Assembly (NCBI RefSeq): GCF_000284095.1
Contig: NC_017068.1
Location: 558,001 to 622,000, forward strand
Direction: 5' to 3'
DNA length: 64,000 bases
From: Selenomonas ruminantium subsp. lactilytica TAM6421
Lineage (GTDB): Bacteria > Bacillota > Negativicutes > Selenomonadales > Selenomonadaceae
Shown: in pieces, positions 1 through 64,000 of the stretch
Position numbering within the stretch: the first letter of the stretch is position 1
Layout of the letters: each line of letters begins with the position of its first letter
The notes under the pieces: generated by a model
Databases searched by the model: none
What the model was told of the DNA's origin: nothing
What the model saw: the letters and a program-made list of their open reading frames with translations, nothing else
Made by a program: the position numbers and the translations under genes

Positions 1-1
1 T

Positions 2-130
2 GGCATCAGCGATGAGAATCTGAAACTGGCTCTGCGGCAGGCAATCTACCGCAAGCCGGCAGAACATTTATTTACCGATAGAGAGAATACCGCGCGGGAC
101 AGCCGCGCCATGTATCAGGTGGGAGGCTAA
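2..130 (+). CDS. moaA: MoaA C-terminus (GTP 3',8-cyclase), partial
   Basis: This is the last 42 codons of an open frame that enters from outside the window and ends with GG before the stop. A C-terminal Gly-Gly tail preceded by an LRQAIYRKPAEH-like helix is typical of MoaA, the radical SAM enzyme that makes the first intermediate of molybdopterin synthesis; the GG tail takes part in catalysis in that family. The next gene starts 6 bp downstream and is also a molybdenum cofactor gene, which supports the call. The radical SAM domain itself lies outside the window, so the assignment rests on the tail and the context. Confidence 0.72.
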   Translation, partial: GISDENLKLALRQAIYRKPAEHLFTDRENTARDSRAMYQVGG

Positions 131-136
131 GTTTTA

Positions 137-1072
137 ATGGGCAAGATTCATGCGTTGTGCACCAGCGAGAAAAAGGGCACCCTCAAGACGCAGGTGGATA
201 AAGTCATTTTTGCAACGGAATGGGGCATCCAGGGGGATGCCCATGCAGGCAAATGGCATCGGCAGGTGAGTTTCCTGGGCTTGCAGGAAATCGAGAACTT
301 CCGCAAGCTGGGAGCCCAGGTGGAGTTCGGTGCCTTTGGGGAAAATATCGTGGCCGAAGGCTTTCGCTTCAAGGAGCTGCCTGTGGGCACCCGCCTGAAG
401 GCTGGTGAGGCTTACTTTGAAATCACCCAGATCGGCAAGGAATGCCATAAGGGCTGTGCCATCCGGGAACAGGTGGGCGACTGCATCATGCCCCGGGAAG
501 GTATATTCGGACGGGTGCTCCATGGCGGCGAAGTCAAGGTGGGGGATGAACTGGAAATCCTGCAGCCCGGGGAGAAACTGCCTTTGGAGGCAGCCATCAT
601 CACCGCCAGCGACAAGGGCAGCCGCGGGGAACGTGTAGACGAAAGCGGCGTGAAGGTGGCCGAAATGCTCACCGCTGCGGGGTATACCGTGGTGGAGAAG
701 ACCATCCTTCCCGACGAGCAGACACAGATTGAAGAAAAAATGCGGGAACTGGCGGCAAGGGGCATTGCCCTGATTGCCACCACCGGCGGCACAGGCTTTT
801 CCCCCCGGGATATCACCCCAGAGGCAACGCTGGCGGTCTGTGAAAGACTGGCCCCCGGCATCCCCGAAGCCATGCGATCCCTGTCCTTGAAAATCACGGA
901 TAGAGCCATGCTCAGCCGTGCCCAGGCCGGCATCTGCCGCCGCAGCCTCATCGTGAACCTGCCCGGCAGCAGGAAGGCCGTGGAAGAATGCTTAGGCTTC
1001 ATCCTGCCGCCCCTGCAACACGGCATCGACATCCTGCGCGGTGAAGTAGGCGAATGCGGGCGGCATAAGTAA
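137..1072 (+). CDS. MOSC domain - MogA/MoaB fusion protein (molybdopterin adenylyltransferase)
   Basis: A 311-residue protein with two domains. Residues 1-145 form a MOSC domain with the conserved Cys region GKECHKGCAI (about 100-109) and the GDCIMPREGIFGRV block. Residues 150-311 form a MogA/MoaB domain starting EAAIITASDKGSRG, with the TTGGTGFSPRD signature at about 215-225. MogA adenylylates molybdopterin before metal insertion, and MOSC domains handle sulfur for molybdenum enzymes. The fusion would couple cofactor activation with sulfur or metal handling in the cytoplasm. It lies 6 bp after moaA and probably shares its transcript. A bidirectional terminator follows at 1082-1121. Confidence 0.9.
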   Translation: MGKIHALCTSEKKGTLKTQVDKVIFATEWGIQGDAHAGKWHRQVSFLGLQEIENFRKLGAQVEFGAFGENIVAEGFRFKELPVGTRLKAGEAYFEITQIGKECHKGCAIREQVGDCIMPREGIFGRVLHGGEVKVGDELEILQPGEKLPLEAAIITASDKGSRGERVDESGVKVAEMLTAAGYTVVEKTILPDEQTQIEEKMRELAARGIALIATTGGTGFSPRDITPEATLAVCERLAPGIPEAMRSLSLKITDRAMLSRAQAGICRRSLIVNLPGSRKAVEECLGFILPPLQHGIDILRGEVGECGRHK

Positions 1073-1081
1073 ATATACGCG

Positions 1082-1121
1082 AAAAACACGCTACAATCTC
1101 AAGGTACTGTAGCGTGTTTTT
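1082..1121. terminator. Bidirectional Rho-independent terminator
   Basis: A 14-bp perfect stem (AAAAACACGCTACA with TGTAGCGTGTTTTT) and a 12-nt loop sit between the convergent MOSC-MogA gene and flgE1. The arms carry A and T runs, so it can end transcripts from both sides. Confidence 0.88.
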
Positions 1122-1124
1122 GTA

Positions 1125-3131
1125 TTAACGTTTCATATTGATCATGGTTTCGAGCATTTCATCACTGACCGTGATGATCTTGGAATTGGATTGGAAACCT
1201 CGTTGGGTGATGATCATATCGGAGAATTCGTTGGCGATATCGACGTTGGACATTTCAAGAGCAGAAGCAGTAATAGTTACGCCTAAGTCAGAAGCTGTGT
1301 GCGGTGTTGGTTCTTTCCCCTCAGGAAAAGAATTCATTGATGCTTGATAAAGACTACTTCCAATTTTGGTAAGGCCTGAAGCATTAGTAAACTGTGCAAT
1401 AGCAATTTGTGCTTCTGTTTGTTTTACACCATTAGTATAAGTAGCAATGATAGTTCCGGAACTATCAATGGACACAGTTTTCAATGTACCCGCTGCATTC
1501 CCATCAGTAGTAGAACTAATCGTGTTTCCTCCAGAAAATTGCGTTAAGCCTGCCAAATTAATTGCTACGGATTGATCATCTGCTCCATTTGTGTAGCCTA
1601 ATGATAACGTGCCATCTCCTGAAACATATTTGCCATTTTCATCGAACGTTAATGATGTCTTATTAAGCGTCACTGATGTAGTTGTACCGTCAGTTTCTGC
1701 AATAGTCGTAGACTTTGCTCCATTAGCTAAGCTTAATTCCCATGTATTGCTAGCAGTCTTGGTAATGATTACTGGCACTGAATGCGACTTACCAAGGCTG
1801 TCATAAACGGTTGATGTCGTGGTTATAGAAGGGTAGAAAGTTTCCGTGCTAGAATAATCCACCCCGGAGAGTCCCGTTAACGTTGTCCCATCACTAGTAA
1901 CAATAGAAACTGATTTTACCTCACTTCCACTAAACAAGAATGTCCCCGGATCGGAACGCGCAATAGTCTCTACATTAGATGTTGAAGTCTTAGTATAGCT
2001 GCTACCTAAAGTTGCAGTAGAATCAGCAGTCGTTTTATGCGTAATCCCATCTATTTTCGTACTTTCTGCAGTAATAGTTGCACCTACATCAGCCGTTCCA
2101 CCAGTAACAGTGAGCGACAATGTAAAAGTATCATTTACAGACCATGCTCCATTAGGCGGAGTAGGCACAGTCACGCTTGTCACATTATCATCACCCGTAG
2201 AATCAAATGTTAATTTAACGTTTCCATCGGGAAGCGATTGTACTTCACTAATTGTCTTGGTGGCCGTGTATATGCTACCAATTTTATATGTACCTGAATT
2301 AAGCGCTGCAGTAGTACCAGTTGCATCCATATCAATATAGCTACCGGGGATGGCATACTTCAATTTAATTTCACCATCATCGCTACCTGTTATTGAACTT
2401 ACAGTGTCTGTCCAAATATCACCTGCAGCACTACCCGTTGTAAAGGTTTTTCCCGGATCTGCGACCTCTGTTGTACCATCAGCCAAGGTAATTGTAATAA
2501 CACCTGCGGCTTCTACAGGTGAATATGATGTTGTATTCGTTGTAGTCCCATCAGCATAACTAACAATGATGCTACCTATTTCATATCCAGTAGTAGTAGC
2601 GTTTATATTATTACTATATGTTGATGTTGTAGTTAATGTAGGATCCATGCTTTTGCCAGCAGCGATAGTTATATTTCCAACATCTCCTGTCGAATTTAAA
2701 ACACCATTTTCAGCCATCCACCCCTGAACATACATACCATTCCCAGGCAATACATAGTTACCATCAGCGTCAAACTCAAATGCACCATCACGGGTATAGT
2801 ACGTTTCATCCCCCGATTTTACAATGAATAGCCCATTTCCTGACAAACACAAATCTGTATTTTTTCCTGTAGCTTGTACAGAACCATCAGTAAAAATTGT
2901 ATCTATACTTGCTACACCAACCCCCAAGCCTATTTGCTTAGGATTGGTACCACCAATGTTTTCCGTAGGTGAAGACGCACCTGATTGTGTTTGACTCAAC
3001 GTATCAGCAAAAGTCACGCGACTGGATTTGAAGCCTGTGGTATTCACATTGGCGATATTATTGCCAATAACATCCATTCTGGTCTGATGGCCTTTTACAC
3101 CGGAAACTCCCGAATACAGCGAACGCATCAT
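1125..3131 (-). CDS. flgE: Flagellar hook protein FlgE, copy 1 (long form, 668 aa)
   Basis: Structural subunit of the flagellar hook, exported through the flagellar type III system. The N-terminus (MMRSLYSGVSGVKGHQTRMD, then GNNIANVNTTGFKS) is the rod/hook signature. The C-terminus (SNVDIANEFSDMIITQRGFQ and ETMINMKR) is the FlgE C-terminal helix. Residues of roughly 140-560 are a long Thr/Ser/Gly-rich domain with low-complexity beta-type sequence, the surface-exposed part of hooks. At 668 aa it is long for the family (usually 400-550). The first 100 and last 110 residues nearly match the second copy at 4150-5697, while the middle does not align. The start has an AAAGGAGAG ribosome site. The coding sequence is visibly more AT-rich in the middle than neighbouring genes. 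The two copies diverge from a recombinase cassette, so only one may be expressed at a time. Confidence 0.93.
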   Translation of the reverse strand: MMRSLYSGVSGVKGHQTRMDVIGNNIANVNTTGFKSSRVTFADTLSQTQSGASSPTENIGGTNPKQIGLGVGVASIDTIFTDGSVQATGKNTDLCLSGNGLFIVKSGDETYYTRDGAFEFDADGNYVLPGNGMYVQGWMAENGVLNSTGDVGNITIAAGKSMDPTLTTTSTYSNNINATTTGYEIGSIIVSYADGTTTNTTSYSPVEAAGVITITLADGTTEVADPGKTFTTGSAAGDIWTDTVSSITGSDDGEIKLKYAIPGSYIDMDATGTTAALNSGTYKIGSIYTATKTISEVQSLPDGNVKLTFDSTGDDNVTSVTVPTPPNGAWSVNDTFTLSLTVTGGTADVGATITAESTKIDGITHKTTADSTATLGSSYTKTSTSNVETIARSDPGTFLFSGSEVKSVSIVTSDGTTLTGLSGVDYSSTETFYPSITTTSTVYDSLGKSHSVPVIITKTASNTWELSLANGAKSTTIAETDGTTTSVTLNKTSLTFDENGKYVSGDGTLSLGYTNGADDQSVAINLAGLTQFSGGNTISSTTDGNAAGTLKTVSIDSSGTIIATYTNGVKQTEAQIAIAQFTNASGLTKIGSSLYQASMNSFPEGKEPTPHTASDLGVTITASALEMSNVDIANEFSDMIITQRGFQSNSKIITVSDEMLETMINMKR

Positions 3132-3171
3132 GATAAATCTCTCCTTTACATCAGCTGTTGTTGCAAATCAA

Positions 3172-3217
3172 GCGACGTTCCTTGTCAAGTCCGTTCCTGC
3201 CAATCCCTGCCGAACGG
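3172..3217 (-). promoter_or_regulatory. flgE1 leader: GGATT-loop hairpin and shared 17-mer (CsrA-like sites)
   Basis: Read on the minus strand, CCGTTC (3217-3212) pairs with GAACGG (3196-3191) around a loop containing CAGGGATT. Then comes TTGACAAGGAACGTCGC (3188-3172), identical to the flgE2 leader, and further on the ribosome site. CAGGGAT and ACAAGGA fit the CsrA RNA consensus (ACARGGAUG-like, GGA in a loop). The flgE2 leader has the same loop on a different stem sequence, which is compensatory change. That CsrA binds here is inference. Confidence 0.5.
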
Positions 3218-3245
3218 TATATAGTTTTTCCCTATGATTAGGCAC

Positions 3246-3273
3246 CGTTCAAAAAACTATACTTTTTTGAAAA
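3246..3273. repeat. Left recombination site (inverted repeat) of the invertible segment
   Basis: The 17-mer at 3257-3273 is the exact reverse complement of TTTTCAAAAAAGTATAG at 4007-4023. The site is itself a near-palindrome: TTCAAAAAA (3248-3256), CTATAC, TTTTTTGAA (3263-3271). The layout of two 12-nt half sites around a 2-nt centre (AT) is the layout of Hin/Gin crossover sites. The serine recombinase gene lies between the two repeats. Confidence 0.8.
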
Positions 3274-3295
3274 TATCCTCTTAAAATAGATGATA
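3267..3295 (+). promoter_or_regulatory. Candidate promoter of the recombinase gene, overlapping the crossover site
   Basis: TTGAAA (3267-3272), a 17-nt spacer and ATGATA (3290-3295), followed by AGGAGG 9 nt before the recombinase ATG. The -35 element lies inside the left recombination site, so a bound recombinase would cover it and could repress its own gene. The -10 match is modest. Confidence 0.45.
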
Positions 3296-3317
3296 TATAT
3301 TTTTAGGAGGTAGATTT

Positions 3318-3914
3318 ATGATAAAAAATTATGGATATGTACGTGTCAGCACCAAGGAACAGAATCCGGATCGTCAGTTGAAGGCTATGGCAGAAGCTGG
3401 CATTGAGTGCAAAAACATCTTCATGGACAAGGAATCCGGCAAGGATTTCGATCGTCCGGCGTATAAACGGATGCTGCGCAAGTTGACTAAGGACTCCGTA
3501 CTGTTTATAAAATCCATTGATCGCTTAGGCCGTAATTATCGAGAAATCATGGAAGAGTGGCGCTATATCACCCAGATAAAGGGGGCAGACATTGTGGTGC
3601 TGGCTATGCCTGTGCTGGATACGCGCCGTCATAAAAATCTGATGGGCACCTTTATCAGTGATCTGGTACTTCAGCTGCTATCTTTTGTGGCAGAAAATGA
3701 GCGTTGTAATATACGTCAGCGTCAGGCAGAGGGTATCGCTGCTGCAAAGAAAAAGGGCGTGCGCTTTGGCCGCCCTCAAAAACCAGTTCCGGATAATTTT
3801 CATTTGCAATGCAAACTTTGGCACAGCGGCCAGTGCACGCTGGCACAGGCCGCTGCCGCTTGTCAAATGCCGCTTTCGACGTTTTATAGCAAGTGCAGAG
3901 ATGTGATGAAATAG
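3318..3914 (+). CDS. Hin/Pin-like serine recombinase (DNA invertase)
   Basis: A 198-residue small serine recombinase, the size of Hin and Gin. The resolvase domain (residues 4-140) has the catalytic serine in YVRVSTKEQ (Ser11) and the arginine motif DRLGRN (about 68-73). The C-terminal region (about 160-195) reads as a resolvase-type helix-turn-helix (CTLAQAAAACQMPLSTFYSK). Enzymes of this size invert DNA between short inverted sites. Here the gene is bracketed by a perfect 17-bp inverted repeat (3257-3273 and 4007-4023) and lies between two divergent flgE genes. The simplest role is inversion of the 3.26-4.02 kb segment and switching of hook gene expression. It has a strong ribosome site (AGGAGG). 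No Fis-type enhancer could be identified. Confidence 0.92.
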   Translation: MIKNYGYVRVSTKEQNPDRQLKAMAEAGIECKNIFMDKESGKDFDRPAYKRMLRKLTKDSVLFIKSIDRLGRNYREIMEEWRYITQIKGADIVVLAMPVLDTRRHKNLMGTFISDLVLQLLSFVAENERCNIRQRQAEGIAAAKKKGVRFGRPQKPVPDNFHLQCKLWHSGQCTLAQAAAACQMPLSTFYSKCRDVMK

Positions 3915-3928
3915 GATACAAAAGATGT

Positions 3929-3943
3929 AATTTTGTGAAAATA
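3929..3943 (+). promoter_or_regulatory. CodY-box-like site upstream of the flgE2-directed promoter
   Basis: AATTTTGTGAAAATA matches the CodY consensus AATTTTCWGAAAATT at 13 of 15 positions. It ends 11 nt before the sigma-28-like -35 element. The CodY protein at 47466-48242 has the same recognition helix region as the Bacillus protein. AT-rich DNA gives chance matches, but this is the best match seen in the window. Confidence 0.5.
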
Positions 3944-3954
3944 AAATTTTTACT

Positions 3955-3981
3955 TAAGAAAATTCCCATTTGCTCCGATAA
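3955..3981 (+). promoter_or_regulatory. Sigma-28-like flagellar promoter inside the invertible segment, reading toward flgE2
   Basis: TAAGAAAA (3955-3962), an exact 11-nt spacer, then TCCGATAA (3974-3981). The consensus is TAAAGTTT-N11-GCCGATAA, so the -10 matches 7 of 8 positions; the -35 keeps TAA. It lies between the recombinase stop and the right inverted repeat. It faces flgE2 in this orientation and would face flgE1 after inversion. No comparable promoter was found in either flgE leader outside the segment. Confidence 0.55.
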
Positions 3982-4006
3982 ACATTGTAGATTAGGGAAG
4001 AAAAGC

Positions 4007-4023
4007 TTTTCAAAAAAGTATAG
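4007..4023. repeat. Right recombination site (inverted repeat) of the invertible segment
   Basis: TTTTCAAAAAAGTATAG, the exact inverse of 3257-3273. Its other half site (AGGTTTCAAAAA) is less symmetric than on the left. The homology to the left flank resumes at 4043-4060 (CATAGG, AAAAACTATA) and continues through the leader into the flgE coding region. Confidence 0.8.
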
Positions 4024-4063
4024 GTTTCAAAAAACTTTCTTTCCATAGGAAAAAACTATAAAC

Positions 4064-4110
4064 GCCGTCATGCAAGGATTCGCAGCACGGCATTTGACAA
4101 GGAACGTCGC
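4064..4110 (+). promoter_or_regulatory. flgE2 leader: GGATT-loop hairpin and shared 17-mer (CsrA-like sites)
   Basis: GCCGT (4064-4068) pairs with ACGGC (4087-4091), and inside it TGC (4071-4073) pairs with GCA (4082-4084), exposing the loop AAGGATTC. TTGACAAGGAACGTCGC at 4094-4110 is identical to the flgE1 leader. Outer stems differ between the two copies yet both pair. CAAGGAT and ACAAGGA fit the CsrA consensus. Control by CsrA is inferred. Confidence 0.5.
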
Positions 4111-4149
4111 CTAGTTCTAACAGTGTATGGGATAAAGGAGAGATTTATC

Positions 4150-5697
4150 ATGATGCGTTCGTTATACTCTGGTGTTTCCGGTGTAAAAGGTCATCAAACC
4201 CGTATGGATGTTGTAGGCAACAACATAGCTAATGTCAATACTACTGGTTTTAAATCCGGTCGTGTAACCTTTGCAGATACTTTGAGTCAGACGCAGTCCA
4301 GCGCAAGTGCTCCAACAGGTAATTTAGGTGGTACCAATCCTAAGCAAATTGGCTTGGGCGTAGGGGTAGCGACTATTGATACATTGTTCACTGATGGTGC
4401 AGTGCAAGCTACGGGAAAAAATACGGATTTGTGTCTGTCAGGTAATGGCCTGTTTGTTGTGAAAAGCGGCAGCGAAACCTATTATACCCGCAATGGCGCT
4501 TTTGAATTTGATGAAAGCGGCAATTATGTTCTGCCGGGAAATGGCATGAAAGTACAGGGGTGGATGGGAACAGACGGTGTAGTGTCAACCACCGGAGCCA
4601 TAGAGGATATTGTCATTCAAACAGGTAAGTCAATGGCAGCAAAGGCTTCAGAAAAAGTAACGTATAGTTATAATTTAAAAGCCAATCCACCAGTTGTCAC
4701 GCAATATTCCTTTACCGATGGTACTAACTCCTATACCAGAACTACCGATGGTTATTGGATTGAGGCATCGGCAACGCAGCCTGTTACGGTTACGTTTAGT
4801 GATGGCACTAAAACTACATATACTTCAGGCACATATACAATCGGTCGCTCTTTACCTGTAACTACGTCATTTAATTTTTATGATAGTTTGGGTTCTGTGC
4901 ATACAGCTACAGTCTTACTGGAAAAGGCTGACGTAGGAACCTTGCAATATACAGATACTAATGGTGATACTATCACAAAAACAGGTACTGCTTGGTCAGT
5001 TTTATTAGGCTCTACAGTAGATGTTGCAGAAACAGACGGTTCTACAACACATTATGATTTAGGTGGAAATACTTTAACCTTTGATGAAGATGGTATTTTG
5101 CGTGAAGCTACTAGTTTTGCTACCCCTACGACATTAACAGCTGATCCAAATACAACGGTAACCACCCCGTCGTATACACCAAGCCAAGTCGGTACTACAA
5201 GTGCGGCTACTATTGCTTTGACCGCTACCATTACTGCACCTAACGGATCTAGCACGCCACAATCAATGACACTGGACTATAGTGGTGTGACATCCTATGC
5301 GGATATTAATACCGTCAATGCGGATGCGGATGGCAATGCAGCCGGTACTTTGAAGAGCATATCAATAGATAGTTCCGGTGTTATTACTGGCGTATACACC
5401 AATAGTGTTAGGCAGTCTGAGGCGCAGGTGGCAATTGCTCAATTCTCCAACGCATCTGGTCTTACCAAAACAGGCAGCAGTTTGTATCAGACATCTAATA
5501 ACTCCGGTACACCTAATATAAAGGCTGCAGCTGACCTTGGCTGTTCCATCACCCCGTCCGCCCTCGAAATGTCCAACGTGGATATCGCTAACGAATTCTC
5601 CGACATGATCATCACCCAGCGTGGTTTCCAGTCCAATTCCAAGATTATCACCACCAGTGACGAAATGCTTGAAACCATGATCAATATGAAACGGTAA
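4150..5697 (+). CDS. flgE: Flagellar hook protein FlgE, copy 2 (515 aa)
   Basis: Second hook subunit gene, oriented away from copy 1. The start is the ATGATG 8 nt after AAAGGAGAG, identical to the start context of copy 1; an upstream in-frame start at 4123 has no ribosome site. Residues 1-100 and the last 110 residues are almost the same as copy 1, including the GNNIANVNTTGFKSG signature and the SNVDIANEFSDMIITQRGFQ end. The central domain (about 150-400) is shorter and unrelated at sequence level, so the two hooks would share assembly interfaces but differ on the surface. In the orientation sequenced it lies downstream of the sigma-28-like promoter at 3955-3981 and is predicted to be the expressed copy. 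A terminator-like hairpin follows at 5707. Confidence 0.94.
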   Translation: MMRSLYSGVSGVKGHQTRMDVVGNNIANVNTTGFKSGRVTFADTLSQTQSSASAPTGNLGGTNPKQIGLGVGVATIDTLFTDGAVQATGKNTDLCLSGNGLFVVKSGSETYYTRNGAFEFDESGNYVLPGNGMKVQGWMGTDGVVSTTGAIEDIVIQTGKSMAAKASEKVTYSYNLKANPPVVTQYSFTDGTNSYTRTTDGYWIEASATQPVTVTFSDGTKTTYTSGTYTIGRSLPVTTSFNFYDSLGSVHTATVLLEKADVGTLQYTDTNGDTITKTGTAWSVLLGSTVDVAETDGSTTHYDLGGNTLTFDEDGILREATSFATPTTLTADPNTTVTTPSYTPSQVGTTSAATIALTATITAPNGSSTPQSMTLDYSGVTSYADINTVNADADGNAAGTLKSISIDSSGVITGVYTNSVRQSEAQVAIAQFSNASGLTKTGSSLYQTSNNSGTPNIKAAADLGCSITPSALEMSNVDIANEFSDMIITQRGFQSNSKIITTSDEMLETMINMKR

Positions 5698-5706
5698 AAT
5701 AAAATG

Positions 5707-5735
5707 ACCGGCAGTTCCAAGGAGCTGCCGGTTTT
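5707..5735 (+). terminator. Terminator after flgE2
   Basis: ACCGGCAG and CTGCCGGT form an 8-bp stem with a 10-nt loop (TTCCAAGGAG), followed by only four T residues. It begins 9 nt after the flgE2 stop, so it may be leaky. Confidence 0.65.
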
Positions 5736-5774
5736 GCGTTGCAAAGTAGTTTTAGGCGTTTTGGATAACAAAAA

Positions 5775-5920
5775 GCCACGGAGTGGGATTGACTCCGTGG
5801 CCTCTAGGGAAGGGATGATAAAAAATTTGAGAAATGGGAAGCAAGAAGGGTGGGATTATTCCTTCTTGTTTAGGGAATCAATAGGATTAGCAACTTGGGG
5901 GATTAACCAAGTATTTCCTA
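5775..5920 (+). ncRNA. Three-hairpin structured RNA with GGGATT loops (candidate CsrA-binding RNA)
   Basis: The 373-nt gap between flgE2 and the M48 protease gene holds three strong hairpins. H1: GCCACGGAG/CTCCGTGGC at 5775-5801, loop TGGGATTGA. H2: CAAGAAGG/CCTTCTTG at 5842-5868, loop GTGGGATTATT. H3: ACTTGG/CCAAGT at 5893-5912, loop GGGATTAA, inside an outer TAGGGAAT/ATTTCCTA stem (5871-5920). Additional AGGGA and GGGA motifs lie between them (5806-5815). Repeated GGA in loops is how CsrB/RsmZ-type RNAs bind CsrA, and the flgE leaders carry similar loops. No clear promoter or terminator of its own was found, so it could also be part of the flgE2 transcript. Read on the minus strand, H1 is followed by five T residues and could be a terminator for that strand, but no gene was seen there. 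The rest of the gap shows nothing convincing. Confidence 0.4.
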
Positions 5921-6070
5921 TCGACAAACATATAATAGCAAAGTTTTATGAAAAAAATATGTAACTGCGGTTACAAAAGGATTAAAATCGGAATTTTTTT
6001 TCAGGAAATAATTTTTCTTTAGCAACTATTCGCTCTGTGTTACAATAAGAGTGGAAATGAGGTGCTAATC

Positions 6071-7873
6071 ATGAGCAAGTGTAAGATAAAGAATTTCCTG
6101 ATGGTGGGGCTATTGGCCGGTGGTGCTGTTTTGGCGCCGGTGAAGCCGGTGCAGGCGGTGGATGCCTGGTCGGCGGCTGCGCAGGCTTTGGGCGTTTTTG
6201 CAGCCTATAAATCCAGTCTCAGCGGTTTGCTGGCGCTGGGCAATAATGTCAATGCGCAGGTGCAGAGCCGTGTGCAGGACCTGCGGAAGAATGGTCAGGA
6301 TCCTAATGATAATGATGTGGCTGTGGTGGACAGTGTGATGAATCAGCTGGTATCGCAGGGGGATTATGTATTGCGGACGAATTCCCTGCCCTTTGTCTGG
6401 GCGGTGAATAACAGCAAGGATTTCAATGCGGCCTGCTATCCGACGAATTATATCAGCATCAACGGGGCGTTGGTGCGGGGGATGAACCTGGATCCCGATG
6501 AACTGGCTGCTGTACTTGCCCATGAGATGACCCATGGACTGGAGCAGCACAGTGCCAAGAACTATGCCAAGGCCGTGGCGCAGGCCATGGGCATGAGCAT
6601 GATTAATATGGATACGAATTCCATGGACTGGAACAAGCTCAACGGGTTGGTCAATTATTCCATTGCCAAGAATGTCACGCTGCCCACGGAACTGGATGCT
6701 GATGCGGGCGGCTTTTACCTGATGACCAGTGCAGGGTTCAATCCCGGCGGCGGGGCGGCGGCCATGGCCCGCATGGGGTATTATCTGACCTATGAGACGC
6801 AGAATTTCCTGGAGTATCAGGATCCGGATCCCAAGAAACAGGAGCGGGAGGCATACAGTGACCATCCGGAAACACGCCAGCGGGAGGAGAAGCTGGCCCA
6901 GATGATGACGGATTACAGCTGCGGTCATGTGACGGTGGCAAACCGCAAGGAAATCCGGATTGATGGAGAAAAATTGCTGGAAGTGGAATGGACTGGCGAT
7001 GACTACGACAATACGGCAGAGAATGCCTATTATGTGGCCGGGGCCATTGCCAAGGCTTTCCATGATTTTGACACGATTGATGGCTGGAATTTCCGTCGGG
7101 ACAATCATGGCAGCCTGACTTGTCTGGCTGATGTGCGCATCAATCAGAGGCTGCAGGAATTTTTGGCTATGCGGGGCGCTGGAGAAAAGCTCCAGGAAAT
7201 GGTGCAGAAGGCTTATGCCAGTGAGGCGACTTCGGGGGCAAGGAAGAAAATGTGCGCCGCTGAGGCGAAACGGGCGCAGGAATATCAGGAACTGCGGGAA
7301 AATGTTTTGAATGCCGATGCCAAAACCGTGAAAAAGATGCGGCAGAATGCTGATACCTACAATGATTACGGTCAGGGGGACAAGGCGAGATTTCAGATGC
7401 AGCGGGTATTTGCCAGCCGAAAAATTGATGATCTGGCGGAAAGTCAGGCCATCAGCGCCCGGGCCAAGGCTGTGAGCGGTGATTTTGCCGGAGCCTTGCA
7501 GGAAGCGGATGAAGCTGTAGCCACGAATGGCAAGAATATCTATACCTATCTGAACCGGGCGGATATCTACCATATGCAAGGGGACACGGAGAAGGCACTG
7601 GCTGATCTGCAGAAGGCCAAGGATGTGGATCGGAAAAACGTAATTTCCTATCTGCTGGCAGGACAGATTTATGATGAACTGGGCAATGTTGAGAAAGCCA
7701 AGGAGAATTTTGCGGAGATGTATCGCCTGAAGCCGGATTCCTGGCGGCGAATTCCCGTGGACTATCTCAAGGAAATTGCGCCCAAGGAGTACAATAATTT
7801 AATGAAGGAAAAAGCCGAGGCAAAGGCGAAATTTGCAAAGGAGTGGAAAAAGCAGAAAAAAGAAAAAAGTTAA
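6071..7873 (+). CDS. M48-family zinc metalloprotease with C-terminal TPR repeats
   Basis: A 600-residue exported protein. Residues 1-29 are a signal peptide (basic start, hydrophobic core, VQA before VDAW). The M48 peptidase domain has the zinc motif HEMTHGLEQH at about 151-160 and a likely third ligand in LPTELDADAGG near 205. The C-terminal third (about 460-570) contains TPR-like helices (AYLN-type repeats such as YTYLNRADIYHMQGDTEKAL). Such BepA/YfgC-like proteins act in the periplasm or envelope on outer-membrane assembly or protein quality control. The ATG at 6071 was chosen because GAGGTG lies 4-9 nt upstream; a GTG at 6062 is in frame but lies within that ribosome site. A -10-like TACAAT is at 6041-6046 with a poor -35. 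The substrate is unknown. Confidence 0.85.
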   Translation: MSKCKIKNFLMVGLLAGGAVLAPVKPVQAVDAWSAAAQALGVFAAYKSSLSGLLALGNNVNAQVQSRVQDLRKNGQDPNDNDVAVVDSVMNQLVSQGDYVLRTNSLPFVWAVNNSKDFNAACYPTNYISINGALVRGMNLDPDELAAVLAHEMTHGLEQHSAKNYAKAVAQAMGMSMINMDTNSMDWNKLNGLVNYSIAKNVTLPTELDADAGGFYLMTSAGFNPGGGAAAMARMGYYLTYETQNFLEYQDPDPKKQEREAYSDHPETRQREEKLAQMMTDYSCGHVTVANRKEIRIDGEKLLEVEWTGDDYDNTAENAYYVAGAIAKAFHDFDTIDGWNFRRDNHGSLTCLADVRINQRLQEFLAMRGAGEKLQEMVQKAYASEATSGARKKMCAAEAKRAQEYQELRENVLNADAKTVKKMRQNADTYNDYGQGDKARFQMQRVFASRKIDDLAESQAISARAKAVSGDFAGALQEADEAVATNGKNIYTYLNRADIYHMQGDTEKALADLQKAKDVDRKNVISYLLAGQIYDELGNVEKAKENFAEMYRLKPDSWRRIPVDYLKEIAPKEYNNLMKEKAEAKAKFAKEWKKQKKEKS

Positions 7874-7933
7874 AAATCGCCAGAGAAACAGGGCAAAATC
7901 GTAAAAAAATGTAAACTTTTTTCCACCAGACTC

Positions 7934-7962
7934 TTGCAGTAAGTGCACATGCTTGTTAAAAT
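7934..7962 (+). promoter_or_regulatory. Sigma-70-type promoter for the AAA+/Fis regulator operon
   Basis: TTGCAG, a 17-nt spacer, TAAAAT, about 80 nt before the regulator start at 8043. The AT-rich stretch 7874-7930 before it holds no clear terminator. Confidence 0.6.
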
Positions 7963-8042
7963 GTAAGGTACGAAATTTTGTGACCGGAAGTGATGCGGGT
8001 GGTGTGAGCCCGCTATGTAAGGCATATATAGGAGGACAAAAG

Positions 8043-9962
8043 ATGATTAGAGAGCATCGCAGCCGTGCGAAACTCGAAACTTATTACGAAAAATTTGCCC
8101 AGGAAGGTATACTGGACCCGAACGTGCATCCATGGGTGGCAGAATCCTGGCAGGCCAGTGAGAAATTCGGCGTGGGCAAGGAAAAGATGGCCATCAAACA
8201 TCTGATTTCCAAGGAAGAGTTCCATGCCCTGCAGGAAAAGCATGCCGATGCCATTGAATACTTAAGCGACCTTTCCGATGGCATCAAGGAATTTTTCCAG
8301 GAGTATAATCTGAGTCTTCTGCTCATCGATGCCGATTGCACGGTGCTCAAGAGTTATTCCCTGCCCTTTTATCAGATGACGCCGGGGGAGATCGAGGGTG
8401 CCAATGTGGGCATTGATCAGGTGGGCACGTCTTCCATCAGCGTGGCTTTGGAACATAAAGCACCATTCTGGATGTTTGGCCCGGAGATGTGGGTGAAGGA
8501 ATGTCAGCTGGGTGATGCCTGCTCGGCGCCGGTTGTGGTGGCTGGCGAGCTGACTTACATCATCACGCTGGTGTCCATGGAGCAGGTCGCCATGCCGCAG
8601 GATGCCGTGATTTCCCTGCTCTTCACCATGCGCAAGGCGTTGGAACGCCATTTGAGCGAGGCTATCCGCATCAAGGCCGATGAAGCGATCCTCGATGCCA
8701 CGCCCTTTGCGGTCTATCATGTATTGCCCGGCGGTGAAGTGGCTTATGCCAACCGTCTGGGACATACCCGCCTGGAGGGCATTGGGGCCAAGCGTGAAGC
8801 AGGTACCCGCCGCAGCGCCTCCAATCTCAATGATGTGATCATGAACTATCAGCATACGCCCATCTACAAGGGCTTCCGTGGCGTTCCATCCTATAATAAG
8901 GAAGTGACCTGGATCACGCCGGCCAAGACCTACGAGGATATCACCACGGTGGTACCTTTGGAACGGGATGAGGATCAGGCTGTGCAGAGCGTCGTTGTTG
9001 TGTCCATGCCAATTGAAGATCTGCGTACTTTGGTGGCTCATGCCGCTGGTTATACAGCCAAATACAGCCTGGGTTCCATGGTGGGTGAGGGCACGACCTT
9101 TGCCAGCGTGCGCCATAAGGCAGAGCGCACCGCCAAGAACAAGCATCATGTGCTGATCCAGGGTGAGGCTGGTACAGGCAAGCAGCGCATGGCCCATGGC
9201 ATCCATCAGGCCAGCGGCCGGGCTGCTGGGCCCCTCATCACCCTGCGTTGCGGCGATACTACGCCGGAACTGCTGGAGCAGGAGCTCTTTGGCGTGGTGC
9301 TCAATTCCGAAGTCAGTCATCAGGGGCGTCTGGAACTGGCTTCCGGCGGTACATTGTTCCTCGATGAGATCGAAAAGATGCCGAAAAATATTGCCAAACA
9401 GCTGGCAGAAGCACTGCGGACAGGCACGGCCTGCCGGGTGGGAGAGCATGTGCAGCGCAGCATTGATGTGCGCATTATCGCTGCCTGCGACAGTGACCTG
9501 AAGCGTCTGACGGAGCGTGACCTCTTTGACCGTGATCTCTATGAGGCCCTGTCCAAGAGCGTGATCCGCGTGCCGGCCCTGCGCAGCCGCCGGGAAGATA
9601 TCCCGAAGCTGGCCGCCCATATCATCAGCGAACTGGCTGAGCAGCATCAGATGAAGATCAAGAAGATCCTGCCGGAAACGGAAAATGTGCTGAAAAACTA
9701 CGATTGGCCGGGCAATATCAAGCAGCTCCAGAGTGTACTGGAATATGCTTTCTTCAACACGACGGAAGACGTCATCAATCCCCATGACATCAGCCTGATG
9801 GGGGATGTGAAGCCGGATAACAAGTGGAAGGAAGACCGGGAGGTATTTGTCAAGGCCTGGCAGGCAGCGGGCGGCAATGTGAGCAGGCTCGCCAACCTCC
9901 TGAATGTCAGCCGTGTAACCCTCTATCGTTATCTGAAGAAATACGGTCTGGACAAGAAGTAA
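8043..9962 (+). CDS. NtrC/AcoR-type AAA+ regulator with Fis HTH, lacking GAFTGA
   Basis: A 639-residue regulator. The N-terminal 230 residues resemble the sensing region of AcoR/DhaR-like proteins (GAF-like, IDQVGTSSIS region), followed by a PAS-like stretch (about 215-330). The AAA+ domain has Walker A GEAGTGK at about 374 and Walker B GGTLFLDE at about 435. A Fis-type helix-turn-helix closes the protein (AGGNVSRLANLLNVSRVTLYRY). The loop that normally reads GAFTGA, needed to contact sigma-54, is replaced (ELFGVVLNSEVSHQGRLE). It may therefore not activate sigma-54 promoters and could work with sigma-70 or as a repressor, as TyrR-like proteins do. The start at 8043 follows AGGAGG; an upstream in-frame start lies in the leader. 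trmB follows after 26 bp. The ligand is unknown. Confidence 0.83.
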   Translation: MIREHRSRAKLETYYEKFAQEGILDPNVHPWVAESWQASEKFGVGKEKMAIKHLISKEEFHALQEKHADAIEYLSDLSDGIKEFFQEYNLSLLLIDADCTVLKSYSLPFYQMTPGEIEGANVGIDQVGTSSISVALEHKAPFWMFGPEMWVKECQLGDACSAPVVVAGELTYIITLVSMEQVAMPQDAVISLLFTMRKALERHLSEAIRIKADEAILDATPFAVYHVLPGGEVAYANRLGHTRLEGIGAKREAGTRRSASNLNDVIMNYQHTPIYKGFRGVPSYNKEVTWITPAKTYEDITTVVPLERDEDQAVQSVVVVSMPIEDLRTLVAHAAGYTAKYSLGSMVGEGTTFASVRHKAERTAKNKHHVLIQGEAGTGKQRMAHGIHQASGRAAGPLITLRCGDTTPELLEQELFGVVLNSEVSHQGRLELASGGTLFLDEIEKMPKNIAKQLAEALRTGTACRVGEHVQRSIDVRIIAACDSDLKRLTERDLFDRDLYEALSKSVIRVPALRSRREDIPKLAAHIISELAEQHQMKIKKILPETENVLKNYDWPGNIKQLQSVLEYAFFNTTEDVINPHDISLMGDVKPDNKWKEDREVFVKAWQAAGGNVSRLANLLNVSRVTLYRYLKKYGLDKK

Positions 9963-9988
9963 GGTAATAGGAAAGTAAGGAGAATTAG

Positions 9989-10639
9989 ATGCGTTTACGG
10001 AGAAAACCCTGGGTGGATGAAGCCATCCATGAATTCGATGACTTTGTGGTGAGCAAGGATCAGGAAATCGGCGAGGAGCGAAAGGGACAGTGGAGTGAGA
10101 TCTTTGGCCGCAAGGCTCCGCTGCATGTGGAACTGGGTACGGGCAAGGGCGACTTCATCACCCAGCTGGCAGAGCGCAATCCCGACATCAATTATATCGG
10201 CATCGAGGCCCAGCAGGATGTGCTCTATTCCGCAGCCAAGAAAGTGGCGGAAAAGGGGCTCAAGAATGTGCGCCTGCTGGTATTCGATATCAACAATATC
10301 GAGAATATCTTCGGTGAGGGTGAAGTTGACCGCTTCTATGTGAACTTCTGCGATCCCTGGCCGAAGAAGCGTCATGCCAAGCGCCGCCTGACGCATGTGG
10401 GCTTTTTGGAGAAATACCGCCGCCTGCTGAAGAAGCCCGGCGAGCTGCACTTCAAGACGGATAATCGCCCGTTGTTTGATTTTTCGCTGGAACAGTTTGA
10501 AGAAGCCGGGCTGAAGGTGCAGGATGTGTCCTTTGACCTCCATGCGGAAGATCGTCCCGACAATATCATGACGGAGTATGAACGGAAGTTCAGCGGCTTC
10601 GGCGAAAAAATCAACCGCTGCGAGGTAATCTTCGCATAA
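9989..10639 (+). CDS. trmB: tRNA (guanine-N7-)-methyltransferase
   Basis: A 216-residue SAM-dependent methyltransferase that makes m7G46 in tRNA. It shows the family motifs HVELGTGKGDFI (SAM-binding loop, about 46-57), NYIGIEAQQDVLYSA, and FCDPWPKKRHAKRRLT (about 120-135), the TrmB signature. The C-terminal TEYERKFSGFGEKINR is also conserved. Ribosome site TAAGGAG. It sits between the regulator and the SEDS gene with short gaps and is probably cotranscribed. Confidence 0.95.
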   Translation: MRLRRKPWVDEAIHEFDDFVVSKDQEIGEERKGQWSEIFGRKAPLHVELGTGKGDFITQLAERNPDINYIGIEAQQDVLYSAAKKVAEKGLKNVRLLVFDINNIENIFGEGEVDRFYVNFCDPWPKKRHAKRRLTHVGFLEKYRRLLKKPGELHFKTDNRPLFDFSLEQFEEAGLKVQDVSFDLHAEDRPDNIMTEYERKFSGFGEKINRCEVIFA

Positions 10640-10663
10640 GCACCAAAACAAGGAGGCTTTTTT

Positions 10664-11839
10664 GTGCGGATTCGGAAGAAGTTATGGAATAACGATGCCG
10701 AGCCCATTCTCGTCATCATGGTGGTGCTGATGGTCCTGGGGACCATCAATGTCTTTAGTTCCAGCTTCGTGCTGGGCACCACGGACTACAATGATCCGTA
10801 TCATTTCCTGACACGTCATCTGGGCGTTATGATAGGCGGCATCGTATTGTTCTTTTGCTTTCGCCACATCAATTATCGGCGCTGGCAATCCCTGCGCGGC
10901 CTGATGTTCTGGGTTATCCTGGGCACATTCCTGGCGCTGGTGGGGGTGTTGATTCCCTCTATCGGCACAGAAGTAAATGGTGCCCGGCGTTGGCTCTTCG
11001 GTGTACAGCCGGCAGAACTGGCCAAGCTGATAGCCCTGATGCTGGCTTCGTCTACACTGGTGACACGAATAAAAAAGGGCAAGGCTAATTCCTGGGGAAA
11101 TGTCATAAACCCGCAATATGGCCTGATCCTGCTGATGGCCGTTCTGATTGAATTGGAACCGGATATGGGCACGGCGGCCATCGTTTTGGGAGTGCCCGTT
11201 GTCATGGCTGTGGTGGCAGGCATGTCGCCCAAGTATGTGATGGTGGTAATCGGGGCTTTGGCCGCGGTAGTGGTAGTGGCCGTGAATATCCAGCCCTATC
11301 GTATGGCCCGCTTGAAAGTCTGGTTCGATCCCTGGGCTGATGCCCAGGGTATGGGGTATCAGACGGTGCAGTCCCTGTCCACCATCGGTTCCGGCGGTTT
11401 CTGGGGCATGGGTCTGGGGGAAGGCGTCAGCAAGTACGCCTATCTTCCCGAAGCCCATACGGACTTTGCCTTTGCCATTTTCAGTCAGGAACATGGCTAT
11501 ATGGGAAACCTGCTGGTATTCCTGCTGCTGGCGTTGCTGGTGCTCTTCTGTGTGCGCATCGCCAACCGGGCGCCGGATGAATACGGTCAGATCCTGTCCA
11601 TGGGCATCATGGTGCTGATTGCCGGACAGGCTGTGGCCAACATCATGATGGTAGGCGGAATCCTGCCGGTAGTCGGTGTGCCGCTGCCTTTCATCAGCTA
11701 TGGCGGTTCGTCGCTGATGGTCACGATGATGGCCATGGGGATGCTCATGAATGTCTGTGATCACGGGAAAGACCATAAAAAAGATACTTCAGAGGAAAAG
11801 AAGCAGCCGGCAAGGCCTAAGCTGCGTTTGGTGAAATAA
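10664..11839 (+). CDS. FtsW/RodA/SpoVE-family peptidoglycan glycosyltransferase
   Basis: A 391-residue polytopic membrane protein of the SEDS family, which polymerises lipid II into peptidoglycan with a partner class B PBP. It has about ten hydrophobic segments, the conserved GARRWLFGVQPAELAKL stretch, and near the end VGVPLPFISYGGSSLM, the family signature. The GTG start follows AAGGAGG. The sequence looks closer to FtsW (division) than RodA (elongation), but that cannot be settled here. No PBP gene is adjacent. A bidirectional terminator follows. Confidence 0.88.
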   Translation: MRIRKKLWNNDAEPILVIMVVLMVLGTINVFSSSFVLGTTDYNDPYHFLTRHLGVMIGGIVLFFCFRHINYRRWQSLRGLMFWVILGTFLALVGVLIPSIGTEVNGARRWLFGVQPAELAKLIALMLASSTLVTRIKKGKANSWGNVINPQYGLILLMAVLIELEPDMGTAAIVLGVPVVMAVVAGMSPKYVMVVIGALAAVVVVAVNIQPYRMARLKVWFDPWADAQGMGYQTVQSLSTIGSGGFWGMGLGEGVSKYAYLPEAHTDFAFAIFSQEHGYMGNLLVFLLLALLVLFCVRIANRAPDEYGQILSMGIMVLIAGQAVANIMMVGGILPVVGVPLPFISYGGSSLMVTMMAMGMLMNVCDHGKDHKKDTSEEKKQPARPKLRLVK

Positions 11840-11870
11840 AAATAGCCGGAGCATTGCTCCGGCTATTTTT
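11838..11870. terminator. Bidirectional terminator
   Basis: AAAATAGCCGGAGC, ATT, GCTCCGGCTATTTTT: a 14-bp stem with A and T runs between convergent genes. Confidence 0.9.
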
Positions 11871-11874
11871 GACC

Positions 11875-12336
11875 TTATTTCTTTTCTTTGCGTTCTTTGG
11901 CGCGTTTCTTGGCGGCTTCTTCCTTGGCCTTGACTTTGTCGTCAATCTTCTTGGCCTGCTGGTACTTGGCGTAGTCAACGCCCATGCTGGCCAGTTTGTG
12001 CTTGATTGCCATCATGGGGTGGGACAGGAACATGCGTTTCTGGGTGCCGTTCATGATGGTCATGAATTCCTGGGCCTGCTTGGCACCAAAGCACATGGCA
12101 GCGCGATCGCAGCGGTCGCAGATGGGCTTCGTGATGCCGTAGGGGCAGCGGTTCATCTTGGTCATGACCGTGGCGAGCAGGGCCGTGCATTTGGGGCAGA
12201 GTTTGTCGCCTTTCGTATCGTGATGACCATGGCAGTAGATGCCGAAGGTCTTTTTGATGTTTTCCTTTTCTTTGGGAATATTGTTTTTGATCTCTACCGG
12301 CTTACGCTTGGGCAGAAAACGCGAAAAAATGCTCAT
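11875..12336 (-). CDS. YgbA-family protein (nitrous-oxide-stimulated promoter family)
   Basis: A 153-residue cytoplasmic protein rich in paired cysteines: GIYCHGHH, LCPKCTALL, CPYGITKPICDRC, and a conserved HPMMAIKH near residue 110. This Cys/His pattern fits the YgbA_NO family, whose members are induced by nitrosative stress in enterobacteria and are thought to bind metal or an Fe-S cluster. The last 40 residues are Lys/Glu/Ala-rich and probably disordered. It is the only long minus-strand gene of this region and is transcribed alone. The biochemical role is unknown. Confidence 0.78.
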   Translation of the reverse strand: MSIFSRFLPKRKPVEIKNNIPKEKENIKKTFGIYCHGHHDTKGDKLCPKCTALLATVMTKMNRCPYGITKPICDRCDRAAMCFGAKQAQEFMTIMNGTQKRMFLSHPMMAIKHKLASMGVDYAKYQQAKKIDDKVKAKEEAAKKRAKERKEKK

Positions 12337-12427
12337 TTCGTATCACCTTTCGATTATTGGATATATAAATACACCATTCTATTTTAATGGTATTTTAAGA
12401 GAAAAGCAAGGGTGGGGCAATGAAGTC

Positions 12428-12455
12428 TTGACCTATAGCTGTTTTTTAGTATAAT
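12428..12455 (+). promoter_or_regulatory. Sigma-70-type promoter for the 12491-17576 gene string
   Basis: TTGACC, a 16-nt spacer and a perfect TATAAT, about 35 nt upstream of the first gene. Confidence 0.7.
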
Positions 12456-12490
12456 TTAAGATGTAGGATTGTATAATAAGGAATTAGAGG

Positions 12491-12691
12491 GTGAAGAAAA
12501 TAGAATTCATTAAGACTCACAGTAAGCTCATTACGAATATACTGGTTGTACTCTTGGTGGTTGTGGCCATTTTTACCAAGCTGCAGGAGAACGGTATGGA
12601 TGCGTTGTTCAAGCTGACGGATCTGTATATTTTGGCTGGCGGCCTTCTGGGGCTGTTGGTGATTCGTTTCTTCAGCAAGCGTAAAAAGTAA
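12491..12691 (+). CDS. Small membrane protein, unknown function
   Basis: A 66-residue protein with a GTG start and an AGAGG ribosome site. Two hydrophobic stretches are visible: residues 14-30 (ITNILVVLLVVVAIF) and 45-60 (LYILAGGLLGLLVIRFF), with a short polar hairpin between and a basic tail SKRKK. It follows a strong promoter and precedes the DegS-like kinase by 43 bp, so it may be the first gene of that operon. I do not recognise the family. Confidence 0.6.
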   Translation: MKKIEFIKTHSKLITNILVVLLVVVAIFTKLQENGMDALFKLTDLYILAGGLLGLLVIRFFSKRKK

Positions 12692-12734
12692 TTTCTCGTA
12701 GATTCCAAGGTACAGCGGCGTCAAGGAGGCCAAT

Positions 12735-14015
12735 ATGGCAGACCAGCATAGCGGGAGCCTCCCCCCCGAATTGGGCGGGCTGCAGGCACAGTCCCTGAAG
12801 AAAATATTAAGCAATACAATCAGCACCATTGAAAACAATAAATCACAGATATTTGAAATCTACGAGACTGCCCGTTCGGAAGTGGAGAGCAGCCGCAAGC
12901 TGCTGACGGATCTGAAAGAACAGGCCCGGCAGACCATTGAACGGGTGGATGAGCTGGCCAAAAAGGAACAACAGGAAAAACAGAGACTGGTCAAGGTCAG
13001 CAGCAATTTTCAGAACTATTCTGAGGAAAAAGTACGGGAAAGCTATGAAGCCGTAAAGAATGTTCAGGTTTCTCTGGGCGTAGAGCGGGAAAAGGAAGCA
13101 AATCTGCGGGCACAGCGGGATAAGCTGGAAATCCGCCTGCGCAATCTGCAGACCATGCTGGCCCAGGCCGAGCATCTGGCTCTGGCCGTGGGTTCGGTGC
13201 TTTCCTATCTAAGCACCCAGGTCAATGGCGTGATCTGGAAGATCGAGGCGGTACAGAAGGAAAAATTCATTGGGGCGAGGATCATCAAGGCCCAGGAAGA
13301 GGAGCGTTACCGCATTTCCCGGGAAATCCATGATGGCCCGGCACAGGATTTGGCGAATCTGATTTTCCAGGCGTCCATCGCGGAAAAGCTGGTGGATTAT
13401 GATCCGGACGAGGCCAAGCGTACCCTGCAGGAACTGCGGCAGCAGATGCGGGACTGCCTGGGCAGCGTGCGGGAAGTCATCTTCGATATGCGTCCCATGG
13501 CGCTGGATGATTTAGGGCTGGTAGCGGCGCTCAATCAGCTGATTGGCCGCATGGCCTCCCGCGGAATGCTGGCGGTTGATTTTTCCCTGGATGGTACTGT
13601 GTATGAGTTGCCCAAACATGTGGAGATAGCCATTTTCCGCATTGTGCAGGAGGCTCTCAACAATATCAGGAATCATGCGGAAACGGATATGGCTAGGGTA
13701 CGCGTGCTCTTTTCGCCGGTGGCAGTATCGATCCTGATCGAGGATAACGGCAAGGGCTTCGATCCCGAGGCCAAACCGGAAGCGCTGGATGAAGATGGCG
13801 AACCCCTGCCGGAGGAACTGGCCGAGGTTCATCATCATTTTGGGTTGACGGGCATGCGGGAGCGGGCCAAGATCATTGGTGCAGAGCTTTCCATAACTTC
13901 GGCCGTGGGCGAAGGTACCAGGGTGCATTTGCGTGTGCCCAACCGGGAGCCGCAGATGGATACCAAAGATGTAAAGGTGGTTAATACGCCCAATAAGAAG
14001 GGCAGAGGTAAATGA
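12735..14015 (+). CDS. degS: DegS-like sensor histidine kinase
   Basis: A 426-residue soluble histidine kinase. Residues 20-180 are mostly coiled coil, like the DegS sensor region. The HisKA_3 phosphoacceptor motif is ERYRISREIHDGPAQ with His near 198. The ATPase domain has the N box EALNNIRNHA, then EDNGKGFD and GLTGMRERA. There is no membrane segment, as in Bacillus DegS. In Bacillus it phosphorylates DegU, which controls motility and exoenzymes. No response regulator gene is adjacent; instead the gene overlaps the decarboxylase gene by 4 bp. Its partner must be encoded elsewhere. The family call is firm, the exact DegS orthology less so. Confidence 0.85.
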   Translation: MADQHSGSLPPELGGLQAQSLKKILSNTISTIENNKSQIFEIYETARSEVESSRKLLTDLKEQARQTIERVDELAKKEQQEKQRLVKVSSNFQNYSEEKVRESYEAVKNVQVSLGVEREKEANLRAQRDKLEIRLRNLQTMLAQAEHLALAVGSVLSYLSTQVNGVIWKIEAVQKEKFIGARIIKAQEEERYRISREIHDGPAQDLANLIFQASIAEKLVDYDPDEAKRTLQELRQQMRDCLGSVREVIFDMRPMALDDLGLVAALNQLIGRMASRGMLAVDFSLDGTVYELPKHVEIAIFRIVQEALNNIRNHAETDMARVRVLFSPVAVSILIEDNGKGFDPEAKPEALDEDGEPLPEELAEVHHHFGLTGMRERAKIIGAELSITSAVGEGTRVHLRVPNREPQMDTKDVKVVNTPNKKGRGK

Positions 14016-15478
14016 CAGATCTGAAGAATCAATTGCGAGCGCCGGTGGCGGAGGCGATGAAAGCCTACGCGGGAGACGGCGCTCTCGCTTTTCATACACC
14101 GGGGCATAAGCAGGGGCTGGGGGCACATCAGCTCCTGCAGGAACTGATTACCCCGTTGGGGCTGCAGGAGGAAGTTTCCCTGATGGAGGAGCTGGACGAT
14201 CTCCACGAGCCTACCATGTGCATAAAAGAAGCCCAGGAACTTGCGGCAGCGCTCTATGGAGCTGATGCCGCTTATTTCATGATCAACGGCACCAGTGGGG
14301 CCATCCATGCCATGATCATGGGCACACTGCAGCCAGGGGACACGGTGCTGGTGCCCCGCAATGCCCACCGTTCCATGATCGGTGGGCTGATCCTTGCCGG
14401 TGTCAGTCCTGTCTTCATCCAGCCCCGCATTGACGAGAAACTGGGGATTCCCATGGGCCTGCAGTATGAGGATATCGTGGCGGCAGCCGACGCTCATCCC
14501 GAAGCCAAGGCTTTGATTATGGTCTATCCCACCTATTATGGAGTGACCATTGATTTGCGCAAGGTGGCGGATTTTATCCATAGCCGTAATATGCTGCTGT
14601 TGGTGGATGAGGCCCATGGCCCGCATCTGAGATTCAGCGACAGGCTGCCCTTGCAGGCGCTGGATGCTGGAGCGGATATGGCAGCCCAGAGCACCCATAA
14701 GATATTGGGTTCCATGACACAGACTTCTATCCTGCTGGCCAGAACTGGCCGGATCGATTTGGAGCGGGTGCGTTCGGCCGCCAGCCTGTTGCAGTCCACA
14801 AGCCCCAATCAGCTTTTGCTGGCTTCGCTGGATATTGCCCGCCTGCAGATGGCAGAGCAGGGCGAAGAGTTGGTTGGCCGGGCTGCAGAACTGGCCGAGA
14901 AATTGCGGCAGGCGGTAAATAAGATTCCGGGGCTGTGGAGCTTTGGGGCAGATTACCTGCCAGCTGGCGAAAAACTTGATCTGACCAAGGTTACGGTCAG
15001 CGTCCGCAGTTTGGGCATTACCGGTGTGCAGGCAGAATCCATCCTGCGGCATACCTATAAGATACAGTGCGAGCTTTCCGATGCCTATAATCTGCTGTTC
15101 ATCATTTCCTATGCGGATACGGCAAAGCAGGTGGATACGCTGATAAAGGCCCTGCAGGGCTTAGCGGCGCAGTTCACGGATGCGGAGAAATTGATCTTGC
15201 CGGTGGAAGTGCCGCCGGTACCGGAGCGGGGCATCAGTCCGCGGGAGGCGTTCTTTGCCGGCCGGGAGACAGTGGATTTTGAGGAGGCTGCCGGTTATGT
15301 GGCGGCTGAGCAAATCATGTTCTATCCGCCGGGGATTCCCATTCTGGCACCGGGAGACAGGATTGATTCCGAGGCCCTTTATTATATCCGTACCATGCAG
15401 AGGCTGGGACTCAAGGTGGTAGGCCCGGCTGACACTTCGTTGGAAACCATGCAAGTTGTGAGGGAGAATCATCGATGA
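14012..15478 (+). CDS. Orn/Lys/Arg decarboxylase, group III-fold, YaaO-like (PLP)
   Basis: A 488-residue PLP-dependent decarboxylase of the aminotransferase fold. It begins with the typical FHTPGHKQG motif (about 29-37), has NGTSGAIHAMI, LLLVDEAHGPH and the PLP lysine in AQSTHKILG (about 229). The C-terminal domain has AAEQIMFYPPGIPILAPG. The substrate (arginine, lysine or ornithine) cannot be told from sequence. As in Bacillus (yaaO-tmk), thymidylate kinase follows immediately, here with a 4-bp overlap. Its role is probably polyamine synthesis. Confidence 0.9.
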   Translation: MTDLKNQLRAPVAEAMKAYAGDGALAFHTPGHKQGLGAHQLLQELITPLGLQEEVSLMEELDDLHEPTMCIKEAQELAAALYGADAAYFMINGTSGAIHAMIMGTLQPGDTVLVPRNAHRSMIGGLILAGVSPVFIQPRIDEKLGIPMGLQYEDIVAAADAHPEAKALIMVYPTYYGVTIDLRKVADFIHSRNMLLLVDEAHGPHLRFSDRLPLQALDAGADMAAQSTHKILGSMTQTSILLARTGRIDLERVRSAASLLQSTSPNQLLLASLDIARLQMAEQGEELVGRAAELAEKLRQAVNKIPGLWSFGADYLPAGEKLDLTKVTVSVRSLGITGVQAESILRHTYKIQCELSDAYNLLFIISYADTAKQVDTLIKALQGLAAQFTDAEKLILPVEVPPVPERGISPREAFFAGRETVDFEEAAGYVAAEQIMFYPPGIPILAPGDRIDSEALYYIRTMQRLGLKVVGPADTSLETMQVVRENHR

Positions 15479-16149
15479 AAGGCAAACTGATCATTATCGA
15501 AGCCGGGGACGGCAGCGGCAAGGCCACCCAGACCAGGGCATTATACGACCATTTAAAGGCAGATGGACACAGGGTACATCGCATTGAGTTCCCGGATTAC
15601 GCCGATGATTCCTCAGCTCTCGTGCGCATGTACCTGGGCGGGGCTTTTGGGGACAAGGCTGCTGATGTCAATGCCTATGCGGCATCCACGTTTTTTGCGG
15701 TGGACCGGTTTGCCTCCTATCAGCGCAAATGGCGGGATTACTATGAAGCCGGGGATATTATCTTAGCTGACCGCTATACCACCAGCAATATGGTGCATCA
15801 GGCGGTCAAGCTCACGGACAAGAATGAACGGGAGGCTTTTCTTGAGTGGCTCTGGGATTTTGAGTTTTGCAAGATGGGGCTGCCCGTGCCGGATCAGGTG
15901 ATTTTCCTCGATATGGCGCCGGAGGTGGCGGACAAGCTGATCGCTGCCAGAGCGGCAGAAACGGCAACGAAGAAGGATATCCATGAGCGGGATACGGATT
16001 ATCTGCACCGCTGTCATGCGGCTTATCTGGAACTGGCCGCAAAGTATGATTGGGATAAGGTGATCTGCAATGAAGGGGAAAATCCCCGCAGCATCGAAGC
16101 TATCCACAGTGATGTTTATGCCATTGTGGAGAAATTGTTGAAGAAGTAA
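15475..16149 (+). CDS. tmk: Thymidylate kinase
   Basis: A 224-residue P-loop kinase that converts dTMP to dTDP. The P loop reads EAGDGSGKATQT (about 9-20), the DR(Y/F) motif is LADRYTTSNMVHQA, and the lid region is near KKDIHERDTDYL. The variant P loop, with A in place of the usual G and KAT in place of KST, is seen in one subgroup of dTMP kinases. It overlaps the preceding gene by 4 bp and precedes rnmV by 9 bp. Confidence 0.9.
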   Translation: MKGKLIIIEAGDGSGKATQTRALYDHLKADGHRVHRIEFPDYADDSSALVRMYLGGAFGDKAADVNAYAASTFFAVDRFASYQRKWRDYYEAGDIILADRYTTSNMVHQAVKLTDKNEREAFLEWLWDFEFCKMGLPVPDQVIFLDMAPEVADKLIAARAAETATKKDIHERDTDYLHRCHAAYLELAAKYDWDKVICNEGENPRSIEAIHSDVYAIVEKLLKK

Positions 16150-16158
16150 GGAGTTACC

Positions 16159-16716
16159 ATGATAAAGGAAGTTTTGGTGGTGGAGGGCAAGATGGACGTT
16201 GTGGCCATCGACAAGGCTGTAGAAGCCGACTGCATCATCACCGAAGGATTCAATCTGAAAAAACAGGCTCTCAAGAATATCGAGCAGGCCTATAAGAAGC
16301 GCGGCATCATCATTATGACGGACCCGGATTCGGCAGGGGAGCGTATCCGTTCTTATCTGACCAAGCGGTTCCCCCATGCCAAGCATGCCTTTGTGCCCGT
16401 GGAAGATGCCACGGACAACGACGATATCGGCATCGAACAGGCCAAGCCGGATGCCATCCGCAAGGCGTTGGAAAAAGTCCGCACCATGGATTGGGAGCCG
16501 ACGAATAATTTCAGCGGGGCAGACCTGATTGTCCATGACCTGTCCGGAGCGAATGCTGCCGCCAGCCGCCGGGCAAAATTGGGGGCAAAACTTGGTCTGG
16601 GCTTTGCCAATGCCAAGACCTTTTTGAAGCGGCTCAATCATTATGGCGTGACCAGAGAAGAATTCGAGAAGGCCGTGGCCGAACTGAATGCAGAAGAAGC
16701 GGGGGATGCGAAATGA
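16159..16716 (+). CDS. rnmV: Ribonuclease M5
   Basis: A 185-residue Toprim-domain nuclease that matures 5S rRNA in Firmicutes. The Toprim glutamate is in VVEGKMDVVAI (about 8-18) and the DxD motif is MTDPDSAGERIR (about 53-64). The remaining helical domain resembles the RNase M5 C-terminal region. The rnmV-rsmA pair with a 4-bp overlap is the order found in Bacillus. Confidence 0.92.
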   Translation: MIKEVLVVEGKMDVVAIDKAVEADCIITEGFNLKKQALKNIEQAYKKRGIIIMTDPDSAGERIRSYLTKRFPHAKHAFVPVEDATDNDDIGIEQAKPDAIRKALEKVRTMDWEPTNNFSGADLIVHDLSGANAAASRRAKLGAKLGLGFANAKTFLKRLNHYGVTREEFEKAVAELNAEEAGDAK

Positions 16717-17576
16717 GTGAAAAAGCGATACAGCCGAAGATTGCCAGCCGGGAAGTGACCACCCATATCCTCAAGGCTTTCGGCCTGCGCATGAGCAAGA
16801 AGCTGGGACAGAACTTCCTGATTGATGCCAGCATCGTGCAGGGCATTGTGGATGCGGCAGAGATTGAAGAAGGTGACCGGGTATTGGAAATCGGCCCAGG
16901 CATCGGCACCCTGACCCAGGGGCTCGCCGAAGCCGGTGCCGATGTGACGGCGGTGGAATTGGATAAGAAGCTGCCGGCAGTCCTGGCGGAAACCCTCAAA
17001 GGCTACGACAACGTGCGCATTGTGCCCGGGGATATTTTAAAGGTCAATATCCCGGAAATCATGGGGGATAAGCCCTTCAAGGTGGCTGCTAACCTGCCCT
17101 ACTATATCACGACGCCGATTCTGATGGCTCTTCTGGAACGCCATCTGCCCATCACCCATATGGTGACCATGGTGCAGAAGGAAGTGGCCCTGCGCATGGT
17201 GGCAAAACCTGGCGGCAAGGATTACGGTGCCCTGTCGGTGGCGGTGCAGTATTACACCGAACCGGAAATCGTGCTGGATGTGCCGCCCAGAAGCTTCATC
17301 CCAGCACCGGAAGTGGACAGCGTGGTCATCGCCTGCAAGGTGCGGGAAACGCCGGCAGTGCAGGTGCAGGACGAAAAGATGTTCTTCCGCGTGGTCAAGG
17401 CCGCTTTCGGCCAGCGCCGCAAGACGCTCTCCAACGCCCTCAAAGGCGGCGGCTTTGCCAAAGAACAGGTGGCACCGGCCATGGAGCAGGCGGGGATTGA
17501 ACTCAACCGCCGCGGTGAGACACTGAGTTTGGACGAATTTGCCAAGCTGGCTGATGCATTCAGTTCGTTAGCATAA
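16713..17576 (+). CDS. rsmA: 16S rRNA (adenine1518/1519-N6)-dimethyltransferase
   Basis: A 287-residue KsgA-family enzyme that dimethylates two adenines in the 3' hairpin of 16S rRNA. Motifs: KKLGQNFLID (about 29-38), LEIGPGIGTLTQGLAE for SAM binding, and the catalytic NLPYYITTPI (about 127-136). The C-terminal domain has RSFIPAPEVDSVV. It closes the operon and is followed by a long inverted repeat that may end transcription. Confidence 0.95.
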   Translation: MSEKAIQPKIASREVTTHILKAFGLRMSKKLGQNFLIDASIVQGIVDAAEIEEGDRVLEIGPGIGTLTQGLAEAGADVTAVELDKKLPAVLAETLKGYDNVRIVPGDILKVNIPEIMGDKPFKVAANLPYYITTPILMALLERHLPITHMVTMVQKEVALRMVAKPGGKDYGALSVAVQYYTEPEIVLDVPPRSFIPAPEVDSVVIACKVRETPAVQVQDEKMFFRVVKAAFGQRRKTLSNALKGGGFAKEQVAPAMEQAGIELNRRGETLSLDEFAKLADAFSSLA

Positions 17577-17607
17577 TTTACGGCTTAGCGTTTACATCGA
17601 TATACTA

Positions 17608-17686
17608 GCCCGGGGGCTGATAATATTTTTCCTCTGCTTATGCAGGCTTGCCTAACGCGACGGAAAAACATCATCAGCCCCTGGGC
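17608..17686 (+). repeat. Long inverted repeat, possible terminator after rsmA
   Basis: A 25-nt arm at 17608-17632 pairs with 17662-17686 (GCCCGGGGGCTGATAAT against its near-complement, two mismatches) around a 29-nt loop. There is only a short T stretch after it. It sits in the 415-nt gap between rsmA and nhaC. It probably acts as a transcript end or stabilising hairpin. Confidence 0.6.
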
Positions 17687-17749
17687 TGTTTTCGTGGTAA
17701 CCCTTGAGTGTTAAGTGAGTATTTTCAAGGACATTTTTGCGATACCAGG

Positions 17750-17831
17750 GCCCGCCGGCAGGGGGATGGCTTTCGGGAACGTTTGGCGCTATGCGTCTCA
17801 GTGGACGAAAGTTATCCCCCTGCCGGCGGGC
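17750..17831. repeat. Second long palindromic element before nhaC
   Basis: 26-nt arms (17750-17775 and 17806-17831) with GC-rich cores GCCCGCCGGCAGGGGGAT and its complement, and a 30-nt loop. The form is that of a dispersed intergenic palindrome and not a simple terminator, as no T run follows. Confidence 0.6.
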
Positions 17832-17873
17832 GCCTTAGCACTACGATGTAAATCCCCGATGCAAACTCCCCAA

Positions 17874-17931
17874 ATTAACTTGCAAAAAATGCTAAAATTA
17901 ACTTGCTACTATGCAAAAAATGTTATACAAT
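17874..17931 (+). promoter_or_regulatory. nhaC promoter with flanking direct repeats
   Basis: The promoter is TTGCTA (17903-17908), a 17-nt spacer, and TACAAT (17926-17931). ATTAACTTGC occurs at 17874-17883 and 17897-17906, and TGCAAAAAATG at 17881-17891 and 17912-17922. The second copies overlap the -35 and spacer, so they may be an operator. Confidence 0.6.
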
Positions 17932-17991
17932 TAGAGTCGTGTATTATATGGAAAAAATAATTTGCTAATATTAGCAGAAAGCAGGTAGCAT

Positions 17992-19494
17992 ATGGCTGAA
18001 TCAATTTGGTCCATCCTGCCGCCGGTTATCACCATTGTTCTGGCTTTGTGGACAAAGGAAGTATACATGTCCCTGATCATCGGCATCTTCTCGGGTGCCA
18101 TGCTCTTTACGGGGGGCAATTTCCTGGAATCCATCCTGACCATGTTCAAGGTTATGGCGGACAAGGTGGGCGGCAACGTCAACATCTTGGTATTCTTGGT
18201 AATCTTAGGTATCCTGGTAGCGGCAATCACCCGCAGTGGTGCCACGAGTGCTTATGGTGAGTGGGCGGCGCGCACGATCAAAGGCCGCCGTCAGGCTTCG
18301 CTGATCACGGCGCTTTTAGGTCTCGTGATCTTCATCGATGACTATTTCAACTGCCTGACGGTTGGTACGGTCATGCGCCCGGTGACGGATAAATTCAAGA
18401 TTTCCCGGGCAAAACTGGCCTATATCATCGATGCCATGGCAGCGCCCGTCTGTATCATCGCGCCGGTGTCCAGCTGGGCGGCGGCTGTGGGTTCCTCCCT
18501 GCCGGAAGGCTCGGAGATCGATGGCTTTGGTCTCTTTATCCAGACCATTCCCTTTAATCTCTATGCCTGGCTGACGCTGATCTTCCTGTTCTTCATCATC
18601 TGGACGGGCAAGGATTTCGGGGCTATGGCCCATGATGTCAAGCGCAGCAACCAGAAGTTCGAGATTCCCAAGGAATATCAGGGTAATGGCGAGGTACATA
18701 AGGAAGAGCAGGGCAATGGCAAGATCATTGACCTGATCCTGCCGCTTATGGTGCTGATTGTAGCTTGCGTCTATGGCATGCTCTATACTGGCGGCATCCA
18801 TGAGGGCAAGACCATTGCCAATGCCTTTGCGGATTGCGATTCTTCCAAATCCCTGGTGCTGGGTTCCTTCATTGCCTTTGTATTTACCGGTCTTTTGTAC
18901 CTGCCGCGTAAGGTGATTTCCTTCAACGCCTTCTGTGACAGCTTTGGCTGGGGCTTCAAGGCCATGACGCCGGCCATCTTCATCCTGTGCCTGGCCTGGA
19001 CGCTGTCCGGTATCTGCAGTGACAAGTATCTGAACCTGGGCGGCTTCGTGGGTGGCATCGTCAGTGCCAATGCGGCGCTGATCATGCTGCTGCCGCCAAT
19101 CTTCTTCCTGGTGGCCATCGGTCTGGCCTTTGCCACGGGCACGAGCTGGGGTACCTTCGGCATCCTGATTCCCATCGCGGTAGCAGTAGTCGGTGGCGAT
19201 CCGCAGATGCTGACCATCTGTGTGGCGGCTATCCTCTCCGGTGCCGTAGGCGGCGACCATGCTTCGCCGATTTCGGATACCACGATTCTGGCGTCTGCCG
19301 GCGCCCAGTGTGACCATCTTGACCATGTGAGCACCCAGCTGCCCTACGTTATGACGGTGGCAGGCTGCTCCCTGATCGGTTACGTGGTGGACGGCATGAC
19401 CGGCAACGGCTGGTTGGGCCTGGGCACGGCAATTGCCTGCCTGTGTGTTGTCATGACGGTGATTTCTGCCAAGGTGAAATCCCTGGACAAATAA
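17992..19494 (+). CDS. nhaC: NhaC-family Na+/H+ antiporter
   Basis: A 500-residue membrane transporter with about 11-12 hydrophobic segments. Family motifs include FIDDYFNCLTVGTVMRPVTD (about 115-135), APVCIIAPVSSWAAAVG, and near the end FATGTSWGTFGILIP and GGDHASPISDTTILASAGA. These mark the NhaC/ion-transporter group that exchanges Na+ for H+ or organic substrates. It is a single gene with its own promoter and terminator. The exact substrate cannot be assigned; related proteins include malate/lactate antiporters. Confidence 0.87.
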   Translation: MAESIWSILPPVITIVLALWTKEVYMSLIIGIFSGAMLFTGGNFLESILTMFKVMADKVGGNVNILVFLVILGILVAAITRSGATSAYGEWAARTIKGRRQASLITALLGLVIFIDDYFNCLTVGTVMRPVTDKFKISRAKLAYIIDAMAAPVCIIAPVSSWAAAVGSSLPEGSEIDGFGLFIQTIPFNLYAWLTLIFLFFIIWTGKDFGAMAHDVKRSNQKFEIPKEYQGNGEVHKEEQGNGKIIDLILPLMVLIVACVYGMLYTGGIHEGKTIANAFADCDSSKSLVLGSFIAFVFTGLLYLPRKVISFNAFCDSFGWGFKAMTPAIFILCLAWTLSGICSDKYLNLGGFVGGIVSANAALIMLLPPIFFLVAIGLAFATGTSWGTFGILIPIAVAVVGGDPQMLTICVAAILSGAVGGDHASPISDTTILASAGAQCDHLDHVSTQLPYVMTVAGCSLIGYVVDGMTGNGWLGLGTAIACLCVVMTVISAKVKSLDK

Positions 19495-19507
19495 AGTCTT
19501 TATCAGT

Positions 19508-19535
19508 CAGCTGCCTGCGGGCGGCTGGCTTTTTC
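19508..19535 (+). terminator. Terminator after nhaC
   Basis: CAGCTGCC (19508-19515) and GGCGGCTG (19520-19527) form the stem, followed by TTTTT. Confidence 0.8.
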
Positions 19536-19618
19536 TTTGCCTTGTCAAATGCGGTCAATTGCGCTATACTAGCATTTGTTTACTAAAAGCAGAAATCAGA
19601 ATTCAGGAGTTGAGGGCG

Positions 19619-20398
19619 TTGAAGATTGCCTTTTTTGATTCCGGCATGGGAGGTTTGTCCGTTCTCCATCATGCCATGAAGGTTCTGCCCCATGAGCAGT
19701 TTGTGTTCTATGCTGACGAGGATCATGTGCCTTACGGGACGAAATCCACTGCAGAAGTCCAGAAGTTTGTGGGCGAGGCCTTTGACTTCTTATTGAAACA
19801 GGATGTAAAAGCCATCGTGGTGGCCTGTAACACGGCGACCTCCGTGGCGGTGGCAGAAATGCGCCGCCGTTATGACCTGCCCATCATCGGCATGGAACCG
19901 GCGGCGAAAAAGGCGCTGGACCTGGACGGCACCCGGCGGGTACTGGTGACAGCTACGCCGATCACAGTCAAGGGGCGCAAGATGGAACTTTTGATCGAGA
20001 AAGTCGATAAAGACCATCTGGTGGACAGGCTGGCCCTGCCGGAGCTGGTGACTTTTGCCGAGCGGCAGGAATTCAATTCCCCGGCGGTGACGGATTACCT
20101 CAGGGAGCAGTTGGCGCCCTTTGACCTGTCCAAGTATTCCGCCCTGGTGTTGGGCTGCACCCATTTCAATTATTTCAAGGACACACTGCGGACACTGCTG
20201 CCGGATAATGTCGCTTTTGTGGATGGCAATGAAGGCACAACCAATGAGCTGATCCGCCGCCTGAAGGAGCGGAATCTGCTGGAGCATCTGCCCCAGCAGG
20301 TGGAGTATTTCTACTCCGGCCGCAAGGTGACGGATATGGTGGAACTGGAGCGCCTGCAAAAATGTCTGGGCCGTCTGGAAAAGATGTATCGTTTTTGA
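19619..20398 (+). CDS. murI: Glutamate racemase
   Basis: A 259-residue cofactor-independent racemase that supplies D-glutamate for peptidoglycan. The start is taken as TTG at 19619, giving KIAFFDSGMGGLSV at the N-terminus, the family beginning, 10 nt after AGGAG; the longer frame from 19559 adds 20 unconserved residues. The two catalytic cysteines are in VVACNTATSVAV (about 60-71) and VLGCTHFNYF (about 178-187). It lies alone between a terminator and the next promoter. Confidence 0.92.
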   Translation: MKIAFFDSGMGGLSVLHHAMKVLPHEQFVFYADEDHVPYGTKSTAEVQKFVGEAFDFLLKQDVKAIVVACNTATSVAVAEMRRRYDLPIIGMEPAAKKALDLDGTRRVLVTATPITVKGRKMELLIEKVDKDHLVDRLALPELVTFAERQEFNSPAVTDYLREQLAPFDLSKYSALVLGCTHFNYFKDTLRTLLPDNVAFVDGNEGTTNELIRRLKERNLLEHLPQQVEYFYSGRKVTDMVELERLQKCLGRLEKMYRF

Positions 20399-20405
20399 CT
20401 TGACT

Positions 20406-20435
20406 TTGCCCGCTGATTGTTCTAGTCTATACAAT
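20406..20435 (+). promoter_or_regulatory. Candidate promoter for the thioesterase operon
   Basis: TTGCCC, an 18-nt spacer and TACAAT, about 28 nt upstream of the thioesterase start. Confidence 0.5.
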
Positions 20436-20463
20436 GTGTGTAAAGTGTTAAGGGGGCTTTTAT

Positions 20464-20901
20464 ATGCCAGTAAAAATCGAACATCATGTAAATTTCTATG
20501 ACACGGATGCTATGGCCGTTGTACATCATGCCAATTATATCCGCTGGTTTGAGATTGGCCGGGTGGCGTACCTGCGTTCCATTGGCATCACGCTGACGGA
20601 AATGATGGACGATGGCTATGTGTTCCCCATTACGGACATCAGCGCAAAATACGTTTCGCCGGGCAAATTCGATGACGAACTCATCATCGAGACCACGGCC
20701 ACGGCACTGACGAAGGCGAAGATGTGTTTCAAATACCGTATCCTGCGCAAGGGGACGGAGGAAGTTCTGGTGACAGGGAAATCCCAGAATGTCTACACCA
20801 GCAAGGAGACGGGCCACATCGCCCGTCTGCCGGAAAAGTATTACACGCGTCTGCAGGCTGCCATGGCAGAGGAAAAGGCGGCCGCAGAGGCGCAAAAATA
20901 A
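20464..20901 (+). CDS. Hotdog-fold acyl-CoA thioesterase (YbgC/FcbB-like)
   Basis: A 145-residue single-domain thioesterase. The active-site motif is VNFYDTDAMAVVHHANYIRWFEIGR, with the Asp at about 15 and the tyrosine/histidine that follow, as in YbgC/4-hydroxybenzoyl-CoA thioesterases. It would hydrolyse short acyl-CoA or acyl-ACP. The C-terminus is Ala/Glu-rich. It is the first gene of a small string with the two genes that follow. Its natural substrate is unknown. Confidence 0.88.
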   Translation: MPVKIEHHVNFYDTDAMAVVHHANYIRWFEIGRVAYLRSIGITLTEMMDDGYVFPITDISAKYVSPGKFDDELIIETTATALTKAKMCFKYRILRKGTEEVLVTGKSQNVYTSKETGHIARLPEKYYTRLQAAMAEEKAAAEAQK

Positions 20902-20927
20902 TCAGGGAATTCTAGGGAGGAATTATC

Positions 20928-21479
20928 GTGAATTTATTGACCATAGTGTTATTAGTCATACTGATCCTTATCTGTGTGACGAAGCTCTTTTTGGCCTATC
21001 TGGGCACGGAGGACATTCGCGTGGATGCAAGCAGCCCGGTGGAGCTGGAAAGCAAAGACGAAAACAGCCTGGTGCTCTCCAAGAAACTGCGCTTCTATAA
21101 TGAAGGCAAGCAGTGTGCAACCATCATGGATGCCATCTGCCGCAGCCAGCTGCCCTACGAGCAGTACGACGGCATTGAGGTGCGTCCCAAGGCTGAGCGT
21201 GAAGGCGAAGTCCGTGAGGACGATTACTTTGAGGCCGTGATTATCCAGAAGAAGGGTTACAAGGGCGGTCTGGACAGCCTGAACCTCTTTGCCAAGATCA
21301 AGCTGACGCCGCGCAAGGGCATGAGCCTTGACGAAGCTCTGTCCCATATGGTGGATCTGCCGGTGGACTTCATCTGGCAGGAAACGGGCCGTGCCGTTCA
21401 GCACTACAATAAACTGCGCATTGAGATCACGGCAGAAGAAATCGCAAAGCTGGCTGGCGTGCAGCTGGTCAAGGACTAA
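20928..21479 (+). CDS. Membrane-anchored protein of unknown function
   Basis: A 183-residue protein with a GTG start and a good ribosome site (GGGAGGA). Residues 2-24 are one transmembrane anchor (LLTIVLLVILILICVTKLFLA); the rest is charged and probably outside the membrane bilayer on one side, with no recognisable motif. It lies 26 bp after the thioesterase and 14 bp before the CofE-like gene, so the three may be cotranscribed. I do not recognise the family. Confidence 0.65.
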   Translation: MNLLTIVLLVILILICVTKLFLAYLGTEDIRVDASSPVELESKDENSLVLSKKLRFYNEGKQCATIMDAICRSQLPYEQYDGIEVRPKAEREGEVREDDYFEAVIIQKKGYKGGLDSLNLFAKIKLTPRKGMSLDEALSHMVDLPVDFIWQETGRAVQHYNKLRIEITAEEIAKLAGVQLVKD

Positions 21480-21493
21480 GGAGGCACTGACAT

Positions 21494-22153
21494 ATGGCTG
21501 AAGAAATGAAACTTATTCCGGTGCCGACGCGCATCCTGACGGAAAAAGACGATATCGTGGATGCCATCGAGCATTACACGAAAGATAAGATCGGTGAGAA
21601 CGACCTGCTCTGCTGCGCAGAGTCCGTTGTGGCCATCACTCAGGGCCGCTTTGTGCGCCCGGAAGACCTGGAAATCTCCGACCTGGCCAAGTTCTGCTGC
21701 CGCTTCATCCCGGACTATGGCTCTCTGGCTTCGCCTCATGGCATGCAGTCCCTGATGGACGTGGAAGGTAAATGGCGCGTGGCCTTTGCCCTGTTCGCCG
21801 GCTTTGTGGCGAAACTGTTCGGCAAGTCCGGTATGTTCTACGTTTGGGGCGGTAAAGAGACGGCTATGATCGATGACGTTACGGGTACGATGCCTCCCTT
21901 TGACAAGTGCATTGTTTACGGGCCGGGCGAACCCTATGAAGTGGTCAAGCGCATCAAAGAGCGCCTGGGCTGCTTCGGTGCCATGATCGCTGACGTCAAT
22001 GACCTCAAGCGCAGCCGTGTGGTGGGCATCACCGAGGGCACGGACGGCGAAATCGCCCGTAAGCTCCTGATTGACAACCCCTTCGGCAACGCTTCCCAGA
22101 AGACGCCGATCTGCATCATCAAGAACTATAAGCAGTATCAGGAAAGCAAGTAA
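21494..22153 (+). CDS. CofE-like F420-0:gamma-glutamyl ligase family protein
   Basis: A 219-residue protein with the features of the CofE family: [17 protein letters not shown] at the start, an [18 protein letters not shown] stretch and [20 protein letters not shown]. In F420 producers the enzyme adds glutamate to F420-0. No other F420 gene is in the window and these bacteria are not known F420 makers, so the protein more likely ligates an amino acid to something else. The family call is good, the reaction unknown. Confidence 0.7.
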
Positions 22154-22155
22154 AG

Positions 22156-22278
22156 AGCCTCCCCTATGGGGGAGGGGGACCGCGATAGCGGTGGAAGGGG
22201 CTTTAGGTAGAGTGGATTTACTGTACCTTTAGCCCCTTTCGTCAGCCTGGGGGCTGACACCTTCCCCTAAGGGGCAGG
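22156..22278. repeat. Cluster of short intergenic palindromes
   Basis: Five adjoining hairpins fill the gap between the CofE-like gene and rph: CCTCCCC/GGGGGAGG, ACCGC/GCGGT, GGAAGGGGCT with AGCCCCTTTC, GTCAGCC/GGCTGAC, and CTTCCCCTTA-type. The string GACCGC-nnnn-GCGGTGGAAGGGGCT recurs at 48262-48285 after codY, so this is a dispersed repeat family. It may also act as a terminator. Confidence 0.7.
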
Positions 22279-22299
22279 CTGGTGTAGAGGAGTGATTGG

Positions 22300-23046
22300 A
22301 TGGAGCGTTTCAGGCATCGTGCCGCTGACGCCTTGCGTCCCTATAAGATTCACCGCAAATTCCAAAAGTATCCGGCCGGTTCGGTGCTCATTGAGATGGG
22401 CAACACCAAGGTTATCTGCGCCGCCACCGTGGAAGAACGGGTGCCATTCTTTCTGAAGGGCACCGGTGAGGGCTGGATCACGGCGGAGTATTCCCTGCTG
22501 CCCAGTGCTACGGGCACCCGCACCCAGCGGGAAGCCGTCAAGGGCAAGCAGACCGGGCGCACCCAGGAGATTGAGCGCCTGATTGGCCGTTCCCTGCGCT
22601 CCGTGGTGGATACCAAGGCCCTGGGAGAGCGAACTATCATGATTGACTGCGATGTGATCCAGGCCGATGGCGGCACCCGGACCGCAGCAATCACCGGGGC
22701 TTTCGTCGCATTGGTAGAAGCCTGTTCCACCTTCTATCAGAAGGGGAATATCTTTCCGGTCAAGGACTTCCTCGCTGCCATCAGTGTAGGCATCAACAAG
22801 GAAGACGAACCAATCCTTGACCTGTGTTACGAGGAAGATTCCACCGCCATGGTGGATATGAACGTGGTGATGACGGGCTTTGGCAAGTTTGTCGAGGTGC
22901 AGGGCACTGGCGAGGGCCGGCCCTTCGATCATCAGGAACTCAGCAGGCTGCTCGCATTAGGGGAGAAGGGCTGCCGGGAGCTGATTTCCTATCAGAAGGA
23001 TGTATTAGGTGGCCAGCTGGTTTGGCTGGTGGGCCGTGAAGGCTGA
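22300..23046 (+). CDS. rph: Ribonuclease PH
   Basis: A 248-residue phosphorolytic 3'-5' exoribonuclease that trims tRNA 3' ends. Motifs: [19 protein letters not shown] (about 28-46), [36 protein letters not shown] and [18 protein letters not shown]. The length is typical. It is followed after 20 bp by the XTP/dITP pyrophosphatase gene, a pairing common in Firmicutes. Confidence 0.95.
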
Positions 23047-23066
23047 TTTTTTAGGGGAGTTTTTTT

Positions 23067-23666
23067 ATGAAGAAGATTGTCATTGCCACGAAGAATGCAG
23101 GCAAAGTGCGGGAAATGAAAGATGCATTTGCGCATCTGCCCGTGGAAGTGGTAGCCCTGTCGGAGTTTGGGAATCTGCCCAACGCCATTGAGGATGGGGA
23201 GACCTTTGCGGATAACGCCGCCATCAAGGCCCGTTTTTATATGGAAAAGACGGGCTGCGCCTGCCTGGCCGATGATTCCGGCCTGGAAGTAGCTGTGCTG
23301 GGCGGCCGCCCGGGGGTTTATTCCTCCCGCTATGCAGGCTATAATGCCGAGGACTGGGCCAATAATCAGAAGATGCTGGAAGAACTCTGCATTGCCGATG
23401 TGGAGGAATCTCCGGCAGATTACCGCTGTTCCCTGTGCTTTGTGGACACGGATGGCACGATCCTGCGGGCCGATGGCCGCTGTGATGGCATCGTGCGGAA
23501 AATCCCCCGGGGCAAGAATGGCTTTGGCTATGATCCGTATTTCTACACCAATGAATACGCGGGCCGTACCATGGCAGAACTGACTTTCGAGGAGAAAGAT
23601 CGCATCAGCCATCGCGGCCGTGCCCTGCGCAAGCTGACGCAGCAGCTGGAGGAGCATCTGGCATGA
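23067..23666 (+). CDS. rdgB: XTP/dITP diphosphatase (RdgB/HAM1)
   Basis: A 199-residue nucleotide-sanitising enzyme that removes non-canonical purine triphosphates. It starts IVIATKNAGKVREM, has ADDSGLEVAVLGGRPGVYSSRYAG (about 69-92), and FGYDPYF. It overlaps the phosphodiesterase gene by 4 bp. Confidence 0.94.
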   Translation: MKKIVIATKNAGKVREMKDAFAHLPVEVVALSEFGNLPNAIEDGETFADNAAIKARFYMEKTGCACLADDSGLEVAVLGGRPGVYSSRYAGYNAEDWANNQKMLEELCIADVEESPADYRCSLCFVDTDGTILRADGRCDGIVRKIPRGKNGFGYDPYFYTNEYAGRTMAELTFEEKDRISHRGRALRKLTQQLEEHLA

Positions 23667-24148
23667 AGGTAGGGATTATCAGCGACAGCCATGGTGACTA
23701 TCGCTGTATTGACCAGGCTCTGGCCCATGAAGCAGCCCAGGGGGTAGAGCTTTGGCTCTTTGCTGGGGACATTGCCATGGATGCGGATTACCTGGCCATG
23801 GTGACGGACAAAGAAGTCATCAGGGTAGCGGGCAACAATGACTGGCCCGGTGGCCGGCTGCCGGATTATGAAACGGCGGATATTGCCGGTCACACCATTT
23901 TCCTGACCCATGGGCATCTCTTTGGCGTGAGCTTTGGGCTGAAGAATCTGGCACAGGCAGCCACTGACGTAGGAGCGGATATTGCGATTTATGGTCATAC
24001 TCATATGGCTGTGGATACGGTGCTGGAGGATGTGCGCATCCTGAATCCCGGCAGCATTTCCCGTCCGCGGGACGCGCGCAATGGTTCCTTCATGGTGATG
24101 GATTTGGCGGCAGATAAATCTCCTTGTGTAAAATTGATAAGAGTATAA
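23663..24148 (+). CDS. YfcE-like metallophosphoesterase
   Basis: A 161-residue calcineurin-like phosphoesterase. Metal motifs: ISDSHGDYRC (about 5-14), LFAGDIAMDADY, VAGNNDW, THGHLFGV and YGHTHMAVD. Proteins of this size hydrolyse phosphodiesters with manganese; the natural substrate is unknown. It ends the rph-rdgB string. Confidence 0.9.
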   Translation: MKVGIISDSHGDYRCIDQALAHEAAQGVELWLFAGDIAMDADYLAMVTDKEVIRVAGNNDWPGGRLPDYETADIAGHTIFLTHGHLFGVSFGLKNLAQAATDVGADIAIYGHTHMAVDTVLEDVRILNPGSISRPRDARNGSFMVMDLAADKSPCVKLIRV

Positions 24149-24173
24149 TTATTATCTATTGTATAATAATTAT
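24145..24173. repeat. AT-rich perfect inverted repeat
   Basis: ATAATTATTAT (24145-24155) and ATAATAATTAT (24163-24173) with a 7-nt spacer, overlapping the stop of the phosphoesterase gene. Possible operator or weak hairpin. Confidence 0.6.
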
Positions 24174-24200
24174 CAAATAGAAAAAATCTATAATTTTTTT

Positions 24201-24233
24201 AAAAAAGTCCTGCTTTTTAGCAGGATTTTTTTT
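24201..24233 (+). terminator. Terminator of the rph-rdgB-yfcE string
   Basis: TCCTGC, TTTTTA, GCAGGA, then eight T residues; an A run precedes it. Confidence 0.88.
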
Positions 24234-24257
24234 ACGAGTATCTAATATAAATATTGA

Positions 24258-24273
24258 TGTGATAGTAATCACG
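24258..24273. promoter_or_regulatory. CRP/FNR-family-like site upstream of the fumarase operon
   Basis: TGTGA-TAGTAA-TCACG matches the CRP-type dyad TGTGA-N6-TCACA at 9 of 10 positions. It lies about 118 nt upstream of the predicted transcription start, far for an activator. Confidence 0.4.
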
Positions 24274-24298
24274 CAAAGAGGTAACTAAGATGCAGAAA

Positions 24299-24315
24299 AG
24301 TGAATCCGATTCACT
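24299..24315. promoter_or_regulatory. Perfect palindrome upstream of the fumarase operon
   Basis: AGTGAATC-C-GATTCACT, an 8-bp perfect dyad about 33 nt before the -35 element. A regulator operator is likely; the protein is unknown. Confidence 0.5.
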
Positions 24316-24347
24316 ATTTTCGCGGTTTGCGGGCATCATACGAATGC

Positions 24348-24376
24348 TTGAAAATCAATAAGAAATGTGTTATTAT
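24348..24376 (+). promoter_or_regulatory. Sigma-70-type promoter of the fum-frd operon
   Basis: TTGAAA, a 17-nt spacer and TATTAT, about 46 nt before the fumarase start. Confidence 0.7.
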
Positions 24377-24421
24377 GTGCCTGCTGATGTGTGATAAAGT
24401 GTATTTATGGGAGGGATTACT

Positions 24422-25264
24422 TTGCGAGAAATCGACGCAAAACAAATCACGGAAACCGTAGCACAGATGTGCAAAGAAGCGGCCTATTACCTTCCGGATG
24501 ACGTCTACAACGCCATGAAGAAGGCGCGGGAGACGGAAACTTCTCCGGTAGGTCAGAATGTCCTCGACCAGATTATCCGCAATGCGGAAATCGCCAAGGC
24601 TGAAGATCGTCCTTACTGCCAGGATACTGGTATGACGATTGTCTTCCTTGAAGTTGGTCAGGATCTGCACATTACGGGCGGTCTGTTGGAAGATGCAGTC
24701 AATGCTGGCATTTCCAAGGGCTATACCGAAGGCTACCTGCGTAAGTCCGTGGTCGGCGAGCCGCTGTTCAATCGTGTGAACACCAAGGACAATACGCCTG
24801 GCGTCATCTACACGAAGATTGTAGCAGGTGATAAGCTCAAGATTACCGTGGCACCGAAGGGCTTTGGTTCCGAGAACAAATCCGGTGTCAAGATGCTGGT
24901 GCCGGCTGATGGTGTGGAAGGTGTGAAGAAAGCGGTTATGGACATTATCCTCCATGCCAGCATGAACCCCTGCCCGCCGATGGTTGTCGGTGTTGGTATC
25001 GGCGGTACCATGGACAGAGCTGCCCTCCTTTCCAAACTGGCTCTGACGCGTTCCGTTGACGAACGTAATCCGATGCCGGAATACGCCAAACTGGAAGGCG
25101 AACTCCTCGAACTCATCAATCAGACGGGTATCGGCCCCCAGCTGGGCGGCAATACCTCGGCACTGGCTGTAAACGTAGAGTGGGGCCCCACTCATATCGC
25201 AGGCCTGCCGGTTGCAGTAACCATTTGCTGCCATGCTATGCGCCATAAACAGCGTGTACTTTGA
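24422..25264 (+). CDS. Class I fumarate hydratase, alpha subunit
   Basis: A 280-residue subunit of the oxygen-sensitive [4Fe-4S] fumarase, interconverting fumarate and malate. The TTG at 24422 is the chosen start, 7 nt after GGGAGGG; the ATG at 24407 would overlap that ribosome site. Motifs include YCQDTGMTIVFLEVGQD (about 65-80) and MNPCPPMVVGVGIGGTMD (about 180-197) with cluster cysteines. The beta subunit follows after 22 bp and the fumarate reductase genes after that, so the operon encodes the malate-fumarate-succinate arm in one unit. Confidence 0.92.
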   Translation: MREIDAKQITETVAQMCKEAAYYLPDDVYNAMKKARETETSPVGQNVLDQIIRNAEIAKAEDRPYCQDTGMTIVFLEVGQDLHITGGLLEDAVNAGISKGYTEGYLRKSVVGEPLFNRVNTKDNTPGVIYTKIVAGDKLKITVAPKGFGSENKSGVKMLVPADGVEGVKKAVMDIILHASMNPCPPMVVGVGIGGTMDRAALLSKLALTRSVDERNPMPEYAKLEGELLELINQTGIGPQLGGNTSALAVNVEWGPTHIAGLPVAVTICCHAMRHKQRVL

Positions 25265-25286
25265 TTTGAGACGGGAGGAAATATAA

Positions 25287-25853
25287 ATGGCTGAACAGAT
25301 TCGGATTCAGACTCCGTTTACGGAGGAAATGAGCCGCAAGCTTAAAGCAGGCGATGCGGTACTTATCTCTGGCGAGATCATCGCCGCTCGTGACGCTGCC
25401 CACAAGGCCATGACGGAAGCTCTGGCTCGGGGCGAGAAACTGCCGGTAGATTGGCAGAATCAGATGGTCTATTATCTGGGGCCGACGCCGGCTAAACCGG
25501 GTGATCCCATTGGTTCCTGCGGCCCGACCACATCCGGTCGTATGGATGCCTACACTCCGACCATGCTGGAACAGGGCATCAAGGGCATGATCGGCAAGGG
25601 GTCCCGCTCCAAAGAAGTGGTGGAATCCATGAAGAAGAACGGTGTGACCTACTTCGCTGCCGTTGGCGGCGCCGCAGCCCTCATCGCTAAATCCGTCAAG
25701 AAGTATGAAGTCCTGGCTTATCCGGAATTAGGTCCGGAAGCAGTGGCCCGCCTTACGGTGGAGGACTTCCCGGCTATCGTGGTCATCGACTGCGAAGGCA
25801 ACAACCTTTACGAGACGAATCAGGCTAAGTATCGTACGCTGAAAGGCTACTGA
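25287..25853 (+). CDS. Class I fumarate hydratase, beta subunit
   Basis: A 188-residue partner of the alpha subunit, equivalent to the C-terminal part of one-chain class I fumarases or the TtdB-type subunit. It has GSCGPTTSGRMDAYTPTMLE (about 71-90), MIGKGSRSKEVVE and YFAAVGGAAALIAKSV, all typical. Ribosome site GGGAGGA. Confidence 0.92.
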   Translation: MAEQIRIQTPFTEEMSRKLKAGDAVLISGEIIAARDAAHKAMTEALARGEKLPVDWQNQMVYYLGPTPAKPGDPIGSCGPTTSGRMDAYTPTMLEQGIKGMIGKGSRSKEVVESMKKNGVTYFAAVGGAAALIAKSVKKYEVLAYPELGPEAVARLTVEDFPAIVVIDCEGNNLYETNQAKYRTLKGY

Positions 25854-25864
25854 TAAAGGTAAAG

Positions 25865-25902
25865 TGGAACAAGGCGGGCACGAGATCTTGCCCGCTATTC
25901 CA
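25865..25902 (+). other. Intercistronic hairpin between fumarase and sdhC
   Basis: TGGAA/TTCCA outside and GCGGGCA/TGCCCGC inside with an 8-nt loop. No T run follows, so it is more likely an mRNA stability or processing element than a terminator. Confidence 0.5.
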
Positions 25903-25925
25903 GGAATTATTTTAGGAGGTATAGA

Positions 25926-26552
25926 ATGTTTCACACAACTTTTTACGTGCGTCGTCTGCATTCATTAGTGGGCCTCTTGGCGTTGGGCATGGTTCTCTTT
26001 GAACATATCTTCACCAACTCCATGGCTCTGGGCGGCGCTCCTGCACTTAACGGAGCCCTGGCAATGATGGAGCTCATCCCGCATCCGATCTTCCTCGGAC
26101 TGGAAATTGGCGCTATTGCAACGCCTCTGCTCTTCCATGCCATCTATGGTATCTACATCTGCCTGCAGGCTAAGAACAATCCGGGCCGTTATGGCTATGT
26201 CCGCAACTGGCAGTTCGCTCTGCAGCGCTGGACGGCATGGTTCCTGGTAGTATTCCTGGTTTGGCACGTATTCTATCTGCGTATCCTGACCAAGGGCATT
26301 GCCGGTGTTCCCATTTCCTATGAACTCCTGCAGAACTACTTCGTAGCAAATCCTGCCTATGCTCTTCTCTACATCATCGGTATGTTTGCTGCCATCTTCC
26401 ATTTCTGCAATGGTATCACGACCTTCTGCATGACCTGGGGTATCGCGAAAGGCCCCCGCGTCCAGAATGTGGTAAGTGCACTGAGCATGGGCCTCTGCGC
26501 TGTGCTGTGCCTCGTGACGCTGGCATTTATGGGCAGCTACTTTGTGATGTAA
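25926..26552 (+). CDS. Succinate dehydrogenase/fumarate reductase cytochrome b subunit
   Basis: A 208-residue membrane anchor with five hydrophobic helices, the size and form of the single diheme-type cytochrome b of the Bacillus/Wolinella class. Candidate heme ligands are His in RRLHSLVG, LFEHIF, LFHAIYGIY, VWHVFYL and IFHFCNG. It ties quinone chemistry in the membrane to the flavoprotein. The operon order C-A-B is also that of this class. Confidence 0.9.
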   Translation: MFHTTFYVRRLHSLVGLLALGMVLFEHIFTNSMALGGAPALNGALAMMELIPHPIFLGLEIGAIATPLLFHAIYGIYICLQAKNNPGRYGYVRNWQFALQRWTAWFLVVFLVWHVFYLRILTKGIAGVPISYELLQNYFVANPAYALLYIIGMFAAIFHFCNGITTFCMTWGIAKGPRVQNVVSALSMGLCAVLCLVTLAFMGSYFVM

Positions 26553-26588
26553 TTGCCTTTGTGTATGGCAAAGTAAAGGAGAATTTCA

Positions 26589-28496
26589 ATGGCTAATAAA
26601 CCTGAAAAAAAGATTATTGTCGTAGGCGGCGGCCTTTCGGGCCTCATGGCTACGCTGAAAATCTGCGAAGACGGCGGTAAGGTTGACCTCTTCTCTTATT
26701 GCCCGGTTAAGCGCTCCCACTCTCTGTGCGCACAGGGCGGCATGAACGCCTGCATGGATACCAAGGGCGAGCACGATTCCATCTATGAGCACTTCGATGA
26801 TACGGTATACGGCGGTGACTTCCTGGCTGACCAGCTGGCTGTCAAAGGCATGGTTGAGGCAGCTCCGAAGCTCGTGCACATGTTTGACCGCATGGGCGTG
26901 CCCTTCACCCGTACGCCGGAAGGTGTTCTTGACCTCCGTAACTTCGGTGGCCAGAAGAACAAGCGTACTGTATTCGCCGGCTCCACCACGGGCCAGCAGC
27001 TCCTCTATGCTCTCGACGAGCAGGTTCGCCGTTGGGAAGTTAAGGGCGGCGTAAAGAAATATGAATTCTGGGAATTCATCAAGATCATCAAGAACAAAGA
27101 CGGTGTTTGCCGTGGTATCGTTGCGCAGAACATGAACTCCAACGAGATCCAGGCATTCCCGGCTGATGTCGTAATCCTGGCAACGGGCGGCCCTGGCCAG
27201 GTATATGGCCGCTGCACGGCTTCTACCATCTGCAACGGTTCTGCAGTATCCGCTGTTTACCAGCAGGGCGCAGAAATCGGTAACCCCGAGTTCCTGCAGA
27301 TCCATCCGACGGCTATTCCGGGTTCCGATAAGAACCGCCTGATGTCCGAAGCCTGCCGTGGTGAAGGCGGCCGCGTCTGGGTATACCGCAAGAACCCCCA
27401 GACGGGCGAAAAAGAACGCTGGTACTTCCTCGAAGACATGTATCCGGCATACGGCAACCTGGTACCCCGTGACGTTGCGTCCCGTGCCATCTACAAGGTC
27501 GTTGTGCATATGGGGCTCGGCATGACCAATCCGAACCGCGTATACCTCGATCTGTCCCATATTCCGGCTGATTACCTGGAGCGCAAACTGGGCGGTATCC
27601 TCGAAATGTACGATGATTTCGTAGGTCAGGATCCCCGTAAGGTTCCCATGGAAATCTTCCCGTCCATCCATTACTCCATGGGTGGCATCTGGGTAGACAG
27701 AGAGCATCACACCAATATCCCGGGCCTCATGGCTTCCGGCGAGTGCGATTACCAGTACCACGGTGCAAACCGTCTCGGTGCAAACTCCCTGCTGTCCGCT
27801 ACTTACTCCGGCACCATCTCCGGTCCGGAAGCTCTGCGCCTTGCCCGCAGCGGCAAGCTGGGTGATGCTCTCACCAACGAAGAGCTGGAAGCAGCCCGCA
27901 AAGAGTGCGTAGAGGAATTCGACAAGATCCGCAACATGAATGGTGCTGAAAATGCTCATCAGATGCACCATGAACTGGGCGACATCATGTACAAATATGT
28001 TTCCATCGAACGCGATAACAACGGCCTCAAACAGTGCATGAAAGAACTCCATGCCCTGCTCAAACGTTGGGACAATATCGGTGTTACGGATCATGGCAAC
28101 TGGGCAAACCAGGAAGCAATGTTCGTGCGCCAGCTCCGCAACATGATCATCTACGCTATGGCCATCACCAAGTCCGCTCTGCAGCGTGACGAAAGCCGCG
28201 GTGCCCATGCGAAGATCGTCCTCAAGTCCGACTATGATAGCTGGGATGCAGCCAAGAAGAAGGCCTTTGACGAGAAGAATGGCAAATACCATTTCGATGC
28301 TGAAACTGGCCGTGCTATGACGGATGATGGCAATGATGACCTGCTGTTCTTTGGCCGTGATGATGAGAAATTCATGCGCACCACGGTGGTATCTTTTGAC
28401 GCTGCCAACAGTGAACCGGAAGTTTCCTATCGTGAATTCGAGCACTCTCTCATTAAGCCGCGTCTGCGTAACTACGCCGTAGCTAAGAAAGAGTAA
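26589..28496 (+). CDS. Fumarate reductase/succinate dehydrogenase flavoprotein subunit
   Basis: A 635-residue FAD protein. It begins with the dinucleotide fold VVGGGLSGLMATLK (about 12-25). The covalent FAD histidine is in KRSHSLCAQGGMNA (about 40-54). The substrate-site region is QIHPTAIPGSDKNRLMSEACRGEGG (about 237-261), and HANRLGANSLL is conserved. The direction (fumarate reduction or succinate oxidation) cannot be told from sequence; in a fermenting anaerobe with a fumarase in the operon, fumarate reduction is more likely. Confidence 0.93.
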   Translation: MANKPEKKIIVVGGGLSGLMATLKICEDGGKVDLFSYCPVKRSHSLCAQGGMNACMDTKGEHDSIYEHFDDTVYGGDFLADQLAVKGMVEAAPKLVHMFDRMGVPFTRTPEGVLDLRNFGGQKNKRTVFAGSTTGQQLLYALDEQVRRWEVKGGVKKYEFWEFIKIIKNKDGVCRGIVAQNMNSNEIQAFPADVVILATGGPGQVYGRCTASTICNGSAVSAVYQQGAEIGNPEFLQIHPTAIPGSDKNRLMSEACRGEGGRVWVYRKNPQTGEKERWYFLEDMYPAYGNLVPRDVASRAIYKVVVHMGLGMTNPNRVYLDLSHIPADYLERKLGGILEMYDDFVGQDPRKVPMEIFPSIHYSMGGIWVDREHHTNIPGLMASGECDYQYHGANRLGANSLLSATYSGTISGPEALRLARSGKLGDALTNEELEAARKECVEEFDKIRNMNGAENAHQMHHELGDIMYKYVSIERDNNGLKQCMKELHALLKRWDNIGVTDHGNWANQEAMFVRQLRNMIIYAMAITKSALQRDESRGAHAKIVLKSDYDSWDAAKKKAFDEKNGKYHFDAETGRAMTDDGNDDLLFFGRDDEKFMRTTVVSFDAANSEPEVSYREFEHSLIKPRLRNYAVAKKE

Positions 28497-28513
28497 GAGG
28501 GAGGACAATAACA

Positions 28514-29266
28514 ATGGCAGAACAGAAAAAAGTCAGATTCATAATCGAGCGTCAGGATGGCCCGGATACGGCCCCCTACACGCAGGAATTCGACGTAGAT
28601 TACCGTCCGGGCCTCAACGTTGTTGCCGCCCTGATGGAAATCCAGAAGAACCCGGTCACCGTTGACGGCAAGAAAGTTGCTCCTGTTGTTTGGGAATGCA
28701 ACTGCCTGGAAAAAGTCTGCGGTGCCTGCATGATGGTTATCAATGGTAAGGCTCGTCAGGCTTGCTGCTCCCTGATTGACAATCTGGAACAGCCCATCCG
28801 CCTGCAGCCGGCCCGTACGTTCCCGGTTATCCGCGACCTGCTCATCGACCGCTCCGTGATGTTTGAAAGCCTCAAACGCATTCAGGGCTGGGTGGAAGTG
28901 GATGGCTCCTGGGAAGTCAAGGATGCCCCGATCCAGAACCCGTACACCGCACAGACGGCTTACGAGATTTCTCACTGCATGACCTGCGGTTGCTGCATGG
29001 AAGCATGCCCCAACGTTGGTCCGCAGTCCGACTTCATCGGCCCGTCCCCGACGGTACAGGCATATCTCTTCAATCTCCATCCGCTGGGAAAATTCGACGC
29101 TCCGAAGCGCCTGAATGCCCTGATGGAAAAAGGCGGCATCACCAGCTGCGGCAACAGCCAGAACTGCGTACAGGCCTGCCCGAAGAACATCAAGCTGACG
29201 ACTTACCTCGCACAGCTCAACCGCGATGTCAACAAACAGGCTCTGAAGAATATCTTCAACCACTAA
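28514..29266 (+). CDS. Fumarate reductase/succinate dehydrogenase iron-sulfur subunit
   Basis: A 250-residue electron-transfer subunit. The N-terminal [2Fe-2S] domain has WECNCLEKVCGACMMV (about 58-73) and a later CC pair. The C-terminal part has the [4Fe-4S] motif CMTCGCCMEACP (about 156-167) and the [3Fe-4S] motif CGNSQNCVQACPKN (about 213-226). It closes the operon and is followed by a clear terminator. Confidence 0.94.
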   Translation: MAEQKKVRFIIERQDGPDTAPYTQEFDVDYRPGLNVVAALMEIQKNPVTVDGKKVAPVVWECNCLEKVCGACMMVINGKARQACCSLIDNLEQPIRLQPARTFPVIRDLLIDRSVMFESLKRIQGWVEVDGSWEVKDAPIQNPYTAQTAYEISHCMTCGCCMEACPNVGPQSDFIGPSPTVQAYLFNLHPLGKFDAPKRLNALMEKGGITSCGNSQNCVQACPKNIKLTTYLAQLNRDVNKQALKNIFNH

Positions 29267-29282
29267 TTGCCTAAGTAATACG

Positions 29283-29307
29283 GCCCCCGCCATTGGCGGG
29301 GGCTTTT
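29283..29307 (+). terminator. Terminator of the fum-frd operon
   Basis: GCCCCCGCC, ATT, GGCGGGGGC, TTTT. Confidence 0.88.
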
Positions 29308-29391
29308 GTCATGAAAGCACTTTTATTGACAAGAGAAGTTAAGAAAAGCCTGCCTGTTGACGATATATTATATGCAGGGAGGTGCGTTTTT

Positions 29392-29805
29392 ATGAACGTG
29401 ACGGATATCAAGGGGAAAGCAGGTGTGACCAATATAGAGCGGTCTAAGACAGAGGGAACGGATGAGCTCAAGGGGCTGTTTGCCGGTATGGTGCAGGAGA
29501 AGCTTAATAGCCTTACGGAAACCTTGGAGGAAATGAATGCGCGGCGGCAGGAGGTCAAAGAGCTGAGAGATCAGCAGCAGTTCACGGAAACCGTGCGCCA
29601 TGTCCTGCCCGATGGTACGATATTGGTGCGGGAGTATGTGGATGGCAGATTGGACAGCAGCTATCGCAAGAAGCCCCATATGAAGGAGGTCCCCGATGAA
29701 AACCAGCCCTTGCCCAGAGCATTGGATGGTACGGTGCTGGAGAGCCAGATCAAAATGAAAAAAGTGCCCACAGTACGCATCTTTGACGATTTCGCGGGGC
29801 AATAG
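29392..29805 (+). CDS. Hypothetical protein, 137 aa
   Basis: The ATG at 29392 follows GGGAGG by 9 nt; longer in-frame starts upstream run through the terminator. The protein has a helical, Glu/Gln/Arg-rich middle (residues 20-60, possible coiled coil) and a C-terminal half with short beta-like motifs (HVLPDGTILVREYVDGRL). There is no signal peptide or membrane segment. A CCTGC/GCAGG pair (29349-29353, 29374-29378) just before the ribosome site could partly hide it. I do not recognise the family. It is monocistronic, ended by a strong terminator. Confidence 0.6.
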   Translation: MNVTDIKGKAGVTNIERSKTEGTDELKGLFAGMVQEKLNSLTETLEEMNARRQEVKELRDQQQFTETVRHVLPDGTILVREYVDGRLDSSYRKKPHMKEVPDENQPLPRALDGTVLESQIKMKKVPTVRIFDDFAGQ

Positions 29806-29809
29806 GCAG

Positions 29810-29854
29810 AACGTGTCATTTCTGAACGAGGCAGTCAGAAATGACACGTTTTAT
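29810..29854 (+). terminator. Terminator after the 137-aa gene
   Basis: A 16-bp stem AACGTGTCATTTCTGA / TCAGAAATGACACGTT with a 9-nt loop, followed by TT. Confidence 0.85.
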
Positions 29855-29870
29855 GTTTGTGGGAATCGTA

Positions 29871-29900
29871 TTGAAAAATATTATCGAATTTAAGGATAAT
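29871..29900 (+). promoter_or_regulatory. Candidate promoter for the 29969-32237 pair
   Basis: TTGAAA, an 18-nt spacer and GATAAT, about 70 nt before the gene at 29969. Confidence 0.5.
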
Positions 29901-29968
29901 TTAAGAATGTTATTGTATCATAAGCAGTGTTAGAGAATCTTCCCAGCTTAGCAAGGGGATGAAGGGAA

Positions 29969-30703
29969 ATGGAGAATCAGGGATTTCGGGAGCGCTGCGA
30001 ATTTGATTTTATCCGGGAGGCGTTAGGGACACTATTTCGGAAGTATCATAGTCACAGGCTGAATTCCAGTGAAGCTTATATCGAGTCCGGCAATCTGCTG
30101 GAATATGATCCTTTATGTGCAGAGGCGCTTTTCTTTCGGTTCTATGCTCTGCGCAATCTGCTGCGTCCGGAAAAAAACCAGGAGTTTTTTTCCCATACTG
30201 GTCGGCCGGAGGTCAGATTGCTGCAGCAGCTTGTAACCGGTCAGGTGACAGAAGGGGATTATCCCTTGGAGGATGATGGGCAGCTGCATTATTATCTGCG
30301 TACCCGGTCGGAGCTTTTGGATCTGTGCAGCCGGGAGTTCTATGGTTATGTGCAGGCTTTATTGGGGCATGGTCCTATGGCATTGCAGATGGATATCATG
30401 GCGAAGATCTGCCTGTTTGAGGGCATCTATCTGGAGGAACGGCAGCTGTTCCAGATAGATGGCAAACATTATCTGGAGCCTTACCTGCCCTATATCATGG
30501 AAATGATCCTTGATCTCAAGCCAGAGCAGCTGCCCCGTTTGCATGCTGTTTTTGCCAAGGCTAAAGCGGTCTTGAGTGACAAATGGCAGGAACAGTCCCG
30601 GCGAAAAGACGCTGAAAAGGGGATTGAGTTCAAGGTCCTGGAAGATGAACTGACAGACATTATGAAGGACATGGCTCTGCATCGGCAGAGTGGTTATACA
30701 TGA
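29969..30703 (+). CDS. Hypothetical protein, 244 aa, upstream of flotillin
   Basis: A soluble, mostly helical protein with many Leu/Arg/Glu/Tyr residues, repeated YxxY-like patterns and no clear motif, signal or membrane segment. The stretch SSEAYIESGNLLEYDPLCAEALFFRFYALRN reads like a TPR-type helix pair. It ends 13 bp before the flotillin-like gene, so the two are probably one operon. I do not recognise the family. Confidence 0.65.
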   Translation: MENQGFRERCEFDFIREALGTLFRKYHSHRLNSSEAYIESGNLLEYDPLCAEALFFRFYALRNLLRPEKNQEFFSHTGRPEVRLLQQLVTGQVTEGDYPLEDDGQLHYYLRTRSELLDLCSREFYGYVQALLGHGPMALQMDIMAKICLFEGIYLEERQLFQIDGKHYLEPYLPYIMEMILDLKPEQLPRLHAVFAKAKAVLSDKWQEQSRRKDAEKGIEFKVLEDELTDIMKDMALHRQSGYT

Positions 30704-30716
30704 TCATGGAGAAAGG

Positions 30717-32237
30717 ATGTTGATTTTTTTGGTTTATCTTATTCCTGTTGCAATTTTTGTCGTCGTCATCATGGCGATTGCGCTGACCTGCTGGGTGAAG
30801 GCACCGCCTGATGTGGCCTTCATTCTCTCCGGCTGGCGGGCCAAGCCCCGGATGCTGGTGGGACAGGGCGGTGTGAAGATCCCGCTGTTGGAACGTGTAG
30901 ACCGCCTGTTCCTGGGGCAGATGACGGTGGATATCCGCACCCAGCAGAGTGTGCCCACCAATGACTTCATCAACGTGAAGGTGGACGCTGTAGCGAAGGT
31001 TTCCGTGGATGATTCTGAGGAAGCCCGTCTGCTGGCCTCCAAGAACTTCCTGAACCTGACGCCGGAACTCATTGCTGACCAGCTTCGGGATTCCCTGGAA
31101 GGTAACATGCGTGAGATTGTAGGCACCCTGTCCCTGAAGGAAATCAGCACGAATCGCGATTCTTTTTCCGAACAGGTCAAGGCGGCCGCTGCACAGGACA
31201 TGGAACGTCTGGGCATCAAGGTGATTTCCTGCAATATCCAGAATATCACCGATGAGACAGGCTTGATCACGGATCTGGGTGCTGACAACACCGCCCGCAT
31301 CCGCAAGGATGCCTCCATTGCCAAGGCACTGGCTGACCGCGATGTGTCGGTGAAGCAGGCTGAGGCCATGAAGGAAGCCAATGATGCCAAGGTCAAGGCG
31401 GAATTGGAAATCGCCCAGCGGCAGAATGAACTGGCCATCCGCAAGGCGGAACTCAAGCGGGAATCAGATATCAAGCAGGCAGAAGCCGATGCGGCTTATG
31501 CCATTCAGGAACAGGAACAGCGCAAGGCCATCGAGACGGCTACGGTGGATGCGGAAATCGCCAAGGCCAACCGCGAAGAAGCCCTGCGCAAGCAGCAGGT
31601 AGCTGTCCGCGAACAGGAACTGGCAGCTGAAGTCCAGAAGAAGGCCGATGCGGATAAGTACAATATCAGCAAGCAGGCAGAGGCAGAACTGGCTAAGCGT
31701 CAGCGCGAATCCGAAGCAAAGCTCTATGAACAGCAGCGGGATGCTGAAGCCCAGAAGGCTCAGGCTGAAGCCAAAAAATATGCCATGGAGCAGGAAGCTG
31801 CCGGTATCACGGCCAAGGCCCAGGCAGAAGCAGAAGCCATCCGCCTGAAAGGTGAGGCCGAGGCTGCCGCCATGGACAAGAAGGCAGAAGCCTTGAAGAA
31901 ATACGGCAAGGCTGCTATGGCCCAGATGGCTATCGAGATCCTGCCGAAGGTAGCTGCCGAAGTGGCCAAGCCCCTGGGAACCATTGATAAGGTCACGATT
32001 TTCGGCGGTGGCAATGGCAGCGGCATGTCCACCATGTCGGATAATGTGCCCCTGGTCATGGCCAAGACCATCCAGACCATCAAGGAAGCAACCGGCGTGG
32101 ATATCGCGGAAATCATGCGTGCGGAATCCTATGATGCCAAGGTGACGAAGAACGTCAATGTATCCGGCATGGCAGAAGAAGAGGCCCGTGATGCGGTGGC
32201 TGCGGCAGCAGTGGCCGGTGTCACCGCCAAAGCATAA
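30717..32237 (+). CDS. Flotillin-like SPFH-domain protein
   Basis: A 506-residue membrane scaffold protein. Residues 1-22 form an N-terminal hydrophobic anchor. The SPFH (band 7) domain covers about 25-200, with MTVDIRTQQSVPTNDF and NIQNITDETGLITDLG. Residues 200-400 are an Ala/Glu/Lys/Gln-rich coiled coil. The C-terminus is Ala-rich. Flotillins organise membrane microdomains and influence signalling and secretion. The ATG at 30717 was chosen (GGAG 5 nt upstream); a GTG at 30690 is possible. The usual NfeD partner is not adjacent. Confidence 0.9.
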   Translation: MLIFLVYLIPVAIFVVVIMAIALTCWVKAPPDVAFILSGWRAKPRMLVGQGGVKIPLLERVDRLFLGQMTVDIRTQQSVPTNDFINVKVDAVAKVSVDDSEEARLLASKNFLNLTPELIADQLRDSLEGNMREIVGTLSLKEISTNRDSFSEQVKAAAAQDMERLGIKVISCNIQNITDETGLITDLGADNTARIRKDASIAKALADRDVSVKQAEAMKEANDAKVKAELEIAQRQNELAIRKAELKRESDIKQAEADAAYAIQEQEQRKAIETATVDAEIAKANREEALRKQQVAVREQELAAEVQKKADADKYNISKQAEAELAKRQRESEAKLYEQQRDAEAQKAQAEAKKYAMEQEAAGITAKAQAEAEAIRLKGEAEAAAMDKKAEALKKYGKAAMAQMAIEILPKVAAEVAKPLGTIDKVTIFGGGNGSGMSTMSDNVPLVMAKTIQTIKEATGVDIAEIMRAESYDAKVTKNVNVSGMAEEEARDAVAAAAVAGVTAKA

Positions 32238-32248
32238 TCAATAATAGG

Positions 32249-32293
32249 AAAAAGTCTGAGCGTGTCAAAGGTTTGGCATGTTCAGGCTTTTTC
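32249..32293 (+). terminator. Terminator after the flotillin gene
   Basis: AAAAAGTCTGA...CGTG pairs with CATG...TTCAGGCTTTTT, with small bulges and a T-rich end. Confidence 0.6.
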
Positions 32294-32303
32294 TTGTTTT
32301 CAC

Positions 32304-32333
32304 TTGCTTATTGCCCCTGTTTAGGTATAAAAT
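32304..32333 (+). promoter_or_regulatory. Candidate promoter for the EAL protein and queF
   Basis: TTGCTT, an 18-nt spacer and TAAAAT, about 58 nt before the start codon. Confidence 0.5.
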
Positions 32334-32390
32334 ATTAATAAGTGGGTATGTTGCCCTAAGGATGATGGTCGGCAATGTAGGATGATAATT

Positions 32391-34094
32391 ATGAGAAAAA
32401 ATAATCGTATTCCCTTAAGCCCGTGTTTACGCCGGTTCCGGTTCTATTTTGACTTGTTGGGCAGGACTACCAAGGATTACCTGTTCTTTACGGATCTGCA
32501 GGAAAATCTGGTTATGGTGTCGCCAAATCTGGTCAATGATTTTGACCTGCCCGGCGAGATTATGCATGATTTTGATACGTATTGGCTGCCCTTGGTGCAT
32601 CCCGAGGAACGGGGGCCTTATCAGGCATCCATCAGCAAGGCGCTGAATTCGCAGGGCCCCTGCGAGCACAATATGGAATATCGTGTCAAAAGCCGTAAAG
32701 GCGAGTTTGTCTGGATTTCCTGCCGGGGCAGGGTAGGTCTTGATCGGGATGGCAAGCCCTCGATGTTTGTAGGCACTATGTCACGGATGGCACAGCGCAA
32801 TCAGGCCGATGAGGTGACGGGACTGCTCAATAAGTATCAGTTCGAACATGCTGTGAAGTTGGCTTTGGCCCAGTACCGTGCCACTGGTGAAGGTGGGGCA
32901 ATCATGGTATTGGGGCTGGACAATTTCAAGATTGTCAACGAAACCTATAACCGCATGACCGGGGATATTGTTCTCAAGCGCGTGGCAGATCTGCTCGCCA
33001 ACGTGATTCCGCAGCCATTGACGCTGTTCAAGCTGGATGGGGACGAGTATGCCTTCATTTATCCCGGAGGGACGGCTGAAGACGTAGCAGAGATCTTTGC
33101 CAGTGTGCAGAGTGCATTGTCGCGTCCGCAGGACATTGATGGTCATCAATACTTCTGTACGGCATCCTGCGGTACGGTGTTCTATCCGGAGTCCGGCAAG
33201 GACTATCTCGTGCTGCACAAGCATGCTGAGGCGGCCATGGATATTGCCAAGAGGGAAGGCAAGAACCGCAATGTGCTGTTCAGCAAGGAACAGTACAACC
33301 GCTGGGTGCGCTCCATTTCCATGCGGGACAGCATCTGGGAAAGCGTGGAGAATGGCTGTGTGGGGTTCAGCCTGTTCTTCCAACCCCAGGTCAGTGCGGT
33401 GGAGCAGAAGCTGATTGGTGCCGAAGCACTGCTGCGCTGGAAGAATCCCAAGGGGCGTATGGTGGCACCGATGGAGTTCATCCCCATCCTGGAAGAAACT
33501 AAGCTGATCATTCCCGTGGGAAAATGGATCGTGGAGGAAGCTGTCAAAACTTGCAAGAAATGGCGGCGTTATGTGCCGGATTTCCGTGTCAGCATCAATA
33601 TGAGCTATGAGCAGATCAAGGATCTGTCCTTCAAGAACTTTGTCGAAGAGTGTCTGGAACGTTATGATATGCCGACGGATTCCATCGTGCTGGAGCTTAC
33701 GGAGAGCAAGATCGTAGCGGACTGGAGCTTCATCAACAAGCAGTTTGATGCCTTCCGCAGCCAGGGCATCGCCATTGCCATGGACGACTTCGGCACGGGC
33801 TATTCTTCCCTGGCCTCCCTCAAGAATCTCTCCTGCGATATCGTGAAGATTGACCGGGAGTTTGTGAAGAAGATCCTGGAAAACGATTTTGACCGCCGTC
33901 TGGTGCAGTATGTGGTAGATCTTTGCCATAGCATCGGCATCTACTGTTGCATCGAAGGCGTGGAGGAAGAGGCCGAGTATGAACTCCTGACCAAGGAGTG
34001 CAAGGCCGATGCCATTCAGGGCTATCTGTTCGGCCATCCCGAGAGTGTGGCCGATTTTGAAGAAAAATTTTTACGTTTGGAGAAAGAAGAATAA
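32391..34094 (+). CDS. PAS-GGDEF-EAL protein, probable c-di-GMP phosphodiesterase
   Basis: A 567-residue cytoplasmic signalling protein with no membrane segments. A PAS domain spans about 10-125 (with [12 protein letters not shown]-like strand). The GGDEF domain (about 135-300) carries the degenerate motif DGDEY in place of GGDEF. The EAL domain (about 315-560) is complete: [48 protein letters not shown] and QGYLFG. The likely activity is hydrolysis of cyclic di-GMP, with the GGDEF part as a GTP sensor. In a flagellated cell this would favour motility. The ATG at 32391 has AGGA 8 nt upstream; 32382 is an alternative. Confidence 0.9.
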
Positions 34095-34588
34095 TGTCAA
34101 GAGATAAAGAACAGGAAGATATCACCTTATTGGGCAAGAAGAAGGTCAAATACCATTATGACTATTGCCCGGAGATTTTGGAAACCTTCCAGAACAAACA
34201 CCCGGAAAATGACTATTGGGTGAAGTTCAACTGTCCGGAATTTACGGCCCTGTGTCCCATCACCGGCCAGCCGGATTATGCCACCATCTACATCAGCTAT
34301 GTGCCCAATGAGAAGATGGTGGAAAGTAAATCCCTGAAGCTCTACCTGGTGAGCTTCCGCAACCACGGTGATTTCCATGAGGATGTGGTCAATGTCATCA
34401 TGAAGGACCTGATAAAGCTCATGGAGCCGAAATACATCGAGGTCTGGGGGAAATTCCTGCCCCGGGGCGGCATTTCCATCGATCCCTATGCCAACTATGG
34501 CCAGCCGGGGACGAAGTTCGAGGAACTGGCCTGGCGCCGGTTTGCAGAACATGATATGGTGGCCATGGACAAGGTGGATAACCGCTGA
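34094..34588 (+). CDS. queF: NADPH-dependent 7-cyano-7-deazaguanine reductase
   Basis: A 164-residue short-form QueF that reduces preQ0 to preQ1 in queuosine synthesis. The catalytic Cys is in [14 protein letters not shown] (about 51-64), and the family motif [15 protein letters not shown] (about 78-92) and a DPYANYGQ region are present. It overlaps the preceding stop by one base (TAATG). No other queuosine genes are nearby. Confidence 0.93.
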
Positions 34589-34614
34589 TTTAGTAGATTC
34601 TGGGAGGAGATTCC

Positions 34615-34896
34615 TTGCTTAGACGTCAAAAACGCATTGCCCTGATCAACGATATAACCGGCTTTGGCCGCTGCTCAGTAGCGGTGGAACTGCCCTTGAT
34701 TTCGGCCATGAAGATCCAGGCCTGTCCGCTGCCTACAGCGATCCTGTCGGTGCATACAGGCTTTGAACATCATTATCTGGACGATTATACGGCAAGGATG
34801 AAGCCCTATATGGACAGCTGGGAGAAAAACCAGCTGTCTTTTGATGGCATCTGCACGGGCTTTATGGGCTCGGTGCAGCAGATTGCCATTGTGGAG
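34615..34896 (+). pseudogene. pdxK: Pyridoxamine/pyridoxal kinase, N-terminal part (split by IS607 element)
   Basis: The first 94 codons of a PfkB-fold pyridoxamine kinase. It begins KRIALINDITGFGRCSVAVE, with the PTAILSVHTGFEHH stretch and GFMGSVQQIAIVE. The frame then enters the mobile element and stops at 34909-34911 (ASDR tail). Joining 34896 to 37083 restores an unbroken 274-codon gene of normal length. The gene is therefore split and presumably inactive unless the element excises. Starts TTG with GGAGGAG-like ribosome site. Confidence 0.88.
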
Positions 34897-34982
34897 GCTT
34901 CTGACAGATAAAATAAAGATATAAATAGTTATAAAATATTCTTGATTATATTACAACTTATTGATAGTATAGTATTGAGGTG

Positions 34983-35645
34983 ATGAACTTGGAATACTAT
35001 ACTATCAACAAGTTTGCTAAAATCATCGGAGTCACTCCGCAAACCCTGAGAAATTGGGACAGGAGCGGAAAACTCCATCCTCATCACACTTCGTCAAATG
35101 GCTACAGATATTACTCAGAAGACCAATTAAATGCTGTGACGGGCATTCAAACGGCTTCTAAAAAAGTTATCGGCTATTGCAGAGTATCAAGTCCCAAGCA
35201 AAAAGATGACCTTGAGCGACAGGTAGAAAATCTGAGAACATATCTATACGCACAGGGGCAGCCCTTTGAAATAATCATTGACGTTGGTTCTGGAATCAAT
35301 TACAAGAAGAAGGGTTTACAAGACCTTATTCGCAGAATTGAATCTAATCAGGCCGAGAAGGTAGTTATCCTTTATAAGGACAGGCTTTTACGCTTTGGTT
35401 TTGAGCTTATCGAAACGATTGCCGCTATACATGGCTGCAAGATAGAAATAGTCGATACTACTCAAAAGAGCGAGCAACAAGAACTTGTCGAGGACTTGGT
35501 GCAAATAATTACAGTGTTTAGCTGTAAGCTCCAAGGAAAACGGGCACACAAGGCGAAGAAGATGATTCAGGAATTAGTGAGTGGTGATTCAGATGATAAA
35601 GTCGGTCAGGATACGGCTGTTGCCGAACAACAAACAGAAAACTAA
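34983..35645 (+). CDS. tnpA: IS607-family serine transposase TnpA
   Basis: About 220 residues. An N-terminal MerR-like helix-turn-helix (INKFAKIIGVTPQTLRNWDR, about 8-28) is followed by a serine recombinase domain starting VIGYCRVSSPKQKDDLERQV with the catalytic serine, and ILYKDRLLRFGFEL. This order is the IS607 hallmark. Possible starts are GTG 34980, ATG 34983 and TTG 34989; GAGG at 34977 best fits the last. It overlaps tnpB. Intact by eye. Confidence 0.9.
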   Translation: MNLEYYTINKFAKIIGVTPQTLRNWDRSGKLHPHHTSSNGYRYYSEDQLNAVTGIQTASKKVIGYCRVSSPKQKDDLERQVENLRTYLYAQGQPFEIIIDVGSGINYKKKGLQDLIRRIESNQAEKVVILYKDRLLRFGFELIETIAAIHGCKIEIVDTTQKSEQQELVEDLVQIITVFSCKLQGKRAHKAKKMIQELVSGDSDDKVGQDTAVAEQQTEN

Positions 35646-36894
35646 ACTGTTTCAGTTTGCGGGAGCTTCGAGGTTTGCCTATAATTGGGCTTTAGATAAG
35701 CAAATGGAGAATTTCAGGGAGGGCAGAAAACTTCAAAGTGATTATGACCTTCGCAAAGAATTCACTGTTCTGCGTAATTCTGGAGAATACTTGTGGCTTC
35801 TAGGTATATCCAACAATGTCACTAAGCAGGCTATCAAGGATTTGTGTATAGCATATAAGAACTTCTTTCGTAAACAGAAACAGCCTGGATATGTCAAGTA
35901 TAGCCCTAAAAAATTGGATCATCTTGTTCGTATTGGCAGGAAACCAACAGTCTACGATATGAACGGGCACCCTAAGTTTCGCAGCAAAAAGAATGGTGAC
36001 TTTCGTTTCTATCAGGACAATGTAAAGATACAGTTCACCAATACGCATGTCAAACTGGAGAGTATTGCGGGCAGCAAGAAAAAGAACCGTCAACGGCTCA
36101 ACTGGATAAGGCTTGCCGAAAAGGGCAGAATTCCTGTTGGTATGAAATACACCCAACCGCGAATAACTTTTGACGGTGAAAACTGGTGGCTGGGAATTGG
36201 CTTTGTAGTCAAGTATAAGCTAAAGCCAATGCGAGGACTGAAATTTGTCCGCAAACACTCAAAACGCTCCTACACTGAGGGTGTAGGCATTGATTTAGGT
36301 ATAAAGGATTTAGCGATAATCTCGGACTCTACAGTAGTCAAAAATATCAATAAGTCCCATACAATAAGGAAACTCAAAAAGAAACGACACAGGTTGCAAC
36401 GTCAGGTATCGCGAAAATACCAAATGAACAAGAAAGGAGAGCGTTACTGCAAAACAAGCAACCTTATAAAAAGCGAAAAACGACTTTTACGAATCAACCA
36501 CAGGCTGGCTGACATCAGAGCCAATCATGTACATCAGGCGACGAGAATAATTATAAACCGAAAGCCAAGGTTTATATGCCTTGAAGACCTGAATGTGCAG
36601 GGCATGATGAAGAATAAGCACCTGTCTGAAAAAGTTCAGGAACAGAATTTTTATGAATTCCGCAGGCAGATTGAATACAAGGCACATTGGGCAAGAATTC
36701 CCGTGGTTATTGCTGACCGCTGGTTTCCAAGCTCCAAGACTTGCGTCGAATGCGGATATATAAATAAAGACCTGAAGCTGTCAGACAGGACATATGTCTG
36801 TCCTGTCTGTGGCAATGTGATAGACCGTGACTTTCAAGCATCTTTGAATCTCAAACACTATGGAGAAACGGAGCTATCCAAATCTGCAAGCTGA
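35593..36894 (+). CDS. tnpB: TnpB, RNA-guided nuclease of the IS607 element
   Basis: About 433 residues. The RuvC-like active site is complete: GIDLGIKDLA (Asp near 232), FICLEDLNVQGM (Glu near 330) and DRDFQASLN (Asp near 410). A zinc ribbon CVECG...CPVCG lies near 381-402. Such proteins cut target DNA next to a TAM guided by an RNA from the element's right end, which helps retain the element. It overlaps the end of tnpA by about 50 bp. The ATG at 35593 gives the usual N-terminus MIKSVRIRLLPNN. Confidence 0.92.
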   Translation: MIKSVRIRLLPNNKQKTKLFQFAGASRFAYNWALDKQMENFREGRKLQSDYDLRKEFTVLRNSGEYLWLLGISNNVTKQAIKDLCIAYKNFFRKQKQPGYVKYSPKKLDHLVRIGRKPTVYDMNGHPKFRSKKNGDFRFYQDNVKIQFTNTHVKLESIAGSKKKNRQRLNWIRLAEKGRIPVGMKYTQPRITFDGENWWLGIGFVVKYKLKPMRGLKFVRKHSKRSYTEGVGIDLGIKDLAIISDSTVVKNINKSHTIRKLKKKRHRLQRQVSRKYQMNKKGERYCKTSNLIKSEKRLLRINHRLADIRANHVHQATRIIINRKPRFICLEDLNVQGMMKNKHLSEKVQEQNFYEFRRQIEYKAHWARIPVVIADRWFPSSKTCVECGYINKDLKLSDRTYVCPVCGNVIDRDFQASLNLKHYGETELSKSAS

Positions 36895-37098
36895 TACCGA
36901 CAAGTCAATGCAGATATGTACCGATTCGTTAGTCGGGAATTTAAGCCTTTGGAGCGTTATATCAAACGTGAGTAGTCTGTTCTTCGGGACGGCAAAAGCG
37001 GACGCAGTGAATGAGGAATGGAACGTAAAAGTTAACTTTCTACGGAAGGTTTATGGCTTTTTATAAGTTTTCAGTAACGGAGTTTATCCGCCGTTTCA
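36830..37098 (+). ncRNA. Candidate omega RNA (reRNA) of TnpB, with guide reading into pdxK
   Basis: By analogy with IS200/605 and IS607 elements, the RNA scaffold covers the end of tnpB and the 188 noncoding bases up to the right boundary, and the guide is the first bases of flanking DNA, here the pdxK sequence from about 37083. Hairpin-forming sequence is present at 36925-36990. The limits are estimates. Confidence 0.4.
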
Positions 37099-37625
37099 AG
37101 CAGCATTATACCCGGGTGATGGTGGACCCAGTCATGGGGGATAATGGCAGGCTCTATAGTTCCTATACCATGGAGATGTGTGCAGAGATGCGCCGCCTGC
37201 TGGCCTATGCGGATCTGGTGACGCCAAACCTTACGGAGGCCTGTCTGTTGTTGGATATTCCCTATCCGAAAGAGGGAAAGGTCAATAATGAGGAACTGGA
37301 GTATATGGCCAGTGAACTGGCCGCTCAGGGGCCCTCACAGGTCATCATCACAGGTCTGCATGGTGAGGATACCCTGCGGAACTTTATCTATGAAGCAGGC
37401 CGGGGCAAGGTGCTGACGGTGGAGAAGGTCGGCGGTGACCGTTCCGGTACCGGGGATGCCTTTGCCGCCATCGTGGCCGGCAGCCTGATCAACGGTGAGT
37501 CCTTGGAAACGGCAGCGGTGAAGGCGGCGGAATTCATCAGGAAATGTCTGGGCTATGCCGTGAAACTGGATCTGCCCTGGAATTATGGTCTACCATTTGA
37601 AGAATATCTTAGGGAGCTGAAGTGA
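37083..37625 (+). pseudogene. pdxK: Pyridoxamine/pyridoxal kinase, C-terminal part
   Basis: The remaining 180 codons of the kinase interrupted at 34896. It carries VMVDPVMGDNGRLY, LVTPNLTEACLLL, and the anion-hole/catalytic motif GGDRSGTGDAFAAIV near the end. In-frame sequence upstream of 37083 belongs to the element. Translation could begin at an ATG at 37053 inside the element, but a fragment without the N-terminus should not be functional. Confidence 0.88.
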
Positions 37626-37626
37626 A

Positions 37627-38286
37627 TTGTTAGTCTATGCAACCCATAAGGGCGGCAGGTATCTGCCCTGGGAGGAAAGCCTCAGGGAGCAGCCTGAGGG
37701 CAAGCGCAACCTCTATGTGAACATCACCAACGAATGCAATTGCGCCTGCACGTTCTGTTTGCGTAATATGAAGAAGATGGCAGAGGAATCCAGCCTGTGG
37801 CTGAAAAAACGCCCCACTGTTGCGGAACTGAAAGCTGCATTGGACGGTGTGCCCTGGGATTATGTCCGGGAAGTTGTCTTCTGCGGCTTTGGTGAACCCA
37901 CTATGCAGCTGGAAACCCTGGTGGAGCTGCTGCATTATGTCAAGGAAAAGCATCCGGAACTGCCTACGCGCCTCAATACCAATGGGTTGGGGGAACTGGA
38001 ATACGGCCGGGAGATCGCGGCAGACTTCCAGGGCGTTCTCGATACCATCTCCATCAGCCTCAATGCTTCCAATGCAGAACGTTACTACGAACTGACGCGG
38101 GCTAAATATGGCCTGAAATCCTATGAGGCAATGCTGGACTTTGCCGAGCATAGCAAGAAGTATGTGCCCCATGTGGTACTGACCATTGTGGACAAGGTGG
38201 AAGGTCCGGAGGAAATAAAGAAATGTCAGGCTATCTGCGATCAGCGGGGACTGACATTGCGGGTACGTCCTTACGAAGATAGCTGA
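37627..38286 (+). CDS. TatD-linked radical SAM protein
   Basis: A 219-residue radical SAM protein. The cluster motif ECNCACTFCLRN gives CxxxCxxC at about 34-42, followed by EVVFCGFGEPTMQ (about 82-94) and ISISLNASNAERYYELTR. The length and motifs fit the small family often found near or fused to TatD nucleases. The reaction is unknown. TTG start, 1 bp after the kinase stop, so it was cotranscribed with pdxK; the insertion upstream may reduce its expression. Confidence 0.82.
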   Translation: MLVYATHKGGRYLPWEESLREQPEGKRNLYVNITNECNCACTFCLRNMKKMAEESSLWLKKRPTVAELKAALDGVPWDYVREVVFCGFGEPTMQLETLVELLHYVKEKHPELPTRLNTNGLGELEYGREIAADFQGVLDTISISLNASNAERYYELTRAKYGLKSYEAMLDFAEHSKKYVPHVVLTIVDKVEGPEEIKKCQAICDQRGLTLRVRPYEDS

Positions 38287-38308
38287 AATTAAAAATATCC
38301 ATAAAGCA

Positions 38309-38340
38309 AGCCGGCACGCATCGCGTACCGGCTTTATTTA
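38309..38340 (+). terminator. Terminator after the radical SAM gene
   Basis: AGCCGG-c-ACGC-atc-GCGT-a-CCGGCT followed by TTATTTA. Confidence 0.8.
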
Positions 38341-38497
38341 TGGATATTCATAGATATTAACGTATCCTTCTCATATTCATTTGTCGGCAGGTATTTCCTC
38401 TCGAGCAGAAATCCTGCGCAGTGTTCCATAATATATGGATGTTCAGCTGAAACACGTTTGAATACACAGATTCACTTACTTTGCGCGCGCGTCCATC

Positions 38498-38867
38498 TCA
38501 TTCGATAACAATAGGGTCACTACAGTTTCGATGCTCATGATGTACGTAAAGACTTACCCGGGATAGCAGTTTGTAATCTTTTTTCCCTAAACGTTGTGCG
38601 CCTGACTTCCAATTGCTTTTGAGTACGTCTGGCGGTCTATAACCATCATCACGTCTCTTTTTCGCTCATTGGATATTCTTGTACTTCACCACTGCACTTG
38701 CTAGCTAGGTACGAAAAGAACTCCTGCTAAGTGATTTCTTCAATAAACACTCACATCCTTTCGTAGAACAAGTATGTAAGGTCTTGAAGAGAGCCTGTTT
38801 CGGCTAGACGCTCACCTGCTAAAATTTCAAACGACAGAATTACTTTTCTAGTGGTTTGAGTATCCAT
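38498..38867 (-). pseudogene. Decayed minus-strand gene of unknown function
   Basis: A strong promoter and the ribosome site GAGGAG precede an ATG at 38867. The frame codes MDTQTTRKVILSFEILAGER and continues to ERM, then meets TGA (38751) and TAG (about 38727) in the same frame; coding-like sequence continues (QEFFSYLASK, EVQEYPMSEK) and after a one-base shift runs on as RDDGYRPPDVLKSNWKSG up to a stop at 38498. The pattern is that of a recently broken gene. The family is not recognised. The remainder of the gap 38341-38497 shows no gene; 38914-39024 carries the yqeB promoter region. Confidence 0.5.
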
Positions 38868-38884
38868 CTCCTCTTTACAAGTAC

Positions 38885-38913
38885 ATAATAACATATCTGT
38901 CAGATAATTGCAA
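38885..38913 (-). promoter_or_regulatory. Promoter of the decayed minus-strand gene
   Basis: On the minus strand TTGCAA, exactly 17 nt, and TATTAT, 18 nt before the ATG at 38867. The spacer holds TATCTGACAGATA, an imperfect palindrome. Confidence 0.65.
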
Positions 38914-38956
38914 TGCTTTTGACTAATAAAATTTAAGATTTGAGAGAAATTATCGT

Positions 38957-38985
38957 AATGCAAAGTCTGGATTATATAGTATAAT
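38957..38985 (+). promoter_or_regulatory. Weak promoter of yqeB
   Basis: A perfect TATAAT at 38980-38985 about 40 nt before the start; the -35 (AATGCA at 17 nt) is poor. Confidence 0.4.
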
Positions 38986-39024
38986 GGATAACGATGACAT
39001 TTGTAATGGATAGGAGCAGAAGCG

Positions 39025-39867
39025 ATGAAACATTTGGTTATTGTGCGGGGCGGCGGCGAATTGGCCAGCGGTACCATTCATGCATTATTCCGGGCAGGAT
39101 TCAGGGTTCTGGTATTGGAGAAAAAGGAACCATCGGCTACCCGGCGCCGGGTGGCCTATTCGGAGGCCATGTACCGCGGTCAGGCCAAAGTGGAACGCAT
39201 AACCTGTTATAGGGCAGAGAATCTGCATGAGGCCAAGGCGCGGCTGAAAAAGGGCGAGCTGGTCATGCTGGAAGATCCGGAAGCCCGCTGCGTGAAGGAA
39301 TTGAAGCCCCAGGTGCTGGTGGATGCCATCCTTTCCCATAGCACTAATGGCACGACCAAGGATATGGCAGAGCATACCATTGCCTTGGGGCCTGGATTCT
39401 GTGCTGGCCGGGATGTGGACGTAGTGGTGGAAACCATGCGCGGCCATAATCTGGGCCGCCTGATTTATGAGGGGTATTCTGCCCGCAGTCAGGACATTGA
39501 GAGCAGCACGGTGGGGGTCAGTGCAAATTTGGAACATCTGATCTTTGCACCGGAAGAGGGGACTGTGGATGTTTTGAGCACCATTTCCCTGATGGTGAAA
39601 AAAGGCGAGCCCTTGGCCCAGATCCATACGCCTGATGGACGTACTATTGAGATGAAGGCAACCATTGATGGTGTGCTGCGCGGTGCCCTTCATCGTGGCA
39701 GCAAGGTGAAGAAGGATCAGAAGATTGCGGACATCCATCCCACCATGGGGCAGGAGGAATGTTTCACAATTTCCGATAAGGCTCGTTGCGTGGCCGGTTC
39801 TGTGCTGGAGGCTGTGATGGTTTGGGAGCACAAGCGCCCCAAACGGAGGTTCTTTGGCCGTGGCTGA
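39025..39867 (+). CDS. yqeB: YqeB-like protein, selenium-dependent molybdenum hydroxylase maturation
   Basis: A 280-residue protein of the EF2563/YqeB family linked to selenium-dependent molybdenum hydroxylases. It begins with a Rossmann-like start VIVRGGGELASGTIHALFRAG and contains the conserved IALGPGFCAGRDVDVVVETMRGHNLGR (about 118-144). It supports the presence of a molybdenum hydroxylase in this organism, like the mog-type genes at the left end. The hydroxylase is not in the window. Overlaps comFC by 14 bp. Confidence 0.82.
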   Translation: MKHLVIVRGGGELASGTIHALFRAGFRVLVLEKKEPSATRRRVAYSEAMYRGQAKVERITCYRAENLHEAKARLKKGELVMLEDPEARCVKELKPQVLVDAILSHSTNGTTKDMAEHTIALGPGFCAGRDVDVVVETMRGHNLGRLIYEGYSARSQDIESSTVGVSANLEHLIFAPEEGTVDVLSTISLMVKKGEPLAQIHTPDGRTIEMKATIDGVLRGALHRGSKVKKDQKIADIHPTMGQEECFTISDKARCVAGSVLEAVMVWEHKRPKRRFFGRG

Positions 39868-40528
39868 TCTTATCGCTGCTCTGCTGGATTTCTTGTTCCC
39901 GCCGCATTGTCCATTGTGCCATGCTTATGTGGAGACCCGGGGCGGCTGGTGCCCTGCGTGTCTGCAACAGGCGTTGCAGCCTCATCGATTGCCCCTTTCC
40001 GTGCCTATGCAGGCGGTTATAGCCGATGCATGGGCACTTGGTGTTTATCGGGGGAGTTTGCGGGATCTGATCCGCCATCTGAAATACCAAAAGCAGCGCA
40101 GCAATCTTTCCTATATCGAAACCTTGCTGCAGTCCGCGGAGAGGGTGTCACAGCTGACCGGAATGCTGGCGGCCATCGATATGGCCGTGCCAGTGCCGCT
40201 CTATCCTGCTAAAGAGAAACAGCGGGGCTTCAATCAGACGGAACTGATTTTTACAAAATTTCTGGCTCATAAGCATGTTCCGCTGGTCAGAGCCTTGCAG
40301 CGAACCCGGCCAACCAAGCCGATGTATGAGCTGAATGAACGGGAACGGGCGATTAATCTGCGGGATGCCTTTGCCGTGGCTGACAATGCGCAGCTGACAG
40401 GGAAAAGGATTCTGCTGCTGGATGATATCTTCACCAGCGGTGCTACAACAGGAGAATGTGCCCGTGTGCTGAAGAAAGCCGGGGCAAAGGATGTTTATGT
40501 GCTGGTATTGGCCAGTGATCATCGTTGA
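39854..40528 (+). CDS. comFC: ComFC-like phosphoribosyltransferase-domain protein
   Basis: A 224-residue ComF-family protein. The N-terminal zinc-binding motif CPLCH...CPAC lies at about 19-38. The PRT signature ILLLDDIFTSGATTGECARVL is at about 185-205, preceded by REKQRGFNQTELI-type sequence. In competent Firmicutes ComFC aids DNA uptake; dprA follows 101 bp later, which supports a competence role. Starts TTG (39854) or GTG (39860). Confidence 0.9.
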   Translation: MAVADLIAALLDFLFPPHCPLCHAYVETRGGWCPACLQQALQPHRLPLSVPMQAVIADAWALGVYRGSLRDLIRHLKYQKQRSNLSYIETLLQSAERVSQLTGMLAAIDMAVPVPLYPAKEKQRGFNQTELIFTKFLAHKHVPLVRALQRTRPTKPMYELNERERAINLRDAFAVADNAQLTGKRILLLDDIFTSGATTGECARVLKKAGAKDVYVLVLASDHR

Positions 40529-40564
40529 TTTAGCTTATTTTTTTGCCGTATAACCATAAATATT

Positions 40565-40593
40565 TTGACAATATGGTCATTTTATGTTAAATA
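40565..40593 (+). promoter_or_regulatory. Candidate dprA promoter
   Basis: A perfect TTGACA, a 17-nt spacer and TAAATA, 36 nt before dprA. Confidence 0.5.
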
Positions 40594-40629
40594 TGGTAAT
40601 ATTGATATCAGACTGCAGGTGGCGATTCG

Positions 40630-41736
40630 ATGATGAAATTAAATGAAGCAAATTTCTATCTGGCGGCGATGCTCCGTTGTCCGGGGATTGGCTGCCGTTA
40701 TATGCAGCGCCTTTTGGCGGTTATGAAAGAGCCTGGGACAATTTGGCAGACGGATGCCAGGACTTTGTCTGACACAAAGGTACTGCCGCCGCAGCTGGCG
40801 AAGCGTCTGGCAGATTTTTGCCGGCAGAATGAGTCCGCGCCGGAAGAGATCCAAAAAGTTTGTGAGCAAAAGCAGATCCAGACGGTATCTATATTGGAAG
40901 AAAATTATCCAGAAGTTTTGCGGGAAATCTATGCACCGCCGGTCATTTTATATTATAATGGCATATTAGAGTCAGATGCCCGGCGGGTGGCCATGGTTGG
41001 TTCACGCCGTTATTCCGGTTATGGTCAGGCCATTGCCCTGGAGTTTGGTGAGAAACTGGCGGCAGCAGGCCTTACCGTGGTCAGCGGTGCAGCCCGGGGC
41101 ATCGACAGCTTTTCCCATCTGGGGGCCTTGAAGGGCGGCCGTACAGTGGCAGTCCTGGGCTGCGGTGTGGATATTGCCTATCCGTCTGAAAACCGCAAGC
41201 TGCTCTACGATATTGCCGACAGCGGCGGTGCTGTCATCTCGGAATATGAACCGGGGACAAGGCCTTTGCCTGCGTACTTTCCTGCGCGCAACCGCATTAT
41301 CAGCGGGTTGGCGGAAGGAACATTGGTGGTGGAGGCAGCAGAGCGTTCCGGTTCGTTGATTACGGCGGAAATGGCCTTGGCTGCTGGCCGGGATGTATAT
41401 GCCATACCCGGCAGTATCTATGCACCGGGCTGTGCAGGCTGCAATAATCTCATCCGGCAGGGGGCGAAGCTTGTGGCAGAGCCAGCGGACGTATTGGAGG
41501 AATTCGGCCTGGCCGTAAAACAGCCGGTGAAAAAGGCCGGCCTGAAATTGACAGCTGAGGAAGCTGCCATCTATCAGGTGCTGTCCTTTGAGCATCCATT
41601 ATCCATGGATGAGATCATGCTGAGCCTGCCGGATGGTGAAATCGCAAATTTATCCTATCAGCTCCTGCAGATGGAGATGAAGGGGATTGTCATAGAAAAC
41701 GAATTGCACTGCTTCAGGCGTGCTGAGAGGGAGTGA
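40630..41736 (+). CDS. dprA: DNA processing protein DprA (Smf)
   Basis: A 368-residue RecA loader for incoming single-stranded DNA in transformation. The Rossmann core has RRVAMVGSRRYSGYG, VVSGAARGIDSFSHLGAL (about 138-155), TVAVLGCGVDIAYPSEN and RNRIISGLAEGTLVVEAAERSGSLIT. A C-terminal winged-helix-like region is visible (EAAIYQVLSFEHPLSMDEI). It begins the dprA-topA-trmFO order known from Bacillus. Confidence 0.95.
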   Translation: MMKLNEANFYLAAMLRCPGIGCRYMQRLLAVMKEPGTIWQTDARTLSDTKVLPPQLAKRLADFCRQNESAPEEIQKVCEQKQIQTVSILEENYPEVLREIYAPPVILYYNGILESDARRVAMVGSRRYSGYGQAIALEFGEKLAAAGLTVVSGAARGIDSFSHLGALKGGRTVAVLGCGVDIAYPSENRKLLYDIADSGGAVISEYEPGTRPLPAYFPARNRIISGLAEGTLVVEAAERSGSLITAEMALAAGRDVYAIPGSIYAPGCAGCNNLIRQGAKLVAEPADVLEEFGLAVKQPVKKAGLKLTAEEAAIYQVLSFEHPLSMDEIMLSLPDGEIANLSYQLLQMEMKGIVIENELHCFRRAERE

Positions 41737-41740
41737 AAGT

Positions 41741-43990
41741 TTGGCTGCAGAGAAAGCAAAGACAAAGGCTAAACCGAAAGCTAAGGTCAAAAAGACATTG
41801 GTAATTGTGGAGTCGCCGGCCAAGGCGAAGACCATTGAAAAATATTTGGGGAAAAAATATATGGTGCGGGCTTCCATGGGACATCTGCGTGATCTGCCCA
41901 AGAGCCAGTTTGGCATCGATGTGGAAAATGACTTTTCCCCAAAGTACATCAATATCCGGGGCAAGGGAGATCTCATCAAGGCCCTCAAGAAAGACGCCAA
42001 GAACGCCGATAAAGTGTATCTGGCAAGCGACCCTGACCGCGAGGGAGAAGCCATTGCCTGGCATCTGTCCTTTATCCTGGGCCTGAACCCCGAGGAGGAC
42101 TGCCGCATTGTCTTCAATGAAATCACGAAGCCAGCTATTCAGGAGGCGGTAAAGCACCCAAGGGGTATCAATATCGATCAGGTGGATGCCCAGCAGGCTC
42201 GCCGCATGCTGGACCGCATCGTGGGCTACAAGCTTTCGCCCTTGCTCTGGCGCAAGGTGCGCAAGGGTCTGTCGGCCGGCCGCGTGCAGTCGGTGACGGT
42301 GAAACTCATCTGTGACCGGGAAAAGGAGATTCAGGCCTTTGAATCCGTGGAGTACTGGACGGTGGGCATGAAGCTCCGCAAGGATAAGTCCGCCATGTTC
42401 GAGGCTGAGCTCACCCATGTGGATGGGGAGAAGCTGGATCTGCATGATGAGAAAGCCACCAATGCGTTGGTGGAGGATTTCCAGCGGCAGAAACTCCTGG
42501 TGGATACGGTGAAGAAAAGCGAGCGCAAGCGCAAGCCTGCGGCTCCCTTTACCACAAGTTCCCTGCAGCAGGATGCAGCCCGCAAGCTGGGCTTCACCTC
42601 CCGTAAGACCATGATGCTGGCCCAGCAGCTCTATGAAGGTATCGAGTTGGGCCGTCATGGGGCAACCGGTCTGATCACCTACATGCGTACGGACTCTACC
42701 CGTCTGTCGGATGTGGCCCTGCATGATGCCCGGGAATTCATCGGGGCTGAATTCGGTGAGGACTATCTGCCGTCCAAGGCCAATATCTATGTGACGGGCA
42801 AGAAAGCCCAGGATGCCCATGAAGCGATCCGTCCTACAGATGTAAAGCTTACGCCGGACAGCGTGGCCAAACATCTCAACAAGGATCAGCTGAAGCTCTA
42901 TACCTTGATCTGGCAGCGCTTTACCGCCAGCCAGATGGTGCCGGCAATCTACGATACCATGAGCATCCAGATCAAGGCTGGCGAGCGCTATACGGCCAAG
43001 GCTTCCGGTTCCAAGCTGAAATTTGCCGGTTTTACGGCGGTCTATGCCGGGGCAGAAACCACCAAGAAGGAAAAGGATGTGCTGCTGCCGGATCTCGCCG
43101 AAGGCGATGAACTGAATATCGCCAAGATGCTGCCCCAGCAGCATTTCACGGAGCCGCCTCCGCGCTATAACGATGCCTCTCTGGTCAAGACTTTGGAAGA
43201 AAAGGAAATCGGCCGTCCGAGTACCTATGCGCCGATTATCGAGACCATTCAGGCCCGCGGCTATGTGCAGCGCATCGATAAGCATTTCCAGCCCACGGAA
43301 TTAGGCTTTGTCGTGGTGGATATGCTGGAGGAATACTTCAAGGATATCGTCGATGTGAAGTTCACGGCGGATCTGGAGAATGAGCTGGATGAAATCGCCG
43401 AGGGCAAAGTGGAGAAGAACCATCTGCTCAAGGAGTTCTATGATCCCTTTGCTGTAACACTGGAAAAGGCCGATGAAGCCATCGGTCATGTGGAACTGCC
43501 CGAGGAAGTTTCGGATGTGCCCTGCGAGCTTTGTGGCCGCATGATGGTGGTAAAACAGGGGCGTTATGGCAAGTTCCTGGCCTGCCCGGGCTTCCCGGAA
43601 TGCCGCAATACCAAGCCGCTGCTGGTGGATACAGGCGTGAAGTGCCCCAAGTGCGGCGGGGCTATCGTGGAACGCAAGTCCCATCGGGGGCGCAAGTTCT
43701 ACGGCTGCAAGAATTATCCGGAATGTGATTACACTACCTGGGATCAGCCATTGCAGGAAAAGTGTCCGAAATGTGGTGCCTTCATGCTCAAGCATCATTA
43801 TAAGAATGGCCGCGGCCTGACCTATTGCAGCAATGATGACTGCGAGACGCGCATCGACCATCCCATCAACAAGGAACTGGAGAAGATGCGCCAGCGGGCA
43901 GAGGCGAAAAAAGCCAAGGAAGCGGAAGCAGCTGCACAGGCTGAGGCAGCGGAAAAAGAAAGCAAGACAAAAAAAGGTAAAAAGAAATAA
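41741..43990 (+). CDS. topA: DNA topoisomerase I
   Basis: A 749-residue type IA topoisomerase that relaxes negative supercoils. The TTG at 41741 is the start, after GGGAG; the longer frame overlaps dprA. A Lys/Ala-rich N-tail is followed by the Toprim domain [18 protein letters not shown] and [14 protein letters not shown] (about 85-98). The catalytic tyrosine is in [14 protein letters not shown] (about 309-322). Three C-terminal zinc ribbons with CxxC pairs (CELCGR..., CPKCGG..., CPKCGA...) are present. A Lys-rich tail ends the protein. Confidence 0.96.
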
Positions 43991-45324
43991 TGAAAGATAT
44001 CATCATCATTGGCGCCGGTCTCTCCGGTGCGGAAGCAGCCTGGCAGGCTGCCAATATGGGAGCGGAAGTCACGCTGTATGAAATGCGGCCGGTGAAATCC
44101 ACGCCTGCCCATAAGACCGCGGAGTTTGCAGAACTTGTCTGCAGTAACTCCCTGCGGGGGGCGGGCATGGAAAATGCCGTGGGCGTGCTCAAAGAAGAAA
44201 TGCGCCGCCTGAATTCTATTATCATGGAAGCGGCCGATGCCACCAAGGTTCCGGCCGGCGGGGCCCTGGCCGTAGACCGTCATGGCTTCAGCCAGTATAT
44301 TACGGAGAAGGTCACGAACCATCCGCACATCAAGGTTATCCATGAGGAAATAGAACAGATTCCTCTGCGGGACGATGCCATTACCATTGTGGCCAGCGGC
44401 CCGCTGACGGAAGGGAAGTTGGCGGAGGAAATTGCCAAGCTCACGGGCAATGATTCGCTGTATTTCTACGATGCGGCGGCTCCCATCGTGAGCCTGGAAT
44501 CCGTGGACATGACCAAGGCCTACCGGGCTTCCCGTTATGGCAAGGGGGAGGCTGCCTATATCAACTGCCCCATGACCAAGGAAGAATATCAGGCTTTTTG
44601 GACGGAGCTGGTCAATGCGGAAAAAGCCCCTACCAAGGATTTTGAAAAGGAAAAATTCTTCGAGGGCTGCATGCCCGTGGAAGTCATGGCCAGCCGTGGG
44701 GAGGATACCCTGCTCTTCGGCCCGCTGAAGCCTGTGGGGCTGGAGCATCCGGAGACAGGTGTTCGTCCCTATGCGGTGGTGCAGCTGCGGCAGGATAATG
44801 CCTCGGCGACGCTCTACAATATCGTAGGCTTCCAGACGCATCTCAAATGGCCGGAGCAGCGCCGCGTCTTTGGCATGATTCCGGGGCTGGAGCATGCGGA
44901 GTTCCTGCGCTATGGCGTCATGCACCGCAATACCTTCCTGAACTCGCCTATCCATATGCGCCCCACCTTCCAGTTCAAGGGCATTGACAACTTGTTCTTT
45001 GCCGGGCAGATGACCGGTGTGGAGGGCTATGTGGAATCGGCAGCTTCCGGCCTGATGGCCGGTGTCAATGCTGCCAGACTGGCTGCAGGCAAGGAGCCAT
45101 TGGTATTCCCCAAGGAAACCTGTCATGGGGCATTGGCTCACTATATCACCACCAGTGAGGCCAAGCATTTCCAGCCGATGAATGTGAATTTCGGCATCTT
45201 GCCCACCATTGTCATGCGCAATGAGAACGGCAAGATCATCAAGGATAAAAAAGCGAAGAAGATGAAACTAGCTGAGCGGGCTTTGGCGGCAATTGACGCC
45301 TTCAAGCCGGCTATTGGAGGCTGA
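43990..45324 (+). CDS. trmFO: Methylenetetrahydrofolate-tRNA-(uracil-5-)-methyltransferase
   Basis: A 444-residue folate/FAD enzyme that makes m5U54 in tRNA. It begins [21 protein letters not shown] (FAD fold), then [15 protein letters not shown], and has the family region [20 protein letters not shown] and [19 protein letters not shown]. It overlaps the topA stop by one base. In Bacillus xerC (codV) follows, but here hslV does. Confidence 0.95.
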
Positions 45325-45328
45325 TATC

Positions 45329-45871
45329 ATGGAAACACAATTTCATGCAACAACAATCTGCGCTGTGCGCAAGAACGGCAAGACGGCCATCGCCGGCGAC
45401 GGCCAGGTGACTTTTGGCGAACATACGATTATGAAGGCGAATGCCCGCAAGGTGCGCCGTCTGTACCACAATCAGGTGTTGGCTGGTTTTGCCGGTTCAG
45501 TGGCCGATGCCTTCACCTTGTTTGAGAAGTTCGAGGCAAAACTTGAGACCTATAATGGCAACCTGCAGCGGGCGGCTGTGGAGCTGGCCAAGGAATGGCG
45601 TACGGACAAGATCCTGCGCAAGCTGGAAGCCCTGCTGCTGGTAGCGGATAAGGATACCATGCTGATGCTCTCCGGCAACGGTGAGGTCATCGAGCCGGAC
45701 GGGGATGTGGCAGCCATCGGTTCCGGCGGCTTCTATGCCCTGTCTGCCGGCCGCGCCATGGCCAAGCATACGGAGATGAGCGCTGGCGAGATCGCCAAAG
45801 AAGCCCTGTCCATTGCGGCAGATATCTGCGTATTTACCAATCATAATATCAAGGTTGAGGAGTTAGACTGA
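45329..45871 (+). CDS. hslV: ATP-dependent protease peptidase subunit HslV (ClpQ)
   Basis: A 180-residue proteasome-like peptidase. The catalytic threonine is in [12 protein letters not shown], preceded by a 7-residue leader METQFHA, as in Bacillus ClpQ and unlike the E. coli form. [14 protein letters not shown] and [19 protein letters not shown] are conserved. The start 45329 follows GGAGG. It works with HslU from the next gene, which overlaps by one base. Confidence 0.95.
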
Positions 45872-47271
45872 TGGAAGAACTTTTTGGCACAAATGAACAG
45901 ACTCCACGCCAGATTGTGGAGGAACTCAATAAATATATCGTAGGGCAGGACGAGGCCAAGAAATCTGTGGCTATCGCTCTGCGCAACCGCTGGCGCAGCC
46001 GCAAATTATCGGCGGAAATGCAGGAAGATGTGGTGCCCAAGAACATCCTGATGATCGGTTCCACCGGTGTGGGCAAGACAGAAATTGCCCGTCGTCTGGC
46101 AAAACTGGTCAAGGCCCCCTTTATCAAGGTGGAAGCCACCAAGTTCACGGAAGTGGGCTATGTGGGCCGGGATGTGGAATCCATCATCCGGGATCTGGCG
46201 GAAACCTCCGTGCGCATGGTGCGTCAGCAACGCATTGACTCCGTGCAGGAAAAAGCCAAGGAAATGGCGGAAGAACGGATTCTCGATGTCTTCGTTCCGG
46301 AACAAAAGAAAAACACCAATCCCCTGGGCAGACTCTTTGGCGGCGGTGACGATGACACCGAGGAAAAGGAAGAGCCGGCTGAACCCAAGTATCAGGCTGG
46401 CCGGGAATGGGTGCGCAAGCGCCTGCAGAAGGGTGAACTAGAGCAGGAAACCATCGAGATCGATGTGGAAGAGTCCGGCAAGCCCATGGTGGGCATGTTT
46501 GCCGGTTCCAGCCTCGAGAGCATGGGGGACAACATTCAGGACATGATTGGCAACCTGATGCCCAAGCGTCATCGCAAGCGCAAGGTCACGGTGGAGCAGG
46601 CCCGCAAGATCTTCACCCAGGAAGAGGCGGAAAAGCTCATCGATATGGAAGCTGTAGCGGATGAGGCTGTGAAGGTGGCTGAGTACAGCGGTATCGTCTT
46701 CCTCGATGAAATCGACAAAGTGGCGGTCAAGGGCAACAGCTCCGGCGCTGATGTGAGCCGGGAAGGCGTGCAGCGGGATATCCTGCCCATCGTGGAAGGC
46801 TCCACGGTCATGACGAAATACGGCCCGCTGAAGACTGACCATGTGCTCTTTATCGCAGCCGGTGCCTTCCATATGGCCAAGCCCTCGGATCTGATCCCGG
46901 AACTGCAGGGCCGCTTCCCCATCCGCGTAGAACTCAAATCCCTGCGCAAGGAAGATTTCCAGAAAATCCTCACCGAACCTCAGAATGCCCTGATCAAGCA
47001 GTATCAGGCTATGCTGGAAACAGAGGGCGTGGAGCTGGAGTTCAAGGATGAGGCCATTGCCCGCTTGGCACAATTGGCCTGTGACGTAAATGAACAGGCA
47101 GAGGATATCGGTGCCCGCCGCCTCCATACCCTGCTGGAAAAGCTGCTGGAAGAGATAAGTTTCACGGCTCCGGAGCTGGAGGACAAGAAGGTTGTCATCG
47201 ATGGGGCCTATGTGGATAAGCAGCTGGCCGATATCGTGGTGAACCGCGACCTTTCTCAGTTCATCCTGTGA
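45871..47271 (+). CDS. hslU: ATP-dependent protease ATPase subunit HslU (ClpY)
   Basis: A 466-residue AAA+ unfoldase. Walker A is [10 protein letters not shown] (about 58-67), Walker B region [12 protein letters not shown] (about 276-287), and the C-terminal hook is DLSQFIL. The intermediate domain between is present. Forms the HslVU protease. Confidence 0.96.
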
Positions 47272-47321
47272 TCGTTCATACTTTTTTGAGGGAAGAAGCG
47301 ATCAAAGTTTCTTCCTTCAGG

Positions 47322-47336
47322 AATAATATGAAAATT
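47322..47336 (+). promoter_or_regulatory. CodY-box-like site upstream of codY
   Basis: AATAATATGAAAATT matches AATTTTCWGAAAATT at 12 of 15. It lies 130 nt before the codY start, so autoregulation is possible. Confidence 0.4.
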
Positions 47337-47465
47337 TAATTAAAAATATTATTCTGCATCTATGATTATTTTGAAAAATGTGATAAAATACCCTTAGATG
47401 TGTATGTGATGTTCCGTTCAAGGGTGAGTGGGACTGTCAAAATATTTTGTAAAGGAGAAAGCTAC

Positions 47466-48242
47466 ATGGCATCATTATTAGAAAAAACCAGAAAGATCAA
47501 CCGGCTCCTGCAGCGTTCCGAGAATGTGGAATACGATGGGATTTCCCGTGTTCTGAGCAATGTACTCAATGCGAATGTTTATATCACGAATAAGAAGGGG
47601 AAAATCTTCGGTTATGCATTTGTGGATGATTTCGAATGCGATCTCATGGTGGATAAGGTCATCAACCAGGGTGAATTCCCCAAGACCTATGTGAATTGGC
47701 TGATGCGCATGGACGAAACCAATGCCAATCTCCATTCCAAGACGGGCATGTGCGCCTATGAAGAGAATACGAAATGCCTGTTCAACGGCAAGAACACCAC
47801 GATTGTCCCCATCTATGGTGTCGGCGAGCGCATTGGTACGCTGGTAGTAGCGAAGTATGATGAAGAATTCAGCGATGAGGATCTGCTGCTCTGTGAATAC
47901 GGTGCCACGGTAGTGGGCATGGAAATGCTCCGCGACCATGCTGAAAAGATTGAGATTGAAGCCCGCAAGAAGGCTACGGTACAGATTGCCCTGAACACCC
48001 TCTCCTTCTCCGAGAGCCGTGCTGCCAAGGCCATCCTCGAGGCTCTGCCGGATACGGAAGGCCTGCTGGTTGCATCCAAGATTGCCGATAAGGTGAAGAT
48101 CACCCGTTCCGTAATCGTCAACGCTCTGCGCAAGTTCGAATCCGCCGGCGTGATCTCCTCCAAGTCTCTGGGCATGAAGGGGACTTACATCAAGGTACTC
48201 AATGAGTATCTGCTGGAAGAAGTACAGAAACTGAAGATATGA
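47466..48242 (+). CDS. codY: GTP-sensing global regulator CodY
   Basis: A 258-residue repressor that responds to GTP and branched-chain amino acids. The GAF domain covers about 1-155. The winged helix contains ASKIADKVKITRSVIVNALRKFESAG and SLGMKGTYIKVLN, nearly the same as Bacillus CodY, so it should read the same box. The ATG at 47466 follows GGAG; an upstream frame from 47400 has no support. It lies just before the flagellar operon; in Bacillus CodY also represses motility genes. Confidence 0.95.
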   Translation: MASLLEKTRKINRLLQRSENVEYDGISRVLSNVLNANVYITNKKGKIFGYAFVDDFECDLMVDKVINQGEFPKTYVNWLMRMDETNANLHSKTGMCAYEENTKCLFNGKNTTIVPIYGVGERIGTLVVAKYDEEFSDEDLLLCEYGATVVGMEMLRDHAEKIEIEARKKATVQIALNTLSFSESRAAKAILEALPDTEGLLVASKIADKVKITRSVIVNALRKFESAGVISSKSLGMKGTYIKVLNEYLLEEVQKLKI

Positions 48243-48246
48243 TATC

Positions 48247-48309
48247 CCTGTCAGGGAGTATGACCGCATAGCGGTGGAAGGGGCTGGAGTTGACGGCCCC
48301 TTCTTTTTT
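48247..48309 (+). terminator. Palindrome repeat and terminator after codY
   Basis: CCCTG/CAGGG and ACCGC-at-AGCGGT hairpins are followed by a GGAAGGGGC/GCCCCTTC stem and TTTTTT. The GACCGC...GCGGTGGAAGGGGCT string is shared with 22156-22278. Confidence 0.8.
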
Positions 48310-48444
48310 AAACTTTTTTTATCTATGTTTTCGGAAGAAAAAATGATAAAGTGGGAAGGAGTTAGGGGGCTTATGTAGAAATTAAACAAAAGGCAACTAC
48401 AGAAGGAGTTTCTTTTTTAGGCAGGGAAAGGGTGTGATTCCGGC

Positions 48445-48867
48445 ATGTTGGAGCAAATAATGAATGCGTCTAATTTCGATTATCTGTCCCGGGGGCTTGA
48501 GGCCGCCAATATGCGCCACGAAGTCATCAGCAATAATATTGCCAATGTCAATACGCCCCATTTCAAGCGTAGCGGCGTGAATTTTGAGGAACTTCTGGCC
48601 AAGGAATTGCATCTGGATGATGAACCCATGAAGGTGGCCATTGTCCGCACCCATGACCGTCATCTGCCCATTCCGTTTCATGGCAAGGTTCATGCCGTGA
48701 TCGAGGAAGACAATACCACGACTATGCGGGTGGATGACAACAATGTGGATATCGATATCGAGATGGCTGGCTTGGCCAAGAATCAGTTGTATTATAATGC
48801 CATGACAACCCAGCTGGGCGGCTTTATGGCAGAACTGAAGAATGTGATCACCAGCGGACAGACCTAA
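48445..48867 (+). CDS. flgB: Flagellar rod protein FlgB
   Basis: A 140-residue proximal rod protein with the signature RHEVISNNIANVNTPHFKRSGVNF (about 24-47) and the C-terminal NQLYYNAMTTQL helix. It is the first gene of the flagellar operon, about 200 nt after codY. The gap 48310-48444 shows no unmistakable promoter. Confidence 0.95.
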   Translation: MLEQIMNASNFDYLSRGLEAANMRHEVISNNIANVNTPHFKRSGVNFEELLAKELHLDDEPMKVAIVRTHDRHLPIPFHGKVHAVIEEDNTTTMRVDDNNVDIDIEMAGLAKNQLYYNAMTTQLGGFMAELKNVITSGQT

Positions 48868-48899
48868 GCTGGGGATAGAAAGTGCAAAAGGGAAAGACG

Positions 48900-49349
48900 A
48901 TGAGCATGTTTCTGGGGATTGACGCAGCAGCATCAGGGCTTACAGCTGAACGCCTGCGTATGGATGTTATTTCCAATAATATTGCCAATGCCAACACCAC
49001 CCGTACAGAAGGGGGCGGGGCCTATCATCGCCGTTATGTGGTTTTTGAGCCAAGGGTGAAGGATAGTGGTCCGTTTCAGACTTTTTTGAAAAAAGCTGCA
49101 AATAAATTAGAAGCCGGTGACGGCGTCAGAGCTGTGCGTATTGAAAGCGATAATACTCAGGGGCCGCTGGTATATGATCCGGGACATCCGGATGCCAATG
49201 CGGAGGGGTATGTAGAAAGACCAAATGTCAATATGGTGGCGGAAATGGTGGATATGATAACCGCTTCCCGTGCTTATGAGGCAAACACTACGACAATCAA
49301 TGCGGCTAAAGCAATGGTGAGTAAGGCTTTGGATATGGGCAACAAGTAA
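48900..49349 (+). CDS. flgC: Flagellar rod protein FlgC
   Basis: A 149-residue rod protein. It has ERLRMDVISNNIANANTTRT (about 18-37) and the C-terminal NVNMVAEMVDMITASRAYEANTT. The ATG at 48900 is preferred over a GTG at 48882. Confidence 0.95.
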   Translation: MSMFLGIDAAASGLTAERLRMDVISNNIANANTTRTEGGGAYHRRYVVFEPRVKDSGPFQTFLKKAANKLEAGDGVRAVRIESDNTQGPLVYDPGHPDANAEGYVERPNVNMVAEMVDMITASRAYEANTTTINAAKAMVSKALDMGNK

Positions 49350-49375
49350 TGCTTGTGTTTTGAGAGGATAAGGAT

Positions 49376-49678
49376 ATGGAGATTGCACCACTCGCGATGA
49401 CACCGGTGTCCATGCATGCCACCAGTCATTTAGGCGAAACACAGGAACCTAAGGAAGTGAAGAATTTCGGTCAGTATCTGACGGATGCGCTAAAGAAAAC
49501 CAATGGTCTGCAGCTGGAGTCAGAACGGCAGAATGCACTGCTGGCAGCTGGCCGTGTAGAAGATGTATCCCAGGTGGTTATTGCTGCGAAAAAGGCGGAG
49601 ATCGCCTTGCAGCTTACCCTTCAGTTACGTAACAAGGCAGTGACAGCTTATCAGGAGATCATGCGCATGCAGGTATAA
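49376..49678 (+). CDS. fliE: Flagellar hook-basal body protein FliE
   Basis: A 100-residue protein linking the MS ring to the rod. It ends with the typical KKAEIALQLTLQLRNKAVTAYQEIMRMQV helix. Conserved position between flgC and fliF. Confidence 0.94.
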   Translation: MEIAPLAMTPVSMHATSHLGETQEPKEVKNFGQYLTDALKKTNGLQLESERQNALLAAGRVEDVSQVVIAAKKAEIALQLTLQLRNKAVTAYQEIMRMQV

Positions 49679-49718
49679 TGGCTAAGACAGTGTAATTCTA
49701 CGTGAAGGGATTGAGATC

Positions 49719-51308
49719 ATGGGAGATTGGAAAGAGCGGTATAAGGAGCTGCTGGAGAGATTCAGTAAGCGCCAGCGCTATATAATGCTGGGCTCCGCTT
49801 TGGCTATTCTCATTGCCATAATTGGGGTAAGTGCGTGGTATGGCAATAAACCGGATATGGTTCCCTTGTTTACGAACATGGAGACCAAAGATGCCGGCGA
49901 AGTAGCTGCAAAACTGAAAGAAGCTAAAATAGAATACGAAGTGCAGGAAACACGGCAAGGCACGACCATCATGGTTCCATCACGGGATGTGCACAATGCA
50001 CGGCTGGATCTGTCGACTCAGGGGCTCCCGCGGGGCAACAAAGGGTTTGAGATATTCGATGACAGCAAGCTTGGTGTCACGGAATTCCAGAACAGAGTGA
50101 ATTATCTGCAGGCACTGCAGGGAGAACTGACCAGGACTATCGAACAGATCGCGGCTGTGGAGAAAGCGCGTGTACACATAGTCCTGCCAGAGGATAGCCT
50201 CTACAAGAAGAATGAGAAGCCGGCAACAGCATCAATTATGTTGCAAATGCGGCCGAATATGGAATTATCCAAGAAGGAGATCAAGGGAATTGTCAATCTG
50301 GCGGCGAACAGCGTACAGGGACTGAAGCCGGAAAATATCACCGTGGTTGATTCCACCGGGAAGATCCTCAATGATCCGGATGAGAATGAGGAGCAGAATG
50401 TCAGCCTCAAGACCATGACGCAGCTGGAGATGACCAAGAAGGTTCAGGATAATATCCAGAAGAACATTCAGTCCATGCTGGATGATTCCATGGGAGAAGG
50501 CAAAGCCTTTGCCCGGGTCAGTGTGGAACTGGATTTTGATGACCGTACCACGGACAAGCAGACCTTTACGCCCGTGGTGGATGATTCTGGTATCATCCGC
50601 AGCCAGCAGGATATCAGTGAGGCTTATAATGGTACTTCTACCCAGCCAGGCGGTGCGGCAGGAGTTCAGTCCAATGTGCCCGGCTATGTGGCTCAGAATG
50701 CCAATGCCAATGCCGAGTACGAAAAGAAAGAATCCACGAAAAATTACGAGATAAATGAAGAGAAATCCAAGACGGTGGCAGCTCCAGGCTCCATCCGCCG
50801 CCTGACGGTGGCTGTGCTGGTGGATGACTCAGTGACTCCCCAGCAGCAGGACAGCATCATGCGGACGGTGACCAGTGCAGCAGGCATCAATACGGACCGT
50901 GGTGACACGGTATCCGTAGAGCCACTGCCGTTCAGTACGGAGCTTCGCGATAAGCGGGCTGCGGAAGAGAAGGCAGCCAAGGATCGGGAAGACATGATCT
51001 TCTACGGGACCATCGGCGCAATCCTGCTGGTATTGGCAGCCATCGGCGGTTATTTCTACTATCGCCGCAAGAAGAAACTGGAAGCCATTGCGGCCGAGCA
51101 GGAGCGGATTCGCTTGGAGGAAGAAGCAAAGAGGAAGAAGGAAGAAGAAGAGCGGGCTGCCCTTATTGCCGCTGGTGCTATCGAACCGGACGAGCTTTCC
51201 GAAGAGGAACAGCAGCATCTGTCCGAAAAGCAGGCTTTGCAGCAGCTTATCGATCAGCGGCCGGCAGAAGTGGCTATGCTTGTTAAGACTTGGCTGGCGG
51301 AGGAATGA
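49719..51308 (+). CDS. fliF: Flagellar MS-ring protein FliF
   Basis: A 529-residue membrane ring protein. A first membrane helix is at about 26-45 (ALAILIAIIGVSAWYG), followed by periplasmic ring-building motifs such as LDLSTQGLPRGNKGFEIFD and AAVEKARVHIVLPEDS, and a second helix at about 430-450 (GTIGAILLVLAAIGGYFYY). The C-terminus binds FliG. Confidence 0.96.
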   Translation: MGDWKERYKELLERFSKRQRYIMLGSALAILIAIIGVSAWYGNKPDMVPLFTNMETKDAGEVAAKLKEAKIEYEVQETRQGTTIMVPSRDVHNARLDLSTQGLPRGNKGFEIFDDSKLGVTEFQNRVNYLQALQGELTRTIEQIAAVEKARVHIVLPEDSLYKKNEKPATASIMLQMRPNMELSKKEIKGIVNLAANSVQGLKPENITVVDSTGKILNDPDENEEQNVSLKTMTQLEMTKKVQDNIQKNIQSMLDDSMGEGKAFARVSVELDFDDRTTDKQTFTPVVDDSGIIRSQQDISEAYNGTSTQPGGAAGVQSNVPGYVAQNANANAEYEKKESTKNYEINEEKSKTVAAPGSIRRLTVAVLVDDSVTPQQQDSIMRTVTSAAGINTDRGDTVSVEPLPFSTELRDKRAAEEKAAKDREDMIFYGTIGAILLVLAAIGGYFYYRRKKKLEAIAAEQERIRLEEEAKRKKEEEERAALIAAGAIEPDELSEEEQQHLSEKQALQQLIDQRPAEVAMLVKTWLAEE

Positions 51309-51311
51309 CAA

Positions 51312-52343
51312 ATGGCATTTGAAGATATGTATGGCGATGGTGATGAGGAACTCACCAACTCGGAGAAGGCGGCCGTTTTGTTCATTGCTTTGGGGCCGGA
51401 ATATTCGGCGAAACTCTTTCAGCATCTGGCCGATGATGAGATTGAACGCATTACGCTGGAAATCGCTAACCATAAAAAGGTCAGTCAGGAAACCAAAGCC
51501 AAGGTGGTCAGCGAATTTTACCAGATGGCCATGGCCAGTGACTACATTTCCACTGGTGGTCTCGAGTATGCACAGAATGTACTGGAGAAGGCTTTGGGAG
51601 CAGAAAAGGCGATGGAGATTCTCAATCGCCTCACTACCAGCCTGCAGGTTCGTCCTTTCGATTTCCTGCGCAAGACAGATCCTTCTCAGCTCATGAACTT
51701 CATCAACAACGAACATCCCCAGACGATTGCCCTTATCATGGCATATCTGGACCCGGATCAGGCAGCTACCGTACTCGGTGCCCTGTCACCGGAAGCCCAG
51801 GCCGATGTGGCAAGGCGTATTGCCCAGATGGATCGGACTTCGCCGGACATTATCCGGGAGGTGGAGCGGGTGCTGGAGAGGAAGCTGTCTTCCTTGGTTA
51901 CCCAGGACTTCACTACTGCTGGCGGTGTCAAGGCCATCGTGGAAGTGCTCAACCGGGTGGATCGTACCACAGAAAAATCCATCATCGAGACTTTGGAGGT
52001 GGACAATCCGGAACTGGCCGAGGAAATCAAGCGCCTCATGTTCGTATTCGAGGATATCGTGCAGCTGGACGACCGTTCCTTGCAGATGGTTTTGCGCGAG
52101 GTGGACACCAAGGATCTGTCTTTGGCCCTCAAGGCTACGCCTTCGGAGGTAGCAGACAAGGTCTACAAGAATATGTCGAAGCGTGCTGCCGATATGCTGC
52201 GTGAGGAAATCGAGTTCATGGGGCCGGTGAAGATCCGCGATGTAGAAGAGGCACAGCAGAAGGTCGTCAACGTCATCCGTGTACTGGAAGACAAGGGCGA
52301 TATTGTAATTTCGCGTGGACAGGGAGACGAGATGATTGTCTAG
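51312..52343 (+). CDS. fliG: Flagellar motor switch protein FliG
   Basis: A 343-residue rotor protein with NSEKAAVLFIALGPEYSAK, the EHPQTIALIMAYL motif and the C-terminal torque helix region (FEDIVQLDDRSLQMVLREVD). It couples the MS ring to stator and FliM. Overlaps fliH. Confidence 0.96.
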   Translation: MAFEDMYGDGDEELTNSEKAAVLFIALGPEYSAKLFQHLADDEIERITLEIANHKKVSQETKAKVVSEFYQMAMASDYISTGGLEYAQNVLEKALGAEKAMEILNRLTTSLQVRPFDFLRKTDPSQLMNFINNEHPQTIALIMAYLDPDQAATVLGALSPEAQADVARRIAQMDRTSPDIIREVERVLERKLSSLVTQDFTTAGGVKAIVEVLNRVDRTTEKSIIETLEVDNPELAEEIKRLMFVFEDIVQLDDRSLQMVLREVDTKDLSLALKATPSEVADKVYKNMSKRAADMLREEIEFMGPVKIRDVEEAQQKVVNVIRVLEDKGDIVISRGQGDEMIV

Positions 52344-53127
52344 AGTTATCAAAGCCGCGATATGGGAGGAGAATCCTCATCTTATCCATACCCCCGAGCC
52401 GCCTAAGCCCGAGGAAAAGGCGGCGGAGGATAATGGTCTGGATGAAGAAGCCTGTGCCCGTATGCTGGCAGAAATTGCTGCCAAGGAGCAGCGAGCGATT
52501 CAGTTATTGAAAGATGCCAAGGTGGATGCCGAGATCATCAAGCAGGAGGCTAAGGCTGAGCGCGATCGTTATCTGGCGGAAGCCCAAAAGGAGATAGATC
52601 AGAAGAAGGAAGAAGCTGCCGAAATCGGACGGCAGGAAGGTTACGAAGCAGGGTATAAGGATGGAGAGGCCAAGGTCCGAGAGGAACTGGCTGATATCAT
52701 CGCCCAGGGAAGTGCCCAAGCGGAAAAGACACTGCAGGATGCCAAGGCAGCCTGCAAGGATTATGTCCAGCAGGCCGAGGCGGATGTGGTGAAGATTGCC
52801 ATGGCAGTGGTGGAAAAGATCCTGCCCCAGCATTTCATCGATGTGCCGCAGGTGGTGTTGCCATTGGTGCGGGAATCGCTTTTGAAGGTTAAGGATCAGA
52901 AGACGCTGAAGGTTCATGTGTCCCCAGCGGACTATGATCTGGTGCTGATGGCCCGCACGGAATTCCGTGGCCTCCTTACCTATGGTGATGCCGAGATTGA
53001 TATAACTTCAGATCCCAGCATGAAGCCGGGAGATTGTTTGATTGAAACACCAAATGGCACGGTGGATGCAAGGCTGGCCACCCAGATTGAGCTGGTGCGG
53101 CAGGCAGTGAAGAATGTGATGCTTTGA
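52336..53127 (+). CDS. fliH: Flagellar assembly protein FliH
   Basis: A 263-residue regulator of the export ATPase. A long charged coiled coil (about 30-130, EAKAERDRYLAEAQKEIDQ) is followed by the C-terminal FliH/YscL domain (about 150-263). The TTG start overlaps fliG by 8 bp. Confidence 0.9.
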   Translation: MSRVIKAAIWEENPHLIHTPEPPKPEEKAAEDNGLDEEACARMLAEIAAKEQRAIQLLKDAKVDAEIIKQEAKAERDRYLAEAQKEIDQKKEEAAEIGRQEGYEAGYKDGEAKVREELADIIAQGSAQAEKTLQDAKAACKDYVQQAEADVVKIAMAVVEKILPQHFIDVPQVVLPLVRESLLKVKDQKTLKVHVSPADYDLVLMARTEFRGLLTYGDAEIDITSDPSMKPGDCLIETPNGTVDARLATQIELVRQAVKNVML

Positions 53128-53137
53128 GGTTTTCACA

Positions 53138-54478
53138 ATGGATGACATGGGGGAAAAAAAAACATTTCAACTGAATATCACGAAGTTCATCGATGCTATC
53201 CATGAGTGCTCCAGTGTGAAACTCACAGGCAAGGTTACGCAGGTCATCGGTCTTGTCATTGAGTCCCAGGGGCCGACGGTGAGTGTGGGCGAGCTTTGCT
53301 ATATCAGCTCCCATAACCCAAATGTTCCGCCGATTCCCGCAGAGGTCGTGGGGTTCCGGGAAGGTTATGTGATGCTGATGCCCGTTGGGGAAATGCAGGG
53401 CATAGGCCCTGGCTGTGAAGTCACCGCGGCGCAGAAGATGCTCAACGTCCGGGTGGGGGAAGAGCTTTTGGGCCGGGTGCTGGATGGCCTGGGCAATCCC
53501 ATTGACGGCAAGGGACCGATTCTGTGCAAGCAGGAATATTCCCTGCAGGCAGATCCGCCGCATCCCCTGTCCCGCCCGCGTATTCATGACAGCCTCTACG
53601 TGGGAGTGCGGGCCATCGATGGCCTGATCACCATGGGGGAGGGACAGCGTATCGGCATTATGGCCGGTTCCGGTGTGGGCAAGTCCACCCTGCTCTCCAT
53701 GATTGCCCGGAATACCGAGGCGGATATCAGTGTTATCGCGCTGGTGGGAGAACGTGGACGTGAAGTCCGAGATTTCATTGAGCGTGACCTAGGGGAGGAA
53801 GGCATGAAGCGTTCCGTGGTGGTGGTGGCCACATCAGATCAGCCCGCTTTGGTGCGTATCAAGGGGGCCATGACAGCCACGGCCATAGCCGAATATTTCC
53901 GGGACAAGGGGCGCAAGGTCATCCTCATGATGGATTCGGTCACCCGCTTTGCCATGGCCCAGCGCGAGGTGGGGCTGACTATTGGGGAGCCGCCGGCAAC
54001 CCGCGGCTATACCCCGTCGGTATTTGCAATGTTGCCCAGGCTGTTGGAGCGGGCGGGAACCAGTGCAACAGGTTCCATTACAGGCATCTATACGGTACTG
54101 GTGGATGGCGATGACATGAATGAACCCATTGCTGATGCCGTGCGTTCCATTCTGGATGGTCACATCGTCTTGTCCCGCAATATTGCGGCGCAGAATCATT
54201 TCCCGGCCATTGATATCATGCCCAGCGTCAGCCGTGTCATGAATGAGGTGGTATCGCCGGAACATCTGAAGGCGGCCCAGCAGATGCGTCAGCTGATGGC
54301 TGTGTATCGCGATGCGGAGGACCTGATTCATATCGGGGCCTATGTCAAGGGTTCCAGCGCCAAAATCGATGAGTCCATCCAGAAGATCGATGCTATAAAT
54401 GAATTCCTCTGTCAGGGGATTTATGAAGTGGATACCTACGAGGACACGGAAAAGAAACTGATGCGTATTTCCGGGTGA
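53138..54478 (+). CDS. fliI: Flagellum-specific export ATPase FliI
   Basis: A 446-residue F1-like ATPase of type III export. Walker A is IMAGSGVGKSTLLSM (about 169-183) and Walker B region ILMMDSVTRFAMAQRE. It works with FliH and FliJ, encoded on either side. Confidence 0.96.
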   Translation: MDDMGEKKTFQLNITKFIDAIHECSSVKLTGKVTQVIGLVIESQGPTVSVGELCYISSHNPNVPPIPAEVVGFREGYVMLMPVGEMQGIGPGCEVTAAQKMLNVRVGEELLGRVLDGLGNPIDGKGPILCKQEYSLQADPPHPLSRPRIHDSLYVGVRAIDGLITMGEGQRIGIMAGSGVGKSTLLSMIARNTEADISVIALVGERGREVRDFIERDLGEEGMKRSVVVVATSDQPALVRIKGAMTATAIAEYFRDKGRKVILMMDSVTRFAMAQREVGLTIGEPPATRGYTPSVFAMLPRLLERAGTSATGSITGIYTVLVDGDDMNEPIADAVRSILDGHIVLSRNIAAQNHFPAIDIMPSVSRVMNEVVSPEHLKAAQQMRQLMAVYRDAEDLIHIGAYVKGSSAKIDESIQKIDAINEFLCQGIYEVDTYEDTEKKLMRISG

Positions 54479-54484
54479 TAGGGC

Positions 54485-54952
54485 ATGAAGAAGTTTAAAT
54501 TCCAATTGGAAACCCTGCTACGGGTTACCCGGCGCAAGAAGGATGATGCAGAGCGGGAATTTGCCGCAGCTTCCCGCAGGCTGGAAGAAGCCCGGGAAGG
54601 CTTGCAGACTCTGCTGGCAGAGATGCAGAAGGGACAGCAGGACTATGATGCCCTATCTCAGGAGGGCGTCAGGGTCACCGTAGGAAGACTTATGGCTTTC
54701 AATAGTTTCTTTGCCTGGAAACGGGAACAGATTGAGATGCAGCAGGGTATTGTGCTGCAGATGAAAGGTGAAAAGCAAAAAAAACTCAAAGCCCTGATGG
54801 AAATCATGAGCTATTTGAAGAGCATAGAGCAGCTGAGGGAACGGCGTTGGCAGGAATACCAGGCCGAAGCCTTGCAGGAAGAGCAGAAGATGCTGGATGA
54901 GATTGGACTCCAGCTTACCATGCGTAGGAGAAGGGAAGGGACGGTATCATGA
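54485..54952 (+). CDS. fliJ: Flagellar export protein FliJ
   Basis: A 155-residue coiled-coil protein, rich in Glu/Gln/Arg/Leu, beginning FKFQLETLLRVTRRKKDDAERE, as FliJ does. It overlaps the next gene by 4 bp. Confidence 0.9.
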   Translation: MKKFKFQLETLLRVTRRKKDDAEREFAAASRRLEEAREGLQTLLAEMQKGQQDYDALSQEGVRVTVGRLMAFNSFFAWKREQIEMQQGIVLQMKGEKQKKLKALMEIMSYLKSIEQLRERRWQEYQAEALQEEQKMLDEIGLQLTMRRRREGTVS

Positions 54953-55578
54953 TGGATTTGACCGGTGTGCGTCAGGTACAGGCAAGAATTGCCCAATTGC
55001 AGGAACAATTCGGTATGCCTGGGAACATTCCTGGTGCCAATTTTCCCAAGACGCTGGAGAAGGAAATTCAAAAGACAATGGGGGGCGAAGCGGGTAAAGC
55101 CGTGACACAGGCGGAAAAGACACAGCCACTGCCAGATGTGCAGAAGACAGAGCCGGTGAAGGGTAAGGCAAAAGCTGACAAGGTGATGGGCAATCTGCCA
55201 TTGGCGGATCAGAACCTCAGCACGCTTATCGAATCTGCTGCCCGGAAGTATAAGGTGGATCCCAAGCTTGTGGCTGCAGTAGCCGAGGTGGAATCCAATG
55301 GCCGTCAGGAGGCGGTTTCCCAGGCCGGGGCCATCGGTGTCATGCAATTGATGCCGGATACAGCGGCTTCACTGGGGGTAGATCCTTACAATAAGCAGCA
55401 GAATGTGGAAGGCGGTGCCAAGTACCTGCGGCAGATGCTGGATACTTTCGGCGGTGATCTCAAAAAGGCCGTGGCCGCATACAATGCCGGTCCGGGGGCC
55501 GTAAAAGCCTATGGTGGCATTCCACCCTATAAAGAAACCCAGAATTACGTGAACAAGGTATTGGACATCTATAGATAA
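54949..55578 (+). CDS. Flagellar-operon lytic transglycosylase
   Basis: A 209-residue protein with a helical N-terminal half (about 1-85) and an SLT domain: LVAAVAEVESNGRQEAVSQAG (catalytic Glu near 110), GVMQLMPDTAASLGV and AAYNAGPGAVKAYGG. It has no obvious signal peptide, so it may leave via the flagellar system. It probably cuts peptidoglycan for rod passage. In Bacillus, fliK and flgD stand near this place. Confidence 0.87.
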   Translation: MMDLTGVRQVQARIAQLQEQFGMPGNIPGANFPKTLEKEIQKTMGGEAGKAVTQAEKTQPLPDVQKTEPVKGKAKADKVMGNLPLADQNLSTLIESAARKYKVDPKLVAAVAEVESNGRQEAVSQAGAIGVMQLMPDTAASLGVDPYNKQQNVEGGAKYLRQMLDTFGGDLKKAVAAYNAGPGAVKAYGGIPPYKETQNYVNKVLDIYR

Positions 55579-55595
55579 CGAAGGCAGGTAGGAAA

Positions 55596-56246
55596 ATGGC
55601 AGCAGCGAAGAAGAAAAAAAAGAAAAAAGGCAGCAAAATAGTAAAAGTGCTATTGGTGCTCTTCCTGCTGTTGGTTCTTATAGTAGGAGGTTTTGCTCTG
55701 GGGGTCTATCTGCAGCTGATTGACACCAAGGATGCCAATGAGAAGCTGAAACTCTATGATTTGCCGGTGGTTGGGGAGTACTTTGTGCGCCCGGCACCCA
55801 GCGAGGAGGAGATGGAGAAACTGCCTGTAGAGGATGCCAAACCCAATGCTAACAAGGACAAAGACCTGAAAACGTCAGACAAAGATAAGAAAGATGCCAA
55901 AAAGATTGTTATAACCAAGGAAGAAATCGAAAAACAGATGAAGCAGCGGGAAGCAGAGGAAAAGAAGCGTGTTTCCAAGCTGGCCCGTCTGTACAATCAG
56001 ATGAAGCCTAAAGATGCCGCTAAGGCCATGAACGAGCTGGATGATGATATGTGTATCGCCATTTTCCAGCGGATGGATGAAGCAGTGGTGGCCAAGATCC
56101 TGACGGCTTTCGATGAGGGCAAGACGGCCCGGATAACCCGGATCATGTATGCGGGGACACAGAAGGAAGCGAATACGGAGGAGGATATCCGCCGTATGCT
56201 GGAGGAACAGGCCCAGAAAAAGAATGCGGAAGAAGCGCAGCAATAA
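55596..56246 (+). CDS. YlxF/MotE-like flagellar-operon membrane protein
   Basis: A 216-residue protein: a Lys-rich N-tail, one membrane helix (about 16-41), a charged linker and helical region, then an MgtE-N-like domain (KLARLYNQMKPKDAAKAMNEL, about 127-147; IFQRMDEAVVAKIL). This order is that of YlxF in Bacillus and MotE proteins. It is the last gene before a terminator. Confidence 0.8.
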   Translation: MAAAKKKKKKKGSKIVKVLLVLFLLLVLIVGGFALGVYLQLIDTKDANEKLKLYDLPVVGEYFVRPAPSEEEMEKLPVEDAKPNANKDKDLKTSDKDKKDAKKIVITKEEIEKQMKQREAEEKKRVSKLARLYNQMKPKDAAKAMNELDDDMCIAIFQRMDEAVVAKILTAFDEGKTARITRIMYAGTQKEANTEEDIRRMLEEQAQKKNAEEAQQ

Positions 56247-56259
56247 CAGTGTGAACTCG

Positions 56260-56292
56260 CTCCTGCTGGCAGAAATGCCGGCAGGAGTTTTT
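56260..56292 (+). terminator. Terminator ending the flgB-ylxF operon part
   Basis: CTCCTGCTGGC / GCCGGCAGGAG, followed by TTTTT. Confidence 0.88.
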
Positions 56293-56343
56293 AGTGTAGC
56301 GTTAAAATACCATTAAAAAGCGATTAAATTGGGACATAGCCCC

Positions 56344-56372
56344 TTGCATTTTCAAAAAAGAAATAAGATAAT
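56344..56372 (+). promoter_or_regulatory. Promoter of the amidase gene
   Basis: TTGCAT, a 17-nt spacer and GATAAT, 33 nt before the amidase ATG. Confidence 0.7.
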
Positions 56373-56405
56373 AAAGTATATGTGTCTGAACAGGGGAGGA
56401 GTTCC

Positions 56406-57608
56406 ATGAAAAGACTATTCTTTTTGCTATATATCACGGTGCTGGCTGTTGTGTTTCCTTTTGCTGCGCTTACAGCTGAGGCCAGTGACTTTGGAGACAG
56501 AGTCAGCGGTATGGCAGAAATAACGGGCATCCGGGACAGCAGTGATGCCGATAAAACCCGGATTGTCATTGATGCCAGCAAGCCGGTGACTTATAAAAAG
56601 ATGGTGCTCTCTGCCCCAGACCGTGTAGTCATCGATATTGCCAATGCCTGGGTTTCACCGAAATTGGACAAGCAGCTTGATCTGGACACGACTTTTGTGG
56701 GGACAGTGAAGATTGCCCAATTCGATCCCCAGACGGTCCGTGTAGTGGTGGAAACCAAAGTGGGACGCAATAATTACAAGGTCTTCGCCTTGAATAGCGG
56801 CACGGTTCCCGGGCGTGTTGTGATGGACTTTGGCAATCTGACGGATTCCACCGGGGCTAAGATAGATCTGCCGGAAAAGGCACCGGTGAGCAAGCCGAAG
56901 ACGGAAAAAGTTCAGCCCAAACCGGCAAAGCAGGAAAAGGCGCAAAAGCAGGAAAAAACGGCGCAGCCTTCCAATAAGGAAAATAATAAAGATGATAAGG
57001 AGATGGACGAAGAACTGGCAGGCATTACCGGGTTGAAGGGGCGCAAGATTGTCCTGGATCCTGGTCATGGCGGCAGTGACTCGGGGGCTATCGGTCCCAC
57101 GGGGGTAATGGAAAAGAGCGTTACCCTGCGGGTGGCCAATGAAGTGCGCCGTCTGCTGGTCAAGGAAGGGGCCACGGTCTATATGACGAGGGAGGCCGAT
57201 ATCGAAGTGTCACCGAAGCGTGCTAAAGCCACGGATATCGAGGAACTGCAGGCTCGCTGTGATGTTGCCAATGAGGTCAAGGCCGATATCTTTATCTCCA
57301 TTCACATGGATTCCTTCACCAACCGGGCTGCCAAGGGGACTACAGGCTATTACTACTCCTTGGGCGACAAGCGTTCCCGAATCCTGGCGGATAAGATCCG
57401 TTCCGGTGTCATCGATCAGATCGGCACCCAGAGCCGGGGCACCCAGAGCTGCAATTTCTACGTGGTGAAGCATACGGATATGCCGGCAACTTTGCTGGAA
57501 GTGGCCTTTATCTCCAACGAGCAGGAAGAGAAGCTGATGGACAGTGAAGATGGCATCCGCAAAGCCGCACAGGGCATTGTGGATGGCATTGCTGATTATT
57601 TCGGCTAA
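56406..57608 (+). CDS. N-acetylmuramoyl-L-alanine amidase with AMIN domain
   Basis: A 400-residue exported cell-wall hydrolase. Signal peptide 1-27 (LLYITVLAVVFPFAALTAEAS). An AMIN domain (about 35-150) targets peptidoglycan, then a Lys/Gln/Glu/Pro-rich linker (about 155-205), then an Amidase_3 domain (about 210-400) with VLDPGHGGSDSGAIGPTG, a zinc His, FISIHMDSFTNR and LLEVAFISNEQE. AmiC-like in layout; role in daughter-cell separation or envelope remodelling. It stands in the middle of the flagellar genes with its own promoter. Confidence 0.92.
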   Translation: MKRLFFLLYITVLAVVFPFAALTAEASDFGDRVSGMAEITGIRDSSDADKTRIVIDASKPVTYKKMVLSAPDRVVIDIANAWVSPKLDKQLDLDTTFVGTVKIAQFDPQTVRVVVETKVGRNNYKVFALNSGTVPGRVVMDFGNLTDSTGAKIDLPEKAPVSKPKTEKVQPKPAKQEKAQKQEKTAQPSNKENNKDDKEMDEELAGITGLKGRKIVLDPGHGGSDSGAIGPTGVMEKSVTLRVANEVRRLLVKEGATVYMTREADIEVSPKRAKATDIEELQARCDVANEVKADIFISIHMDSFTNRAAKGTTGYYYSLGDKRSRILADKIRSGVIDQIGTQSRGTQSCNFYVVKHTDMPATLLEVAFISNEQEEKLMDSEDGIRKAAQGIVDGIADYFG

Positions 57609-57647
57609 GAGAACAGAAGGATAAAAGAAAGGATTTTACAGGTACCA

Positions 57648-58847
57648 ATGGAAGCACAGAAAAAAGAAATGACGCAGGCAGAGAGCCTGGCCCAGATGAT
57701 GGAAGCAGATATGGAGGAGCGTAAGAAGGCACTCTATCGCCATAAGATGCCCGCGAAGAACGATCTGCAGTCGATGCTGGAAGCCATGACCAAGGCTGAG
57801 CTGGATGATATCCGCTATAATCTCAATGTCAGCGGTGTCAGCTCGCTGAAGAAGGCGGAGCTGGCTGAGAAGCTGGTGCCGGAAATCCTGAATTTCGCCC
57901 GTCTCTGGTTGCCGTCTATCCTGTTGGAGGAATACGAATGCTTCCAGCATCTTATTCTGGAGAAGGGCAAGAGCAGCAAACTGCGTGATGATGATGTACG
58001 CTTGGATTACCTGCGCGGTTTAGGTTTCCTCTCCTGTGCCAAGGTTGAGGACCAGCTGGTCTGGTATATGCCGGAAGAGATCCGCGCCGAATTCAAGAAG
58101 CTGGATTCCCCGAACTTTGAGGCACTGGCTACCATGAATACGGAGATTACCCGCCTGACGGCAGGCTGCCTCTTCTACTATGGCTACATGAATTACGAGG
58201 AGCTTTACAATACGGTAGCCGGTCAGCTGGAGCCGGATCAGCGGGAAAATCTTTCCTTCAAGGATTTTGTCGGCGTGATGCTCAATGCCTCCTGTTGGAC
58301 GAATACCATTGTGGCGCTGCCCCAGGGCGTGAAGTATTACACGCTGATTGACGAATCTGCACTGGAGGATGAGCAGCGCAAGCACAGCAATCTGGATTTT
58401 GCGAAGTTTACCTATACCCAGCTGTTTGAGGCTGGTGCTGACAACCATATCGATGCTACGGACGAGTATAAGGATCTGGCGCAGTTCTTCATGAAGGAAC
58501 ATGACTGTGATGTGCTGAAGGCTGCGGATATCACCGGGGAAATCTTCATCCTGCTGCAGAACGGCGGCAATCTGCAGGAAGCGGCAGAATATCTGGAGCA
58601 GTTGGGCATGATGGCGGATGAGCGCAAGATGAAGGCCGTGGTGCCCCTGCTTATCGCTTATAACAATGAGACGCATCTCTGGCCCTTGAAGGGACATACT
58701 CCCAGTGAGCTCTTTGCCAAGAGCGGGATGGGCAAGGTGATTCCCTTTGCAGAAGTCCATCGCCAGAAAGTGGGGCGCAATGATCCTTGTCCCTGTGGCA
58801 GCGGTAAGAAATATAAGAACTGCTGCCTGGCGAAGGATGAGAACTGA
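57648..58847 (+). CDS. SEC-C motif protein with N-terminal SAP-like region
   Basis: A 399-residue cytoplasmic protein. The C-terminus is a clear SEC-C zinc motif VGRNDPCPCGSGKKYKNCC (about 375-393), as in SecA tails. Residues 40-75 (MTKAELDDIRYNLNVSGVSSLKKAELAEKL) resemble a SAP/Rho-N helix pair that can bind nucleic acid. The large middle part is not recognised. It ends one base before the MATE gene start. Confidence 0.8.
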   Translation: MEAQKKEMTQAESLAQMMEADMEERKKALYRHKMPAKNDLQSMLEAMTKAELDDIRYNLNVSGVSSLKKAELAEKLVPEILNFARLWLPSILLEEYECFQHLILEKGKSSKLRDDDVRLDYLRGLGFLSCAKVEDQLVWYMPEEIRAEFKKLDSPNFEALATMNTEITRLTAGCLFYYGYMNYEELYNTVAGQLEPDQRENLSFKDFVGVMLNASCWTNTIVALPQGVKYYTLIDESALEDEQRKHSNLDFAKFTYTQLFEAGADNHIDATDEYKDLAQFFMKEHDCDVLKAADITGEIFILLQNGGNLQEAAEYLEQLGMMADERKMKAVVPLLIAYNNETHLWPLKGHTPSELFAKSGMGKVIPFAEVHRQKVGRNDPCPCGSGKKYKNCCLAKDEN

Positions 58848-60205
58848 TGAGACAGACCTTTGGTTACAAGGCAAAAGCACGGCAATTCTTTGTGGTGCTT
58901 TTGCCCATCTTTATAACCCAGTTGTCCTTGATGGCAACCGGGTTTTTTAATACGGTGATGGCCGGCCATATCAGCCAGCAGGACCTGGCTGGCGTGGCCG
59001 TGGGCGTGAATCTCTTCATGCCTTTTTTCGGCAGCTTTTTGGGTATCATTTCCGGCCTGACGCCGACCATTTCCCAGCTTTATGGGGCGGATAAGTCCCA
59101 TAAGATCGGCTTTATTGTCAAACAGGGCTTTTATTGGGCCTTGGCTCTGGGGGCAGGCTTCGTGGCTTTGGGCTGGCTGGCGGTGCCGCACATTCTGCCG
59201 CTTTTGCATCTGGAGCCGAAAGTGGAATACATCACGAGTCATTATCTGATGTTTCTTTCCATCGGCATCATGCCGATATTCATCTCCTCGGTGCTGCGAA
59301 ATTTCATTGATGCCCATGGCTATACACGGCTGACCATGTGTGTGACCATGTGCACGGTGCCCACGAACATCACCCTCAATTACATCTTCATGTATGGCCT
59401 GCTGGGGATGCCGGCTTTTGGCGGCATTGGTGCAGGCATCGGTTCGGCCATCACGCTGACGCTGAACCTGCTGCTGAATATCATCGTGGTAACGACGATG
59501 AAACCCTTTAAGGAATACCATGTGTTCCGCGACCTGCCGAAGATCGATCTGGCTGAATGGAAAAAGCAGTTGGGGGTGGGAATTCCCATCGGCGCCACCA
59601 TGTTCTGCGAACAGAGCATCTTCGGGGCCGTGGGGCTTTTCATGACGGCTTATGGCACGGCCATTGTGGCAGCGCATCAGGCGGCCATGAATTTCACGAC
59701 AATCGTTTATATGATCCCACTGGCCGTGAGCATGACGCTGACCATTCTGGTGGGCTTTGAGGTTGGGGCAAAGCGCCTGGCTGATGCCCGGCAGTATATC
59801 CGGCTCAGCCGCTATCTGACCTTTTTTAGCGTAGGCAGCATCGCTTTGCTATTGACACAATTCCGTGCGGAAATTGCGGCTTTTTATACCACGAGCAGCG
59901 AAGTGCAGCCGATCCTGACAGGTTTCCTGGTTTATGCGGTATTCATGCAGTTTGCGGACAGCATCAACGCACCTTTGCAGGGCGCCCTGCGCGGTTTTAA
60001 GGATGTCCATGTGACCTTTATGCTGGCGGTGCTTTCCTTTTGGATTATCGGTCTGCCTGTGGGCTGGGGCCTGGCCAGGTTCACGGATTTTGGCCCCTAC
60101 GGTTATTGGCTGGGCCTGATTGCCGGTGTCATAATCGGTGCGATATGCTTGGAAATACGGCTGCGTCAGGTGCAGAAACAGGCGGCATCTACTGTTAAAC
60201 AGTAG
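58847..60205 (+). CDS. MATE-family multidrug efflux transporter
   Basis: A 452-residue membrane protein with 12 hydrophobic segments, Na+ or H+ driven antiporter of cationic compounds. Conserved in the first half: ITQLSLMATGFFNTVMAGHISQQDLAGVAVG (about 23-53). A VGIPIGATMFCEQSIF stretch begins the second half. Closest in layout to the NorM group. Function in this operon position is unclear. Confidence 0.9.
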   Translation: MRQTFGYKAKARQFFVVLLPIFITQLSLMATGFFNTVMAGHISQQDLAGVAVGVNLFMPFFGSFLGIISGLTPTISQLYGADKSHKIGFIVKQGFYWALALGAGFVALGWLAVPHILPLLHLEPKVEYITSHYLMFLSIGIMPIFISSVLRNFIDAHGYTRLTMCVTMCTVPTNITLNYIFMYGLLGMPAFGGIGAGIGSAITLTLNLLLNIIVVTTMKPFKEYHVFRDLPKIDLAEWKKQLGVGIPIGATMFCEQSIFGAVGLFMTAYGTAIVAAHQAAMNFTTIVYMIPLAVSMTLTILVGFEVGAKRLADARQYIRLSRYLTFFSVGSIALLLTQFRAEIAAFYTTSSEVQPILTGFLVYAVFMQFADSINAPLQGALRGFKDVHVTFMLAVLSFWIIGLPVGWGLARFTDFGPYGYWLGLIAGVIIGAICLEIRLRQVQKQAASTVKQ

Positions 60206-60218
60206 ATTTTTGAAAATT
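60204..60218 (+). promoter_or_regulatory. Weak CodY-box-like site before flbD-fliL
   Basis: AGATTTTTGAAAATT matches the CodY consensus at 12 of 15. It overlaps AAATTTTG/CAAAATTT, an inverted repeat. The gap 60206-60328 holds little else: a GCCGAAAT motif near 60262 resembles a sigma-28 -10 but lacks a spaced -35. Confidence 0.3.
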
Positions 60219-60328
60219 TTGCCAGAAAAACTTCAAAATTTAAAAGGGAAAAAGGCGAACCTTGCCGAAATTAGAGAGAATAAGAAGACGTGCCGGATGT
60301 GTATGTGAAAGGTAAGGAGAGAAAGAGC

Positions 60329-60529
60329 ATGATCAAGCTGACAAAGTTTAATTCCCAGACAAATAAAAAAGGAGAATTCGTGCTCAATGCCGAAATAATA
60401 GAAACGATAGAGGAAACGCCGGATACGGTGATCACCCTGACCAACGGCAAGAAGTTCATTGTGGAGGAAGCCATGGATGAAATCGTCCGCAGGGTGATGA
60501 AATACCGCCGGGCACTCCATCAATTTTGA
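60329..60529 (+). CDS. flbD: FlbD/SwrD-like flagellar protein
   Basis: A 66-residue protein, IKLTKFN at the start and a DTVITLTNGKKFIVEE core, as in the FlbD family that in Bacillus (SwrD) boosts motor power. The ATG at 60329 follows GGAG. It restarts the flagellar gene order before fliL. Confidence 0.88.
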   Translation: MIKLTKFNSQTNKKGEFVLNAEIIETIEETPDTVITLTNGKKFIVEEAMDEIVRRVMKYRRALHQF

Positions 60530-60594
60530 TGTGGACAGATCCTCATCAGCTATTATAAAAGTGAAAGACATTACGATTATGGAGGAATAAACCT

Positions 60595-61107
60595 ATGGCT
60601 GACGAAGAAAAAGACACAGAGGAAGTGGCAGAGGAGGAACCGAAGAAGAAGTCTCCGATAGTTCTAGTTGTCATTCTGGTATTGATTGGTCTGGTGCTCG
60701 CCGGCGGCATCTCGTTCTTCATAACGACTAAGATGATGGCGGAGACGGCAACAGAGCAGGTCAATGAACATCACGATCCCGGCAAGTTCATCAAGCTTGG
60801 GGATGCAAAAGAAGGTATCCTGGTCAACGTGGGCGGCCAGAAGGCCGGCAAGTTCCTGAAGGCAGGAATTGTCCTGGAGATGAATCCGGGCAAGAAAAGC
60901 AATATGACAGAGGAAGGTGCATTGCTTCCGGAAGCTGAGACCAAGATCCTGGATACGACCATGCAGCTTCTGCGCAGTGCAAAACTGGATGAGTTTGATG
61001 CAAACCGGCAGGACGAACTCAAGAAGAAATTGAAGGATGAATTGAACAACAAACTGGGGCCTGGTTCCGTATATGACGTATATATAACGAGCTTCCTGCT
61101 TCAGTAA
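60595..61107 (+). CDS. fliL: Flagellar basal body-associated protein FliL
   Basis: A 170-residue single-pass membrane protein: acidic N-tail, helix at about 21-45 (PIVLVVILVLIGLVLAGGISFF), periplasmic domain with the C-terminal VYDVYITSFLLQ. It supports stator function. Confidence 0.92.
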   Translation: MADEEKDTEEVAEEEPKKKSPIVLVVILVLIGLVLAGGISFFITTKMMAETATEQVNEHHDPGKFIKLGDAKEGILVNVGGQKAGKFLKAGIVLEMNPGKKSNMTEEGALLPEAETKILDTTMQLLRSAKLDEFDANRQDELKKKLKDELNNKLGPGSVYDVYITSFLLQ

Positions 61108-61143
61108 GAGTGTTCGTATTCCAGCGGAAAGGAGGACGTAAAT

Positions 61144-62148
61144 TTGGCAGATGAAGTACTGTCTCAATCTGAGATAGATAAACTGCTTTCCGCACTGTCA
61201 GATGGAACAGTATCGGCAGAAGAAGTCAAAGCAGACGAAGAACAGAAAAAAATCAAGACATACGACTTCAAGCGTCCAGACAAATTTTCCAAAGATCAGA
61301 TACGAACGCTGTTCATGCTGCATGAGAGCTTTTCCAGGCTCTTGAATACGTATTTGTCCACCCGCCTGCGCACGCTGGTGAATGTAGAGGTAGCCTCCGT
61401 AGAGCAGCTGACTTATCAGGAATTTGTCCAGAGTCTGGCCAATCCCTCCGTGATAAGCATCGTGGCGGTACCGCCGCTCAAGGGCAATATCATCATGGAG
61501 GTCAACACTGAAATAGCCTTTGCCTTCATTGACCGCGTCTTTGGCGGTGAGGGCCGGGTGGGGATAAAACCACGGGTGCTCACGGAGATTGAGGATGTGG
61601 TGGTGCAGCGTTTCATCAATACGGCGCTGGGGCATCTAAAGGAAGCCTGGCTCAATGTGGTGGAGTTTTTTCCCGCTTTGGAAACAACAGAATCCAATCC
61701 CCAGTTCACCCAGATTGTCCCCCCAAGCGACATGGTGGTCATTGTGACCATCCAGATGAGGGTAGGGGAAGTGGAAGGCATGATGAACATCTGCATCCCG
61801 TATCTGGTGCTGGAGCCAGTTATGTCAAAACTCACGACGACCTTCTGGGTAGCATCTGCGGTGTCCAAGGATGACAATCCTGAACAGGTCAGGCTGCTGC
61901 AGAAGAAGATTGAGCGCACCAAGGTGCCCTTTGTGGTACAGTTGGGGTCACTGAATCTTACCATCCATGAGTTCTTAACTCTGGGGTTTGGTGATGTTCT
62001 GCAGATGGATACCCGGGTTAATGATAATCTCTTGTGTTTGGTAGGCAAGAGGCCAAAATTCTACAGTCGTCCTGGCAAATCAGGGAAGAAGATGGCAGTA
62101 CAAATTACCAAAATAATAAGCGAAGGAGATGAGAATGCCGATGAGTGA
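61144..62148 (+). CDS. fliM: Flagellar motor switch protein FliM
   Basis: A 334-residue C-ring protein. The N-terminal CheY-binding peptide LSQSEIDKLLSAL (about 5-17), the CheC-like middle and a C-terminal SpoA domain (about 245-320) are in order. TTG start after AAAGGAGG. Overlaps fliY. Confidence 0.95.
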   Translation: MADEVLSQSEIDKLLSALSDGTVSAEEVKADEEQKKIKTYDFKRPDKFSKDQIRTLFMLHESFSRLLNTYLSTRLRTLVNVEVASVEQLTYQEFVQSLANPSVISIVAVPPLKGNIIMEVNTEIAFAFIDRVFGGEGRVGIKPRVLTEIEDVVVQRFINTALGHLKEAWLNVVEFFPALETTESNPQFTQIVPPSDMVVIVTIQMRVGEVEGMMNICIPYLVLEPVMSKLTTTFWVASAVSKDDNPEQVRLLQKKIERTKVPFVVQLGSLNLTIHEFLTLGFGDVLQMDTRVNDNLLCLVGKRPKFYSRPGKSGKKMAVQITKIISEGDENADE

Positions 62149-63412
62149 CGACGGAAAGATCTCGCAAGCGGAGATTGACGCCCTGCTTAATGGTGGTGCT
62201 ATACCAACGGCAGACGATGCGGCACCGGCAGAAGATGCTGCACCGGCTGAGGCCGCTGAAGAAGCAGCAGCTGAAGCATCAGCTGGCTCCGACAGTAGTT
62301 CATCTCAGTTTGATGATGTACTCACGGATATGGAAAAGGATGCCTTGGGGGAGATTGGCAATATCTCCATGGGCAGTGCCGCAACAACCTTGTCGGTGCT
62401 GTTGGGGCATAAGGTCAATATCACGACGCCCTCGGTGTCTGTATCCTCCATGAGTATAATACAGGAAAAGTACCCCATGCCTTACCTCATTGTTGAGGTG
62501 GGGTATACCATCGGTATAGATGGCAATAATGTCCTGGCTATCCAGGCACAGGATGCAGCCATCATTGCAGATCTGATGATGGGGGGCGACGGCACCAATC
62601 CCGATACGGAAATCAATGAAATCGCCATGAGTGCCGTAGGCGAATCCATGAACCAGATGATGGGCACGGTGGCAACTTCCCTGTCCACCATGTTCAACAA
62701 GAAAATCGATATTTCCCCGCCTAAGGTAAATCTCATTGATTTTGGCAGTGAGGACAAGATTTCTGAGGTACTGGGGAAGACGGAACCCATCGTCTGTACC
62801 TCCTTCCGCATGGAAGTAGATGGCCTTATCGATAGTGAGATCATGCAGATCCTGCCCGTGGAAGTGGCCAAGGAGATGGTGGAATCCCTTACCAATGGAT
62901 CGGCTGAGGAGCCAGAGCCGGAACCGGCGCCAGCTCCGCCGCCACCACCACCAGCAGCGGCTCCACCCCCACCCGCAGCTGCGCCGCCTCCCATGGCGGC
63001 CCCAGCTCAGCAGATGGCCCCACCGGTCATGGCACCGCCGCCTGCGGCAGGAGGATATGGTTACGGCATGCCCATGCAGGGGGTAGCCACCAATATTCCC
63101 GTGCAGCCGGCACAGTTTACACCCTTGAATATGCAGCCGGTACAGGTAAATGATGCCAATATCGGCCTGATTTTGGATGTTCCTCTGTCGGTGACGGTGG
63201 AACTGGGGCGCACCAACAAGTCCATCAAGGAAATACTGGAACTTACAAATGGTTCCATTGTGGAACTTGACAAGCTGGCCGGTGAACCGGTTGACATCAA
63301 TGTCAATGGCAAGTTCCTGGCCAAGGGGGAAGTGGTGGTTATCGATGAGAATTTCGGTGTGCGCATCACCGAAATTGCCAGCCCCGCTGAGCGGGCGGCA
63401 AAATTGCAGTGA
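62135..63412 (+). CDS. fliY: Flagellar motor switch phosphatase FliY/FliN
   Basis: A 425-residue protein with an N-terminal CheY-binding peptide ISQAEIDALLNGG, a CheC-like domain with two phosphatase helices (ALGEIGNISMGSAATTL and SAVGESMNQMMG), a Pro/Ala-rich linker (about 265-320) and a C-terminal FliN/SpoA domain (about 335-420). The Pro-rich linker is unusually long. The ATG at 62135 was chosen among three close ATGs. Confidence 0.93.
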   Translation: MPMSDDGKISQAEIDALLNGGAIPTADDAAPAEDAAPAEAAEEAAAEASAGSDSSSSQFDDVLTDMEKDALGEIGNISMGSAATTLSVLLGHKVNITTPSVSVSSMSIIQEKYPMPYLIVEVGYTIGIDGNNVLAIQAQDAAIIADLMMGGDGTNPDTEINEIAMSAVGESMNQMMGTVATSLSTMFNKKIDISPPKVNLIDFGSEDKISEVLGKTEPIVCTSFRMEVDGLIDSEIMQILPVEVAKEMVESLTNGSAEEPEPEPAPAPPPPPPAAAPPPPAAAPPPMAAPAQQMAPPVMAPPPAAGGYGYGMPMQGVATNIPVQPAQFTPLNMQPVQVNDANIGLILDVPLSVTVELGRTNKSIKEILELTNGSIVELDKLAGEPVDINVNGKFLAKGEVVVIDENFGVRITEIASPAERAAKLQ

Positions 63413-63444
63413 CTCCCTTGGGGCCGTAGGACGTAGAGAAGTTC

Positions 63445-63473
63445 TTGTCTAAAGCAAGACTTTCTTATATAAT
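63445..63473 (+). promoter_or_regulatory. Internal promoter before cheY
   Basis: TTGTCT, a 17-nt spacer and a perfect TATAAT, 50 nt before cheY. Confidence 0.65.
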
Positions 63474-63522
63474 AAAATCATTGAACTAAGTCGGTTGTTT
63501 TTAAGATGAGGAGAGATGGAAC

Positions 63523-63885
63523 ATGGCAGTAAGAGTATTGGTCGTTGACGATGCGGCATTTATGAGAATGATGGTTAAAGATATCCTGTCCAAGAACGGC
63601 TACGAAGTTGTAGGCGAAGCCGAAAATGGCATGAAGGCTTTGGAGAAATATCAGGAGCTCAAACCAGATCTTGTGACCATGGATATCACGATGCCGGAAA
63701 TGGATGGTATTAGTGCCGTTAAGGAAATCAAGAAGGTCGATCCCAACGCCAAGATCGTTATGTGCAGTGCAATGGGCCAGCAGGCAATGGTTATTGAAGC
63801 AATTCAGGCTGGTGCTCGTGACTTTATCGTCAAACCCTTCCAGGCAGATCGTGTGTTGGAGGCTGTCCGTAAAGCAGTGGGCTGA
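63523..63885 (+). CDS. cheY: Chemotaxis response regulator CheY
   Basis: A 120-residue single-domain receiver. LVVDDAAFMRMM at the start gives the acidic pair, the phosphorylation site is in VTMDITMPEMDG (Asp near 54), and the Lys is in FIVKPFQ (near 104). It signals to FliM and FliY. Sits between fliY and fliO as in Bacillus. Confidence 0.95.
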   Translation: MAVRVLVVDDAAFMRMMVKDILSKNGYEVVGEAENGMKALEKYQELKPDLVTMDITMPEMDGISAVKEIKKVDPNAKIVMCSAMGQQAMVIEAIQAGARDFIVKPFQADRVLEAVRKAVG

Positions 63886-64000
63886 TGGAAAGAAAAAGCA
63901 TTTTTCTGGCGTGTTTCGTGGGGATAATCCTGTTTTTGCTAGTTGCAGAACCTGCCCTGGCAGCCGAGGAGGCTGCCAAGGGAGGTTATCTGGCTGGCTA
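63885..64000 (+). CDS. fliO: FliO/FliZ-like flagellar export protein, N-terminal part
   Basis: The first 38 codons are visible, including a signal peptide-like stretch (ERKSIFLACFVGIILFLLV, then EPALAAEEAAK). Position after cheY is that of fliZ (fliO) in Bacillus. The rest lies outside the window, so the call rests on position and signal sequence. Confidence 0.7.
   Translation, partial: MERKSIFLACFVGIILFLLVAEPALAAEEAAKGGYLAG

Follow-up and report, generated by a model that had tools for sequence, protein, structure and literature searches.

Two divergently oriented genes for the flagellar hook protein FlgE were identified in the analysed stretch of DNA, which has a length of 64,000 nucleotides and is called the window in the following. 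The gene flgE1 (1125 to 3131, minus strand) codes for 668 amino acids and flgE2 (4150 to 5697, plus strand) for 515 amino acids. Both proteins match the same four Pfam families, which are Flg_bbr_C, FlgE_D2, Flg_bb_rod and FlgE/F/G D1. Their identity amounts to 61% of the shorter protein and is 26% in the middle, after removal of 180 N-terminal and 160 C-terminal residues, so that the ends of the two hook proteins are alike and their middle parts are different.

The two genes flank a segment that is bordered by inverted recombination sites. The left site, TTCAAAAAACTATACTTTTTTGAA, is located at 3248 to 3271 with its dyad centre between 3259 and 3260, and the right site, TTCAAAAAAGTATAGGTTTCAAAA, at 4009 to 4032 with its dyad centre between 4020 and 4021. 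From species comparison, in which homologous sites sit at orientation changes in relatives, the 761 bp from 3260 to 4020 are inferred to be invertible, with the ends placed at the site centres. Inside the segment lies the gene of a small serine recombinase of 198 amino acids (3318 to 3914, plus strand; Pfam Resolvase, 2.1e-29), which is presumed to be the invertase. It is followed by a sigma-28-type promoter, TTAAGAAAATTCCCATTTGCTCCGATAA (3954 to 3981, plus strand), with the -35 box TTAAG at 3954–3958 and the -10 box CCGATAA at 3975–3981. In the present orientation flgE2 is inferred to be ON and flgE1 to be OFF. The distance from the end of the -10 box to the start codon of flgE2 is now 169 nt, and a computed inversion places it 168 nt from the start codon of flgE1.

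The leader of flgE2 (4024 to 4149, plus strand) and that of flgE1 (3132 to 3247, minus strand) are 78% alike over 112 columns. A hairpin with GGA in its loop is conserved in the flgE2 leader (4064–4091) and in the leaders of nine other flgE copies, but only one of its 11 pairs changes on both sides, and the support by covariation is therefore weak. As the genome contains two CsrA homologues, a control of flgE translation by CsrA is conceivable. Two other readings of the leader were rejected, namely a remnant of a TIGR02530 gene, since the matches comprise only 9–18 nt, and a sigma-70 promoter (TTGACA), of which neither hexamer is conserved.

The sigma-28-type promoter and its statistics

An earlier note on this DNA had proposed a sigma-28-like promoter at the end of the invertible segment. 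The motif it named, TAAGAAAA-N11-TCCGATAA, is present at 3955–3981 on the plus strand with exactly this spacing. As claimed, it lies between the dyad centres of the two sites, points toward flgE2 and agrees with seven of eight -10 positions, having one mismatch to the octamer GCCGATAA, the -10 consensus of sigma-28. The site resembles FliA/SigD promoters of late flagellar genes in its -35 box TTAAG, its -10 box CCGATAA and the 17 nt between TAA and CCGATAA. It differs from them in that it precedes a hook gene.

The motif at 3954–3981 exceeds chance. It is the sole exact match of TTAAG-N16-CCGATAA in the window; with up to two mismatches 8 matches were found where 3.34 were expected, one of them without mismatch, and 4 of 100 shuffles reached 8. 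For scoring, a matrix was built from ten other sites of the own genome (G000), with the target left out. These sites have the form TTAAG/TTAAC-N15/16-nCGATA. Five of them precede flagellin genes, and the other five precede flgM, a flgG-like gene, a fliK-like gene, a YjfB-like gene and an unlabelled frame of 117 aa; several of these gene labels are our assumption. The target obtained 17.1 bits, which is just under the range of the training sites on their own matrix (17.8–23.5 bits) and the second best score in the 64-kb window, after a site at 29339; the next one has 13.4 bits. When the 761-bp segment was replaced by first-order Markov copies (300 of them), the best score averaged 8.1 bits with a maximum of 14.8, and none reached 17.0. 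The matrix scores are somewhat circular, because the training sites had first been found by a similar pattern. By its boxes, its spacing and its match to the flagellar-type sites of its own genome, the motif fulfils what is required of the sequence of a sigma-28 promoter; a transcription start after the -10 box and dependence on sigma-28 are predicted.

On the other strand of the segment, facing flgE1, the best sigma-28-like site scores 5.0 bits, and the flgE1 leader holds none of the 12 best matrix sites of the window. The statement that the promoter is the only element that makes the inversion meaningful can be upheld as far as tested; it has to be qualified in that the recombinase gene, the own promoter of which is unidentified, also lies inside the segment. 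A sigma-70-like pair, TTGAAA-18-TACAAT (4013–3984, minus strand), overlaps the right site and faces inward. Five pairs of this kind were counted between 3100 and 4200, compared to 2.9 expected, and the spacing of this one changes in relatives.

The genome pattern suggested for finding further promoters, TAA-N16-CCGATAA, is one base short, N17 being correct. With up to one mismatch it gave 192 matches in the own genome and 241 for the reversed-pattern control, and is therefore uninformative. TTAA-N17-CCGATA, again with up to one mismatch, was too loose as well (219 versus 250), and exact TTAAG-N15/16-NCGATA gave 31 matches versus 14. An initial count of just two exact sites in the genome was dropped, as a third one exists at C1:2133702. 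This site (G000:C1:2133702-2133728) was considered as a flagellin promoter in the OFF position and rejected, since it reads away from the neighbouring flagellin match and into a short frame, presumably YjfB-like; no long inverted repeat was found flanking it.

Orientation and conservation in related species

Both orientations of the segment were found among related species. Outside the segment, both hook genes included, the genomes G143 and G129 are collinear, and they carry the part with recombinase and promoter on opposite strands. The same holds for G143 and G016, with the difference that the second hook gene, after its first half kilobase, belongs to another type. In both cases the orientation changes at the recombination sites. 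One end of the reversed match is within about 40 bases of a site; the other end is broken in G143, where an insertion that contains a PemK-like gene lies ahead of the second site. This toxin-like gene (L064:7339-7671) thus lies inside the invertible segment of G143, beside the recombinase. In G143 and G141 the promoter points toward the type-a hook gene, in G016 and G129 toward the partner of this gene. The type-a gene of G141 sits on the flank with the HAD gene, a position taken in G143 by the other hook gene. This indicates that larger rearrangements or misassembly also occur. A past inversion is thereby established between species; inversion within a strain is inferred, as no reads showing both orientations are at hand.

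In all six genus genomes aligned (G000, G143, G141, G016, G129, G126), the -35 box TTAAG, the -10 box CCGATAA and the following 12 bases, ACATTGTAGATT, are invariant, and the spacer between the boxes drifts. Together with the matrix score from the own genome, this supports the proposal of a sigma-28-like promoter at the segment end. A signature of 20 bases, TTAAG-N15/16-CCGATANANATNNTAGATT, was searched in 189 family genomes. It was found in 13 of them, all among the 22 of the genus, with one copy each, and its reversed control had no match. All 13 places adjoin flgE. The signature had been written from known copies, so that 12 of the 13 matches were to be expected; what the search adds is the copy in G087 and the absence of exact copies elsewhere.

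Five of the 13 places are switches with the recombinase inside (G000, G016, G129, G143 and G141, whose contig stops a short way into the second hook gene). In G126 a locked form is present, with a remnant of the recombinase and the promoter facing the single flgE2-like gene. G087 has the same promoter directly before flgE, without an adjoining recombinase and without a recombination site within 400 bases of the promoter. The remaining six (G104, G072, G099, G118, G080, G109) are small cassettes of about 95 bp, with the recombinase outside and the promoter pointing away from a TIGR02530-like gene and flgE; the match to the TIGR02530 model was checked for one of them (L070). A seventh small cassette, in G060 (L047/L071), has a decayed promoter. 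Switch-less, locked and small-cassette states occur in the genus next to the full state with two genes, and together they form a natural series for how such a switch arises. The link between promoter and invertible segment, which the earlier note had also drawn, agrees with the reversal of the segment between collinear flanks and with the promoter kept before flgE in the switch-less relative.

That the motif arose by chance and the sites serve another purpose, e.g., excision of the recombinase segment, is extremely unlikely. The central two bases of the sites (AT) are the same on both strands, from which we infer that they alone do not forbid deletion, but no random copy of the segment reached 17.0 bits and every signature match adjoins flgE, even if only G087 was new among them.

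A further explanation is that the segment flips and flgE2 is mainly read through from the promoter of the recombinase gene itself, with the sigma-28-like motif playing a minor role. The recombinase gene and flgE2 have the same orientation, and no strong hairpin 3′ of the recombinase gene was found in the window, so that read-through into flgE2 is possible. In four relatives, however, strong hairpins are located at this position (z -4.6 to -8.9), the motif is invariant, and in G087 it precedes flgE although no recombinase adjoins. We regard this explanation as very unlikely.

It is likewise unlikely, in our view, that this strain holds only the locked relic of a switch, with flgE1 as a silent reserve copy. 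Locked or switch-less forms do exist in G126 and G087, and the promoter decay in G060 points in the same direction, but in the window the recombinase frame, both sites, the promoter and both hook genes are intact, and the two orientations coexist among related species.

Among solved structures, the nearest relatives of the recombinase are the Sin, gamma-delta and Tn3 resolvases and entries named DNA-invertase. From a longer set of matches, 93 recombinase loci (L031-L063, L260-L319) were taken. Six of them were excluded, four for lying at contig ends, one as a short match and one as a duplicate. Where flgE or flagellin follows within 1 kb (16 loci), the 260 bases after the recombinase gene contained a sigma-28-like site of at least 12 bits 13 times; among the 71 other loci there were 7 such cases (Mann-Whitney p 4e-8, which is too favourable, since related loci enter it as if they were independent). 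The three flagellar loci below 12 bits are L280 (10.9 bits), L038 (9.4) and L047 (4.1). In two other genera a cassette precedes a flagellin-like gene, with the promoter facing that gene (L042/L082 and L038, the latter with merely 9.4 bits). Relatives of the recombinase thus adjoin site pairs of varied content, and the sigma-28 kind occurs mostly with flagellar genes. Three distant loci from a scan of genome contigs are without flgE. At L039/L279 (G027) a recombinase gene and two sites with a sigma-28-like site of 16.0 bits between them were observed, and no flagellar gene was recognised downstream. The own genome encodes a second recombinase, 55% identical (L081:7027-7611, G000:C1:643026), which is followed by genes that we take to be of polysaccharide type. 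Among loci with comparable identity, some have site pairs that score low for sigma-28, but four reach 12.5–14.2 bits after the recombinase gene (L060, L263, L264, L273).

A proposed switch between two hook genes

The reading that we prefer, and hold to be very probable, is a Hin-like phase switch acting on the hook, with the only outward-facing sigma-28-type promoter that was found located on the invertible segment of 761 bp. Transcription, the dependence on sigma-28 and switching within the strain are inferred, and there are no RNA or protein data. The recombinase would recognise the two inverted AT-rich sites with their TATA core, presumably cleave at their centres, and flip the segment. In the present orientation, RNA polymerase with sigma-28 would start a few bases after 3981, cross the right site and the leader and transcribe flgE2; in the other orientation flgE1 would be transcribed alike, at nearly equal distance. 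A search of G000 (estimated 100% complete) with the FlgE N-terminus revealed the two flgE genes and no third; two further matches were taken as FlgF and FlgG. With no further hook gene found, the switch would decide between two hooks for the cell to build. Judged from the sequence, flipping a promoter between two hook genes probably allows the bacterium to exchange a core component of its flagellum.

The general picture of such a switch is given by Hin/fljBA of Salmonella, where Hin switches the flagellin gene fljB together with a repressor of fliC. Shared with it are an inverted segment that contains both the gene of a serine recombinase and a promoter, the inverted sites at either end and a flagellar structural gene downstream. 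Of the features that define a Hin-type switch, a small serine recombinase gene in or beside the segment is present, inverted sites at both ends are present by sequence (no cleavage data exist), and both orientations occur, between species only. Control of flagellin is absent, as both neighbours are FlgE. The system would work like Hin/fljBA and is not filed as such for this last reason; one promoter would alternate two divergent hook genes instead of a flagellin, and the recombinase is closest to Sin and the gamma-delta resolvases. It can probably be likened to the swapping of the filament in Salmonella, with the predicted action on the hook. Hin, its hix sites and Fis, and the requirement of Hin for Fis and an enhancer, are described in the accessible part of PMC3798978.

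Two other switches are comparable. In the sap system of Campylobacter fetus, too, an invertible segment with a single promoter lies between divergent homologous genes. The sap system differs in that these are S-layer genes, in its larger segment and in the lack of a flagellar sigma-28 promoter. For Clostridioides difficile, the part of the source that was available describes an inversion by RecV upstream of the flgB operon that leads to flagellar phase variation. This is likewise an invertible control of flagellar genes, whereas the locus described here would offer a choice between two hook genes.

To our knowledge, the flagellar phase switches described so far either alter the filament or turn the flagella as a whole on or off. 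Among the matches listed in the openly accessible literature, no report of a switched hook gene flgE was found; the accessible part of PMC4490391 deals with methylation mutants of Helicobacter, and that of PMC11868660 has no mention of 'hook' or 'flgE'. If the hook is swapped in a cell in which no other hook gene was found, a core mechanical joint would be under variable selection, for which phage, antibody and bending stiffness are candidates by inference.

In Escherichia coli and Bacillus subtilis the hook gene is an early gene. By the textbook rule, sigma-28 is freed only after the hook has been completed. A precedent for sigma-28 before fliK-flgD-flgE may exist in Treponema. The accessible part of PMC9481697 does not show it. 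The own genome encodes sigma-28, with FliA matching TIGR02479 above the cut-off at G000:C1:636062, as well as FlgM, and the flagellin N-terminal domain is matched 11 times in it. As FlgM is present and a hook would be needed before sigma-28 is released, some other early transcription of flgE may exist; either an early escape of sigma-28 or a helper promoter comes into question. The wider claim is that the hook is phase-variable, one sigma-28 promoter alternating the only two hook genes so that each cell has either one hook or the other, the two differing in their surface domains, and that hook synthesis lies downstream of the sigma factor released by hook completion. We consider this only slightly better supported than its opposite. 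If true, the usual order of hook before sigma-28 would have to be relaxed or replaced in the genus, and with a hook gene under sigma-28 in the presence of FlgM, the textbook checkpoint could be tested directly in a new group.

Further genes of the hook module may be under sigma-28 control as well. The gene flgD (G000:C1:732349) is preceded by a fliK-like gene, which we name tentatively by its position and the product of which matches no NCBIfam model; the two (G000:C1:729.8-732.8 kb) lie behind an exact TTAAG-N16-CCGATAA. A sigma-28-like site of 16.7–19.1 bits starts 43–52 nt before the fliK-like frame in all eight loci scored. The G000 site among them was in the training set (L198, G000:C1:724000-740000), and the G143 site was missed by the script. 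Judged by these upstream sites, the hook module seems to be under sigma-28 control throughout the genus. In G016, G129 and G143, a fliL-like gene comes after flgD, without an intervening flgE.

The flgD gene lies outside the flagellar operon of the window (48445 to 63885, plus strand), which comprises the open reading frames flgB, flgC, fliE, fliF, fliG ... fliL, fliM, fliY and cheY, mostly named on our own assumption, and in which no flgE was found. At 56382–60205, the place of the fliK-like gene, flgD and flgE in the operon of G104, it contains genes that are presumably amidase-like, SEC-C-like and MATE-like; the fliK-like gene and flgD of G000 are more than 100 kb away from this place.

Finally, the best-scoring sigma-28-like site of the window (29339–29367, plus strand, 19.1 bits) is located shortly before a start codon at 29392. 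Neither the 137-aa product starting there nor the 244-aa frame at 29969 matches a Pfam family, and for the 137-aa product there is no match among the NCBIfam models either. The site is a probable second sigma-28 promoter, and the two frames are possibly unknown genes of the flagellar regulon.
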